NCBI GenBank assembly: GCA_028641055.1
Contig: CM054061.1
Span: 57,688,135 to 57,752,134 of the forward strand
Source: Alopecurus myosuroides
Taxonomy: Eukaryota; Streptophyta; Magnoliopsida; Poales; Poaceae
Length of the DNA: 64,000 nt
Reading direction: 5' to 3'
Under the pieces are notes generated by a model. It was not told the origin of the DNA and did no database searches. It saw only the letters and a list, made by a program, of their open reading frames with translations. Both the position numbers and the translations under genes were made by a program. This document shows, piece by piece, positions 1-64,000 of the stretch; within the stretch, counting starts at the first letter, position 1; the number at the start of each line of letters is the position of its first letter.

Positions 1-1438
1 ATACCGGATTTGCGGACCAGTCAGTATGGATTACTTCCTTGATGAAATCCGCTGCTAAAAGCCGGATAATTTCCTTGCCAATAGCCTTCCGTCTTCTTCC
101 GTCAAATCGACGGAGACCTTGTTTGACGGGTTTTGATCCAGGAATAACCTTGAGTTGGTGCTCAGCAAGTTCCCTGGGTACACCTGGCATGTCAGCTGGA
201 CACCAGGCAAAAATATCCCAGTTCTCACGGAGGAACTTGATGAGCTCGCCTTCCTATTTGTCAGTCATCCCAGTCCCTACGACGACAAATTTTGTCGGAT
301 CTTTGGGATGTAGGATTACCTGTCTTGTATTCTCGGACGCCTTGAAGCTATCTGTTGGCTTCCGGGTTTCTTTTCCTGCCGGCATTTCTGACGGCGATAC
401 CTCCTTGGCTAATTCCTTCAGTTCTTCCTTTGCTATGACTCTCTGAGCGCAAAGGGCGTTTTCTTTCTCCAACTCATTCGCCAGCTTGAAATCACCGACA
501 ATAGTGATTACTCCTCCTTTGGGTCCTGGCATCTTCAGCTTGTTATAGATATAACAAGATCTTGCCATGAATTTGGCGAAAGCTGGACGTCCGAGTATTG
601 CATGATACACGCTTTCGAACGGCACTACTTCGAAGGATACTTTTTCCTGCCGGAAGTGATCTTTATCTCCGAAGGTGACATCTAGGGAAATTTCTCCTAG
701 GGATCGTGCTTGCCTGCCAGGAACAATGCCATGGAAGCGTATGTTGCTGTAGTTGAGCTGAGACTCGGAAATCTTCAGATGCTTCAGTGTATCCAAGTAC
801 ATTATATTAATGCTGGATCCTCCATCCATCAGCACTCTTCTTAGCCTAGTGTTTTTAACAATAGGGCTTACAACAAGAGCTTGTGTACCGGGTTCAGGGA
901 TGTTTCCGGGATGATCAGACTGATCCCAGATTATTGGTGTGTTGGAGTACTTCAAGAATTTCGGGGTTGCCGGAACAACCGCATTTATTTCTCGAAGCGT
1001 TCTTTTGGCCACCTTTGCTGACGGAGTTGCTAAGAAAGTTAGCATTGCTTCTCCATTAACTCTCGGAAATTTGGGTTCGCCCTTTCGCTGTTGTTCCTGG
1101 ATTTTTTCGTCAGTGTCCGATTCACTATCTTCTTTGTCAGCTTCTGGCTTTTGTTTGGCGGGTTTCCTTTTGGAACCCTTCCCCTTACTTCCGGATCCTG
1201 CACTGCCTTTCATGTGTTTATTCAGCCGGCATTGCGTGTTTGTATGGGTGGGTTTCCCAAATTGCGAGTGGTGGACACAAGGTTCCGACTTAATCCTTTC
1301 CCACTCCTCTGGAGTGTAGTTGATTGGATCTGGGTTGCGTCCTTTCCACTTGTTCCCCTTTTCTCCTCCAAAGGCTATGTTGACCTCTTTGGGTTTCGTC
1401 GTTGTTTCTGGAGTTCCTTTTTTGTCAGAACGAGGGGT
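1..1438 (-). pseudogene. pol: Protease and start of reverse transcriptase, Tat lineage, partial
   Basis: This is the same frame as gag after its TAG. The order is a knuckle-like C/H segment (about 1240-1300), a KGKGSKRK basic patch, the retropepsin-like domain with LMDGGSSINIMY (around 800-830) and LGRPAFAKFMA, then a second in-frame TAG at 254-256. Beyond it the frame continues as the reverse-transcriptase N-terminus with FAWCPADMPG and PVKQGLRR, to the window edge. The homologous copies at 40448 and 50605 have glutamine at the second stop (LGKEQEG), so it looks like a CAG to TAG change. Gag-pro-pol is therefore one frame broken by two amber codons; most likely a decayed copy. Confidence 0.75.
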
Positions 1439-3988
1439 CTACTTGGCAAGTATCAGTGATTCGATATTGCCTCCTCTTGCTCTGATGTCGTCTTCGGCTG
1501 CGGCGTACTCATTGGCGGTTGTAATCATAGATCCGAGATCTTTGTGCTTTTTGGAACCGACCATGAACGGTACGAGTCCGGGTTTTAGGCCATTGACGAA
1601 AGCATGCATTGCTTGTACGTCAGTTACTCCAGAGCAACTATTCTTCATTGCTGACCATCTGGAGATGAAATCCACGTATGGTTCATCCTCAAATTGCGTG
1701 CAACGGTTTAGCTGGTTGATGCTGTTCGGGCGTTTGTACGTTCCCCGGAAATGTTGAGTGAATACTCTAGCCATATCATCCCAGCTGTCGACAGTTCTTG
1801 ATGGTAATCCATTGATCCAATCTCTAGCTCCGTCCAGCAACATTAGGGGAAGAAACTTGACAGCTTCTAGGTCTTTCCCATTGTTGATCTGGACGTCTGT
1901 ATAGTAGTCTGAGAGCCAGGTATCCGGGTTTGTGCTGCCGGTGTATTTCTGGTACGTTGGACCGACCTTGGCAAAGCCAGAATGCAGGGTTATTCTTCGG
2001 ATCCTGTCAGTAAAACACTTAGGACCAAAGTATAGATCATCCTTTTCTGCTCTATCAATGTGTGCAGAATATCTTCCGGCTGAATGGACAGAAGGGGATC
2101 TGCTCCTTTCTCTTCCATTGTTGCGCGGACGCGCTTTTCCGGGATTATTTCTATCTCTTCCATGATCACGCCCTTTTGGATTAGGTGGAGTTCTGCTCCT
2201 GTGCCTTTCTTTGTCCTTAGGAGGTGTCCGGGATCTCTCACACCTGTGAGGTATATCATATCTTCCAGCTTTCTCAGCTGGGTTTCTCGGAGGTGGCATT
2301 ATTTTGCCGTCGTTCCGGTGTTTGTCTTCCCGATCATGGGGTTTATGTCCATCTTTCGGGAGATGGGATCCGGTCCTAGACGCTGCATCCCGGTTGTCGG
2401 GGTTTTTCTTGTCTTTTCTCGGATCCTCTTTTTTATCCTTTGAATTGTCTGAATCCCCGGGTTCTTCCGGTCCAGGTGCTCCAGCAGCGCAAGTAGCTGT
2501 TTTGCATAGGGCGGAGTTATCGTGCAGCCTCCCTGATCGCTCTTGGGCGCGCTGTTGTTGTTGCAATGCTTTTCCTAAGAAAGCATACACCCCTTGGAGT
2601 TTTTCTCCGTTGGAGTACAGATCGTTGTTGAGGATGGCGAACGCTGCTTCCGCGTTTTCTGCTGCGGTCTTGTATATTGGTTCGCCCCTAGCATCTTTGT
2701 CGTTTACCTGCTTTTGCCAAGATGGGTTATGGAACCTTTCTTTTGGCGGCAGTTCTTCCGGTCTTGCGATTCCGGGTAACCTAGTAGGTTTTAACGCGGA
2801 TCTATTCTTTCTCTCGTACTCTTCTATTTCTTCCTTCATGACCTTGATGTCATTATGGGTTTGTTGGAGATGTTGCCGAGATCTGAGTAGATGTTGCTGT
2901 TGCCGTTGGAAAGCTTGTCTCCTGGCTTCCAGCATCTCAGGGGGTTCATCTGGTCCCACTGGTGTTTGCAATAGCTCTTGCTCTTCCTGTTCCGTCATTG
3001 GCGGAGCAGTGATTTCTTTGGACTTCTTCTCCGCAGGCTTCGTTCTGCTAGCATCTCCTACTTCCAGGTTTTCATCAGCGAGATCAGCTGATTTTTTCTT
3101 CCGGATTTTGTATTGGAGTTTCTTAGCAGCACGGTGCTTTTTCTTGGAAGAGGGAGGTTTTTTGACAGGTTCATCTTCTGTCATCTCCTTGACATTGGGG
3201 AATACCGGAGAAGTTTCTCCGTCTTCTCTCTCTTCCTCTGGCGGAGGGGTTTTAGGGCTTTCCAGGCTGCCGGCGTCCGTGGTATCAGCCGGTTTCGCCA
3301 TTAGAACTTCATGGAATCCCTCTTGAAAGGACTTAACTTTTCTTTCGAAGTCTTCCTCATCTTTGGAATCGAAGTCATCCGATCCGGTTTCCGACTCTAA
3401 TCTTGCCTCGATAGCGGCTAATACTGAGTCGGCTTCCGAGTTCGTCGTCTTGTTGACGGATGTCGGATCTTCCACCTCCGTGGGTGTGGGATCTTCCGTC
3501 TCTGTGACGGGTATCGGATCTTCCGTCTCTGCGACGGGTGTATTATTGTCTGCCTTTTGCACGGGATTTCCGTCATCCGTGTTTTCGGCGACTGCGGACT
3601 GCACCATGCCGATAAAGTGTAAGTCACTTTTTTGTCGGCGATCTGAGCAGAATCCGGTATCATAGTCATCTTCGACTGGGTATAGGGCGGGTGGGATAAA
3701 TTTGCTTCCACCGCAAAACCCCATTGCTTCTGCAGTTAGTCCGATAAATATGTTAGCAGATCCTATCGGTAACACGCAGGCACTTACCAGGTGGTTTTGC
3801 GCCGGTATGTAGGATCCGTTGTCGAGGAAGCGCCCGACGTCGTTGTCGAACTCCAAGCTTCCGACAGTGATTGATCTTCCGATTCCGCCAAGTATCCCAG
3901 ATCGGAACTTCACGCCTGACGTCGTTTGCCCCATGGTGGGCGCCAACTGTCGAGACATCGTAGTAGTTTTCATAGACGGGGGTGCCAT
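1439..3988 (-). CDS. gag: Gag polyprotein of Tat-lineage element
   Basis: The product would be about 849 residues. The ATG at 3988 is the first in-frame ATG; the frame stays open upstream to 4102 without another ATG. The ORF begins inside the LTR and reads through the primer-binding site, giving the peptide RQLAPTMG. The middle is low-complexity and charged (many D, E, K, R and a DR/HR-rich stretch). The C-terminal quarter is a typical retrotransposon gag core (W..D......G....W...L, then FTQHFRGTYKRP and a L.QFEDEPYVDFI region). Gag would form the cytoplasmic particle. It ends at a TAG (1439-1441) in the same frame as the downstream protease. The zinc-knuckle-like CVHH...CRLNKH region lies after the stop. 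Gag identity is firm; whether the stop is decay or read through is open. Confidence 0.8.
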   Translation of the reverse strand: MAPPSMKTTTMSRQLAPTMGQTTSGVKFRSGILGGIGRSITVGSLEFDNDVGRFLDNGSYIPAQNHLVSACVLPIGSANIFIGLTAEAMGFCGGSKFIPPALYPVEDDYDTGFCSDRRQKSDLHFIGMVQSAVAENTDDGNPVQKADNNTPVAETEDPIPVTETEDPTPTEVEDPTSVNKTTNSEADSVLAAIEARLESETGSDDFDSKDEEDFERKVKSFQEGFHEVLMAKPADTTDAGSLESPKTPPPEEEREDGETSPVFPNVKEMTEDEPVKKPPSSKKKHRAAKKLQYKIRKKKSADLADENLEVGDASRTKPAEKKSKEITAPPMTEQEEQELLQTPVGPDEPPEMLEARRQAFQRQQQHLLRSRQHLQQTHNDIKVMKEEIEEYERKNRSALKPTRLPGIARPEELPPKERFHNPSWQKQVNDKDARGEPIYKTAAENAEAAFAILNNDLYSNGEKLQGVYAFLGKALQQQQRAQERSGRLHDNSALCKTATCAAGAPGPEEPGDSDNSKDKKEDPRKDKKNPDNRDAASRTGSHLPKDGHKPHDREDKHRNDGKIMPPPRNPAEKAGRYDIPHRCERSRTPPKDKERHRSRTPPNPKGRDHGRDRNNPGKARPRNNGRERSRSPSVHSAGRYSAHIDRAEKDDLYFGPKCFTDRIRRITLHSGFAKVGPTYQKYTGSTNPDTWLSDYYTDVQINNGKDLEAVKFLPLMLLDGARDWINGLPSRTVDSWDDMARVFTQHFRGTYKRPNSINQLNRCTQFEDEPYVDFISRWSAMKNSCSGVTDVQAMHAFVNGLKPGLVPFMVGSKKHKDLGSMITTANEYAAAEDDIRARGGNIESLILAK

Positions 3989-4502
3989 GAGACTACGGTA
4001 GAGACGTGGGGTAACGGGATCGCGTAGTGAATACAGAACACAGGATTTACCCAGGTTCGATACGTCGCGACAGTACGACGTGCCTACTCCTGCACTTCTC
4101 ACTAATCAGGACTAAAGCCTGTAAACAGGGTTACAATATGAGGGTTTAGATCTAAGCTACTCGACGAGGATGAGCTTCTCGGCGAGTTGGCGTAGAGCTT
4201 CTCTGTTATTCGTTCCTTGTTTAATCTATCTCCCGTCCGGCTTTATATAACAGCCGGATTAGGGCTTACAGAATAGGAAACCTAGAGGACTACGGTAACT
4301 TGTAACTTGGAAAGCAAGGAATCCGTCTTCTCCTCCAAGCCAGATCACCTGGGCCGTGATCCGGGTTCTTCTAGAATCCAGCTTCTGTGCGTCGGGTTAC
4401 TGGGCCGCCTAATGGACCTGAGCCCACTACCACTTAGGCCACCCTGGTAATCCGGCACTTTATCTACCATCTTCTATACCCCTATTTGGTATATATCCGA
4501 CA
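3948..4502 (-). repeat. 5' LTR of the first Tat-lineage element (555 bp)
   Basis: The LTR has terminal inverted ends TGTCG and CGACA. Just inside it (3929-3946 on the minus strand) is a primer-binding site beginning TGGCGCCCACC. A TATA box (tatataaa on the minus strand) lies at 4242-4249, so transcription should start near 4215 and run toward lower coordinates. The gag ATG (3988) lies inside the LTR. Confidence 0.85.
4242..4249 (-). promoter_or_regulatory. LTR TATA box
   Basis: TATATAAA on the minus strand in the middle of the 555-bp LTR, about 250 bases before the first ATG of gag. Confidence 0.6.
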
Positions 4503-5267
4503 GTATGTGATCATGAGCTTTGTAATCTAGTTGAATATGTAGATTGATCTTCATCTGTTATGATACTCAAGTGGTTTTGTTATCTCTGTAAACACTTTGA
4601 TCATGGGGTAAAGGTGATAGTGTGTGCACCGTGTGGTTTAGCATGATATTTATATCTTGTGTTGGAAGATGAACCTATGAAATTGTGACGTTTGTTTAGT
4701 ACTAATTTATGGCGCTCGTAGTGACATTGGGGTTCCCTAGAGAGGGAATATAGACTTGAGGAGTGTTGTTAAAGCCCTATGCAATGATTAGTGTTCATTA
4801 TTCGACCGGAGAGTGGTTCGGAGTAGCATAGTGAAGAGATGATATTTATGCATTCAATCATGTTTTCATTGCTGAGAGTATCCTCTAGTGAAAATAGGAG
4901 CCCTATGCCTTATTTCCAAGCATCGAAACACCGTTTTCTGCCTGTTCAGCTACATGTTTGCTTGCTGCCATTTTTATTTCATATTTCTATTATCACTTAT
5001 TATCATCCATATTACTTGCATTTTACTCTCTCTTCGCCGAACTAGTGCACCTATACAACTGAAAATTGTATTAGGTGTGTTGGGGACACAAGAGACTTCT
5101 TGTATCTTGATTTCAGGGTTGCTTGAGAGGGATATCTTTGACCTCTACCTCCCTGAGTTCGATAAACCTTGGGTGATCCACTTAAGGGAAACTGGCTTTT
5201 GTTCTACAAACCTCTGCACTTGGAGGCCCCACACTGCCTACAAGAATAGAAGCGTGCATAGACATCA
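4503..5267 (+). repeat. 5' LTR (3' 765 bp), truncated by the Tat insertion
   Basis: It aligns end to end with 24336-25100 (last 765 bp of the 3' LTR) and ends in gacatca. By eye about 40 positions differ, roughly 5 percent, which makes this the oldest dated insertion in the left half. Confidence 0.85.
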
Positions 5268-5277
5268 AGCTCTTTTC

Positions 5278-5298
5278 TAGCGCCGTTGCCGGGGAGGT
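5278..5298 (+). promoter_or_regulatory. Primer-binding site
   Basis: TAGCGCCGTTGCCGGGGA, ten bases after the LTR end. This is the primer-site style of Athila/Sabrina-type gypsy elements. Confidence 0.7.
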
Positions 5299-5407
5299 AA
5301 GGTAAAAGGTACTCACATCCTCGGGTGTGAGTGATCGAAGTTATTTCCTTTAGATCCTGCAATTATATCTTTTTGTTTCTTGTTTTTATTTTTACTAGTT
5401 AGGATTA

Positions 5408-6211
5408 ATGGAAAACAACAAAAATATGAGAGAGCTTTATAATCTTTATCTTGAGTTAGGACATGAAGTGTTTGACGAGAAAATTAAAAAACCTATGGAA
5501 TTTTATTTGCATGCTAATAGCAATGTTATTAGTATGAATGCTTTGAACACTATTATTTCTAATTCTATGGAAAATTCTAAGCTTGGGGAAGCTAGTTTAT
5601 ATGAAAATGGTCTTTTGAGTTCCCCAGTCATAGAGGAGAAAATTTGCTTTGATAATGATCCTATGCTTGTTACATATAGTAGTGATCATGATTGGGAAGA
5701 GCACACTATTTTTGATATTGAAAATGATGATATAGAAAGCTCTAAACTTGTGGATGATGTGTTTGAAAATCCTTTTGCTACTGATGATTATATGCTTGAT
5801 ACATCTCCTCCTAGTAAAAATGATGATATGTTTACAAATGAACACATCTTGGAGGATAACTATTCTATTGCTTATGATGATATTATTCTTCCTATATATG
5901 ATGATTACAATGATGAATATGTTATTTTCAGTCCACCTACTATTGAGGAGAAAATTAATTATGATTACACTATGCCTCCAATATTTGATGATTATGGTGA
6001 TGAGAATAATAATGATAGCTATTTTGTTGAATTTGCTCCCACTACTATTAATAAAAATTACTATGCTTATGTGGAGAGTATTAATTCTTTTATGCATGTG
6101 GCTCATGATAAGAATGTTTTATATGATATTTATATTGTTAATTTCATTCATGATTCTACTGAAAGTTATTATGAGAGGGAAACATGGTTTTATGCACCTC
6201 AAAAATATTAA
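5408..6211 (+). CDS. Acidic protein of unknown function in Sabrina/WHAM-like element
   Basis: The ORF is 267 residues, with its ATG 110 bases after the primer-binding site, the only sizeable sense ORF of the element. It is strikingly rich in aspartate, glutamate, asparagine, isoleucine and tyrosine. Short motifs recur: VIEEKICFDND and TIEEKINYDYT, DDYNDEY and DDYGDEN, FENPFATDDYM. No zinc knuckle, protease, polymerase or membrane segment is seen. It has survived uninterrupted in an element whose LTRs differ by about 5 percent, which suggests coding relevance within the family, though AT-rich composition lowers the chance of stops less than it would in GC-rich DNA. I do not recognise a function. 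Confidence 0.55.
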   Translation: MENNKNMRELYNLYLELGHEVFDEKIKKPMEFYLHANSNVISMNALNTIISNSMENSKLGEASLYENGLLSSPVIEEKICFDNDPMLVTYSSDHDWEEHTIFDIENDDIESSKLVDDVFENPFATDDYMLDTSPPSKNDDMFTNEHILEDNYSIAYDDIILPIYDDYNDEYVIFSPPTIEEKINYDYTMPPIFDDYGDENNNDSYFVEFAPTTINKNYYAYVESINSFMHVAHDKNVLYDIYIVNFIHDSTESYYERETWFYAPQKY

Positions 6212-7405
6212 ATTTCCACTCTTTATGTTGAAAAATTTGAAGTTGCACTTGGTTTGCTTTCTATGCTTGTTGCTTTGTGTTTTCACGACTTGTTTTTCTA
6301 CAATATTATTTTTCATAGGAAGTGGTTTAGACTTAAATGTGTTTTATATTTGCTTCTTGATGCTCTCTTATTGTTCTTCAACTCTTATTCTTATGTGAGA
6401 ATCTTTTAAAAATCATTGTGCCTAGCTGAAAGGCGTTAAAGAAAATCGCTACCGGGAGACAACCCGTTTTATTTCTCTGTTTTCAACCAGTTTTCCTTTG
6501 TTTTATTTTGCACCTGGGTGTTTTCGATTTCCTTAGCAACCCTGCTGTATCTTTTATTTTGTGTTTTTGTTGAGCCAAGTAAAGCCTCTAGTGGAAACTT
6601 GAGACTATATTTCGAATTTCTGCACAGGAAATAGATTTCTGTTGTCCACTGTTAATTATGTATAAAATCACAGAAAATTCAAAATGACATGAACTTTTTT
6701 GTGCTTAATTCTGGGCTACATACGAAACTTTTCTTAGTTTACCACTTTTTGATTTGAACAACAGAAGATTTTCGAAAAAAATCGATATTTTCCTGCTGTG
6801 GTCTGTTTTGACAGATTTCTGCCAATAATTGCATTTGTAGCTTAATCTCTTTGTTTTAGTGTTCTTTTGAGAAAAACAGTTTTAAAGAAATTGTGACAGT
6901 AGCTAATGTGTTTTTGAGTGCTAGTCTTGTGTTGAAACTGAACCATGTGATTTCATTATTTTGATTGCACTAATGTTGCTAATAAAGATTGTGAGAATTT
7001 TGGTGTGAAGGAAGTCTTCAAGGGTCAAGAGAAGAGGATGATATGATGTGATCAAGAAGAGTGAAGAGCCTAAGCTTGGGGATTCCCCGGTGGTACATCC
7101 CAGGAAATTCCAAGAAGAATCAAGCGTCTAAACTTGGGGATGCCCAAGGCATCCCCTTCTTCATCGACAAATTATGAGGTCACTTCTAGTGAAACTATAT
7201 TTTTATTCGGTCACATCTTATGTGCTTTACTTGGAGCGTCAGTTATTTTTGCTTTCAGTTTGTTTAGTTTTCTTTGCTTTAATAAATAGTTGGATCCTAT
7301 CATACTTGTGTGGGAGAGAGACACGCTCCGTTTTCATTGCTTAGAACACTCTAATTTTCATTCTTATTGTTCTGTGAGTGTTCACTTTTTGCTAGTACTG
7401 CGTTA
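6212..7405 (+). other. Non-coding interior of Sabrina/WHAM-like element
   Basis: AT-rich sequence without a coding signature, up to the chromovirus insertion. Around 7071-7156 two copies of a CTTGGGGATnCC word occur, the second forming a perfect hairpin. The last five bases (7401-7405, cgtta) are the target duplication of the inserted element. Confidence 0.6.
7136..7156. repeat. Perfect hairpin in element interior
   Basis: GGGGATGCC and GGCATCCCC form 9-bp complementary arms around the loop CAA. Confidence 0.7.
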
Positions 7406-10400
7406 TGTCGCACCCGGACTTCTAGAGGATACTCACAGCCCGCTAAACAGTAGATAAATGGCTTACGGGGCATACCGGCACCCGCATCTCAATGTGAGCA
7501 GGCCAACACGTAAACGTGTGACAACCATTCGCTACTATCCATCGTCTGCGTAAACCATCCCATAGAAATCCGACTACTTCCATTGACGTACTTCATAACA
7601 TACACACATGGTACGTCAACGGCATTTGAACAAGTGATATCACAACAAATCTCTAAGACACAAAGAAATAGAAATAAGTCGCAAATAGCTCTCACTAGAG
7701 CAGAGATAGCAAATACAATCATCCAGAGGACACATGTCCCAACAAGTCATCATTACAACACAGCGGAAGCATCCAAAGTGTCTGGGTACAGACAAGATCC
7801 AAATAGGCCTAAGAGGCCGGAAACGAAAAGACGGAGCCCATCCACGATGTCTCGGATCCTGCCCGGGTCCGCTATCTACTCGTCAGCAGCCTCGTCATAC
7901 TCCACGTAGTAGCCACCATGGGGATCCTCGGAAACATAGTCTGCGGAAACCACAGCCCCAAAGGGGTCAGTACAGACAAGTACTGGCAAGCAAGACTCAC
8001 AAGATACCAAAGTGTACCCGGCAACACCAAGTACAGATGCTTTGGGTTCAACGGAAGAATAGGTGATACAAAAGTGCGGCAACAGACTGCTCTAACCAAC
8101 TACAGAAACACGCTACAACTTCCGGCTAAAAGAAGGGGATAAGATAGCGTATCGGAACCAACTACCACTAACCTCAAACAAACCCATCCTGGGTCTCGCC
8201 CCTTATCCAAAGAAGCAATCCGAGGATAACTCACACAGTTGGAAATAATGATGGTTCAAGTTATTGTGTCAATAAGACTATTACTAGTCAAGTTATCATT
8301 AATTAGGTGTAAGTTGTCTAATCCTTGTTAGCCAGCCCTATAACCAAGTCATCCATAACCGCGGACAACACGGCTTCTCGAGAAGATTTAACCCTGCAGG
8401 GATGCACCAATTTGGCCATACACGTAAGAATACCCCGCCAGATGGAAATGCACTTCCACCAAGCGAGGCACTCAACACAACCCAACTCTTCTTTGCATCA
8501 AGCCCAAAGAACCCCGTGCAATTGAGCGCACGGCTAATCAAGCCCCACGAAGAAAAGGGGACCCTCATAGCACTCTAAGAACGTGTCTCCCTAAATGCCG
8601 ACTACAAAAGTTCCACCCTGGCCTCGGGTTCGCACCTGCATATGCATGCGGCAAATGGAAAACCCGAACTAGATGAGGCGATTTGGACGAGATGCGAATC
8701 GAATCAAAGTTGAGGGGGGCGCCCATACACGCTTCCCACATGCGGTTAGCGTGCTCATCATGGATCCAGAGGACAAGAACTTTTCCTGAGTTCGACACTA
8801 GCAGGCCTCAAAACCATACCCGGCCTCCTGCCGGTGCCTTATCATCAAATTAGCATTACCTCAAACATTAATAGGTTGTTGTTTAACATCGAGCCCCAGA
8901 AAATAATAAATATGGTAACAGAAATAACGGACAGCAGACTCGAGCATAAACAACCCTAAGCATGCTAGTATGACACAGGCAACAAACAACAGGGTATAGG
9001 TGTGGAGGATAGGCTATATCAGGGTTACAGGATAACATGTGATAGGATCGGAACACAAGCAACGAATCTTAAGGCTAGCAGGATAGACAACGGAAAGTAT
9101 CGATATCCAGTGTGGAAAGGACACAATGGTTCATGTGAGTGAATACTTGCCTGCAAACTCAGCAACCTGGTACTGAGCTAACTCCTCAGAAGTAGTGTCG
9201 TAAACCTCGTCTGTCTCAGCGCCGTCGTCTATTCGAGAAGAAGCAAACAAACAACGCAGGGAGACAAACAATCAATAACATGGCATAATGCACAATCATG
9301 GGATGATGCATGACAATTTAATTGATGCATCAAAATAAGCTAGGTGACATGGTAACATAATTAAATGGGCCCATATGCAATTTGGATTGCAAATGGAAAG
9401 CCCATGAATTAAGGTTGAAATAAATGTTCTACAAATAACCATCATGTGAAAGTTGTTTAGAATGATGCATGGATGAAGAAAACAATGAGAAAACAACAAT
9501 AGCTTCAATTTGATATATTGTTTACCAAGTTTGGAATTTTATTTATTAAGTTATGAAATTAGGCTTCTTAAAGGAGTTATACAAGCATTTGTTGTTTTCA
9601 CCAATTTCAATTGTTCAAAATAGATACAAAATTCATATTTGGAAAGAACACAAAATTTTAGGTGGAATACATGTTTCATTTGTTGAAAAAGGAATTAAAA
9701 TGAATTAATGATGAATTAAACAAGTTTAAACAAGATTTAAATGAATTTAATTCAATTATGAAATTATTTTGAATTTTTATTTGTTCAAAACATTAAATAA
9801 AATTCATATTTGAAAAGATTATATTTTTCTGGTTTGAAAACATATTTTGTATGTTCAAAAATAAATTAATTTGACCAAGTTATGAATTTAGCAATTTTAA
9901 ATGATTTAAACAAGATTTAAATTATTTAACCAATTTTAATTATTCAAAACAAGAAACAAAGTTTATATTTGGAAAGGTGGTTTAATTTTGCATGGAAAAC
10001 ATATTTTATATGTGCCATTTGAATTAAATTTGAATTAGTTATGAATTTGACCAAATTTGAAATGAGTTGTTTGAATTTGAATTTTGAAAACATTTTAAAT
10101 GTTCAAAACAGTAAACAAATGATTTAAACATGTAGAGAATTAAATTTGGTACATGAAACATATTTTATTTATTTAATTTGGATTTGGAATACAAAAGTTA
10201 TTTGAATTTTAAATGCAGGGGCTTTCTGCAATTTTAAAAACATTCAGATTTGGTCCAGGGGCTTGGATGCAAAAGAAACTCACAGAAAGGCCCCTGGAAA
10301 CCCTTTTTCACGCAGCAGATCGACCCCTGGGTCACTGGCCTGTGGGCCAGCGCCCAGCTGGCGCTTCGTGGCGCGCTTGCGTGGCCACCACTGCCAATGG

Positions 10401-11711
10401 CAGGTGGGGCCTGCGTGCCTGCGTGGCAAAGGTGCAAAAAGGGGTTTTAGTCTGCGCGGGGGGATCGAACCCGCGCCGCGGGCGTGCGCGCCGTGCAATC
10501 TAACCAGTACGGTGCGGATGCGTTTGGTGATAGAGAGGAGGTGCGCGGGTTTTTGATGTTCAGTTTCGACAGATAACTTAAACTGAGATAAAGTTTCGGT
10601 CTTTCTGAAACTTGCTGGCCGCGGCGGAGTGATGGACGCCGGCGACGAGATGCGTGCTGTGCTGCGGCGTGCCAGTGTGCGAAAGATGCGTGGGGGTGCT
10701 ACGCAGGTGCCGAGAGGGAAAGAACGAGGGGGAGATGTGCTGCTCACCGAGGGGAAACAGGGGGGAGGAGGAGGTGCTCGACGGTGACAGTCGACGGCGG
10801 CGACAGACGGGTGGACGACGGCGACGATCCAGCGCTGCTCGTGCCCCTCCCTGGACACGAGGAGGACGAGGACGGCACGGGGAACTCGTTCCCGTGCTTA
10901 TCCCGCACGGAGGGAACCCATGGCGCCGATGATCACCGAAATCTGTTGCGGTGGCGGTGGTGGTTCAGAGATCAGAGAGGCAGAGGGAGGAGGAGAAAGG
11001 AAACGGCGGCGGTGGAGAGAGAGAAAGGAGGAGGAGAAGCTAGGGCACGGGGAGGAGCCCTCGGGCATGGATATAAGGAGGAGGGGGTGCTCGGATGGCC
11101 GTTCCCTCCTCTGCACTGTCGACGTGGGCAGCTCCGATGGGCGCCGTACAAAGGTAAGGGAAGGGGTACGCAGGCCGTGGGCTGGTGGGCTGGGCTGGCC
11201 TGCCCCCTTCCCTCTCTCTCTTTTATTTTTTTGTTTTTCCTGTTTACTGATTCTGTTTTTTTTTTGCAGAAAAAGAAAAGGAAGAAAAGGGAGATATTAG
11301 AAGGGTTTTTGTGGGTTTTAAAATTTGGGGATAATTGTTATAGGTTAGTTATTGCAACAGCACAAATGTGCAAACTTGTGTTTTTCAAAAATTTCAAATT
11401 GTGTTGCTGTTTGTATTTTATTTGAATTTGAGTGAATTTGGTATTAATTAAATTATTGAAAAGAAGCAATTAAATGGTTTGAACTTTCAAGTTTATTGGA
11501 AACAATTTGATGTTTTGATTTGAAATTTTCATTTGAAAATTGTAACAGGACAAGTATGAAACAAGAATTTGAAATTTGGTTTGAAAATCAAATGGAAAAC
11601 AAGGGAAAACAAATGGAAAACAAATGCAAAGCTTATGATGACATGATGCAAAACATAAATTAACAAAAAGAAAACATTCTAATGGTTGTTTTTCATACTT
11701 GGGATGTTACA
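7406..11711 (-). repeat. 3' LTR of the chromovirus (4306 bp)
   Basis: It starts TGTCGCACCCGG and ends GGATGTTACA on the plus strand, and matches 17706-22012 with an offset of 10300 at its start. Composition is mosaic: moderate at 7406-9200, very AT-rich at 9290-10200, GC-rich at 10260-11200, AT-rich again to the end. Several short ORFs in the GC-rich part look like compositional by-products and carry no recognisable domain. Confidence 0.93.
10450..10522 (-). other. tRNA-like segment in the 3' LTR
   Basis: On the minus strand GGTTAGA (10505 downward) and GGTTCGATCC (10471 downward) are spaced as D-loop and T-loop are in a tRNA. The T arm can almost pair, but D-stem and acceptor do not pair convincingly. 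This is a degenerate tRNA-like or RNA polymerase III box-like sequence and I do not call a tRNA gene. Confidence 0.3.
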
Positions 11712-11728
11712 AAACGCCCCCCCTTGAA
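11712..11728 (-). promoter_or_regulatory. Polypurine tract of the chromovirus
   Basis: On the minus strand AAGGGGGGGCGTTT lies immediately before the 3' LTR, the expected site for plus-strand DNA priming. Confidence 0.75.
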
Positions 11729-11748
11729 GGAATCGCGCCCCGAGATTC

Positions 11749-14700
11749 CTACTGAGAAGAGAAAAGGTCCGGATACTTCTTGCGAAGATCCTGTTCGGTC
11801 TCCCACGTTGCCTCTTTATCAGAATGATGAGACCACTGCACTTTTAAGAACTTGGTGCTCTTGTTGCGAGTTTTACGCTCGGTCTCATCGAGAATTCGAA
11901 CAGGGTGCTCCTCATAAGAGAGATCTTCTTGCAGTTCAATGGAATCATGATCAGCTGCATGATCTGGATCTTTGAAGCACCTCTTGAGTTGTGACACGTG
12001 AAACACATCGTGCACCTTGGATAGTTTTTCTGGAAGTTCAAGATGATAGGCATTTTCTGCACGCCTTGAGAGAATGTTGAAAGGACCAATGTATCTTGGT
12101 GCAAGTTTTCCTTTGACACCAAAACGATGAGTGCCTCTGAGGGGAGTTACACGGAGATATGCTTTGTCACCAGGTGCATAGACCATGTCCCTGTGCTTGC
12201 TGTCATAGTAGCTTTTCTGACGAGACTAAGCAATCTTAAGATTGTCACGAATGATGCGAACTTTCTCTTCGGCTTCCTTAACAATGTCAGGGCCTAAGAG
12301 TGAACGTTCACCAGCTCCAGACCAATTGATTGGACTCCTGCATCTGCGGCCATAGAGAGCCTCAAATGGTGCCATGCCTAGGCTTGCCTGGAAGCTGTTG
12401 TTGTAGGAGAATTCATCATATGGAAGACATTCCTCCCATTTCATGCCAAAAGAGATACCACATGCTCTGAGCATATCCTCGAGAATCTGATTGACTCTTT
12501 CGACTTGCCCTTGAGACTGAGGATGGTAGGCTGGGCTGAACAGAAGTTTGGTGCCCAAAGCTTCTTGAAAGCTTTTCCAGAAATGAGAAGTGAATATGCT
12601 TCCACGGTCTGAGCTTATTTCCAATGGAACACCATGAAGAGGAACAATCTTTGCTGTGTAGAGCTCTGCTAACTGACTAGCTGAGATTGTCTCTTTGACA
12701 GGAAAGAAGTGAGCTACTTTAGTGAGTCGATCAATGACAACGAAGATTGCATCGTTGCCCTTCTTGGACTTTGGGAAACCAGTGACGAAGTCCATTTCAA
12801 TCATGTCCCACTTCCACTCAGGGATTTTCAGAGGTTGGAGAAGACTGGTTGTTTTTTGATGAACTGCCTTAACACGTTGACAAACGTCGCATTCAGAAAC
12901 GTATTGAGCAATTTCACGTTTCATGCCAGGCCACCAATACAGTGTCTTGAGATCCTGGTACATCTTTGTACTTCAAGGGTGTATGGAGAGAGGAGTTTCA
13001 TGAGCCTCCTTGAGAATGACATCTTTGAGACTTTGAATCTGAGGAACTGCAATGCGTCCTTCGAAGAACACAGTTCCCTTGTCATCGATTGAGAAGGACT
13101 TAAATTTCTCCTTGCCTTCTTTGATGTGTTCTGCCATCTTCTTGATTTCAGCATCACGACGTTGTTCAGAACGAATCTTGTCCTCGAGAGTTGGACTGGC
13201 TGTCAAGTTTGCAAGATAGCCTTGAGGAACAAGACCAAGGTTCAGCTTCTGGAATTCTTCATGAAGTGGAGGTTGGCTTTCCATGATCATGATATTATTG
13301 CAATACGACTTGCGACTGAGAGCATCGGCCATAACATTAGCCTTGCCTGGAGTGTAAGAAATGGTAAGATCAAAGTCTTTGATCTTTTCAATCCATTTCC
13401 TTTGCCTAAGGTTTAGATCTGGTTGAGTGAAGATATACTTCAGACTCTTATGATCAGAAAAGATTGAAGTGCGATTACCCAACAAGTATTGTCTCCATTT
13501 CTTGAGGGCAAACACAACTGCTGCAAGTTCAAGGTCATGTGTGGGATAATTGAGCTCATGTGCGTTCAACTGACGTGAAGCATAAGCCACAACTTGACGT
13601 TCTTTCATAAGAACTGCACCTAGACCTTGGAGAGAAGCATCACAGAATATTTGGAAAGGTTTGGAAGGATCTGGGCCAACCATAACTAGTGTAGAAGTGA
13701 GTTTAGTCTTCAGGAGATTGAAACTTTCATCACATTATGGATACCAAACGAACTTCTTGTCCTTCTTTGTGAGGTCAGTGAGAGGTTTGGCAATCTTGGA
13801 GAAGTTTTGGACGAAACGACGGCAATAGCTAGCCAAGCCAAGAAAACTTCTTACTTGCTTCACCGTCTTTGGAGGTTTCCAATCAATAATTGCTTTAACC
13901 TTTTCTGGATCAATGGCTATGCCCTTGGCAGAGATGACATGACCAAGGTAAGCAACTTCTGAAATCCAGAACTCACATTTGGAGAACTTGGCATAAAGAC
14001 GATGCTCGCGAAGCTTCATGAGAGTGAGACGAAGATGTTCTTCATGCTCTTCCTCGGATTTTGAGTAGACAAGAATGTCATCAAGATATACCACAACGAA
14101 CTTGTCGAGGTATTCATGGAAGACAGAATTCATGAGTCGAGAGAATGTCGCCGGTGCATTGGTGAGACCAAAGGACATGACGGTGAATTCATATAGACCG
14201 TAGCGAGTGGTGAAGGCTGTCTTTGGAATATCCTCGTTTCTGATCTTTATTTGATGGTAACCCATTCTCAAGTCCAACTTGGAGAATATTGAGGCTCCAG
14301 CAAGTTGATCAAAAAGATCATCAATGCGAGGAATTGGATACTTGTTTATGATTGTTTTCTCGTTAAGAGGACGATAGTCAACAACGAGTCTCTTTGTGTG
14401 ATCCTTCTTCGCAACGAACAGAGTTGGGCAACCCCAAGCCGAGGAACTAGGTTGAATGTAACCTTTTTCCATGTACATATCAATTTGTTCCTTCAACAAC
14501 TTCAGCTCGGGAGTTCCTATCTTGTAGGGATGCTTAGAGATTGGAGCAGTACCTGGCTCAAGCTCGATCACGAACTCAACAGCTCTGTCCGGAGGCATCC
14601 CTGGCAACTCTTCTGGAAAGACGTCAGGGAATTCGCAAACCACCGGAATATTTTCAAGTGAAGGTAGAGGTTTTGCATCGAGGTTGCACAGCTGAATGGA

Positions 14701-14841
14701 ACTTGATTCATGTGGAGAATAGATTATCTGGCCAGAAGGGTGGAACAGAGTTATTGACTTTTGAGCACAGTCAATCCTTGCTTTATTGGCCTTCAGCCAA
14801 TCCATACCAAGAATGACATCAATGTCAGAACTTCCCAGCAA
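11749..14841 (-). pseudogene. pol: Chromovirus pol: RT, RNase H, integrase, chromodomain, with three stops
   Basis: One frame from 14841 to 11749, broken by TAA at 13735-13737, TGA at 12973-12975 and TAG at 12226-12228. Domains in order: protease C-terminus (ILGMDWL), reverse transcriptase ([22 protein letters not shown], active site YLDDILVY), RNase H ([30 protein letters not shown]), integrase (CDVCQR zinc-binding end, catalytic D in EMDFVTG, D in SSDRGSIF, E in GQVERVNQ), a GPY-type module (YIGPF) and a C-terminal chromodomain from about 11935 (HPVRILD, LKVQWSHHSDKEATWE). The chromodomain is thought to target integration to heterochromatin in this lineage. The pieces are otherwise well conserved, so inactivation is recent. 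Confidence 0.9.
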
Positions 14842-16139
14842 CTGAGAGAGGCAAGGAAAATGTGGCCTCCAATTAGGATTTGATTGTCCTTACTTATCTT
14901 GGAGGTCAACATTTGAGATCCCGGGGAGTGAACAGTCATTTGATTGCTTAGTGGAACCAGAATTAGGTTGTTTGTTGTGGCAAAAATCTTTGACACAAAA
15001 GAATGCGATGCTCCGGTATCAAACAACACTTTAGCTGGAAAAGAGTTTACGGGTAATATACCGAGAACGACGTTAGGAGCTTCCTCTGCTTTGTCGATCT
15101 TGACATGATTCACCCTTGCGGTCCTCCCGACAGGCATGTTGTTGGTGTTGAAGGCTTTAGGCGGGGGAGCGCGCACCATTGCCTGGTTTGAGTTAGGACG
15201 AGGTGGTGGTGGAGGTAGCTGCCTCGGCGTGCACTTGTCAGCGTAGTGCCCCGTCTGCTTGCACTTGTAGCAAGTGACGACACGAGGAGGCCCTGGCCTT
15301 GGCTGCCCCATCGAAGCCCTTTGATCATGCATCTGAGCAGGGTTGGGTGGGCGGGGAGCGAAGCCTGGAGAAGCTTGGGCGTATGGAGCCCGAGTGACAG
15401 CACCATTTGGTACCCAGATGCGGCGCTTCTGCGGAGGGGTGGTCATGTTGGAGGAGGAACCACCCTCACGCGAGTGCTTGCGAGACTCCTCGAACGCCTT
15501 GCGCCCATTTTCTTCATTGAGCGCGGTGTTAACGAGATCCTCGAAGCTGTTGGCCTTGATATTGGTGAGGGCATACTTGAGTTCCGGGTTAAAACCTCTG
15601 CGGAACCTTGCCATCTTCTTAGCCTCAGTGGACACCTCATCACCAGCGTAACGAGCGAAGCGGTTGAACTCACTCTGATAGCCGATGACGTCCAACTTGC
15701 CCTGCTTGAGTGCGCAAAACTCTTCACGCATCCTTTCCATGAGACCATCTGGAATGTGGTGCTTCAGGAATGCTTCCTTGAAACAATTCCACGTGACTGG
15801 TATCCCAGTTCTCATGGCCTGGAAGTTCTCCCACCAAGTAGCTGCCTGACCCTTCAGCAGATAGGAGGCATACTTGACCTTGTCTTCTTCAGCCACGTGA
15901 GCAATCTCCAGAGCCTTAGCTATCTCACGGATCCAGTCATCAGCGTCCAGAGGCTCGCGTGTGGCCACGAAAGCTCTCGGACCCAGACTGAGGAACTCCT
16001 TGATGCTGACTCGTGGAGCTGTCTGGTTGTTGTGCTGATTAGTCTGAAACTGGGCCATCTGCGCCATGCCTTGGGTCATCTGAGTCAACAGCTCCGCGAT
16101 TGGCGGTGGCTCAGGCGGGTTGTTCCTTGTTGGCGGCAT
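14793..16139 (-). CDS. gag: Chromovirus Gag and protease
   Basis: 448 residues, starting [13 protein letters not shown]. The gag core includes [11 protein letters not shown] and a WWENFQAM region; a CCHC knuckle ([14 protein letters not shown]) lies near residue 290, and the aspartic protease active site ([10 protein letters not shown]) near residue 375. In this lineage gag and pol normally form one ORF. Here the frame is lost shortly after the protease active site, and pol resumes in another frame at 14841, so a small indel around 14830-14880 separates them. The basic knuckle binds element RNA in the cytoplasmic particle. Confidence 0.88.
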
Positions 16140-16348
16140 CCTGAATGGAAATGCATTTTAGCACAACAATAGAAAAGGATAGACTTGGAAACCGAAAGAG
16201 AGATTATTCCGACGCATGAATAGATAACCACAAGGTTCACCATCACATGTTCAAATACATCAGAGTATCCCATACACCATAAATGGTTCGAATGCCAAAG
16301 GATAACTAAACATAGCTAAGAATGGATACATCGTTACTCCCATGCTCA

Positions 16349-17293
16349 TCACGCATGACGGCGGCTAGGAGTACCGCGAGAGGTACGGTGAGGAGCACGC
16401 CCACGAAAGTAGGTAGAACGACGATCCACGTAGATCTGACGTGGTCTGAGAGCGACTCTAGGTGTGGTGAAGTACATAGCGTAGACTCCCTGTGCTCCAA
16501 AGCGTGGAATCCCAGTGTAACCAGCACCAAGGTTAAGGAGTGGACCTCTGATCGGCTCGTAACCTCCAGCATCTGGCAGACGACGACCAACTGGCTGATC
16601 GAAACGTGCAAAGCGCTCGTCTCCAACAAAGTTTGTGGTGTAAGTCGCCAGACGAGTCAAAGCAAGGTAGAGATGCTCTCTGACTGAAGCCAACTCCTGA
16701 GATAGTGTGCTGGCAACTGCGTCACTGTGTCTCACATACTGAGCGGTGGTGTGCAGCCTGGAGTTATCATGCTCATAAACATCCAAGTTGTCGTAGAGAG
16801 TGAAGTGAGCTCCCTTCGTAGTGATGTAACCACGGGGAATGTGGCGATAGATAGAATCGTCAAATCCCCAGTAGTCAGCACGAAGGACGGTGAGACTCAC
16901 ATAAGTTGCCTGCTGCGCAGCCATATCCACTGTGGAACCTACTGCCTCGTAGCGGTGGACTACGCTCATGCCATCATCTGACACAATGTAGACGATAGCC
17001 TGGTAGTAGGTCTGGTCAAACTCTCGCTGCTACTCGTAGACCTGGTACTCTGGTGCCCAACGGAACCCCAGAAAAGTGACCGTGTCTCTCAGCATCTCCG
17101 GATAACCGGCAGTGCTCTCGCAACGAGTCATACGAACCACCTGCGGGTGGAACCTGAGATCCATCTGCAGATGATCGGGGAAGCTTTGATTAGACGCCGG
17201 TAGAAGAACTGAAGTGGCAAGCAACAACAAGGTTTCAACGGACGAAAAGGATGTTGAGAAGAACAGGATATCGAAGCAACATTCGGGAAACAC
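16349..17293 (-). pseudogene. Extra leader ORF upstream of gag, unknown function
   Basis: An open frame of about 314 codons between primer site and gag, interrupted only by TAG at 17030-17032. Text before and after the stop is in one frame (FRWAPEYQVYE, stop, QREFDQTYYQ). The composition looks like a folded globular protein: mixed hydrophobic and charged residues, many Y, R and T (DYWGFDDSIYRHIPRGY, LTRLATYTTNFVGDERF). No zinc knuckle, signal peptide or transmembrane segment is seen. The start is uncertain; the first ATG of the frame is at 17293. It ends about 210 bases before the gag ATG. I do not recognise the family. Confidence 0.5.
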
Positions 17294-17690
17294 GAGACCA
17301 AAGACTCCTGAGGTACTACGGAAAACCCATCCGGGCTTCTAAAGGATAAATATCTACTGCTTAAGGAATAGAGGATCTGCTTCCGGGGCTTACACGCCTC
17401 CGTTCTCAATCGTGAGTAGGCAACATGATAAATCATGTCACAACCACCTCCATTCCTATGGTCTAGTAGATATAACTATCCTAGAGAAACCAGGATACGT
17501 GAAATCCTAACTTGAAAGTTTAGGTGAGAAGAGAAAACAACGTTGCACTTCCTTACCAGAAAAGGAAGGGTGGGTGGGGAAAGAAATAAAAGAACAGAAT
17601 TCCTACTCTCACGTTTCATTTTTCCTATATAGCTACAAAATAGTTTCTAGACTCAACTGCGACCAGTAAAAGGGATCCTACAGGCAGACA

Positions 17691-17703
17691 GGCTCTGATA
17701 CCA
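17691..17703 (-). promoter_or_regulatory. Primer-binding site, initiator methionine tRNA
   Basis: TGGTATCAGAGCC on the minus strand, two bases after the 5' LTR. This is the usual initiator-methionine primer site of plant retrotransposons. Confidence 0.9.
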
Positions 17704-17705
17704 TT

Positions 17706-20700
17706 TGTCGCACCCGGACTTCTAGAGGATACTCACAGCCCGCTAAACAGTAGATAAATGGCTTACGGGGCATACCGGCACCCGCATCTCAATGTGAGCA
17801 GGCCAACACGTAAACGTGTGACAACCATTCGCTACTATCCATCGTCTGCGTAAACCATCCCATAGAAATCCGACTACTTCCATTGACGTACTTCATAACA
17901 TACACACATGGTACGTCAACGGCATTTGAACAAGTGATATCACAACAAATCTCTAAGACACAAAGAAATAGAAATAAGTCGCAAATAGCTCTCACTAGAG
18001 CAGAGATAGCAAATACAATCATCCAGAGGACACATGTCCCAACAAGTCATCATTACAACACAGCGGAAGCATCCAAAGTGTCTGGGTACAGACAAGATCC
18101 AAATAGGCCTAAGAGGCCGGAAACGAAAAGACGGAGCCCATCCACGATGTCTCGGATCCTGCCCGGGTCCGCTATCTACTCGTCAGCAGCCTCGTCATAC
18201 TCCACGTAGTAGCCACCATGGGGATCCTCGGAAACGTAGTCTGCGGAAACCACAGCCCCAAAGGGGTCAGTACAGACAAGTACTGGAAAGCAAGACTCAC
18301 AAGATACCAAAGTGTACCCGGCAACACCAAGTACAGATGCTTTGGGTTCAACGGAAGAATAGGTGATACAAAAGTGCGGCAACAGGCTGCTCTAACCAAC
18401 TACAGAAACACGCTACAACTTCCGGCTAAAAGAAGGGGATAAGATAGCGTATCGGAACCAACTACCACTAACCTCAAACAAACCCATCCTGGGTCTCGCC
18501 CCTTATCCAAAGAAGCAATCCGAGGATAACTCACACAGTTGGAAATAATGATGGTTCAAGTTATTGTGTCAATAAGACTATTACTAGTCAAGTTATCATT
18601 AATTAGGTGTAAGTTGTCTAATCCTTGTTAGCCAGCCCTATCACCAAGTCATCCATAACCGCGGACAACACGGCTTCTCGAGAAGATTTAACCCTGCAGG
18701 GATGCACCAATTTGGCCGTACACGTAAGAATACCCCGCCAGATGGAAATGCACTTCCACCAAGCGAGGCACTCAACACAACCCAACTCTTCTTCGCATCA
18801 AGCCCAAAGAACCCCGTGCAATTGAGCGCACGGCTAATCAAGCCCCACGAAGAAAAGGGGACCCTCATAGCACTCTAAGAACGTGTCTCCCGAAATGCCG
18901 ACTACAAAAGTTCCACCCTGGCCTCGGGTTCGCACCTGCATATGCATGCGGCAAATGGAAAACCCGAACTAGATGAGGCGATTTGGACGAGATGCGAATC
19001 GAATCAAAGTTGAGGGGGCGCCCATACACGCTTCCCACATGCGGTTAGCGCGCTCATCATGGATCCAGAGGACAAGAACTTTTCCTGAGTTCGACACTAG
19101 CAGGCCTCAAAACCATACCCGGCCTCCTGCCGGTGCCTTATCATCAAATTAGCATTACCTCAAATATTAACAGGTTGTTGTTTAACATCGAGCCCCAGAA
19201 CATAATAAATATGGTAACAGAAATAACGGACAGCAGACTCGAGCATAAACAACCCTAAGCATGCTAGTATGACACAGGCAACAAACAACAGGGTATAGGT
19301 GTGGAGGATAGGCTATATCAGGGTTACAGGATAACATGTGATAGGATCGGAACACAAGCAACGAATCTTAAGGCTAGCAGGATAGACAACGGAAAGTATC
19401 GATATCCAGTGTGGAAAGGACACAATGGTTCATGTGAGTGAATACTTGCCTGCAAACTCAGCAGCCTGGTACTGAGCTAACTCCTCAGAAGTAGTGTCGT
19501 AAACCTCGTCTGTCTCAGCGTCGTCGTCTATTCGAGAAGAAGCAAACAAACAACGCAGGGAGACAAACAATCAATAACATGGCATAATGCACAATCATGG
19601 GATGATGCATGAAAATTTAATTGATGCATCAAAATAAGCTAGTTGACATGGTAACATAATTAAATGGGCCCATATGCAATTTGGATTGCAAATGGAAAGC
19701 CCGTGAATTAAGGTTGAAATAAATGTTCTACAAATAACCATCATGTGAAAGTTGTTTAGAATGATGCATGGATGAAGAAAACAATGAGAAAACAACAATA
19801 GCTTCAATTTGATATATTGTTTACCAAGTTTGGAATTTTATTTATTAAGTTATGAAATTAGGCTTCTTAAAGAAGTTATACAAGCATTTGTTGTTTTCAC
19901 CAATTTCAATTGTTCAAAATAGATAACAAAATTCATATTTGGAAAGAACACAAAATTTTAGGTGGAATACATGTTTCATTTGTTGAAAAAGGAATTAAAA
20001 TGAATTAATGATGAATTAAACAAGTTTAAACAAGATTTAAATGAATTTAATTCAATTATGAAATTATTTTGAATTTTTATTTGTTCAAAACATTAAATAA
20101 AATTCATATTTGAGAAGATTATATTTTTCTGGTTTGAAAACATATTTTATATGTTCAAAAAGAAATTAATTTGACCAAGTTATGAATTTAGCAATTGTAA
20201 ATGATTTAAACAAGATTTAAATTATTTAACCAATTTTAATTATTCAAACAGGAAACAAAGTTTATATTTGAAAAGGTGGTTTAATTTTGCATGGAAAACA
20301 TATTTTATATGTGCCATTTGAATTAAATTTGAATTAGTTATGAATTTGACCAAATTTGAAATGAGTTGTTTGAATTTGAATTTTGAAAACATTTGAATGT
20401 TCAAAACAGTAAACAAATGATTTAAACATGTAGAGAATTAAATTTGGTACAGAAAACATATTTTATTTATTTAATTTGGATTTGGAATACAAAAGTTATT
20501 TGAATTTTAAATGCAGGGGCTATTCTGCAATTTTAAAAACATTCAGATTTGGTCCAGGGGCTTGGATGCAAAAGAAACTCACAGAAAGGCCCCTGGAAAC
20601 CCTTTTTCACGCAGCAGATCGACCCCTGGGTCACTGGCCTGTGGGCCAGCGCCCAGCTGGCGCTGCGTGGCGCGCCTGCGTGGCCACCACTGCCAATGGC

Positions 20701-22012
20701 AGGTGGGGCCTGCGTGCCTGCGTGGCAAAGGTGCAAAAAGGGGTTTTATTCTGCGCGCGGGGGGATCGAACCCGCGCCGCGGGCGTGCGCGCCGTGCGAT
20801 CTAACCAGTACGGTGTGGATGCGTCTGGTGATAGAGAGGAGGTGCGCGGGTTTTTGATGTTCAGTTTCGACAGATAACTGAAACTGAGATAAAGTTTCAG
20901 TCTTTCTGAAACTTGCTGGCCGCGGCGGCGTGGTGGACGCCGGCGACGAGCTGCGTGCTGTGCTGCGGCGTGCCAGTGTGCGAAAGATGCATGGGGGTGC
21001 TACGCAGGTGCCGAGAGGGAAAGAACGAGGGGGAGATGTGCTGCTCACCGAGGGGAAACAGGGGGAGGAGGAGGTGCTCGACGGTGACAGTCGACGGCGG
21101 CGACAGACGGGTGGACGACGGCGACGATCCAGCACTGCTCGTGCCCCTCCCTGGACACGAGGAGGACGAGGACGGCACGGGGAACTCTTTCCCGTGCTTA
21201 TCCCGCACGGAGGGAACCCATGGCACCGATGATCACCGGAATCTGTTGCGGTGGCGGTGGTGGTTCAGAGATCAGAGAGGTAGAGGGAGGAGGAGAAAGG
21301 AAACGGCGGCGGTGGAGAGAGAGAGAGGAGGAGGAGAAGCTAGGGCACGGGGAGGAGCCCTCGGGCATGGATATAAGGAGGAGGGGGGTGCTCGGATGGC
21401 CGTTCCCTCCTCTGCACTGTCGACGTGGGCAGCTCCGATGGGCGCCGTACAGAGGTAAGGGAAGGGGTACGCAGGCCGTGGGCTGGTGGGCTGGGCTGGC
21501 CTGCCCCCTTCCCTCTCTCTCTTTTATTTTTTTTGTTTTTCCTGTTTACTGATTCTGTTTTTTTTTGCAGAAAAAGAAAAGGAAGAAAAGGGAGAGAAAA
21601 GAAGGGTTTTTGTAGGTTTTAAAATTTGGGGATAATTGTTATAGGTTAGTTATTGCAACAGCACAAATGTGCAAACTTGTGTTTTTCAAAAATTTCAAAT
21701 TGTGTTGCTGTTTGTATTTTATTTGAATTTGAGTGAATTTGGTATTAATTAAATTGTTGAAAAGAAGCAATTAAATGGTTTGAACTTTCAAGTTTATTGG
21801 AAACAATTTGATGTTTTGATTTGAAATTTTCATTTGAAAATTGTAACAGGACAAGTATGAAACAAGAATTTGAAACTTGGTTTGAAAATCAAATGGAAAA
21901 CAAGGGAAAACAAATGGAAAACAAATGCAAAGCTTATGATGACATGATGCAAAACATAAATTAACAAAAAGCAAACATTCTAATGGTTGTTTTTCATACT
22001 TGGGATGTTACA
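17706..22012 (-). repeat. 5' LTR of the chromovirus (4307 bp)
   Basis: Partner of 7406-11711. The substitutions I noticed are spread throughout, with a few single-base indels (for example at about 19015 and 20250). There is no sign of one LTR being replaced by a different subfamily. Confidence 0.93.
20750..20823 (-). other. tRNA-like segment in the 5' LTR
   Basis: Same as the copy at 10450-10522. Both boxes are preserved although the surrounding GC-rich stretch has several differences. Confidence 0.3.
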
Positions 22013-23689
22013 CGTTAAGCCTTTGTTTTCATGCATATCTTATTCAGAGCTGTTAGTTTTAGTAGTGTTATGTGAGTACTCTCATGTTTGGTTGTTGTAG
22101 CGTGTAGAGAATTTTTTTAGAACATATCGTGTATGATGCTTGTTGGGAAAAGAAAATTGCTGCTTCATGTAGAATTTATAACAGGACTAGTAGAAGCTTG
22201 TATAGACTGTGGCTAGAACTTTTTCATGCCATGCTAAATGTTATTTTATTTTTAAATCCTTGTGGTTATTGTGTAGCATGAATAGCCTTAAATAGCTGAG
22301 AGCATTTAATATGTCTTGAAAGATTCATGAGTTGTTCTTGTCATAGTAAAGCATCAATATATGGTATTCTCTTTCGAATGTTTTATTTGGTTGACTTGGC
22401 GTATGCTCACACCATGTTTATGACTACAAACCAGTCACGAATAGCCTCCATGACCACTTAGTTTTTGAACTTGTGATACCACTTATGCTTTTAATTAATG
22501 ATGCTTATGTCGCTATGCATGATTATGGCTCTTATGCTCTCTTGATTTGTCGCTCCCAGTCTTTTGCCAGCCTCCACCTGTACTGAGTATGAGCTCTACT
22601 CGTGCATCCAAACTCCCTTAAACCAAAGTTTTTCCCATTGTGTACACGATACCTACCTACATGTGGTATTTAACTGTCATTCCAAAGTAAATTGCTCATG
22701 TGTTACCTTTAAAACCTTCAAAATTACTCCTGCTTTGTGTTATTGTTTTTGCTCACGAGGACATCAATAGAGAATCTTTATATCACTTGTTGATTGGATT
22801 TCACACGCTGTACTAGTGGCTTCATCCGCTTATCCAAATGATACAAGAGCTGGCAGCGGGGTGCCCAGCCCCAAATTAATACAAACAAATTATCTTCACT
22901 ATTTTTGCCCCTGATCATATCAGTCAAAGCATAATTGTGTAAACAAAAGAGAAAGAGGGATGACCTTCTACACCAGTTGCGTCCTTCACAATAGGAGCCT
23001 CTCTTGTGAATCCAGTTGGCTTGTGATGTAATGCATTGTCTGTTTACCATTCGTTGACACTAGCATACACCCCTCCTAAAATTTAGACATTCCTCCACAA
23101 ATATCAAACTTTTAATACCACTGTTTAATAAAATAAAAAGCTCTAGCACATGATTGATCCCTGCTTCCCTCTGCGAAGAGCCTTTCTTTTACTTTTATGT
23201 TGAGTCTCCATCTTCTAACTTTATGCACAGTTGAGAGAGCATTTTTTCCATTCTAAGTTCTATGTGCATTTGTCCCATCCACATCAATAATTACTTGATG
23301 ATGTGATATTATTTGTTCTTAAATTATTTTCTCTAGTCTTCCTCATGAACTTTGAAAGTGTCCTGCCATTTATGTTTTGTCCCACTCTTAAGGACTAGCG
23401 AAATACAACTTTGCCATGCTTTCTCTATACCTGAAACAAACGTTTATCTTTCTTTGCATTATTATCCATGATCCTTTATTTAAGATACTATTCATGATCC
23501 AAAGTGATTGCTATGTTTTATTATTAAAGTTTTATTTATCATGCTTGTGTTTAAAGTTCTATGATCTCAGCGTACATATGCTTTTACATTATAATGATCA
23601 AGTTTATGATAGTAGCATGTCACCTCAGAAATTATTTTGTTTTATCGTTTACCTACTCGAGGACGAGTAGGAACTAAGCTTGGGGATTC
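22013..23689 (+). other. 3' interior of Sabrina/WHAM-like element
   Basis: Starts with the second copy of the target duplication CGTTA and continues the host interior interrupted at 7405. No long ORF or polymerase domain is visible. It ends with the inverted word ACTCGAGGACGAGT (23654-23667) followed by AAGCTTGGGGATTC, which serves as the polypurine tract next to the 3' LTR. Confidence 0.65.
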
Positions 23690-25100
23690 TAGATACGTCA
23701 TAAACTTATCCCTAATTTCTGATGTTCCATGTTGTTTTCATGTTGTTTCCCACATGTTTTCCTTACACTTTATGTCATTTTTACACGTTTTCCGGGACTA
23801 ACCTATTAACAAGATGCCACAGAGCCAGTTCCCTGTTTTCTGTTGTTTTTAGTTTCAGAAAAGTTGTTATGGAAATATTCTCGGAATTGGAAAATTCGAA
23901 AGCAAGAAATCCTAAAAGTCCCGGAAGCTTCTAGAACTCCCGAAGAGCCCCGGAGGGGGGCCAAAGGGTGGCCACACCATGGGGTGGCGCGGGTCCCCTG
24001 GCCGCGCCACCTAGGGGTGTGGGCCCCCTGGCCACCCCTCGGCATCGCCCTTTCGCCTATTTATACTCCCCCGAGGGAAAACCCTAAACACATCGACCTT
24101 TTCCGCAAAATACATCAGTAGCTCCGCTGACACCACCGACAAGTTTCGGGGGACAGATCTCTGTTCTGGCACCCTGTCGGGACGGGGAAGTGCCCCCGGA
24201 AGTCATCTCCGTCGACTCCACCGCCATCTCCATCGTCGTTGTTGTCTCCTATGACGAGGAGGGAGTAGTTCTCCCCCGGGGCTGAGGGCTCTACCGGTAG
24301 CTATGCGGTTCATCTCTCTCTCCCATGGTGTGATCTTTTATGTGATCATGAGCTTTGTAATCTAGTTGAATATGTAGATTTATCTTCATCTGTTATGCTA
24401 CTCAAGTGGTTTTGTTATCTCCGTAAACACTTTGATCACGGGGTAAAGGTGATAGTGTGTGCACCGTGTGGTTTAGCATGATATTTATATCTTGTGTTGG
24501 AAGATAAACCTATGAAATTGTGACGTTTGTTTAGTACTAATTTATGGCGCTCGTAGTGACATTGGGGTGCCCTAGAGAGGGAATATAGACTTGAGGAGTG
24601 CTATTAAAGCCCTACGCAATGATTAGTGTTCATTATTCGACCGGGGAGTGGTTCGGAGTAGCATAGTGAAGAGATGATATTTATGCATTCAATTATGTTT
24701 TCATTGTTGAGAGCGTCCTCTAGTGAAAGTAGGATCCCTAGGTCTTATTTCCAAGCATTGAAACATTGTTTTCCGCCTGTTCTGCTACATGTTTGCCTGC
24801 TGCCATTTTTATTTCAGATTGCTATTATCACTTATTATGATCCATATTACTTGCATTACTCTCTCTTCGCCGAACTAGTGCACCTATACAAATGACAATT
24901 TTATTAGGTGTGTTGGGGACACAAGAGACTTCTTATATCTTGATTGCAGGGTTGCTTGAGAGGGATATCTTTGACATCTACCTCGCTGAGTTCGATAAAC
25001 CTTGGGTGATCCACTTAAGGGAAACTAGCTGCTGTTCTACAAACCTCTGGACTTGGAGGTCCAACACTGTCTACAAGAATAGAAGCATGCGTAGACATCA
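23690..25100 (+). repeat. 3' LTR of Sabrina/WHAM-like element (1411 bp)
   Basis: It begins tagatacgtc (canonical TG mutated to TA) and ends gtagacatca. A GC-rich stretch at 23935-24060 is followed by the promoter-like ttatactccc (24060-24070) and the R/U5 part that is also present at 4503-5267. Confidence 0.8.
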
Positions 25101-25578
25101 TTGGGGTATTGAGATACTATCTCAGTGACATATTGATCTCTAAGACCTGTTCCAGTTTAAGTATGAAAGGACTTCGATGGCTGATATGGCAGCCACATTG
25201 ATCGACGAAAAATAGTAGTAGCATGAAGAAAGATTTCCCCAGTTGGGGGCACAATTTTTGGGAGAAGATCCCACTTGACTAGGTCAATATCGATTATGCA
25301 GACATCGATGGGTACATTGCCTACAAGTCGTACCGTATTATTAGTATCTTTGGCTATGGGCAGCGTCACCTAGTGTCCCGGTCCCCCCTACTGTTTGAGA
25401 TTTGGAGGACGAGCAGCTCGTGTAGATGGAAACCTCTCTCGTGACGCTGTGTCACACACCTTGTTCCATTTACTAGTACCGCGTATGTGTCGTCACTCTA
25501 TATATATTATGTACTGCTTGGTTTGTCGAGCCTCTCATGACATGATCTTTCCCTAAAAGATTTATGTAGTACTATATA

Positions 25579-25600
25579 AATATATATATATATATATATT
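25579..25600. repeat. AT dinucleotide microsatellite
   Basis: About eleven uninterrupted TA units within an AT-rich stretch. Confidence 0.9.
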
Positions 25601-26064
25601 AATATTGTCCTTGTTTATGTGATGAAATTTCGAAATGTGGAGTAAGATAAAAAAATATCTATCTGAAGATATGTTGAAATGACTAACAATTGGAGTTAAT
25701 TTTGTATACATATCGATCTATATATATAATTTATGATGGAAAATATGATATGGAAGGTCGATCATAAATATTTGAATTCTCTAATTTTTCTAATCTACTT
25801 AGACAATATCATTTTCCACTTTTCGATTTTACGGATATTCAGTATTAAAAAAGCAACAAAACTAATTACTATTTAAATTATTTAATGATTATTTTAATTC
25901 AAGATTATAATTATTACTTATTTATTTTTGTTTAACTAAATAATTTTTTGGGTTCAGAAAATAAAGACGTGCGACATCATAGTTCAAAGGTTAACATGAT
26001 TGAAATCATACTATTGTTAGTAAAACAGAATTTGTCTCTTGGAAGCTGAGAGGAAAGGAACACA

Positions 26065-26125
26065 GAAGTTAAGTGTGCTGAGAGTGGAGTAGTCTGAGGA
26101 TTGGTGACCTACTGGGAAATTTCAG
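26065..26125 (+). repeat. 5S-rRNA-like segment in the CACTA end
   Basis: GAAGTTAAGTGTGCT, AGTAGT, AGGATTGGTGACCT and CTGGGAA occur in the order and approximate spacing of the 3' half of plant 5S rRNA. It is about 80 percent alike by eye, so it is a derived sequence and not a functional 5S gene. Confidence 0.6.
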
Positions 26126-26221
26126 TTCAGAGTAAGATAAGAATGATTAGAGTTAAAAAAAATTTAGACTAAGTAAATAAAAAGGTAAATCGTAACTAAA
26201 AAAAAATCAAAAAAAATATCT

Positions 26222-26250
26222 AGTCCTGGGTGGTATTACCACCCGGGACT
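26222..26250. repeat. Near-perfect palindrome in CACTA subterminal region
   Basis: Two 14-bp arms (AGTCCTGGGTGGTA and TACCACCCGGGACT) match at 13 of 14 positions around a single t. Confidence 0.8.
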
Positions 26251-26409
26251 AAAAGTTGTGCCCTCTAAGCGTCGCCGCGGGCTGCCCTCTAGTCGCGGTT
26301 CGTGGGCCACCGGGACTATAGGGGGACCTCTAGTCCCGATTGGCTAGTCCAATCCGGGACTAGAACCCCTTACGGCCCGAGACTAGGGACACATTTTCTA
26401 CTAGTGTTA

Positions 26410-26977
26410 TGTGATCTTCTATGTTTGCCACTCGCGGGTATTAAGTGGAAAAAGCAACAATAATTTCATTAAGCATCGTACATAATGTAAGCAATATTCA
26501 TAATCATAAAATACATAAGAACCAAAGTTTTACCCTTACTAGCAACATCACATCCTTAGTCTTAGTCGTTGATGTCACTCCAGCCCAGACACGAAGGAAG
26601 CATGAGCCTACTATCTAGCACAAAACCCTCTCTTGGAGATAGGAGATACACGCAATCACTTCACCAAAGTAAGATCATAGAGCATGCAAAAACTTAAATA
26701 CAACATGGATATGATAATAGCAGCAAGTTCATATAAGAAACATGAAAAACTTGACCATAACTTCACAGTTCATCGGATCCCAATAAACACAGCATGTAGC
26801 AATTACATAAGAACGATCTTGATCATATTAGGAAGCTCACAAGATTGTGGAATGGTAGCACAAGGAGAAGAGACAACCATCTAGCTACCGCTATAGACAT
26901 GTAGTCCACGGATGAACTACGCACGCATCACCTTGAAGGAAATCGTGGCATTGAAGAGGCCATTTCCCCCTCCTAAG
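26410..26977 (-). repeat. WHAM-like LTR fragment
   Basis: It aligns with 35050-35600 and, more distantly, with the solo LTR around 29230-29770, all in minus orientation. It is cut on the left by the CACTA end and on the right by the BARE/Angela-like sequence. No coding capacity. Confidence 0.6.
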
Positions 26978-28589
26978 TGTTGGGGATATGCCCTAAAGAT
27001 AATAATATTTAGTTATTATTCTATATCCTAGTTCATTATGAATTTTATATCATTATGCTATAACCCCTATAGTACTTGAAAACTTAGTTTTCAAAGGAAA
27101 ACCTTTGTGCGGGTGTGAAGATATAAAAAAATAAGAGTTACAAATTTTGTCTAAGATTATCTTATGAATTGTGAGATGATCATGTTTTCCTGATCATGGA
27201 CTTTGATAAGCCTAATAAACATAAGATCGTATTGTAAGGGTAACAATAGTACTGAACCGACCCAAGTATATGATCTTACTAAGAGAATGACAATTTTAAT
27301 GTATTTAGGAAAGCGAATATGGAGTTGTCATTGACTAGAATTTCTGTACTATAATATTATCTAGTAACCGCATAATCAACAGTTATGCTTTGGATGACTT
27401 CAAACGGCTACTATAGCATGAGATTATAACACTGGCGTCTGGGTATAACCTAGAGCGTGTAATGGAACTGAGATCGTTCAAGAATAGTACTTAACTCCTC
27501 CAGACGATGAAGAGATATATCCTCTGGGCTCTCTCAGTATCACTGATATTAACCTACCATCTGGCCATACACAATGTGATTTATCACAAGGACATCGAGG
27601 ATATGGATGAGAAAATAGAACATGTGTTTTATATGTGTTATGATCAAAAGGTTTGATCAGACTATAGCACATTATCTCACCTCGTGATATTTTTGGTGTC
27701 ATGAATTTAAGGTAGTAAGTACAATGAGTAACTTTAAGGTTCCCTTGTTCTTCGTGGACACACAGGAGCCATCATGGCGTCCATGGCCGCATTGTTGGGT
27801 ATTGTTCGGTAAGTTTCCAAACATGTATGCATGTTACCGAACCTTTACGGGTCACATTCTTAAGTTGTGTCGGCCTTTAATTGAGAGAATAAAGATGTTT
27901 TTAATGTCTTTATGAATGTTATATGTCGATACGATGACACAAAAAAAAGCATCAGTGTCAATCAGAGGTGTTTCAGAGAAGTTACCATAAGAGAGGAATG
28001 ATGTTGGGAGAGGGCAGAATTTTACCGAAGAGAATACGAACGACATGCGATGTCTCGGGATGTTAGAAATATGTTTCTAACAAAATAATATGTGGTCGAT
28101 GATTTTTGGGAAAAAACCCGAGAAGGTGTAGGGGGATAGGACCTAGGGCTGCACCTCAAGGCTCTGCATGGACCCTGGCCCCACCTAGGCAAGGTGCACC
28201 ATTTCCTTGGACCTTCCTATGTTTTTTAGAGAGAAAAGGTAAAAAAGGCAAAGAAAAAGGAAGGGGGAAGGGGAAAGGGAGGGAGGATAACTCCCACTAC
28301 AAAAGGACTCCTAGTTGGACTAAGAGTCAATTCCGATTGGGGGTGGGAGCCCAATGTGGCCACTTCCCCAAGGGTGTGAATTGGGGGAGCAACTCCTCCC
28401 CCAAAGGGAACTCTCTCCCTCCTCCACCTATTTAAAGGACCCCTACCCCCCCCATTGAGATAAGCAACAATTGGCCCTCGTGCCTCTCTCTCTTTCATAT
28501 AATTAGAGATTCGTCTAATTGGGTTTTTGAGGTGTCCTCTCCCAATTAGAGCTAGCTCTAATATATAATCTGTCTCATGTGTTGAGAAC

Positions 28590-30231
28590 TGATGAACCAC
28601 AAGTGTAGGGGATCGCAACGATCTTATAGGGTAAGTGTAACCCAATTTATTGTTTTGACACAAGGGGAGCCAAAGAATACCTATAAGTCTTAGATCTGGG
28701 TTGTCAATTCATCCACACCCGAGAAACACTTAGCAAAATATATTAGTAATAAAAAGGTGCAATGAAACAGTGGATGGTGTGGTGTTGTGATGTTTCTCTT
28801 GCGTTCTCGACACACCTAATACAATGGCAATTGTATAGATGCACTGGTTCAACGAAAAGATAGTTAATGTTGTGAAATACGGATTTAAACAAGTGATATT
28901 TGTAATTTGTAATAAACAAACTAGCAAGGAAAAAAGTAGTAAAAACATGTAAAAACAGTAGCAATAATAGTAAAAGATGGACCGGGGTTTACAGGTTCAC
29001 TAGTTCTAACTCTCCAAACAATAGAACAAGTGTTGGGTAAACAAAGTACGGCTAGGAAATGGACAAATCATGGGGGCATAACAACGTTATTATGACGAGA
29101 TATAGTTCAGGGTTCTAACATGGTAGGCATTACGTCAAGGCATATAGATCGCTATCCAGCATGCATCTATATCTAATAGTCCACCTCAAGAAAGCTATGC
29201 AGGAAATCTCTCTGGTATTAAGTTGCAACTATGAAGTGATTGCTTCGTGCACAACAGACAATTGCATTAAGAACAATACGCAATGTAAGCAATGGTTTTC
29301 ATCCGCAGACAAGAGCACCGTTGTTTTCTCCCTAGTGTCAACAACACATCCCCCACCCGTCATGTTTTTTGCACTCTAGCACAGGTGTAAGGGAGGCATG
29401 AACCCACTATATGGTATAAATAATCCCTCTTGGAGATGAATACAACTATGTGATCAAGATAATCATACACATCGGAGAGCATGCAAGAACACATTAAAAC
29501 ACTCTAAGGGTATAAGTGAAGATTCTCGTATAATGACATGAATAAAATAATCATATTTACATGGTTCATCGGATCCCAGCAAACACAACACATAACATTA
29601 CATTAGATGGATCTCCATGATGTGAGGAAGCTCAAGAGACCGTGGTATTGAACAACAAGGGGAAGAGAGTACCAACTAGCTACTGATATGAACCTGTAGT
29701 CCATGGGGTAACTACTCACAAAGCATCATGGAGGCAGAATGGTCGATGGAGATGGCTCCAGGGGCACTTCCCCGTCCCGGCAGGGTACCAGAACAGAGAA
29801 TTTTGTCCCCCGAATTAGGGTTTTCGATGGCGACGGAGCTCAGATCTGTCTAGGTTCCTCTATTTTTATCTCAAGGGTGAACTTATAGGCGAAGAGGCGA
29901 GGTGAGGCGGTGTCGGGGCTCTCCAAGGGACCACCACGCACGGACAAGGGAGGGCTCATGGCTGGTGCCCCCCCGAGGGCCATGGGAACCACCTTGGCTG
30001 CCCTTCCGGCTCCTGGAGTTTTCTGGTGAGTTAGGCCTATTGGATTTTTTCAGAATTTTCTGAGAATTTTGATTTTTGACAATTTACAGACAAAACAGAC
30101 AAAAACTGGCACTAGGCATCTTCTTAATAGGTTATTCCAATAAATGATAGCAAACATAGGAAAGGATAGGGAAAAATTGTAGAAACCAAACATGGAGTAT
30201 AAAAAATTATAGATATGTTTGCAACGTATCA
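28590..30231 (-). mobile_element. Solo LTR, Sabrina/WHAM-like (1642 bp)
   Basis: On the minus strand it begins TGATACGTTGCAAACATATC and ends in CA. It is flanked by perfect 5-bp target duplications AGAAC (28585-28589 and 30232-30236). No primer site or interior follows, so it is a single LTR left by recombination. It lies inside the BARE/Angela-like LTR. Confidence 0.85.
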
Positions 30232-30607
30232 AGAACCTCGAGATGCATATAGCTCTAATCACAGTTGATTATACTACCAATTAGCAACACCGAAAGGCTG
30301 CCTCTCTTTGTCGGTACAGAATTCTAGATGGAGGAGTGATGGCGGGTTGACACGAGCGTACGGATCACACCATAAGAGGGATTACATGTGTCATACTTGA
30401 CGAGCGAAGCTTAGCGACATCCTTGCAACTAGGCCTAGTTGTTAGGATCTACGATTATTCAGAACCTGCTATGACAACATCGTTATTCTGTTGTCGGTGA
30501 TTCGTGGTACTACATCATTTCATGTATGGGCATGAGTTGTTATCTCCATAGTGATCATGGCGGTTATTTTGAGATTTTTTTTAAAATTCTACAGTGTACA
30601 CCAGTAG

Positions 30608-30623
30608 TGGTATCAGATCTTGG
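30608..30623 (+). promoter_or_regulatory. Degenerate primer-binding site of BARE/Angela-like element
   Basis: TGGTATCAGATCTTGG, 14 bases after the LTR end ctaca; it deviates from initiator-methionine complementarity after the first ten bases. Confidence 0.5.
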
Positions 30624-31536
30624 TTATGCATAGATATGATCTGATCTAGAGCACAATTTTGTGCTGGTATTGTATAAGCTTGTGGAATTATATTAAAAAG
30701 TGTCTTAATATTCAGTTTATCTTCGTTTCTTACTGATAAGTTGTTTTTGTTTTATTTCCGACGAAATGGTGTGGCTTTCTAAAAACTTCTAGTAATCCTA
30801 GGAGGCCTGAGTTGCCCCTGGCATATCTTGCTTGATCCGAAGAAGTGTTAAAGTATCAAAGAGGTTGACTAGAGAAGGGGTGAATAGGCAACTACAAATT
30901 TTACTTTTTTTTAATTTAGGCTTGCTCAAATATAGATTATATTGATTATGCAACTAGGTGAACAAACATATATGATGAGAAGAAGACTACTAGCAGAAGC
31001 TAGTTAAGAAGGTAAGCTGGTAGCAATAAGTAAAGTTTGGTTGAGAGATAATTGAATACAATGACGCGGAGATTTATCCTGAAGTTCACTTCTCAATGGA
31101 AGCTAGTCTCCATTGGAGCGTGCGGTGCCACCAAAGTGGAACACAGAGTAGTCCTCAAATGGCACAATGTATCTCCTTCGTGTCCTAGCACCAATATGGA
31201 GAGGTATGAACCGCTATGTTGTCGTTGAGGTTGACCACTAAAACCTTCACAAGAATGAGGCACACCCCACAACTTGGAGGGTCCCAACCAAATTCACCGA
31301 GCCACCAAAATTCGATGATTCAAGGCCGGGGTACATGCCACAACTCAATTGGTGGCTCCCGACAATTTCTTCATGGCAACCAAAGCCACAAAGGACCACA
31401 ACTTCCTAGGGTTCCAACAAACCCAAAGAGTAGCAAGTTCCTCAATGGAATAAAGGGGAAACTCAAATCTCTTTGGTAGGAATGTAGATCTAGGTCTTCT
31501 CTGTGAAATCTCTAAAGGGAAAAGTGTTTGAGTGGC

Positions 31537-31572
<36 letters not shown>
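31537..31572. repeat. GA dinucleotide microsatellite
   Basis: About 17 GA units inside the LTR at 30846-32171. Confidence 0.9.
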
Positions 31573-31575
<3 letters not shown>

Positions 31576-31735
31576 ATGGAGTTTAAGCTCTTGAACTTGG
31601 GTGTTATTCTTTTTGTTTTTTCATCGTACTTTGAGTTGGAAGACGGGGGATACTTATACCCCCTGACAATTCTAGCCGTTTGAGAGCAAATGCGTGAGAT
31701 TCAGGGGCCGTATTATCCCGGGTAAGTTGGGGACG

Positions 31736-31990
31736 GATATTCTGGTCTCAGAAATATCTGGGGTCTTTTGAAATATCCAGCCAAATCTCAGGGGCAATAA
31801 CCTGGGGCACCGGGGGCTCGTGCACAAAAGTCCTTAACCATTTTGAAATATCTGGTGCCCCCAAAACATTTGATGTCCCCAAATTATCCAGCCAAATATC
31901 CAGGGACACCAGAGACTCACGCACTTGTGTCCTTAGCCATTTTCTATGACAGTCGGATAATCCGGGGTAACAGGGCAATTGGATTATCCC
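31736..31990. repeat. Array of 'atatcc/ataatcc' words in LTR
   Basis: Degenerate GGATATTCTGG, AAATATCCAG and GGATAATCCGG words recur about ten times upstream (minus sense) of the LTR TATA box. Confidence 0.55.
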
Positions 31991-32639
31991 GGATGTTAAC
32001 TAAGTTTTTTTTAGATTAACACATATGTATATTTTTTCCTTATTTTCTTGGGGATCGATGCAGCTATGATAATTAAACTTTTGTTCCTGCACCACTTAGT
32101 ATCTGATTAGATTATCGCTAGTGTTGTTGCCTAACAAACAAAACTCAGAGGATGCAAGAAATGTTCTTTCAATCTCCCCCTTTTTGGTGTTAGATGAAAA
32201 CACTTGGATTTGCAAACTAATTTAAGATATTTGTACCGCCTTTTTTCTATACAAATTAGAGGAGCCCCCCCTCAATTTTGCCCCCTCCCCCTAAAGGTGT
32301 GCATTTATAAGATGATTTAATCAATTTCACAATTTAGAGAGCTCTCTAGAAGATATTTTTGAGATAGAGGTCATACATTATTCATAATAATGTGGAAATT
32401 AAACCGATGCATGATAACCTCTCCATTGATAATTATGAAACACCAAATGTCACACATAATAATTAACCCACATAGTTACACACATAAAAAGCAAATGTAG
32501 AGAGAAAATAGGTTAAACTTAATATAAATGGACACAAGCTCTATAAAGAAGATAAAAGAGCACGCTTGTGTCTGACCCTTGTAAATCACTCAAATAATGC
32601 TAATAGAAATACTTCTCCCCCTTTGGAATCGAGACACCA

Positions 32640-34277
32640 AAAAGGGAATTAAGTGATGCTATGACCCATGAAGTCACTCAGAGTCCTCATCCTCATATCC
32701 ATCCTCTTCCTTGGAAGTTTCATCATCGTCATTAGTATCTTCCTCATCCTCATCTTCATAATCATCATCATACTCTTGAACACTGCGAGTTGTGGGACTG
32801 GAGGAAGAAGTGGCATGAGACTGTGTAGAGCCATATAGTTCCTTTTCCACTTCAACCCATGGATAATGAGAGGAACCGCACTTGTCATAAGCAGATGGAG
32901 GAGCTGACTTAGTAGGAGATCATGTAGCACCATTGATATGTTGAAGAATGAGCCTCTGAGTATTATCCATCCCATGATCCCTGTGGTTTGGCATTGTATT
33001 ATTCATGGTGAATGTCCACCTTCACGCATAGCACATTTCCTTGGAACCAGCTGAGGTTCTTGATCTCAGGAGAAATAGAAGCTGATGGAGCGGGCAGCTT
33101 GCGAGTACCACTAGGACGAGCATCAGCCATGAATGAGCTAGGAGTAGTGGTAGCAGTAGTCGGAGCAACCACATGCCTTTTGACACATGGCTTGTTGACT
33201 TTGTGCTCCTCACAATCGTAAAAAAGGCCTCATTTTGCACAGTATTCTTGAAAGAAGCCTGATATAGGGAGCATAGGGAATGGTGACTCTCCCAACCATA
33301 GTATCATATATCTCATTGAAGATGAAATCCATGACATCAAGAGTGAAGTCCTTTTGAGGTTCTTCATTGGCAGGACACTCTTGAGCAAGAATCAATAGAT
33401 TGACAAGATAAGAGCGGATATCATCATTGTTACCAATACTTGGAGCAATGTTCTCCTAGAAGATGTGCACAAGCTAATCATAGATAGGTAGGATACCGGT
33501 GATAGTACCAATGATGCCACCGGATGCATATCTACCATGTTGTTCTTGTCTGGTCTCTCTCGAGAGTGAAGGCGGTGAACAATTGCAGTGGAGCCATCAA
33601 AGTTGTATATGAGAGCTTCAGCAAAATCATAGAAATTGGCCTCACATTTTGGTTGACCTGTCATCCACTTCACAGTATTGGCTTCATCACCCTTCATCAA
33701 AAGAGTGGCAAAGAACTTTTGAATGAGACTAACGTTGTAGTTACATTGACGCTCCCTAAGGGGTTGCATTCCCATTTGTTCAATCACCTCTGCAGCCTGG
33801 GCAAATTAATCCTTGAACTTGAGATATTCCAGCTTACTTGGATGCATAGGACAGAGAAGATGAGCCATGGTTAAGAAGATGTCCTTGTGAATGAACAACT
33901 GTTCCACGCACCAAACGCTAGAATCCTCAATCTTTGTGTCACGATGAGTGGAGATACTAGTCACCTTGCCTCAGATTAGCATACTCAATAATGTCCATAT
34001 TCTTGTAGTTGATCCTCGGCTTCTTCCCTATTTTCTTCTTGGGCTGAGCATTTGGCTGTTGTGCTTGTTTTCTCACAGCCTCTCGCTGGTGTTCACGAAG
34101 TACTTGTTCATGAACTTGCTGACCACCTTCCATGGTGTGGATGTAACGCTTGCGAATGTGCTTTCTCGGGGCATTACTAGAGTCACTTCTGAAGTTAGAG
34201 TAATAGACGGATAGCATAGGTAAGTGCACACAAGTCATAGAAGAGGATGATGCTGAAATCATTAGAAAAGCAACCAA
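32640..34277 (-). pseudogene. Degenerate retroelement ORF of unknown type
   Basis: On the minus strand, recognisable coding text appears in several frames: PKKKIGKKPRINYKN and EYANLRQGD (about 33960-34060), then after a frameshift WCVEQLFIHKD and MAHLLCPMHP, then KWMTGQPKCEANFYDFAEAL (about 33620-33680), then DFIFNEIYDTMVGR (about 33280-33340). An acidic, low-complexity tail lies near 32690-32780. No zinc knuckle, protease or polymerase motif is seen. It resembles the single ORF of non-autonomous grass LTR elements. Several frameshifts and stops make it dead. Confidence 0.45.
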
Positions 34278-34994
34278 GTGTCGATGTTAGTTTATACGCA
34301 AGTGAAACTATGGTGCTGCGAAAAAATTCCCAGGCCAGATAACCCGGTGTACCCACGGGGCGGATAATCCCGCCTGACTATCAAATTGTAGAACCTCATC
34401 CAGAATATGTCTATGAGCAAATCAACAAGTTGTGGCTAGCCAATGATTTTAATATGCAAGAATAGCCTATTTCATCCATCTACTCCAATATTACAAGACT
34501 AATAATTTCACATCCCAAGATCAATATGACAAGCACATAGGTTTTCAAAATGTGAGAATTACCCTCATCCATTGGAGGAGCTTCTTGGAGAAGAAGATGC
34601 ATGGAAGGGTGGGGAACAAGATCCGGAGGGCTCCTGGGTATTACGGAAGTTAGGACACCTCCGGTGAGGGGACGGGCAGCAGGAGGCGACGGTTTTGGAG
34701 GGTGAGGTCGGGGTGGAAAGAATGTAAGTGTTAGACCTCCACCCCGCCCTCTTTGTTAAAAAAATACAAACCGCAGAGGACGGATAATCCGTCCTTCACT
34801 TGGGACGGATAATCCGGCCCCCGGATATTCTGGTGTTGACTTGAATAATACGGCCTGATAAACCTGAACCCTCTAGTTTGAAAGATTATGACTTGTGTTC
34901 TAGATCAATGTTTCAAGAAGGGATTGGCTTAATAATGAAATTAGAGATAGAATAATAACTAAATATTATTGTCTCTAGGGCATATCTCCAACAC

Positions 34995-35900
34995 AAAGCC
35001 AGTTATACAACTGCATATATGATTAACAATCCACCTTGAATGCACTTCTATGCTTTCCACTCGTTGGTAATAAGTTGCAAAAGCAACATATACTTTCATT
35101 AAGCATTGCACATAATGTAAGAAATATTCATAATCATAAAATACATAAACACCAATGTTTTAACCTTACTAGCAACATCACATCCTTGGTCTTAGTCATT
35201 GTTGGCACTCGATCCTAGACACAAAGGAGGTATGAACCTATTATCTATCACAAAACCCTCTCTTGGAGATACAAGAAATCACTTGAACAAAGTAACCACA
35301 TGGATCGGAGAGCATGATAGAACTCAAATAAAACTTGAATATGATAATAGCAACAAGATCATATAAGAAAAATGAAAAATCTGATCATATCTTCACAATT
35401 CATCGAAACCCAGCAAACACAACATGTAGCAATTACATAAGAACGATCTTAATTATGTTAGGAAGCTCACAAGATCGTGGCATGTTAGCACAAGGAGAAG
35501 AGACAACCATCTGGCTATTTCTATGAATCTGTAATCCAAGGATGAACTAATCATGCATCACCTTAGAAGCAATCATGGAGATGAAAGAGGCCTCCAGTGA
35601 CAAGTAACCTCTCCGACGGGTATCGGTGCAGGTATCAAGAACCCCCAAATTATGGTTTTGATATGACGATGGCTCTTAGTAACTTTCGTGAAAAATAATG
35701 CCCGCCTAAAAAAAAGACGAGAAGGAAAATTATAGGTGAAGAGAGGTCCCGGAAGAGGCATTGGGGGCAGGCCACAGGAGGGCACGACCCCACCATGACC
35801 CATGCCTAGGGGTTTCCCTCTCCCCATGATGGTCCTATCTGGATATGTCGTATCGTGTTGAAACTTTCCCTCATTTTTTCGTGAAATTTTCTGGGATATT
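34995..35900 (-). repeat. WHAM-like LTR fragment
   Basis: Second copy of the sequence at 26410-26977, extending further at both ends and in minus orientation. It is interrupted at 35901 by another LTR. Confidence 0.6.
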
Positions 35901-36045
35901 TGAAAGTGCATTGATCTCTCTAAAGTTTTGGAGTTGATAACAACATGATTAATTATCTAACAGTGCGTCTAAATATTGCGGAAAAACCATTTCGGCGCAA
36001 AAAGGAAAAGGCCGAGAGAACTTAGCCAACGAAGTTGGCTTGCTG

Positions 36046-36512
36046 CAGCGGTAGTATCGTCCCGGCGGTAGTACCCCTACCTCCAGGAAGAGGTAGTACT
36101 GCGGGCGGTACCGCCAACTAGGATTTTGCTTCTGTTTCCAGCGGTACTGGCCTAGTAGTACCGCTAGTGTGTGATCCAACCTCAGGGCAAGTCTCACCGG
36201 ACGGTAGTACCGCTACCGATAGTGGTAGTATCGTCCCCTTGAGGAAGCGGTAGTACCGCTGGACGTACCGGGCTTTGTACCGCCAGTGTACTCCTAACAG
36301 TACTAGGGCGGTAGTGGCCCATTCCTACCGCCAGCCACTTTGATTTTATATCAAGTGGAGGCTAGCAGTAGTACCGGTAACTCCACCGGTTGTACCGCTC
36401 CTGGTACCTGGCGGTACTTCCACAGTTGTACCGTCTGTATGTAGTGAGTGGTAGACAGTAGTACCGCTGGGACTACATGCAGCGGTTAGTACCACTGTCA
36501 CCAGAGGTAGTA
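36046..36512. repeat. Array of GCGGTAGTACCGC inverted-repeat words
   Basis: More than a dozen full or half copies of GCGGTAgtACCGC, with arms GCGGTA and ACCGC, lie in 470 bp directly upstream of the TATA box. Confidence 0.8.
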
Positions 36513-36558
36513 CCACCAGGCACGAAAAAGGCTTCAAACGGTCAGATTTGGGAGGGAG

Positions 36559-36566
36559 TATAAATA
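36559..36566 (+). promoter_or_regulatory. LTR TATA box
   Basis: TATAAATA after the inverted-word array, at the U3/R position expected for an LTR promoter. Confidence 0.55.
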
Positions 36567-36954
36567 CCCTGGAAACCGAGTGGACTGAAATGACCCTACC
36601 CATTAATCCATCGTAAATCAGACACATATATATTGCAAGTGTAAGTAGGCACATATATGTATAGCCTTAAGGGCCCATGTAGTTGACTTCGCCCTAGGAC
36701 CATGTAAAATATAAAGTCATCCTTGTATGGCCTAACATGTTATGTGATTTATATTAGCCCATTAAAACATATAGGCTTTGTTTGGATGAATGGTATTTCT
36801 CAATAGAACTTTAGTATTTATGTTTAATTAGAAGTAAATATAAGAATATTTTCACAAAGTAGTCCTCTTAGACACAAGCTCTAAAAAACACCCACATAGC
36901 TAGTGTGGGGCATGCACTTGTTAACGACCTCATGTCACCCCATCTTTCAGCTTT

Positions 36955-37150
36955 AGTCAAAGTCAAACCGTAAAGTTTCACCAAACCCATAGTAAAAATA
37001 TCAACATCTACAATAGAAAATCAACATTATTACGACCATCAAGAAAATAGTTTCATATTGTATGCATTTTATATGTAAACGTTGATAGTTTTTTATTATA
37101 TATTTAGTCAAAAAATATTTATAAATAAAGTTGACCAAACTCAGAACACA
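36955..37150. mobile_element. MITE-like imperfect foldback
   Basis: The ends pair imperfectly (tttagtcaaagtc against gttgaccaaact), as do internal stretches (atcaacatctacaat against cgttgatag). The wording is that of a common Triticeae miniature inverted-repeat element. Superfamily not assigned. Confidence 0.4.
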
Positions 37151-37624
37151 AGGTGGCGTGAAAATGGGGGACTATTGTTTAACATTCATCGTCTCATAAA
37201 CCGACTATACAAGCCAAGTTTATAGTGTCTTGCTAGGTAACGCATTTTGAAGTTACCCATTGATACATCACTTAACTTATAATAGGATCTGCACGTATAT
37301 ACGCCAACTATAATTACGTCAAAAAAAGATTAATTTGAAGAACAAACAAGGTGTTAATGCACCGAAATTGGCGATTTTTCCTGTTTTAATGAAAAGATGT
37401 AGAATGTACAAGGAGGTGGATAGAAAAAACAATGAACAAACCCAAATATATAAAGATTAAAATCGATCCAACAGTGAAAATATTGGCCACTGAATGACCG
37501 GATTTAATTTGATTAGTAAGCCCTCGAAGCCCATGGGACTACGATGATGTGCACGTGTTGGGCCATCGTAAATTAATGTCTTGAATATATTGGGGCAAAT
37601 GCTTACCTCCGCTAGAAAAACAAA
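37151..37624. other. AT-rich intergenic DNA, nothing recognised
   Basis: No ORF of note, no LTR ends, no repeat shared with the rest of the window. This is the best candidate for low-copy DNA here. Confidence 0.4.
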
Positions 37625-38345
37625 AGCTTGTTATTTTTTTATTTTTTTTTTGCAAAAAGACCAACCAATCTATTGATCATCAAGAACGGTACAAAGAATT
37701 TCAAAAGTAATAAAAATTACAAAAAGGTCTTTGTACCACCTAGCGATGACTACAAATGATGAAGCAAGCTGAAGGCGCGCCACCGTCATCACTCCTCCCT
37801 CACTGGAGCCGGGTAAAACTTGTTGTAGTAGAGCTTGTTGTAGTAGACGGACGGGAAGTCGTCGTGCAAAGGCCCCAAAAGACCAGCGCACCAGAGTAGT
37901 AACCATCGCCAATGATTAAAACCGTAGATTGGACGAGCCAAACCTGTAACCACAAGTACGAACACAAAAACGGACTAGATCCCTGAAGATCCGCCCGACA
38001 CGCGCCTCCACGCGTCCTCCGCCGGCGCTAGACGCACCACCGGAGCGAGGAGAGGACATTATTTTGACTTCAAGATGTAGCCGCTGCTTCACCATCTTGG
38101 AGAAGACACTGGACAAAAACCTAACAAAAAAACCAGAACTCTCCCGCCGGTGAGTGGCCATGATCCGCCATGCCACCATGGCCCTAAGGCCACCGGAGGT
38201 GGAGCAAACCGGCCGCGTCGCCGGCGAGGGGAACGAAACCCTAGATGGGTTTCTAGGGGAGCCTCATGATTGCCTTCTCTCCTGTCCTCGTACCGTTTCG
38301 TCCTTTGATGCCTCCCAGCATGAGGTTGTATTTTTAGCCAGCCCG
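37625..38345 (-). mobile_element. Possible non-LTR element 3' end
   Basis: It begins on the plus strand with a T-rich run (37631-37651), which on the minus strand would be a poly(A) tail, followed by a GC-rich segment without a convincing ORF. The sequence has the look of a high-copy Triticeae repeat. Assignment to LINE is an inference from the tail alone; a Mutator-type fragment is an alternative. Confidence 0.3.
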
Positions 38346-38431
38346 TAAGGCTGATCATAGTGGGGAGTAACATAGAGAAGTAACATGCACATGTTACTAA
38401 TCTATATTACTACCTTCATAGTTGGAAGTAA
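38346..38431. mobile_element. MITE half, cut by the Harbinger insertion
   Basis: It contains a 20-bp palindrome (38379-38398, arms AGTAACATG and CATGTTACT). The second half is not found, as expected if the element at 38432 inserted into it. Confidence 0.4.
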
Positions 38432-39592
38432 GGGCAAACCCAACGCCCCCCCCCTATTTGGTTCCAAACCGGTGGCCGCTACCCAGCGATGACGAAGAAG
38501 AATAGCGTCACCACACTCAATCCAAGCCCCACGCCATCGCCGTCGCCCAAGCCGGAGTCAAAGAAGCGGCAAGGCCGGCGGATGAGGCAAAAGAAGACCC
38601 TCAAGGAGAAGGCCGCCACCGCCCTGCTCCTAGCCCAGCGGCAAGATCGTGTCAGCTTCAACGTTGATGCCCTAACTGCATGAGCCATGGGGGTCATCGT
38701 GATGAAGGGGGAGGCATATGGCATCATCCTTCCCCCTGACGTCCCTCCGTCTGTGCATGTCGGTGCCTTCCTCGAGCTCGGTTACGTCCGCGTCCAGGCC
38801 AGCACTCTCGGAGTTGCAAGCCCTATCATCAGCCTCACCGCCGCGTGTATTCCCGACTGCACCGCCGGTCGGGCGGCTACTTCGTGCCATTGGGTGTCAT
38901 CACGGAACACATCGCCAGAAATCACGTCTGAGCCCTTTGGGACCGCACCGCCGGATATCAACCTCAACATGACCCCCGTGTTGGTTGAGGTGACTCCTTG
39001 GGCCCCGCTGATCCACAGCAAAGCGCCGCGGGCGGTGCCTGCGGAGAACACGCCCCAGGGCCGGCAACTGTGCGAGGAATTTTCCGCCATGACCAGAGCT
39101 GACACGGTATGGGTTTCATGTTTGCACGACTCAATCTTTTGTGCATTGATCATTGTTTGTGATCAACATGCAACTGCAGATTTACCAAGGGAACGAGGAG
39201 GTCATGGGCGACATCATCATGGAGTCCACCGGCGGCCATGCTGGCATACCCATCGAAGATGACAATACCCAATCGGGCACCCAATATGCAACCATTTCCA
39301 TCGACGGGGCACCGCTGCTTGGTGATGGCGATGAGGATCAAGAGATGGAAGATGGGGACAATAATGAGCTTGTGGAAACGGGGAAAAGGTCGAGGTACAG
39401 CAACTACTCGGAGACCGAGGATCGTCTGTTGTGCGAGGCTTGGATGATCGAGAGCCAAAACCCCGTCACTAGAGCGCAGTAAAAAGGAAAGCCATATTGG
39501 AAAAAGGTATGGCGATGCTTCCATGAACACCGCAAGTGGAAGAAGTGGAACATTGATAGTGACCGCAACTCCAACTCTCTAAACAAGAGATG
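38432..39592 (+). mobile_element. PIF/Harbinger-like element, 5' part
   Basis: A terminal sequence GGGCAAACCCAACGC follows the trinucleotide taa (38429-38431), the target preference of PIF/Harbinger. It contains an ORF1-type Myb-like gene. Truncated at 39592 by the tandem gypsy insertion. No transposase gene is visible in the remaining part. Confidence 0.6.
38489..39592 (+). pseudogene. Harbinger ORF1, Myb/SANT-like protein, broken
   Basis: One frame runs from the ATG at 38489. It is closed by TGA at 38681-38683, reopens at once, reaches a GT donor at 39107, and resumes in phase after a CAG acceptor at 39179 (intron 73 bp). The second exon has an acidic stretch (DEDQEMEDGDNNE), then a Myb-like DNA-binding segment (YSETEDRLLCEAWM). 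TAA at 39480-39482 breaks it before WKKVWRCFHEH. Harbinger ORF1 proteins work with the DDE transposase in excision. Two stops plus truncation make it non-functional. Confidence 0.65.
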
Positions 39593-40068
39593 TGATGGGG
39601 GGATGCTAACCCGGTATGTCAAGATCCGAGGAATAACCCGGCCCAGAGACAGTGAGCAGGATACGGCTAGGGATAAAGATGTTTGTGGAGGCCCAAGCTC
39701 GTGGGCCTAGTGACCCGGATTGTGGGTGTTGTAAAGGAAAGTTAGGGTTAGCATGCCGTGTCTGGGTAGGACCCGGGTGTGCCTTGTAAAGTAAGTTAGG
39801 GGGTATGGGAGCTATATAAACCGACCCCCGGGCGTAGATTGAGACAGAGATCTGAGAACCTTAGCAATATCGAGTGGTATCGAGTATCCAGTGTAAACCC
39901 TAATCGAGTTATTGTATCGAGAATAGAGATCCGGCGACTTCGATTGCCGGCTGTCAGATCAAGTTGTATCATGTCTTCCTTTGAGCTAAACCCTCTCCCG
40001 AACGCCTGTGTGGACTTGCCCCAAGATCAGTTACCCCTGGTAACATCTGCCGTGATTATCCCACGACA
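39593..40068 (+). repeat. LTR 1 of the tandem Tat array (476 bp)
   Basis: Starts TGATGGGGGGATGC and ends ATTATCCCACGACA. Differs from the central LTR at one noticed position (39869). A TATA box lies at 39813-39820. Confidence 0.92.
39813..39820 (+). promoter_or_regulatory. TATA box of LTR 1
   Basis: TATATAAA; the first downstream in-frame ATG of the leader ORF is at 39971. The same box lies at 49970-49977 in the central LTR. Confidence 0.65.
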
Positions 40069-40447
40069 GTTGGCGCCCACCGTGGGGCCTGCGTCCAAAG
40101 GTGTTTACATCACGGGAGAAGCTCGGAAGGGCATGGAGGGTCTTGTCATTGGCGAAATCTACATCGACCACGAAGAATAAAAGTTGGTGGACGATCCCGG
40201 CTGGGGGCCAGAATCGGATCACCTCGAGTCCGGATTTATATTGACGGTCGGCCGGATCAACATCTTCGTCGACACGGTACGAACGACTAACTTAAAAGGA
40301 CAATATCATGTGCATACTACATGAACTTCTAGCAGGAACAAAGAGACATCAAAGCAAGCGGCAAATTCGGTTTCATCAGCCGCGCCGGGGTATCTTAGAT
40401 GGGCGGAACAAGAGATAACGTGGAGTAGAAGAGATCATCCGGAAAAG
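39971..40447 (+). pseudogene. Leader ORF of copy 1, broken
   Basis: The frame starts at the ATG inside the LTR (MSSFELNPLP), passes the primer site and stops at TAA (40178-40180). Copy 2 has GAA at this position. A second stop, TGA at 40321-40323, replaces GGA of copy 2. Beyond these the frame leads directly into the protease ORF at 40448. There is no gag core or zinc knuckle in this 480-bp stretch. Confidence 0.7.
40071..40088 (+). promoter_or_regulatory. Primer-binding site, copy 1
   Basis: TGGCGCCCACCGTGGGGC, two bases after the LTR. It lies inside the leader reading frame, translated as RQLAPTVG. Same at 50228-50245. Confidence 0.8.
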
Positions 40448-43400
40448 GTGGAGCGTCCAGGAGTCTTGGCGTTGGTGGTTGCTCCACAGGTCAATGGTTA
40501 CGAGCTGAAGAAGGTCCTGATGGACGGTGGAAGTAGCATCAACATCCTTTATTGGGAGACCTTCTTACGGATGAGTCTCAAAGAGTCCCAGCTGCAGAAA
40601 AGTTCAACAATCTTTCACGGGATCGTACCGGGTCACTCGGCGAGCCCCGAGGGAAGGATCACCTTGGAAGTTGCTTTTGGGGAATCGACGGATAATTATC
40701 GAGTGGAGTGGCTCACGTTCGAGGTGGTCAAGTTGCGCAGTCCTTACCACGCGCTGTTGGGGAGGCCGGCTTACGCCCAATTCATGGCTAGGCCGTGCTA
40801 CGTGTATTTGCAGCTGAAAATCCCGGGTCCTAAACGGACCATCACTATACATGGGAACCGGGATATAGCGGCCGAGTGCGACGAAGGAGATTCAGTTATG
40901 GCCGAGCAGGCATGCAGGAAGGAAGAGCTCGAATATTACCGATCTCAAGTAAACCCGGACGATAGAACAGCCTTGAAAAAGCCAAATACCGAGGATGAGA
41001 GAGCAAAATTCAAGGCAGCGCAAGACACCAAGAAGATAGATTTTGTCGAAGGGGATTCTACTAAGCAGTTTACCATAGGGTCTAACCTGGGAAAAGAGCA
41101 GGAGGGAGCGCTCGTGGAGTTCATTCGCTCGAATGCAGATGTGTTTGCCTGGACACCCAGCGACATGCCGGGTATCCCTACAGAATTGGCTGAGCACAGT
41201 TTGCATGTGGATCCCAAGTCCAGGCCCGTGAAACAAGGTTTGAGGAAAATGAATGAGGAAAGAAGGAAAGCTATAGGCGAAGAAATCGCTCGGCTACTGG
41301 CAGCCGGCTTTATCATGGAAGTATTTCACCCGGATTGGTTGGCTAACCCGGTTCTGGTGATGAAAAAGACCAACGAGTGGAGGATGTGCATTGACTTCAC
41401 TAGTCTTAACAAGCATTGCCCAAAGGATCCGTTCGCGCTCCCAAGGATAGATCAGATTATAGACGCAGTAGCTGGAAGCGATCTGTTATGCTTCCTGGAT
41501 GCATATTCCGGGTATCATCAGATTAAGCTCAAAAGGGAGGATTGGGAGAAAACATCATTCATAACCCCGTTTGGGGCCTTTTGTTATAAAACTATGACAT
41601 TTGGGTTGAAGAACGCTGGCGCAACTTACCAACGGTGTATTCAAAAGTGCTTTGAGGACCAAATCGGACGTAACGTCCATGCTTATGTGGATGACGTGGT
41701 CATCAAGACCAGGAAGGCGGAGACATTCATCGATGATCTAAAGGAGACATTCAAAAACCTGAGGAGGTACCAGATGAAGCTTAATCCAACGAAGTGCGTA
41801 TTCGGAGTTCCGGCTGGGAAATTACTCGGCTTCATAGTTTCCGAGAGAGGAATTGAGGCAAATCCAGATAAAATCAAGGCAATCCAGAGTTTGAAAAAGC
41901 CGGAGAACTTGAAGCATGTTCAAAAGCTCACGGGCTGTGTAGCAGCCTTGATCCGGTTCATATCTAGACTCGGAGAAAAAGCAATACCCTTGTATCGGCT
42001 CTTGCGAAAATCGGATAAATTCGTATGGGACGAAGAGGCAGATGAAGCGTTTGAAGCACTAAAGAAGCAATTATCTGAAGCACCAGTACTAGCGGCGCCG
42101 GGTCCTAAAGAGCCTATGTTGCTATACGTGGCAGCTGGCCCCCGAGCCGTTAGCGCAGTGGTGGTCGTGGAACGCAAAGAGGACGGGAAAGGTTACCCGG
42201 TTCAGAGGCCGGTTTATTACGTCAGTGAAGTATTATCAGAAGCAAAGCAGCGCTATCCACATTGGCAAAAGTTGGTGTTCGGGGTCTTCATGGCCAGCAG
42301 GAAGTTGAAGCCGTATTTCCAAGAACATCCTATAACGGTGGTCAGCTCAATACCAATGTCGGATATTATCAGAAACTCGGACGCGACGGGAAGAATAGCC
42401 AAGTGGGCAATAGAGATGGGAGATTATCACATAAACTACGAACCCAGGTCAGCAATCAAGTCCCAAGCTTTAATTGATTTCGTTAACGACTGGACACATA
42501 CAGGTATGGCTACCACAGTTCCAAAATCCGAGTCATGGACCATGCACTTCGATGGGTCAAAGCAATATGAGGGATCAGGAGCTGGAGTAGTGCTGACATC
42601 GCCCAAGGGAGACAAATTGAGTTACGTACTGCAAATTCACTTTGATTGCTCAAACAACGTGGCCGAGTATGAGGCCCTGTTGCATGGTTTAAAGGTAGCC
42701 AAGGAAATGAACATTAAAAGAATACGATGCTTCGGAGATTCGGATCTTGTGGTACAACAGGTATCGGGAACTTGGGACAGAAAGGATGCAACTATGGCAG
42801 CATACCGCAGGGAAGTCGACAGGGTTGCCGGGTGCTTTTCCGGGTATGAGGTGGAGCACATAGACAGAAGAAAAAACGAGGCAGCAGACGCACTCGCCAG
42901 ACTCGGCTCGCGTAGAGAGCCGGTTCCACCTAATGTGTTCCTGGACGAGTTGTGGCGACCATCAGTTAAAACCGAGTCTGAGGAAGAACTGGCAAATCAA
43001 GACCCGGATTTGGAGTACGTGGCCACAGTACACGCCATCCCCGAGTGGACAGAGCCATACCTGGCCTACCTATCACGGGGCGAGTTACCAGAACAGGAGG
43101 TATTAGCAAGACAAATCATGAGGCGAGCAAAGGGGTATTCTATCATCAATGGAGAATTATACAAGAGAAGCGCAACAGGAGTCTTCTTGCGCTGCGTAGC
43201 GCCGGAAGAAGGCCGACAGATTCTCAAGGAAATACACGAAGGCGACTGTGGGCATCATGCGTCTACAAGGTCTCTGGTGGCTAAAGCTTATCGACACGGA
43301 TTTTTCTGGCTTACGGCTCTATCGGATGCCGAACGTTTGGTAGCAAGATGTGACGGATGTCAAAGGTACGCTCGCCAAACACACGTACCGGCTATGGAAT

Positions 43401-44326
43401 TACGGACCATCCCATTAACTTGGCCGTTCGCCGTCTGGGGTATGGATATGGTTGGTCCCTTCCATATGTCACCGTGCAAGAAGACACATCTTTTGGTGGC
43501 CATTGACAAGTTTACCAAGTGGGTTGAGGTTATGCCAGTTACTAATTGCGAAGCGGCTACAGCAGTCAAGTTCCTGAAAAGGATTATCTACCGGTTTGGG
43601 TATCCCCACAGCATAATCACCGACAACGGAACTAACATGTCTCTTGGCGAGATGGAGAAATTCTGTGGCAACAATGGCATCCGGCTTGATGTTGCATCAG
43701 TGGCTCACCCGCAGGCCAATGGGCAAGTGGAGAGAGCAAACCAAGAATTGCTTCGTGGGTTAAAACCACGGTTGCGAGTCCCCTGTGTTAGGGCTGCTGG
43801 TGCATGGGTCGAAGAACTTCCGTCTGTGGTTTGGGGCATCAACACTACACCTAACAGATCCACTCAGATGACACCCTTCTTCATGGTCTATGGCGCGGAA
43901 GCAGTGTTACCAAGTGATATTATTCACGATTCGCCCAGAGTATCAGCTTACGTCGAAGTAGAGAACGAAAAAATCCGGCAGGACGCCGTAGATATGTTAG
44001 AAGAACAAAGAGAACAAGCCCTGGAAAGATCAGCCATATATCAGCAAGATCTACGGAGGTATCATAGCCGGCGTGTGAAGACCCGGGTATTCCAGGAAGG
44101 AGATTTGGTTCTGCGTCTGGTACAGTCAAACGAAGGAAAACACAAATTATCACCACCATGGGAAGGACCATTTATCATAAGCCGGAACCTACATAACGGA
44201 TCATATTATTTGATAGATGCAAGGGAAGAGTCGGCTACAGTCAATGACACCGCGCACACCACTTCATCTATGCAAGAAAGAGATAGACCATGGAACGTGG
44301 CTCAGCTGCGTCCGTATTATACTTAG
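40448..44326 (+). CDS. pol: Pol polyprotein (PR-RT-RH-aRH-INT), Tat lineage, intact, no gag
   Basis: 1292 residues. Protease: DGG at 26-28 (LMDGGSSINILY) and LLGRPAYAQF. Reverse transcriptase about 220-480: FAWTPSDMPG, WRMCIDFTSLNKHCPKD, FLDAYSGYHQI, active site YVDD at 413-416. A first, degenerate RNase H lies about 540-690, then an archaeal-type RNase H with D702 in HFDGS, NNVAEYEAL and EAADALARLGS. The dual RNase H is a Tat-lineage trait. Integrase: HHCC end (GHHAST, CDGCQRYA), catalytic D1000, D1059 and E1095, so the 35-residue spacing is kept. All catalytic residues are present and the frame is unbroken. The natural start would be upstream; 40448 is merely the first ATG after the leader stops. 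Confidence 0.93.
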   Translation: MERPGVLALVVAPQVNGYELKKVLMDGGSSINILYWETFLRMSLKESQLQKSSTIFHGIVPGHSASPEGRITLEVAFGESTDNYRVEWLTFEVVKLRSPYHALLGRPAYAQFMARPCYVYLQLKIPGPKRTITIHGNRDIAAECDEGDSVMAEQACRKEELEYYRSQVNPDDRTALKKPNTEDERAKFKAAQDTKKIDFVEGDSTKQFTIGSNLGKEQEGALVEFIRSNADVFAWTPSDMPGIPTELAEHSLHVDPKSRPVKQGLRKMNEERRKAIGEEIARLLAAGFIMEVFHPDWLANPVLVMKKTNEWRMCIDFTSLNKHCPKDPFALPRIDQIIDAVAGSDLLCFLDAYSGYHQIKLKREDWEKTSFITPFGAFCYKTMTFGLKNAGATYQRCIQKCFEDQIGRNVHAYVDDVVIKTRKAETFIDDLKETFKNLRRYQMKLNPTKCVFGVPAGKLLGFIVSERGIEANPDKIKAIQSLKKPENLKHVQKLTGCVAALIRFISRLGEKAIPLYRLLRKSDKFVWDEEADEAFEALKKQLSEAPVLAAPGPKEPMLLYVAAGPRAVSAVVVVERKEDGKGYPVQRPVYYVSEVLSEAKQRYPHWQKLVFGVFMASRKLKPYFQEHPITVVSSIPMSDIIRNSDATGRIAKWAIEMGDYHINYEPRSAIKSQALIDFVNDWTHTGMATTVPKSESWTMHFDGSKQYEGSGAGVVLTSPKGDKLSYVLQIHFDCSNNVAEYEALLHGLKVAKEMNIKRIRCFGDSDLVVQQVSGTWDRKDATMAAYRREVDRVAGCFSGYEVEHIDRRKNEAADALARLGSRREPVPPNVFLDELWRPSVKTESEEELANQDPDLEYVATVHAIPEWTEPYLAYLSRGELPEQEVLARQIMRRAKGYSIINGELYKRSATGVFLRCVAPEEGRQILKEIHEGDCGHHASTRSLVAKAYRHGFFWLTALSDAERLVARCDGCQRYARQTHVPAMELRTIPLTWPFAVWGMDMVGPFHMSPCKKTHLLVAIDKFTKWVEVMPVTNCEAATAVKFLKRIIYRFGYPHSIITDNGTNMSLGEMEKFCGNNGIRLDVASVAHPQANGQVERANQELLRGLKPRLRVPCVRAAGAWVEELPSVVWGINTTPNRSTQMTPFFMVYGAEAVLPSDIIHDSPRVSAYVEVENEKIRQDAVDMLEEQREQALERSAIYQQDLRRYHSRRVKTRVFQEGDLVLRLVQSNEGKHKLSPPWEGPFIISRNLHNGSYYLIDAREESATVNDTAHTTSSMQERDRPWNVAQLRPYYT

Positions 44327-45430
44327 TAAAGACTATATTGGCAAGTGGAATTGCACGATGTAATAGGCAGCAGGTTTTCTGACGTACTCTTTTCCTATCC
44401 AGGGCACCTTTGGGGACTGGACGGGTTTTTAATGAGGCGGCTTGCTGACCTACATTTTTCATATCAAGTAAAGAGATGGTTATCAAGAAAAGAGATGGTT
44501 GTTATCAGTTTTTCATATCAAGTAAAGAGATGGTTATCAAGAAAAGAGATGGTTGTTATCAGGTTATGTATTCTCAGTACGATGCGTATATCTAGGTCTT
44601 GGGGGCTGATCGCTTAAATAGCACAGTTACAAACTCAAAGACCCGGCCATGATGCCTATGAGTTATAAGGGCCGATTACTCGCAAACGAGTACGGCTACA
44701 ATCTTATAACCGGACAAAGAAGTCCAAATTTCTTGGCTACTCTTACTTAAGCTCGATGTGACTCGCATTAAAGTGGCATGATTTGTTCGCTTACGATGGC
44801 AGTTAGTCATGAAACCCGACGGGGATTGGCTGGCTACGTCTTCGTATTGATGTAACAACATGGTATCCACGCGAAAGCCGGCTTACAGTACAAGACAGTC
44901 AAAAGGGTCATCTAAACCACAAGTTATGCAGAGTACAAGGCTGAATAGCCGGAAACTCAATGCCTATTAAGCATAACTTCAAATCCGATGTGAAACAGCT
45001 CATGGATCTTTGTGAAAATAGCAATGAGCATTTTGTTGCCTTTTCAAGATCAAGTGTCCTAGGCTCGGCAATCCGGGCCCGGTAGCTTGGAATCTTGAAA
45101 AGAACTGGCTTACTTGTATAGTTGCAAAAATCCAAGTATCCGAGTCTTGGGGACTTGGGGACTTCGAAGCAAAATCCGCTTGTCAATACCCATGAGACCC
45201 GGAAATTGAGTTTTCACAAAAGGAGCAATAAATAAAACCAGATATCGAGAACAGATGAGCTTAACTTACAAAGGTCGGAACAGGCATCGAGTATATCAAG
45301 GCCTTAGTGTGCATTACAAAATACTGGTGAAAAAATATCAAAGGTGCACAGGCGCACCGCCTAAAGAATGACTGTTTCAAAAAGTATGTCGACCGACTGA
45401 CGCTTAAGAAGAGGCATCGGAAACCATATA
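44327..45430 (+). other. Non-coding spacer between pol and the antisense gene, copy 1
   Basis: Pol and the antisense gene converge on this 1.1 kb. It holds a 54-bp tandem duplication (44455-44508, 44509-44562) and no supported ORF. The equivalent in copy 2 is 54486-55590. Confidence 0.6.
44455..44562. repeat. 54-bp tandem duplication, two units
   Basis: Two identical 54-bp units beginning tttttcatatcaag. They are also present in copy 2 (54614-54721), so they predate the tandem duplication of the element. Confidence 0.9.
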
Positions 45431-48400
45431 TCACTCGGCGCCCATCTTGGCCTTACCCTTGCCATCATTGGTGGTAGCAGCAACACCCGGATCGGCGGCG
45501 CCAGCCCCCGCAGGGGGCGGAACGACTGATGTTGAGGCAGCAGGAGCAGAGCCGGCTTCAGCTTGTTTCTTGGCAGCCTCCGCCCTTATCGCAGCAGCTT
45601 CCTCCTTCCACCGAGCCATCATGTCATATGGTTCGGGAAGATCTGACTTAATTGCCACACCAGCAGCATCATAAGCGGGGACAAGAGTATTGACGTCCAG
45701 TTCATCAGCGATCACGCTAGCCGGGTAACGGACCTCTTTCTGCACAGCCTGAAAATCCTCCCGCGAGAATTTTGAACCATCAAGCTTGAATTCGGGGAAG
45801 CCGCCCATGAGCTTTGCCAGATCGAGCTTGGGGAAGTAAGCCTTGGCGAGTGATAGCCCCCGGGTCATTCCAACCCGGCAGGACGAGCGCTTCCAGTGCC
45901 AAATCCACTCAGGAATCGTGGAAAAGGCGTCCAGCATCCTCTTCAGGTCAACATGTCCTCTACCTGGCCACCGTAACTCTTCCAAGATCCATCTGGTTCC
46001 GGCACACAGCTGCCGGATAACATTCTTCATGGTCTTCAGCTTGGCAATATCATCCTCATCCGGCATGGTTTCGTCCGGGCCTGGAGTAAAATGAATATAT
46101 AAGCTAAGCATTTTTTGCTGTTGGTCAAAAGGATAAACCCGGAGAAGGAAGCATACCAAGCAAAGAACGATAGGTATCAGAAATTTCGACAGAAAGGCTT
46201 GTCAGGTCGTCTTCGGCTCGGTGAGCCCTTCTTCGGTACTTCTTCATTAATTGCCTATTCCTTCTGGCTTCAGTCTCGGCCGCTTCGCGTAAAGATATCT
46301 CTTTTTCAATGAGCTTGGCGGCGTCTGCAAGTTTCTCCTCATATTGAGTCACGAAAGACTGCGTGGATGTTAAAAAGTGTTAGTCGGATAGAAGAGCACG
46401 GTTATCAGTCATTGGTATAATAAAAGTACCGAGCAAGTCATGAATGAACTCCCTCGGAACTTGGGGACTGGACAAAGGTACAAGCAACATTAATCAAACT
46501 TACCTCGTGTTTGGTTATCAAAGACCCCAAGATATTTTCCTCGTTAGCCCTTAAGGCGCGCAGGGTCTCTAGCATCTGGGCAAAAGTTAACTCCTCGGAG
46601 CGAGTCCCGGAAGAGCCGGCAGCTTGATCATCTGGTAGGGGGGTTCCCCTTGCATTTGGAGTGGAGACCCGGACAGTCTGAGTGTCCGGGTTGGGAGGGC
46701 CCATCTTTGTATCTAGAATTTCTATCTCTTCGTCTACTGGTTCCGATAAGGAAGGAGATCCGACGGTTTGGGAAAGTGGATTGTTCAGAGGGCCTTGTTC
46801 CCGGTTAGTGGCCGCATCACCACCAGTTGCGGCGTCTGCGTCGTCAGTCGGCTTCTTCACCTGGAGGTTATCCGTTTCTGTGTTTTCCGGGTCACTGACG
46901 GTGACCTGAGCACTGAAAGAAAGATGAAAAAAGGCAGTTATTAATGATGATGGTGTCTCGGATGAAAGTTCGCTAGAGGCAAAAAGAAATAGTAAGGCAA
47001 AAACTTACCCGGCATTTACGGTGTAATCCGATGGGAGCTCGCCACTTGAAGTAGATGAGGTATTCGCAGGAACCACTAATGGAACCCGGAATTGCCCGGC
47101 ACGTGGGTGGTTAGGAGAAGGGTGGCGCTGAGGAGAGTTGGAAGAACGAGATGGAGGAGCACTGCCACGAGGGACTAAAGGGGCGGAGATGCCCGGGTTA
47201 AGGGGATCTTCACCCGGGGAGCTCCGAGTTACCCTGCGCTTGGCGGGGAAAGATTCCTTCAAGCACGGCGAATTTGACAATTGATGGTTAAGTCTTCGCA
47301 TGGCGTCAAAGGAGTAAGATTCAGAAGATAGTGAGGAAAAAGGAACCTTGGATACTGTCCCCCTGCTTTTCCTCTTGGCCCCGGCTGTTGCCTCTGGGTC
47401 AGACTCGGTTCTCTCCGGGTCATCCTCGTTGTTTCCACCTTCGTCCTCCAGCCCTGCGAGTCAGATGTGTATTCATTGGGAAAAAGACAGACGAAAGGAA
47501 AGTAATACAAGCAAAAGTATGCAGATCCTGGGTGAGTACCTTCGCTGTCGTCAGTCGTCTCGTCCTCCTCTTCCGGGTCTCTGGAGGGGGGGAGTGGGTC
47601 CACTCTCCAGAAGGGGTCATCAGCCTAAAGTAAAAAGATAAAGTTAAGGTTTAGAAGCAGTATCGAGTTGAAATGTGGAGACAAGTTATGAGTGCCGGGT
47701 ATTACCGTTGGAGCTGGATTTTCCCGAGTAAACGGAGGTAACCCGGAGATGCCCTTTATCACCTCCAGCTTCTCTGCCAAGAGGCTCTTGATGGTCTTGA
47801 TAGTGTCACCGGTCGCAAAGCTTTTGGAGGAATAGCGAAGTGCATCTGTAGTGTGACCCGAATACTCGCACATCAATTTGGTGCGGATGGAATTAGGTTG
47901 GATTCGGAAGTCGACCCATGTCTTTATCAAATTGAGCCCTAGGAGGCCTTGGGCTGAGAGAATGGCTATTTTGGCTAGTGCAGGAAGGATTGCTTCCCTG
48001 TCCGAGTCTGGTGCGAAGGCACTGAAAGACTCGGAGGGTTTGAGGGGGGTCTCTGAGTAACCCGGCAGCTTCTTTTCGCTGTCGGAGGAGGTATCGCGGC
48101 AATAAAAAAAGGATAACTGCCAATGTTTGGCACAGGATTGCAGGTTGAGGGTTGGCATTAAAGAATTCCTACGGCGTTGGATGGATACCCCGCCGCAAGT
48201 GAGAAGCGCCCCGTCGCCGCTTTCGCGGCACGGTTTGCATTGGAATAATTCAGTGAAAAGAGTCAGGTTTGGTGGCATGCACAAATACGACTCAGATAGA
48301 ACTATGAAGTGGGTGATGTTCAACATGGAGTTAGGCCCTATGTCGAACACCCGGAGTCCGTAGTGATCTAAGACCTCCCTAAAGAAGGGGTGACCCGGAG

Positions 48401-48635
48401 GGCGAAATCCTCGGGTCACGTGCTCTACAAAGCAGATTACCTCGTCTTCTGCGGGAGTGGGATGAGTTTCGTTACCCGGCACCCTCCAGTGGATGTCTTT
48501 CTGAGAGGGGAGGGTGCCTAACTCGGTTAGTTCGTCCAACTTGGCCTTAGTGGTTGTGGAGCGCCCCCAATTGGCGGATATGGCTTGGGTGGTCCTTGCT
48601 TGAGCCGGATGTTTTCCTTGTCGCTTGGGAGCCAT
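45431..48635 (-). CDS. Antisense six-exon gene, gypsy-type transposon protein, copy 1
   Basis: Coding exons on the minus strand: 48635-47706, 47624-47540, 47453-47009, 46912-46504, 46358-46157, 46080-45431. All introns (76 to 145 bp) have GT-AG borders and the phases join into one frame of about 906 residues, MAPKRQGKH to KAKMGAE. Residues about 63-190 (HPFFREVLDHYGL, SESYLCMPPNLTLF) match the plant 'putative gypsy type transposon' domain (Transposase_28 type). Exons 3-4 are P/S/T-rich and acidic; exon 5 is a charged coiled-coil-like segment (YEEKLADAAKLIEKE); exon 6 is a globular segment followed by an Ala/Pro-rich tail. The ATG is the first after the 5'UTR splice and lies in ccccATGg context. 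Antisense ORFs are known in Tat relatives such as Grande; function unknown. Splicing is predicted by reading. Confidence 0.75.
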
Positions 48636-48644
48636 GGGGTCAGC

Positions 48645-49340
48645 CTGCGAAACACAAAAAGAAAAAGATGTATGAAATAAGACCCGGGAATGTTGGAATA
48701 TCCGAGTATAAGGTACCAAGAAGGTACGAAGTTGAGAGCTGTCCGGGTATTGAGCACACTTATGGAAATTGTTGCTCACTTACATAGGAAAAGGTATTTG
48801 GGGACGACGGATGGTTGCCCATATTTATATCGCAAATGAAATAGCTGGAAAAGGAGGGTTTTTCCGGGTGTTAATGCAGTAAGCGGAAAACGGCGGAGGA
48901 ACGGATCTAGATGGAAAAGTTCGCGGATAATTTTTAAGCGAAATTGGTGATCAATAATGATTGGAGGATCATTTGTGACTATCAGGCAGGTGATTAGAGT
49001 ATTTGGCAAGCACCGAATCAATCTAATTCGAGGCAATCGGACAAATAGCTTGCGGGTTGACCTAGATCTGATCTTGGATGAACTGAAAATTGCGAAGCTG
49101 AATTAATTGGCTGCGAAGAGCTTACCGAGGAGATTGGGGCCAAGTGTGATGGCGACGAGCGGCGTGGCACGAATGGGAGGAATAGAGGTCTAAAGGTGGC
49201 GCTTGGCGGCGGCACGAAACGATTCGAGGACGAGCGCGGCCGCTGTTGATCCTGCGTTGGTAGCAGGCGCGAGTTCCTCACGGTGGTGCTGTGAAGGTGT
49301 TAGGAGCAAGGAAGAAAAGGGGGAGTTGTGGCGTGGTGAT
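48645..49340 (-). other. 5'UTR exon and intron of the antisense gene, copy 1
   Basis: Exon about 49340-49126 ends in a good donor (TCG then GTAAGC). The intron 49125-48645 ends TTTCGCAG nine bases before the ATG. The exon contains no ATG, as expected of a leader. The exon start is estimated from the TATA box. Confidence 0.55.
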
Positions 49341-49365
49341 GGGCTTAGGGTTGCCCTCTAAGCGC

Positions 49366-49373
49366 TATTTATA
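49366..49373 (-). promoter_or_regulatory. TATA box of the antisense gene
   Basis: TATAAATA on the minus strand (CTTATAAATAGC), about 240 bases upstream of the 5'UTR splice donor. It is separate from the LTR promoter and lies some 380 bases inside the element from its 3' LTR. Confidence 0.6.
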
Positions 49374-49749
49374 AGGCAAGGGTGAACTTATCTCAACGGC
49401 CAGAAACCGGAAATCGCGGGGTAATGGTTATCTACAAAGATTTCGCAAGATATGTGTAGAACATTGGGCAAAGCATTGGGTTAGAAGAAGGAAGGGGCTC
49501 GCCCGTGATGACAGGATTGGTTGTCAAGTGTGAGATCTTGGCATTTCTTATTGCGGTCTGGGCCTGGGGATTTGAACTTAAGTGTTTGGAAGAAAGGTCC
49601 GGGTTATTACATGGCCTCCATGGAGTAAGGCCTAGCAGAATATCAAAGCATCTTAACTCGGTTTCCATGTGCCCGTGTGATTGATATCTTTTCAGGAATA
49701 GCAAGCGCTTCAAGGAGATCCGTGAAGCCCAGGCTATTCTGGGGACTAC
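49374..49749 (+). other. 3' end of interior 1
   Basis: Non-coding sequence between the antisense promoter and the central LTR. The last bases (tctggggactac) are the candidate polypurine tract. Confidence 0.5.
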
Positions 49750-50225
49750 TGATGGGGGGATGCTAACCCGGTATGTCAAGATCCGAGGAATAACCCGGCC
49801 CAGAGACAGTGAGCAGGATACGGCTAGGGATAAAGATGTTTGTGGAGGCCCAAGCTCGTGGGCCTAGTGACCCGGATTGTGGGTGTTGTAAAGGAAAGTT
49901 AGGGTTAGCATGCCGTGTCTGGGTAGGACCCGGGTGTGCCTTGTAAAGTAAGTTAGGGGGTATGGGAGCTATATAAACCGACCCCCGGGCGTAGATTGAG
50001 ACAGAGATTTGAGAACCTTAGCAATATCGAGTGGTATCGAGTATCCAGTGTAAACCCTAATCGAGTTATTGTATCGAGAATAGAGATCCGGCGACTTCGA
50101 TTGCCGGCTGTCAGATCAAGTTGTATCATGTCTTCCTTTGAGCTAAACCCTCTCCCGAACGCCTGTGTGGACTTGCCCCAAGATCAGTTACCCCTGGTAA
50201 CATCTGCCGTGATTATCCCACGACA
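49750..50225 (+). repeat. Central (shared) LTR of the tandem array
   Basis: 476 bp, TGATGGGGGG to CACGACA. It serves as 3' LTR of copy 1 and 5' LTR of copy 2. No target duplication or foreign DNA lies at either border, which distinguishes the array from two independent insertions. Confidence 0.92.
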
Positions 50226-51552
50226 GTTGGCGCCCACCGTGGGGCCTGCGTCCAAAGGTGTTTACATCACGGGAGAAGCTCGGAAGGGCATGGAGGGTCT
50301 TGTCATTGGCGAAATCTACATCGACCACGAAGAAGAAAAGTTGGTGGACGATCCCGGCTGGGGGCCAGAATCGGATCACCTCGAGTCCGGATTTATATTG
50401 ACGGTCGGCCGGATCAACATCTTCGTCGACACGGTACGAACGACTAACTTAAAAGGACAATATCATGTGCATACTACAGGAACTTCTAGCAGGAACAAAG
50501 AGACATCAAAGCAAGCGGCAAATTCGGTTTCATCAGCCGCGCCGGGGTATCTTAGATGGGCGGAACAAGAGATAACGTGGAGTAGAAGAGATCATCCGGA
50601 AAAGGTGGAGCGTCCAGGAGTCTTGGCGTTGGTGGTTGCTCCACAGGTCAATGGTTACGAGCTGAAGAAGGTCCTGATGGACGGTGGAAGTAGCATCAAC
50701 ATCCTTTATTGGGAGACCTTCTTACGGATGAGTCTCAAAGAGTCCCAGCTGCAGAAAAGTTCAACAATCTTTCACGGGATCGTACCGGGTCACTCGGCGA
50801 GCCCCGAGGGAAGGATCACCTTGGAAGTTGCTTTTGGGGAATCGACGGATAATTATCGAGTGGAGTGGCTCACGTTCGAGGTGGTCAAGTTGCGCAGTCC
50901 TTACCACGCGCTGTTGGGGAGGCCGGCTTACGCCCAATTCATGGCTAGGCCGTGCTACGTGTATTTGCAGCTGAAAATCCCGGGTCCTAAACGGACCATC
51001 ACTATACATGGGAACCGGGATATAGCGGCCGAGTGCGACGAAGGAGATTCAGTTATGGCCGAGCAGGCATGCAGGAAGGAAGAGCTCGAATATTACCGAT
51101 CTCAAGTAAACCCGGACGATAGAACAGCCTTGAAAAAGCCAAATACCGAGGATGAGAGAGCAAAATTCAAGGCAGCGCAAGACACCAAGAAGATAGATTT
51201 TGTCGAAGGGGATTCTACTAAGCAGTTTACCATAGGGTCTAACCTGGGAAAAGAGCAGGAGGGAGCGCTCGTGGAGTTCATTCGCTCGAATGCAGATGTG
51301 TTTGCCTGGACACCCAGCGACATGCCGGGTATCCCTACAGAATTGGCTGAGCACAGTTTGCATGTGGATCCCAAGTCCAGGCCCGTGAAGCAAGGTTTGA
51401 GGAAAATGAATGAGGAAAGAAGGAAAGCTATAGGCGAAGAAATCGCTCGGCTACTGGCAGCCGGCTTTATCATGGAAGTATTTCACCCGGATTGGTTGGC
51501 TAACCCGGTTCCTGGTGATGAAAAAGACCAACGAGTGGAGGATGTGCATTGA
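50128..51552 (+). pseudogene. Leader-protease-RT start of copy 2, no gag domain
   Basis: Opens at the ATG in the LTR (MSSFELNPLP), reads through the primer site (RQLAPTVG), a short region (TVGRINIF, LRWAEQEITWSRRDHP) and directly into protease (LMDGGSS) and the start of reverse transcriptase. About 160 residues separate start and protease, and neither gag core nor CCHC knuckle is present. Compared with copy 1, a single extra c at about 51511 shifts the frame and closes the ORF at 51552. The frame also runs open upstream to 49996, but that ATG is only 19 bases after the TATA box and probably untranscribed. Confidence 0.8.
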
Positions 51553-54485
51553 CTTCACTAGTCTTAACAAGCATTGCCCAAAGGATCCGTTCGCGCTCCC
51601 AAGGATAGATCAGATTATAGACGCAGTAGCTGGAAGCGATCTGTTATGCTTCCTGGATGCATATTCCGGGTATCATCAGATTAAGCTCAAAAGGGAGGAT
51701 TGGGAGAAAACATCATTCATAACCCCGTTTGGGGCCTTTTGTTATAAAACTATGACATTTGGGTTGAAGAACGCTGGCGCAACTTACCAACGGTGTATTC
51801 AAAAGTGCTTTGAGGACCAAATCGGACGTAACGTCCATGCTTATGTGGATGACGTGGTCATCAAGACCAGGAAGGCGGAGACATTCATCGATGATCTAAA
51901 GGAGACATTCAAAAACCTGAGGAGGTACCAGATGAAGCTTAATCCAACGAAGTGCGTATTCGGAGTTCCGGCTGGGAAATTACTCGGCTTCATAGTTTCC
52001 GAGAGAGGAATTGAGGCAAATCCAGATAAAATCAAGGCAATCCAGAGTTTGAAAAAGCCGGAGAACTTGAAGCATGTTCAAAAAGCTCACGGGCTGTGTA
52101 GCAGCCTTGATCCGGTTCATATCTAGACTCGGAGAAAAAGCAATACCCTTGTATCGGCTCTTGCGAAAATCGGATAAATTCGTATGGGACGAAGAGGCAG
52201 ATGAAGCGTTTGAAGCACTAAAGAAGCAATTATCTGAAGCACCAGTACTAGCGGCGCCGGGTCCTAAAGAGCCTATGTTGCTATACGTGGCAGCTGGCCC
52301 CCGAGCCGTTAGCGCAGTGGTGGTCGTGGAACGCAAAGAGGACGGGAAAGGTTACCCGGTTCAGAGGCCGGTTTATTACGTCAGTGAAGTATTATCAGAA
52401 GCAAAGCAGCGCTATCCACATTGGCAAAAGTTGGTGTTCGGGGTCTTCATGGCCAGCAGGAAGTTGAAGCCGTATTTCCAAGAACATCCTATAACGGTGG
52501 TCAGCTCAATACCAATGTCGGATATTATCAGAAACTCGGACGCGACGGGAAGAATAGCCAAGTGGGCAATAGAGATGGGAGATTATCACATAAACTACGA
52601 ACCCAGGTCAGCAATCAAGTCCCAAGCTTTAATTGATTTCGTTAACGACTGGACACATACAGGTATGGCTACCACAGTTCCAAAATCCGAGTCATGGACC
52701 ATGCACTTCGATGGGTCAAAGCAATATGAGGGATCAGGAGCTGGAGTAGTGCTGACATCGCCCAAGGGAGACAAATTGAGTTACGTACTGCAAATTCACT
52801 TTGATTGCTCAAACAACGTGGCCGAGTATGAGGCCCTGTTGCATGGTTTAAAGGTAGCCAAGGAAATGAGCATTAAAAGAATACGATGCTTCGGAGATTC
52901 GGATCTTGTGGTACAACAGGTATCGGGAACTTGGGACAGAAAGGATGCAACTATGGCAGCATACCGCAGGGAAGTCGACAGGGTTGCCGGGTGCTTTTCC
53001 GGGTATGAGGTGGAGCACATAGACAGAAGAAAAAACGAGGCAGCAGACGCACTCGCCAGACTCGGCTCGCGTAGAGAGCCGGTTCCACCTAATGTGTTCC
53101 TGGACGAGTTGTGGCGACCATCAGTTAAAACCGAGTCTGAGGAAGAACTGGCAAATCAAGACCCGGATTTGGAGTACGTGGCCACAGTACACGCCATCCC
53201 CGAGTGGACAGAGCCATACCTGGCCTACCTATCACGGGGCGAGTTACCAGAACAGGAGGTATTAGCAAGACAAATCATGAGGCGAGCAAAGGGGTATTCT
53301 ATCATCAATGGAGAATTATACAAGAGAAGCGCAACAGGAGTCTTCTTGCGCTGCGTAGCGCCGGAAGAAGGCCGACAGATTCTCAAGGAAATACACGAAG
53401 GCGACTGTGGGCATCATGCGTCTACAAGGTCTCTGGTGGCTAAAGCTTATCGACACGGATTTTTCTGGCTTACGGCTCTATCGGATGCCGAACGTTTGGT
53501 AGCAAGATGTGACGGATGTCAAAGGTACGCTCGCCAAACACACGTACCGGCTATGGAATTACAGACCATCCCATTAACTTGGCCGTTCGCCGTCTGGGGT
53601 ATGGATATGGTTGGTCCCTTCCATATGTCACCGTGCAAGAAGACACATCTTTTGGTGGCCATTGACAAGTTTACCAAGTGGGTTGAGGTTATGCCAGTTA
53701 CTAATTGCGAAGCGGCTACAGCAGTCAAGTTCCTGAAAAGGATTATCTACCGGTTTGGGTATCCCCACAGCATAATCACCGACAACGGAACTAACATGTC
53801 TCTTGGCGAGATGGAGAAATTCTGTGGCAACAATGGCATCCGGCTTGATGTTGCATCAGTGGCTCACCCGCAGGCCAATGGGCAAGTGGAGAGAGCAAAC
53901 CAAGAATTGCTTCGTGGGTTAAAACCACGGTTGCGAGTCCCCTGTGTTAGGGCTGCTGGTGCATGGGTCGAAGAACTTCCGTCTGTGGTTTGGGGCATCA
54001 ACACTACACCTAACAGATCCACTCAGATGACACCCTTCTTCATGGTCTATGGCGCGGAAGCAGTGTTACCAAGTGATATTATTCACGATTCGCCCAGAGT
54101 ATCAGCTTACGTCGAAGTAGAGAACGAAAAAATCCGGCAGGACGCCGTAGATATGTTAGAAGAACAAAGAGAACAAGCCCTGGAAAGATCAGCCATATAT
54201 CAGCAAGATCTACGGAGGTATCATAGCCGGCGTGTGAAGACCCGGGTATTCCAGGAAGGAGATTTGGTTCTGCGTCTGGTACAGTCAAACGAAGGAAAAC
54301 ACAAATTATCACCACCATGGGAAGGACCATTTATCATAAGCCGGAACCTACATAACGGATCATATTATTTGATAGATGCAAGGGAAGAGTCGGCTACAGT
54401 CAATGACACCGCGCACACCACTTCATCTATGCAAGAAAGAGATAGACCATGGAACGTGGCTCAGCTGCGTCCGTATTATACTTAG
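51515..54485 (+). pseudogene. pol: Pol of copy 2 (RT, RNase H, integrase), with a second frameshift
   Basis: Frame after the first indel runs 51515-52126 with reverse transcriptase and YVDD. One extra a in a run at about 52081 shifts it again, and the rest (52074-54485) matches copy 1 residues about 490-1292: both RNase H domains and integrase. Differences from copy 1 include one N to S and one R to Q. The two 1-base insertions are the only defects. Confidence 0.88.
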
Positions 54486-54613
54486 TAAAGACTATATTGG
54501 CAAGTGGAATTGCACGATGTAATAGGCAGCAGGTTTTCTGACGTACTCTTTTCCTATCCAGGGCACCTTTGGGGACTGGACGGGTTTTTAATGAGGCGGC
54601 TTGCTGACCTACA

Positions 54614-54721
54614 TTTTTCATATCAAGTAAAGAGATGGTTATCAAGAAAAGAGATGGTTGTTATCAGTTTTTCATATCAAGTAAAGAGATGGTTATCAAG
54701 AAAAGAGATGGTTGTTATCAG
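54614..54721. repeat. 54-bp tandem duplication, copy 2
   Basis: Identical to 44455-44562. Confidence 0.9.
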
Positions 54722-55590
54722 GTTATGTATTCTCAGTACGATGCGTATATCTAGGTCTTGGGGGCTGATCGCTTAAATAGCACAGTTACAAACTCAAAGA
54801 CCCGGCCATGATGCCTATGAGTTATAAGGGCCGATTACTCGCAAACGAGTACGGCTACAATCTTATAACCGGACAAAGAAGTCCAAATTTCTTGGCTACT
54901 CTTACTTAAGCTCGATGTGACTCGCATTAAAGTGGCATGATTTGTTCGCTTACGATGGCAGTTAGTCATGAAACCCGACGGGGATTGGCTGGCTACGTCT
55001 TCGTATTGATGTAACAACATGGTATCCACGCGAAAGCCGGCTTACAGTACAAGACAGTCAAAAGGGTCATCTAAACCACAAGTTATGCAGAGTACAAGGC
55101 TGAATAGCCGGAAACTCAATGCCTATTAAGCATAACTTCAAATCCGATGTGAAACAGCTCATGGATCTTTGTGAAAATAGCAATGAGCATTTTGTTGCCT
55201 TTTCAAGATCAAGTGTCCTAGGCTCGGAAATCCGGGCCCGGTAGCTTGGAATCTTGAAAAGAACTGGCTTACTTGTATAGTTGCAAAAATCCAAGTATCC
55301 GAGTCTTGGGGACTTGGGGACTTCGAAGCAAAATCCGCTTGTCAATACCCATGAGACCCGGAAATTGAGTTTTCACAAAAGGAGCAATAAATAAAACCAG
55401 ATATCGAGAACAGATGAGCTTAAACTTACAAAGGTCGGAACAGGCATCGAGTATATCAAGGCCTTAGTGTGCATTACAAAATACTGGTGAAAAAATATCA
55501 AAGGTGCACAGGCGCACCGCCTAAAGAATGACTGTTTCAAAAAGTATGTCGACCGACTGACGCTTAAGAAGAGGCATCGGAAACCATATA

Positions 55591-58500
55591 TCACTCGGCG
55601 CCCATCTTGGCCTTACCCTTGCCATCATTGGTGGTAGCAGCAACACCCGGATCGGCGGCGCCAGCCCCCGCAGGGGGCGGAACGACTGATGTTGAGGCAG
55701 CAGGAGCAGAGCCGGCTTCAGCTTGTTTCTTGGCAGCCTCCGCCCTTATCGCAGCAGCTTCCTCCTTCCACCGAGCCATCATGTCATATGGTTCGGGAAG
55801 ATCTGACTTAATTGCCACACCAGCAGAATCATAAGCGGGGACAAGAGTATTGACGTCCAGTTCATCAGCGATCACGCTAGCCGGGTAACGGACCTCTTTC
55901 TGCACAGCCTGAAAATCCTCCCGCGAGAATTTTGAACCATCAAGCTTGAATTCGGGGAAGCCGCCCATGAGCTTTGCCAGATCGAGCTTGGGGAAGTAAG
56001 CCTTGGCGAGTGATAGCCCCCGGGTCATTCCAACCCGGCAGGACGAGCGCTTCCAGTGCCAAATCCACTCAGGAATCGTGGAAAAGGCGTCCAGCATCCT
56101 CTTCAGGTCAACATGTCCTCTACCTGGCCACCGTAACTCTTCCAAGATCCATCTGGTTCCGGCACACAGCTGCCGGATAACATTCTTCATGGTCTTCAGC
56201 TTGGCAATATCATCCTCATCCGGCATGGTTTCGTCCGGGCCTGGAGTAAAATGAATATATAAGCTAAGCATTTTTTGCTGTTGGTCAAAAGGATAAACCC
56301 GGAGAAGGAAGCATACCAAGCAAAGAACGATAGGTATCAGAAATTTCGACAGAAAGGCTTGTCAGGTCGTCTTCGGCTCGGTGAGCCCTTCTTCGGTACT
56401 TCTTCATTAATTGCCTATTCCTTCTGGCTTCAGTCTTGGCCGCTTCGCGTAAAGATATCTCTTTTTCAATGAGCTTGGCGGCGTTTGCAAGTTTCTCCTC
56501 ATATTGAGTCACGAAAGACTGCGTGGATGTTAAAAAGTGTTAGTCGGATAGAAGAGCACGGTTATCAGTCATTGGTATAATAAAAGTACCGAGCAAGTCA
56601 TGAATGAACTCCCTCGGAACTTGGGGACTGGACAAAGGTACAAGCAACATTAATCAAACTTACCTCGTGTTTGGTTATCAAAGACCCCAAGATATTTTCC
56701 TCGTTAGCCCTTAAGGCGCGCAGGGTCTCTAGCATCTGGGCAAAAGTTAACTCCTCGGAGCGAGTCCCGGAAGAGCCGGCAGCTTGATCATCTGGTAGGG
56801 GGGTTCCCCTTGCATTTGGAGTGGAGACCCGGACAGTTTGAGTGTCCGGGTTGGGAGGGCCCATCTTTGTATCTAGAATTTCTATCTCTTCGTCTACTGG
56901 TTCCGATAAGGAAGGAGATCCGACGGTTTGGGAAAGTGGATTGTTCAGAGGGCCTTGTTCCTGGTTAGTGGCCGCATCACCACCAGTTGCGGCGTCTGCG
57001 GCGTCAGTCGGCTTCTTCACCTGGAGGTTATCCGTTTCTGTGTTTTCCGGGTCACTGACGGTGACCTGAGCACTGAAAGAAAGATGAAAAAAGGCAGTTA
57101 TTAATGATGATGGTGTCTCGGATGAAAGTTCGCTAGAGGCAAAAAGAAATAGTAAGGCAAAAACTTACCCGGCATTTACGGTGTAATCCGATGGGAGCTC
57201 GCCACTTGAAGTAGATGAGGTATTCGCAGGAACCACTAATGGAACCCGGAATTGCCCGGCACGTGGGTGGTTAGGAGAAGGGTGGCGCTGAGGAGAGTTG
57301 GAAGAACGAGATGGAGGAGCACTGCCACGAGGGACTAAAGGGGCGGAGATGCCCGGGTTAAGGGGATCTTCACCCGGGGAGCTCCGAGTTACCCTGCGCT
57401 TGGCGGGGAAAGATTCCTTCAAGCACGGCGAATTTGACAATTGATGGTTAAGTCTTCGCATGGCGTCAAAGGAGTAAGATTCAGAATATAGTGAGGAAAA
57501 AGGAACCTTGGATACTGTCCCCCTGCTTTTCCTCTTGGCCCCGGCTGTTGCCTCTGGGTCAGACTCGGTTCTCTCCGGGTCATCCTCGTTGTTTCCACCT
57601 TCGTCCTCCAGCCCTGCGAGTCAGATGTGTATTCATTGGGAAAAAGACAAACGAAAGGAAAGTAATACAAGCAAAAGTATGCAGATCCTGGGTGAATACC
57701 TTCGCTGTCGTCAGTCGTCTCGTCCTCCTCTTCCGGGTCTCTGGAGGGGGGGAGTGGGTCCACTCTCCAGAAGGGGTCATCAGCCTAAAGTAAAAAGATA
57801 AAGTTAAGGTTTAGAAGCAGTATCGAGTTGAAATGTGGAGACAAGTTATGAGTGCCGGGTATTACCGTTGGAGCTGGATTTTCCCGAGTAAACGGAGGTA
57901 ACCCGGAGATGCCCTTTATCACCTCCAGCTTCTCTGCCAAGAGGCTCTTGATGGTCTTGATAGTGTCACCGGTCGCAAAGCTTTTGGAGGAATAGCGAAG
58001 TGCATCTGTAGTGTGACCCGAATACTCGCACATCAATTTGGTGCGGATGGAATTAGGTTGGATTCGGAAGTCGACCCATGTCTTTATCAAATTGAGCCCT
58101 AGGAGGCCTTGGGCTGAGAGAATGGCTATTTTGGCTAGTGCAGGAAGGATTGCTTCCCTGTCCGAGTCTGGTGCGAAGGCACTGAAAGACTCGGAGGGTT
58201 TGAGGGGGGTCTCTGAGTAACCCGGCAGCTTCTTTTCGCTGTCGGAGGAGGTATCGCGGCAATAAAAAAAGGATAACTGCCAATGTTTGGCACAGGATTG
58301 CAGGTTGAGGGTTGGCATTAAAGAATTCCTACGGCGTTGGATGGATACTCCGCCGCAAGTGAGAAGCGCCCCGTCGCCGCTTTCGCGGCACGGTTTGCAT
58401 TGGAATAAGTCAGTGAAAAGAGTCAGGTTTGGTGGCATGCACAAATACGACTCAGATAGAACTATGAAGTGGGTGATGTTCAACATGGAGTTAGGCCCTA

Positions 58501-58795
58501 TGTCGAACACCCGGAGTCCGTAGTGATCTAAGACCTCCCTAAAGAAGGGGTGACCCGGAGGGCGAAATCCTCGGGTCACGTGCTCTACAAAGCAGATTAC
58601 CTCGTCTTCTGCGGGAGTGGGATGAGTTTCGTTACCCGGCACCCTCTAGTGGATGTCTTTCTGAGAGGGGAGGGTGCCTAACTCGGTTAGTTCGTCCAAC
58701 TTGGCCTTAGTGGTTGTGGAGCGCCCCCAATTGGCGGATATGGCTTGGGTGGTCCTTGCTTGAGCCGGATGTTTTCCTTGTCGCTTGGGAGCCAT
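55591..58795 (-). pseudogene. Antisense six-exon gene, copy 2, nonsense mutation and promoter lost
   Basis: Exons correspond to copy 1 shifted by 10160: 58795-57866, 57784-57700, 57613-57169, 57072-56664, 56518-56317, 56240-55591. GT-AG borders are kept. Codon 50 is TAG (58646-58648) where copy 1 has tryptophan TGG. The element at 58907 lies inside the 5'UTR intron, separating these exons from their TATA box and first exon. Other differences are mostly silent or conservative (A to S, E to K). Confidence 0.75.
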
Positions 58796-59914
58796 GGGGT
58801 CAGCCTGCGAAACACAAAAAGAAAAAGATGTATGAAATAAGACCCGGGAATGTTGGAATATCCGAGTATAGGGTACCAAGAAGGTACGAAGTTGAGAGCT
58901 GTCCGGTGAACGGACAACGACGTCGCCTAGAGGGGGGGGGGGTGAATAGGCGATTAAAACTTTTCCGGTTAATGCTTGCTAAATGCGGAAATAAACTAGG
59001 TGTTTAAATTAACAAGCATACAACCTAAATATTCTATGGTCAACTAGATGAACAAACAACTTATGCTAAGCAAGACAAGTAACAAGGTGATAGCAAGATA
59101 TATAACTTCAAGCTCGAAGGCTATCACAATGTAAATTGCAAAAGTAAAAAGCTCGGGTATAGAAATAACCGAGGCACACGGAGACGATGATGTATTCCCG
59201 AGTTCCTCCCACAAAGGGGAGTACGTCTCGTTGGAGGGGTGTGAGCTCGCCACGAAGGCCTACTCAACGCCACAAAGGCCTCACCCTATTCTCCGATGAA
59301 CCCCGCCACAAAGGCCTAGTTCACCTTCCACTATATGGCAACCTTCAAACCCGAGGCACGCATCCACAACTCAATTGGAGGCTCTCGGTGTCACCACAAT
59401 CTTGGGGCACGCATCCACAACTCAATTGGAGGCTCCCAAGAACACCACAAGTCGTCTAGGGTCCAAGACCCAAGAGTAACAAGCTCACAAACTTTCAACT
59501 TCCACGAATCCTCGTGGAGAGAGCAAACCGATGCAACCGATGCAAATGGCAAGAGCACAAGTGCTCAAATCCTTCACTCTCAAATTCCAACAAAGCAACA
59601 AATGCTTATGGGGGAATAAGAGAGGAAGAACAATGGAGGAGAAACACCAAGAACTCCAAGATCAAGATCTACTAAGTTTCCCTCACTAAGAAGGAAGATG
59701 GATTGGTTGAAATGTAGATCGAGATCTCCTCTACCTTCTCCCTCAAAGATATGCAAGAATCATAGGAGGGATTGGGAGAGGGGCAAGTTTTCCAAGGTCA
59801 ACAATGGTGGGAGAGAAGGGGAAAAACGTGCTTGGAAGACTTGGGGACCAATGGGGAAGAAAGCCCCCTTAAATAGGTCCCCACAAAAACTAGCCGTTTG
59901 TGCAGGAATCTGGG

Positions 59915-60412
59915 ACCGGAATATCCGGTCCAAGTTTGGACCGGAATATCCGATCCGAAGATCTGCTCGAAACCTGTTGACTTTAACCGGAATATCCGGT
60001 CCCCTTGGAAAAATCCGGTACCAATAATCCGGTCCATGTCAGTGAGCAAATTGGTCTGAAAACTGCCCAAACCGGAATATCCGGTATGCCCCGAATAATC
60101 CGGTTCAAATAATCCGGTTCATTCCAGAAGGTTCAAGCTTCCAGTCCTTAGCCATTTTTCGCAGCAACCGGAATATCCGGTCCAGGATGAATAATCCGGA
60201 CCAAATAATCCGGTTGACTCCAGTAGCTCGAACCTTCCAGTCCTTAGCCATTTTTCGCAACAAACTCCACAACCGGAATATCCGGTTTGAGATGAATAAT
60301 CCGGCTCCAAATAATCCGGCTCATCTCTGTCCCGAATATGGACCAAAACTACCCTAACCGGAATATCCGGTTGCCCGGAATAATCCGGCTAGAATAATCC
60401 GGTTGAGTCCGG
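59915..60412. repeat. Array of ACCGGAATATCCGGT inverted-repeat words
   Basis: Seven copies of CCGGA-ATA-TCCG(G) and about nine of ATAATCCGG lie in 500 bp, upstream (minus sense) of the TATA-like box. Confidence 0.85.
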
Positions 60413-61000
60413 AACAGAGAGGCTGAACTAGAAACCCCATAACTTTTGCAAAAGAACTCCGAACGAGGTAAATCCAATTGCATTGGAAAGATAACAGCAA
60501 GGAGTATCCAAACAAAAAGTGAAAATATTGATACCTCAAAGTATGGAGAAGTTACCACACATGGAAGGTGTGGGAACATTCTCAAAGACGAACGGAATAT
60601 TTTCACCACCGAAAACGCAACAAGTTTTTCTTATGAAATCCGTTTTCGAGAAACCAAGGCTTGTCATGAAGATCACGACAAGCACTAAAACCCAAAGGAG
60701 ACAAAAGCCAAATAAGAACCAAGAAAGATGATATGCAAAGTATGCAAAGGTTTGAGCTCTCCATAACGATTCGATCGAGTTACTCACTTGAGAGCCCCTC
60801 TTGATAGTACGACTATCTATCCTATAACCCGGTCTCCCAAAGACACGAGACCGGTAAAATAGAAAACCTATCAAGATTATACCTTTGCCTTGAGCATTCC
60901 ACTTGAGCTAGATGATGACGATCTTGACTCTCTCAAGTTGGATCCTCTTTCTTGATTGCGCTTGCTAGCACAAACTCCGCTTGATGAAGACTTGCAAGTT

Positions 61001-61062
61001 GCTCCCCCATACACCATTATGGGAGAGACTAGCTCCCCCATACACCATTATGGGAGAGACCC
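61001..61062. repeat. 31-bp tandem repeat, two units
   Basis: Two identical units beginning gctcccccatacaccat. Confidence 0.9.
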
Positions 61063-61675
61063 TTCGGCAAATCTTCACAAGGCCACAATCTCCAAAAGGG
61101 TGGCAAGCATCAAGCATAGGATATCTTCTAGATGCTTCACTTGAGCTTCCACGTCAAGGTCGATGACAAACACCGCTTGACGACGACATAGTCCATGGGC
61201 TAAAGAAATCTTCCTTTAGGTTCATGCCCATGGAAAGATACCTAACCACACATAGAGATGCGACACACACATATCATGGGTTAGTTCACAAAGCTATATT
61301 GACAATTGCTTACCATACCATGAGATACACAATCCCACTTGGTACAACTTGTAGCTTTGTGTGTTGATCGCTTGCTTGATCAACCTTGTATCTTTGCTTC
61401 TCACTTCTAAAGATGATGTCTTGAAGAAGATAATGAAAGATCACCTAATCCTTTTCTTCAAGACACACTAGCAATAAGCTCAACTCAAACCATGACCATT
61501 CTTCATATAAATCCTTGAATGTAACAATGGCCATCAAGGAAGCTAATAGAGTTCAACACATGAACTCCATTATTTCCTATGAACAAGATCTACAAAGATA
61601 ACTCAATGCAAACATTAGTCCATAAGGATTGTCATTAATTACCAAAACCACATATGGGGGAACCATGCACTTTCA

Positions 61676-61691
61676 ATCTCCCCCATTTTGG
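61676..61691 (-). promoter_or_regulatory. Polypurine tract
   Basis: CCAAAATGGGGGAGAT on the minus strand, abutting the LTR. Confidence 0.65.
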
Positions 61692-64000
61692 TAATTGATG
61701 ACAATCCCTTTTTACGAGGGTTTATATGATGAATGAAGCAAACATGCTAAACAAGAGCAAGGATGCAATAGCATGGAAAGGCAAATGCTTAAGAACGAAA
61801 CTAAAGCATAAACCAAATTCCCTTAAACCCTCTAAACTTCTCCCCCATTGGCATCCATTGCCGAAATGGGCAAAAAGATTAGAAGGCCAATATAGTAAGA
61901 GCTCCCCCATAGTGTATGCATTCCTCATGATATGAGTGAAATCAAGTGCATATCTCCAACTATGAATAGATGGAGGGAGATCAAACTATATTGAGGATCC
62001 AAAGATTTACAATCAAAGTAAAATTGAAGGATACTTTCACAAAGAAGCAACCAACCAACGGATCCGAAAAACCGATTGACCAAAATCAATATTTTGATAA
62101 GATCAACCAAGTGTTCTAGAAAATCAGGAGGGAACTCCCCAAGGTACATGCACAATGTTAGATTTGAATTACTATATAATGTGCACAACATGGAATCATC
62201 ACTCCCTTCTAGATAATTTTGAACACAAACAAGTGCAAGCGAATGGATTGGAAATGAATCAAAGCAACTTGCAAACAAACAAAAGTTGAGCAATGAAGAT
62301 CAAGACGTGACAAATAAAGACTTACTCAACCGAAATAGATGCGTGTGACAAGGAAAAACATTTTTAGGAGACTAATAGGATGATAGAATCATCAACATAG
62401 TCTTTCAATATAGGAGGCACATAGTGCATATCATGTCTTTCCCATACACACAAACCATCAAATGATAAAGCACATAGGTCCACAAGCTTATTAAGATGCA
62501 AAAGGAATACCAAACCAAAAGCAAAGCTTGTGCCTTTTAGGAACCACAAAGGAATATAAAGTAATAAAATGTGGTCACAAAAAAAAGAATATCAATTAAA
62601 GATGTAACTATTATCGTGTGTATAAGTTTCTAAGTGAACAACAATCACAAAGATATATATCCACAAAGAAACATGCACACACAAAATAGGTACAAAGGTG
62701 AAGAACATGATATCCAAGAGAGGTTCATTAATATACCAATAAGATTTTTGCTTGAAAGCAAAGCACTAAGCTTAGTTTAATCTTAAGGGGATATAGATGA
62801 ACACACAAAACTCATCAAAGCATCACAAATATCACAAGGGAAAAGTGATAGTTGGAATCCTTCGAGAAAGGTAACGCATATCACAAAAGATTTTCAAATG
62901 GTTTTTGAGAATTCATCAATATTTCATATGAGATACTTCAAGTAGAAGTTGCTAGATTAATATACTTGGGATTGGTGAATCATTTAAATATCCCCTTAGT
63001 ATGTAATCATCACGGCTTACTCATAGTTGCAATAAAGATGCATTTGAAAAGACATTTGCAAGAACCAAATGAAATTGCAACAAGGGAAATCATGCCAAGA
63101 AGCAACCTACACAAGGTTGAAATCTAGAAATGTATGCATGAGATAGATACTTGTTACCGAGACGACATTGGTGATGAAGAGGATGCGAGTTTGAAAATCA
63201 TCGAAGCTTGACTCCTATAATACCATGGTGAGAACACCTTCCTTATGAATGGAGCAAGCAGCCAATGTATCTCCATTGTACCTAAAACAAAATTCAAGTA
63301 CAAAATGGTACCCAAACTCATTGGGTCCAAAGTAGTTAGAACAACTACAATACATAGGACAAACTCCAAATAAATATGTGCATATTAATATGAATTTGAA
63401 TTTCATGCACATCTTAGCCATTTAGGATTTGATGGAGTTTATCCTATATATTGGATCAATGAAAGTAAGCATGCCAAAAGATATATAGTAAATAAGCATG
63501 CACAAAACTTTCAAGAGCCAAAACAAGATACAAATTGGACAAAGAACCAATTAAACCAAGGAACCACTCACAAGAGTGAAAAGAACGAGAATTGTCCAAA
63601 TTATATCAAGACCCAAATCAACACATGATTGAGGAAACCAAAATAGAGAAGATACAAAAAAACATAAAAGAGTGAACAAACCCTCTACACTTTTCATGAT
63701 AGCACACAAAGTACCAAGACGAAAAGTGTTTGTCTTCCAAAGAGACAAGTCATTGGGATAACAAACAAATTTAAAGACAACAAGTGTTCAAACGCATATA
63801 GGATAGTTCTTCCAATAATAGTGCATTATTTATGATCTTGCATTTGAATACAAAATGCACACAATGGAATCATTACTCTCCATATATATTATTCAAACAC
63901 TAGTCATGTTTAAATAAAATCAATTAGAATCAATACCAATTTAAAGAATGGTGATCTACTCAAAGTAGGATAGCTTCCCCAAGAATAGTGCAACCCAAAG
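61692..64000 (-). other. AT-rich non-coding interior of the right-hand LTR element
   Basis: No supported ORF on either strand. This looks like the long untranslated 3' region between the last ORF and the polypurine tract found in some plant LTR elements. Confidence 0.5.

Follow-up and report, generated by a model that had tools for sequence, protein, structure and literature searches.

A predicted seven-exon antisense gene in a gag-less Retand-type retrotransposon of Alopecurus myosuroides

Antisense open reading frames (ORFs) with a Transposase_28 (TRP28) domain are an already known class, as the original prediction had pointed out. According to the available sections of PMC11963269 they are typical of the Retand lineage and are present in 97% of the recently active Retand clusters. 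In these sections the survey, which covers 63 Retand clusters, lists ORFs as given by ORF Finder and not spliced genes, and its main text nowhere uses the word 'intron'. The maize Grande element contains gene23, which is located antisense after pol, has its own promoter, and encodes a nuclear protein (available text of PMC7264820, citing Gomez-Orte 2013). In HTLV, the antisense promoter is found within the 3' LTR (PMC7264820, same text). As a rule, Retand/Tat elements encode an additional RNase H (aRH) between RNase H and integrase, which is also true for Ogre (PMC6317226). Because of their passage through RNA, retroelements are expected to lose introns.

The window analysed here comprises 64,000 nucleotides of Alopecurus myosuroides (GCA_028641055.1, CM054061.1:57,688,135-57,752,134, forward strand), to which all coordinates refer. 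It contains a gypsy element with two LTRs of 476 bp on the plus strand, LTR 1 with TG...CA ends (39593..40068) and LTR 2 (49750..50225), which differs from LTR 1 at one position and is common to a second internal region in tandem. No target site duplication can be read, as the tandem pair runs out of the window. LTR 1 is followed by TGGCGCCCACCGTGGGGCC (40071..40089, plus strand), which we take to be the primer binding site. The sense pol ORF (40448..44326, plus strand) encodes reverse transcriptase, RNase H, an RVT_3-type RNase H, and integrase, with the Pfam order RVT_1 (306-464), RT_RNaseH (553-660), RVT_3 (701-818), H2C2 (920-975), and rve (993-1088), and presumably a protease-like motif. 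The RVT_3 domain can be read as the aRH. The region between pol and the 3' LTR is 5423 bp long and carries PF04195 on the minus strand, and such a long region with an antisense TRP28 ORF characterises Retand elements. Inspection in three frames of the DNA from LTR 1 to pol showed no gag. The dimensions of 476 / 9681 / 5423 bp are close to those of the clusters 'Alopecurus myosuroides 7a-7c' (477-481 / 9671-9685 / 5427-5433), for which no GAG is listed (PMC11963269, available sections).

Convergent with pol, a gene is predicted on the minus strand of this element. Its six coding exons extend from 48635 to 45431, are separated by five GT-AG introns, and join into 906 codons from ATG to TGA with no internal stop and exon-start phases of 0, 0, 1, 2, 0, and 1, which agrees to the base with the model originally proposed. 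The ATG-free leader, the TATA box, and the upstream intron ending nine bases before the ATG were likewise found as described there. The TATA box TATAAATAG (49365..49373, all gene features on the minus strand) is a sequence match; the motif has two matches in the 64-kb window against 0.58 expected, with at least two in 14 of 100 shuffles, and shows two private variants among the compared copies. The leader exon of 217 nt (49126..49342) would start about 30 nt past the TATA box, at an assumed transcription start near 49342. It is followed by the 5'UTR intron 1 (48645..49125, 481 nt, GTAAGC...CGCAG), in which the IME motif TTNGATYTG is absent, and by the final 9 nt of the 5'UTR (48636..48644). 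Coding exon 1 (47706..48635) comprises residues 1-310 with the TRP28 domain at residues 67-134 (PF04195, E 3.1e-21, 75.8 bits, above the curated Pfam cut-off of 26.2). Intron 2 (47625..47705, 81 nt) leads to exon 2 (47540..47624), which in the spliced frame is acidic, and intron 3 (47454..47539, 86 nt) to exon 3 (47009..47453). The remaining exons are exon 4 (46504..46912), the charged and coiled-coil-like exon 5 (46157..46358), and exon 6 with the stop (45431..46080), which contains a conserved C-terminal region with no Pfam family. They are delimited by intron 4 (46913..47008, 96 nt), intron 5 (46359..46503, 145 nt), and intron 6 (46081..46156, 76 nt). All six introns start with GT and end with AG at these coordinates, and each has a T fraction of 0.33-0.44 against 0.21 in the coding sequence; the acceptors of introns 3 and 5 are weak, as judged by a crude splice matrix. 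None of four AATAAA-like variants was found between the stop of the gene and pol. The only basic clusters in the predicted protein are RRR, KRK, KRR, and KKYRRR, AlphaFold models of exons 1 and 6 have mean pLDDT values of 38 and 44, too poor for use as fold queries, and a PDB sequence search gave matches at chance level only. A second copy of the gene (55591..58906, minus strand) belongs to the tandem element; it is 5'-truncated, lacks leader and TATA box, and has one premature stop in exon 1.

The longest spliced ORF was determined by dynamic programming with at most five introns of 60-200 nt each and crude splice weights; the gene model passes this search by construction because the thresholds correspond to its weakest coding-intron site. 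On the minus strand this ORF reaches 2721 nt, as long as the gene model, and on the plus strand 339 nt; none of 1000 dinucleotide shuffles reached 2721 nt (maximum 1104, mean 374). Among the best 24 of the 58 tile-strands of the window, 13 exceed 1300 nt, and all of these fall on strands and stretches that hold gag/pol ORFs or one of the two copies of the antisense gene. The antisense gene is surpassed by one pol tile (2853 nt), and the first tile below the 13 has 981 nt.

The family-wide comparison of exons and introns that had been proposed with the original prediction was made with 39 copies against the window copy, one of them from the window itself and the other 38 fetched. Among 9669 first-look candidates, 40 places were scored, and two of these 40 are the window's own copies. 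Selection of the copies relied on their resemblance to exon 1 and intron 2, and counts in exon 1 are therefore biased low. Coding variants common to at least three copies comprise 93 nonsynonymous (N) and 170 synonymous (S) changes against a neutral 2.31:1 (omega-like ratio 0.24, binomial p 2e-30), in 75 sharing patterns, the copies being related by descent and variants inside one pattern not independent. Private coding variants, with one copy (L037) set apart, amount to 142 N plus 4 stops and 101 S in 38 copies. Their ratio of 0.63 is also below neutral expectation (p 0.0004), as is that of private pol variants (0.74), so that either the expectation is imperfectly calibrated or inheritance accounts for part of the private variants; the shared ratio of the antisense gene is about 0.38 of its private one. 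L037 has five private coding changes (4 N, 1 S; 1.73), and 57 of its 62 private differences are noncoding; its leader is probably badly aligned or foreign, and the shared counts include this copy. In each of the six exons the ratio is lowest in the predicted frame when compared with the other five, with exon 2 tied on one variant. Frameshift-size indels common to at least three copies are absent from the coding sequence but occur four times in introns and leader (Fisher p 0.009), and each exon frameshift is confined to one or two copies. Splice dinucleotides are changed once, privately, against 6.6 changes expected. A broken frame or splice site is found in 12 of the 39 copies. The two window copies alone show exons without constraint (7 N, 2 S, 1 stop), as expected for recent insertions. 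Across the family, the comparison of copies shows that the predicted gene is open when spliced and that purifying selection maintains both its splice borders and its coding frame. In the 20 of the 38 fetched copies that differ most from the window copy, the shared and private ratios are 0.06 and 0.74 for pol and 0.24 and 0.67 for the antisense gene, which indicates about fourfold looser selection on the latter.

These substitutions bear on the proposal that the locus is a source of antisense RNA, acting through dsRNA/siRNA or by interfering with the genomic RNA, with the protein being incidental. Such a role has been raised for antisense ORFs by Vicient and Casacuberta 2020 (PMC7264820, available text), and transcription convergent with pol would produce an RNA that overlaps the sense genomic one. 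However, it is the amino acids and splice borders that are under selection and not the sequence as such, third codon positions accounting for 170 of the 263 coding variants common to at least three copies. We consider an RNA role in place of a protein unlikely, while one alongside protein function may exist.

It is also conceivable that only the TRP28 ORF of exon 1 is the gene and that what follows it consists of relics or of ORFs in their own right. The unspliced frame, with intron 2 retained, indeed gives 336 codons including TRP28, and an ORF-based survey would list such a single-exon protein (PMC11963269, available sections). The constraint seen in exons 3-6 speaks strongly against this, as each of them has in the predicted frame an omega-like ratio between 0.15 and 0.42 for variants common to at least two copies (exon 3, 0.23; exon 4, 0.42; exon 5, 0.15; exon 6, 0.25; or 0.19, 0.36, 0.13, and 0.24 for those common to at least three). 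A database protein of Alopecurus aequalis has exons 1-2 and 5-6 joined at matching places and is 40% identical to exons 5-6 over 281 positions. Seven relatives, P0001-P0007, were found with exon 1, of which P0004 is more distant (43% identical). In P0001, P0003, P0004, and P0005 the residue past the intron-2 donor is V (GTN), i.e. they read into the intron; P0002 and P0006 do not extend as far as this donor, and P0007 runs on into exon 2. In the latter, exon 4 and the core of TRP28 are missing, but it matches exon 5 and is 46% identical to exon 6 over 158 positions, starting at the exon border. A search with the whole 906-residue protein scored 7990 candidates, none of which passed, and an exon 6 sequence search gave no relatives. 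Neither viral contigs, searched with pol and with exon 1, nor the species genomes and plasmids searched contained any.

The exon plan is also kept in a second family of the same genome (125 places scored of 69241 candidates, three copies fetched), which is 63% identical in exon 1 and 48% in exon 6, with an exon-1 dN/dS of about 0.09 at saturated dS. Introns 2, 4, 5, and 6 are located at equal place and phase. For introns 2 and 6 this holds in all three copies, with both borders of intron 6 kept; the intron 4 donor is kept in three and its acceptor AG in two, and the intron 5 acceptor in three and its donor border unchanged in two. The copy without the acceptor AG of intron 4 is L067, in which the border of exon 4 is also altered by one base and exon 6 is interrupted by a stop. 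Intron 3 has no counterpart in the three copies, where its place is open and coding. TATAAAT is present in all three, and the CCAAT motifs found upstream of the antisense gene are absent near it. The leader donors GGTAAACTC, GGTAAGCCT, and GGTAAGCTC are similar, and a TCTAG acceptor lies 10 nt before the ATG in each copy. The second family thus has the same plan of TATA box, leader exon, and intron, with the leader intron being predicted. The in-phase introns 4-6 kept between families also argue against exon 1 as the whole gene, which we regard as no better than the RNA source and, if anything, slightly less probable.

Intron-rich genes with a promoter are normally of host-DNA origin. However, the recent insertion of a host gene or another element in reverse orientation into a single copy is extremely improbable given exon 1 in 40 scored places of the genome and in the second family, and given that TRP28 is reported for 97% of the Retand clusters with recent activity (PMC11963269, available sections). 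Recent capture is refuted; an ancient capture is a possible origin of the gene.

We therefore consider it likely that the element is a gag-less Retand-type gypsy element whose accessory antisense TRP28 gene is truly protein-coding and has seven exons including the leader. For the gene and its splicing, judged from sequence comparison, this is highly likely, and the original claim of a genuine second gene is supported by the copies and by the same plan in the second family. Pol II would start at an internal antisense promoter that lies between the 3' LTR and the gene, and splicing and translation of its product would yield an approximately 100-kDa protein with TRP28 domain, acidic stretch, coiled coil, and conserved C-terminal region. 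Replication would proceed only through sense genomic RNA, the antisense mRNA not being a template for new copies. The cDNA would keep the introns because sense RNA carries their reverse complements, which the spliceosome cannot remove, and because reverse transcription reads sense RNA only, the antisense position would preserve them over unlimited copying rounds. An LTR retrotransposon would thus retain a predicted seven-exon gene by having it on the strand from which no copies are made. Tentatively, and by analogy with HBZ, the protein could regulate the element as a nuclear accessory factor, a role that has been proposed for Grande GENE23. It seems an even question whether Retand elements generally carry one ancient intron-rich antisense gene with promoter and leader intron instead of scattered ORFs. 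If so, the antisense ORFs and coiled-coil-like 'domains' of surveys would be exons of one gene, and its retention by gag-less elements would imply a task for which the element has no ready substitute elsewhere. With this model, an 'antisense ORF of unknown role' becomes a defined full-length predicted protein open to expression and assay, and spliced gene models rather than ORFs suggest themselves for the annotation of Retand elements.

The antisense gene of HTLV has few exons. HBZ of deltaretroviruses and its relatives are spliced antisense genes too (PMC8622228, available text), but the HTLV promoter is in the 3' LTR, whereas the gene described here has a putative internal promoter, seven predicted exons, and a protein unrelated to HBZ. 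No intron-split antisense gene is described in the available texts of PMC11963269, PMC7264820, PMC6317226, PMC12786077, and PMC3091746. The class with antisense TRP28 ORF and own promoter is known, the own promoter from Grande, and intron 3 and the CCAAT motifs are not shared with the second family. The intron-split plan is without mention in the available text of the two closest papers. With gene23 the gene shares the antisense position past pol (PMC7264820, available text); the TATA box and leader donor kept in both families may correspond to an own promoter, and the protein may likewise be nuclear. It shares with the Retand antisense TRP28 ORFs the position between pol and 3' LTR, the orientation, and the domain; in the available sections of PMC11963269 these are separate ORFs, whereas here they are exons of one predicted spliced gene with putative promoter and leader intron. 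An intron within a Tat-clade retrotransposon is already known, but the introns predicted here are antisense and invisible to genomic RNA.

The antisense gene was predicted to span 45431-49373 on the minus strand in six coding exons preceded by a spliced leader, and all of the predicted borders proved to be exact. The joined exons comprise 2721 nt of coding sequence, which runs from ATG to TGA through 906 codons without an internal stop, and the six introns (481, 81, 86, 96, 145, and 76 nt) all start with GT and end with AG. As predicted, the leader does not contain an ATG, intron 1 ends nine bases before the start codon, and a TATA-type motif, TATAAATAG, matches the minus strand at 49373-49365. 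Upstream of this TATA box, CCAAT motifs start at 49467, 49479, and 49520. In a spliced-ORF search with crude splice-site weights and thresholds taken from the weakest coding-intron site of the gene model, so that the model qualifies by construction, the longest ORF on the minus strand has the same length as the model, whereas the plus strand does not yield more than 339 nt. With identical thresholds none of 1000 dinucleotide shuffles reached this length, the best having 1104 nt.

Comparing exons with introns across the family, as the original prediction had proposed, revealed constrained exons and maintained splice borders. The window was placed at C5:57688135-57752134, and 40 places of the family were scored in the 3.57 Gb genome out of 9669 candidates. 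The window gene was compared with the antisense stretches of 38 copies outside the window and with the second copy inside it (39 in total). We read private variants as mostly post-insertion changes, and variants in at least three copies as passed on through replication. Based on 284:89 noncoding transitions to transversions, the neutral ratio of nonsynonymous plus stop to synonymous variants is 2.31. Coding variants in at least three copies comprise 93 nonsynonymous and 170 synonymous changes (including one TGA to TAA change at the terminal stop), which is 0.24 of the expectation (p 2e-30; p-values are optimistic here because variants of the same branch are not independent). These variants show 75 sharing patterns and the signal thus does not come from one branch only. 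Variants in exactly two copies (14 to 10) are at 0.61 of the expectation, and private variants at 0.63 in 38 copies (142 and 4 stops to 101 synonymous) and at 1.73 in the family copy L037 (4 to 1), which was counted separately. For exons 1 to 6 the ratios of variants in at least two copies are 0.11, 0, 0.23, 0.42, 0.15, and 0.25, of which the exon 1 value is skewed downwards, given that exon 1 and intron 2 served to find the copies, while exons 3 to 6 are free of this bias. Indels of frameshift size present in at least three copies are absent from the 2721 coding nucleotides, whereas introns and leader together have four (Fisher p 0.009); those in only one or two copies each number seven in coding and twelve in noncoding sequence. 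The 24 splice dinucleotide positions contain one private variant, while the variant rate of the introns would predict 6.6 (P 0.011), and frame and borders are intact in 27 of the 39 copies.

The convergent pol served as control in the 20 copies most unlike the window copy. Its shared variants (52 nonsynonymous, 365 synonymous) are at 0.06 and its private variants at 0.74, compared to 0.24 and 0.67 for the antisense gene in the same copies. The private ratios, similar in the two genes and slightly under 1, provide a calibration, against which the antisense gene is constrained (shared to private about 0.36), although its constraint is some four times looser than that of pol. When all six frames were read, the predicted minus frame had the lowest ratio in every exon (tied in exon 2, with a single variant), and the next-lowest were mostly plus frames with a common third codon position, as expected.

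Database relatives found with exon 1 extend the comparison. One of the seven, P0001 (source lgn), is 65% identical to exon 1 and allowed another family of this genome to be found, of which 125 places were scored from 69241 candidates and three fetched copies (L067-L069) compared. Exon 1 is 63% identical to L069 (dN/dS 0.09, dS saturated); identity to L067 is 48% in exon 6 and 27% along the stretch from exon 4 through intron 5. The identity blocks stop at the splice sites of the window gene. Introns 2, 4, 5, and 6 have the same place, phase, and GT/AG borders in the three copies, except in L067, where intron 4 lacks its acceptor AG and the end of exon 4 shows a gap of one base. A counterpart of intron 3 (47454-47539) was not found in these copies, where the homologous sequence reads as an open coding frame; it could be a recent intron gain or an intronisation of coding sequence within a retrotransposon. 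Upstream, each of the three copies carries TATAAAT and a leader rich in C; the donor is GGTAAG or GGTAAA, and the acceptor TCTAG lies 10 nt ahead of the ATG. CCAAT motifs near the TATA box are not kept in them. Four of the seven relatives run from NPAPx or NRAPx into a valine (GTN) at the intron-2 donor, valine accounting for 5% of the residues, two end before the donor, and one (P0007) continues into exon 2. The latter is an Alopecurus aequalis 'unnamed protein product' that presumably represents a gene model. Its exon 1-2 and 5-6 junctions coincide with those of the window gene, but it is devoid of the TRP28 core and exon 4.

The host element is bounded by two LTRs of 476 bp (TG...CA, starting at 39593 and 49750) that differ in one base. 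The pol ORF (40448-44326, plus strand) begins 379 nt past the first LTR and presumably has a protease-like motif close to its start, so that a gag gene of typical size could not fit in between; this stretch was inspected in three frames. Although the window copy lacks gag, pol and the antisense gene are both under purifying selection family-wide. The domain search gave the order RT, RNase H, RVT_3-type RNase H, and integrase, and Ogre and Retand elements are described as arranged RT-RNase H-extra RNase H-integrase (PMC6317226). The window contains a tandem LTR - internal - LTR - internal (39593-58906), whose two units are 99.75% identical across 9157 columns with 23 differences listed. The second internal region breaks off beside unrelated sequence at 58906, within intron 1 of the antisense gene, possibly by a nested insertion or a deletion. 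Its antisense gene (55591-58906, minus strand) misses the promoter end and has one premature stop. Seven nonsynonymous, two synonymous, and one stop difference to the window gene reveal no constraint on the exons, as expected because copies mutate after insertion.

Elsewhere in the window, a Retand-like element on the minus strand (1-4501) is cut at the window edge. Its stretch 901-2 matches the N-terminal 302 residues of the pol described above with 50% identity, and a long ORF (4102-1439, minus) ends in a gag domain. It is a gag-bearing relative near the gag-less element and possibly of the type supplying gag. Two direct repeats of 4.3 kb (7406-11711 and 17706-22012, 98.5% identical), probably LTRs, flank a gypsy gag-pol on the minus strand with a pol broken into several ORFs. 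A pair of 88-nt direct repeats at 60093-60276 shares 82% identity and lies within a tract where CCGGAATATCCGG-like and AATAATCCGG motifs are abundant.

The protein contains the TRP28 domain (residues 67-134), an acidic stretch (residues 311-380, 31% D+E), a middle part rich in P/S/T/G, a charged, helix-like exon 5, basic clusters, and a conserved C-terminal region. Its own promoter is predicted to direct Pol II transcription, and splicing would yield a protein of about 100 kDa. In the sense genomic RNA the introns are present as reverse complements that cannot be spliced, and therefore survive reverse transcription, a conclusion based on the anatomy of the element and established retrotransposon biology. 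By analogy to the nuclear GENE23 of Grande (PMC7264820), the DNA binding predicted for TRP28 (PMC11963269), and the basic clusters, we tentatively suggest that the protein might be a nuclear regulator.

The assignment to a known antisense Transposase_28 class holds: using ORF Finder, Vicient 2025 reported that every recently active Retand cluster has antisense ORFs and that TRP28 occurs in 97% of these clusters (PMC11963269). The clusters 'Alopecurus myosuroides 7a-7c' therein have nearly the same LTR, internal, and POL-3'LTR lengths as the window element and also no GAG, so that the family is probably already catalogued. Vicient and Casacuberta 2020 described gene23 with its own promoter and urged attention to antisense and spliced transcripts (PMC7264820). 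The word 'intron' is absent from the main texts of both papers, and the literature on Grande gene23 and extra ORFs may mention introns. The antisense gene is real and its class is known, and its intron-split architecture is apparently new.
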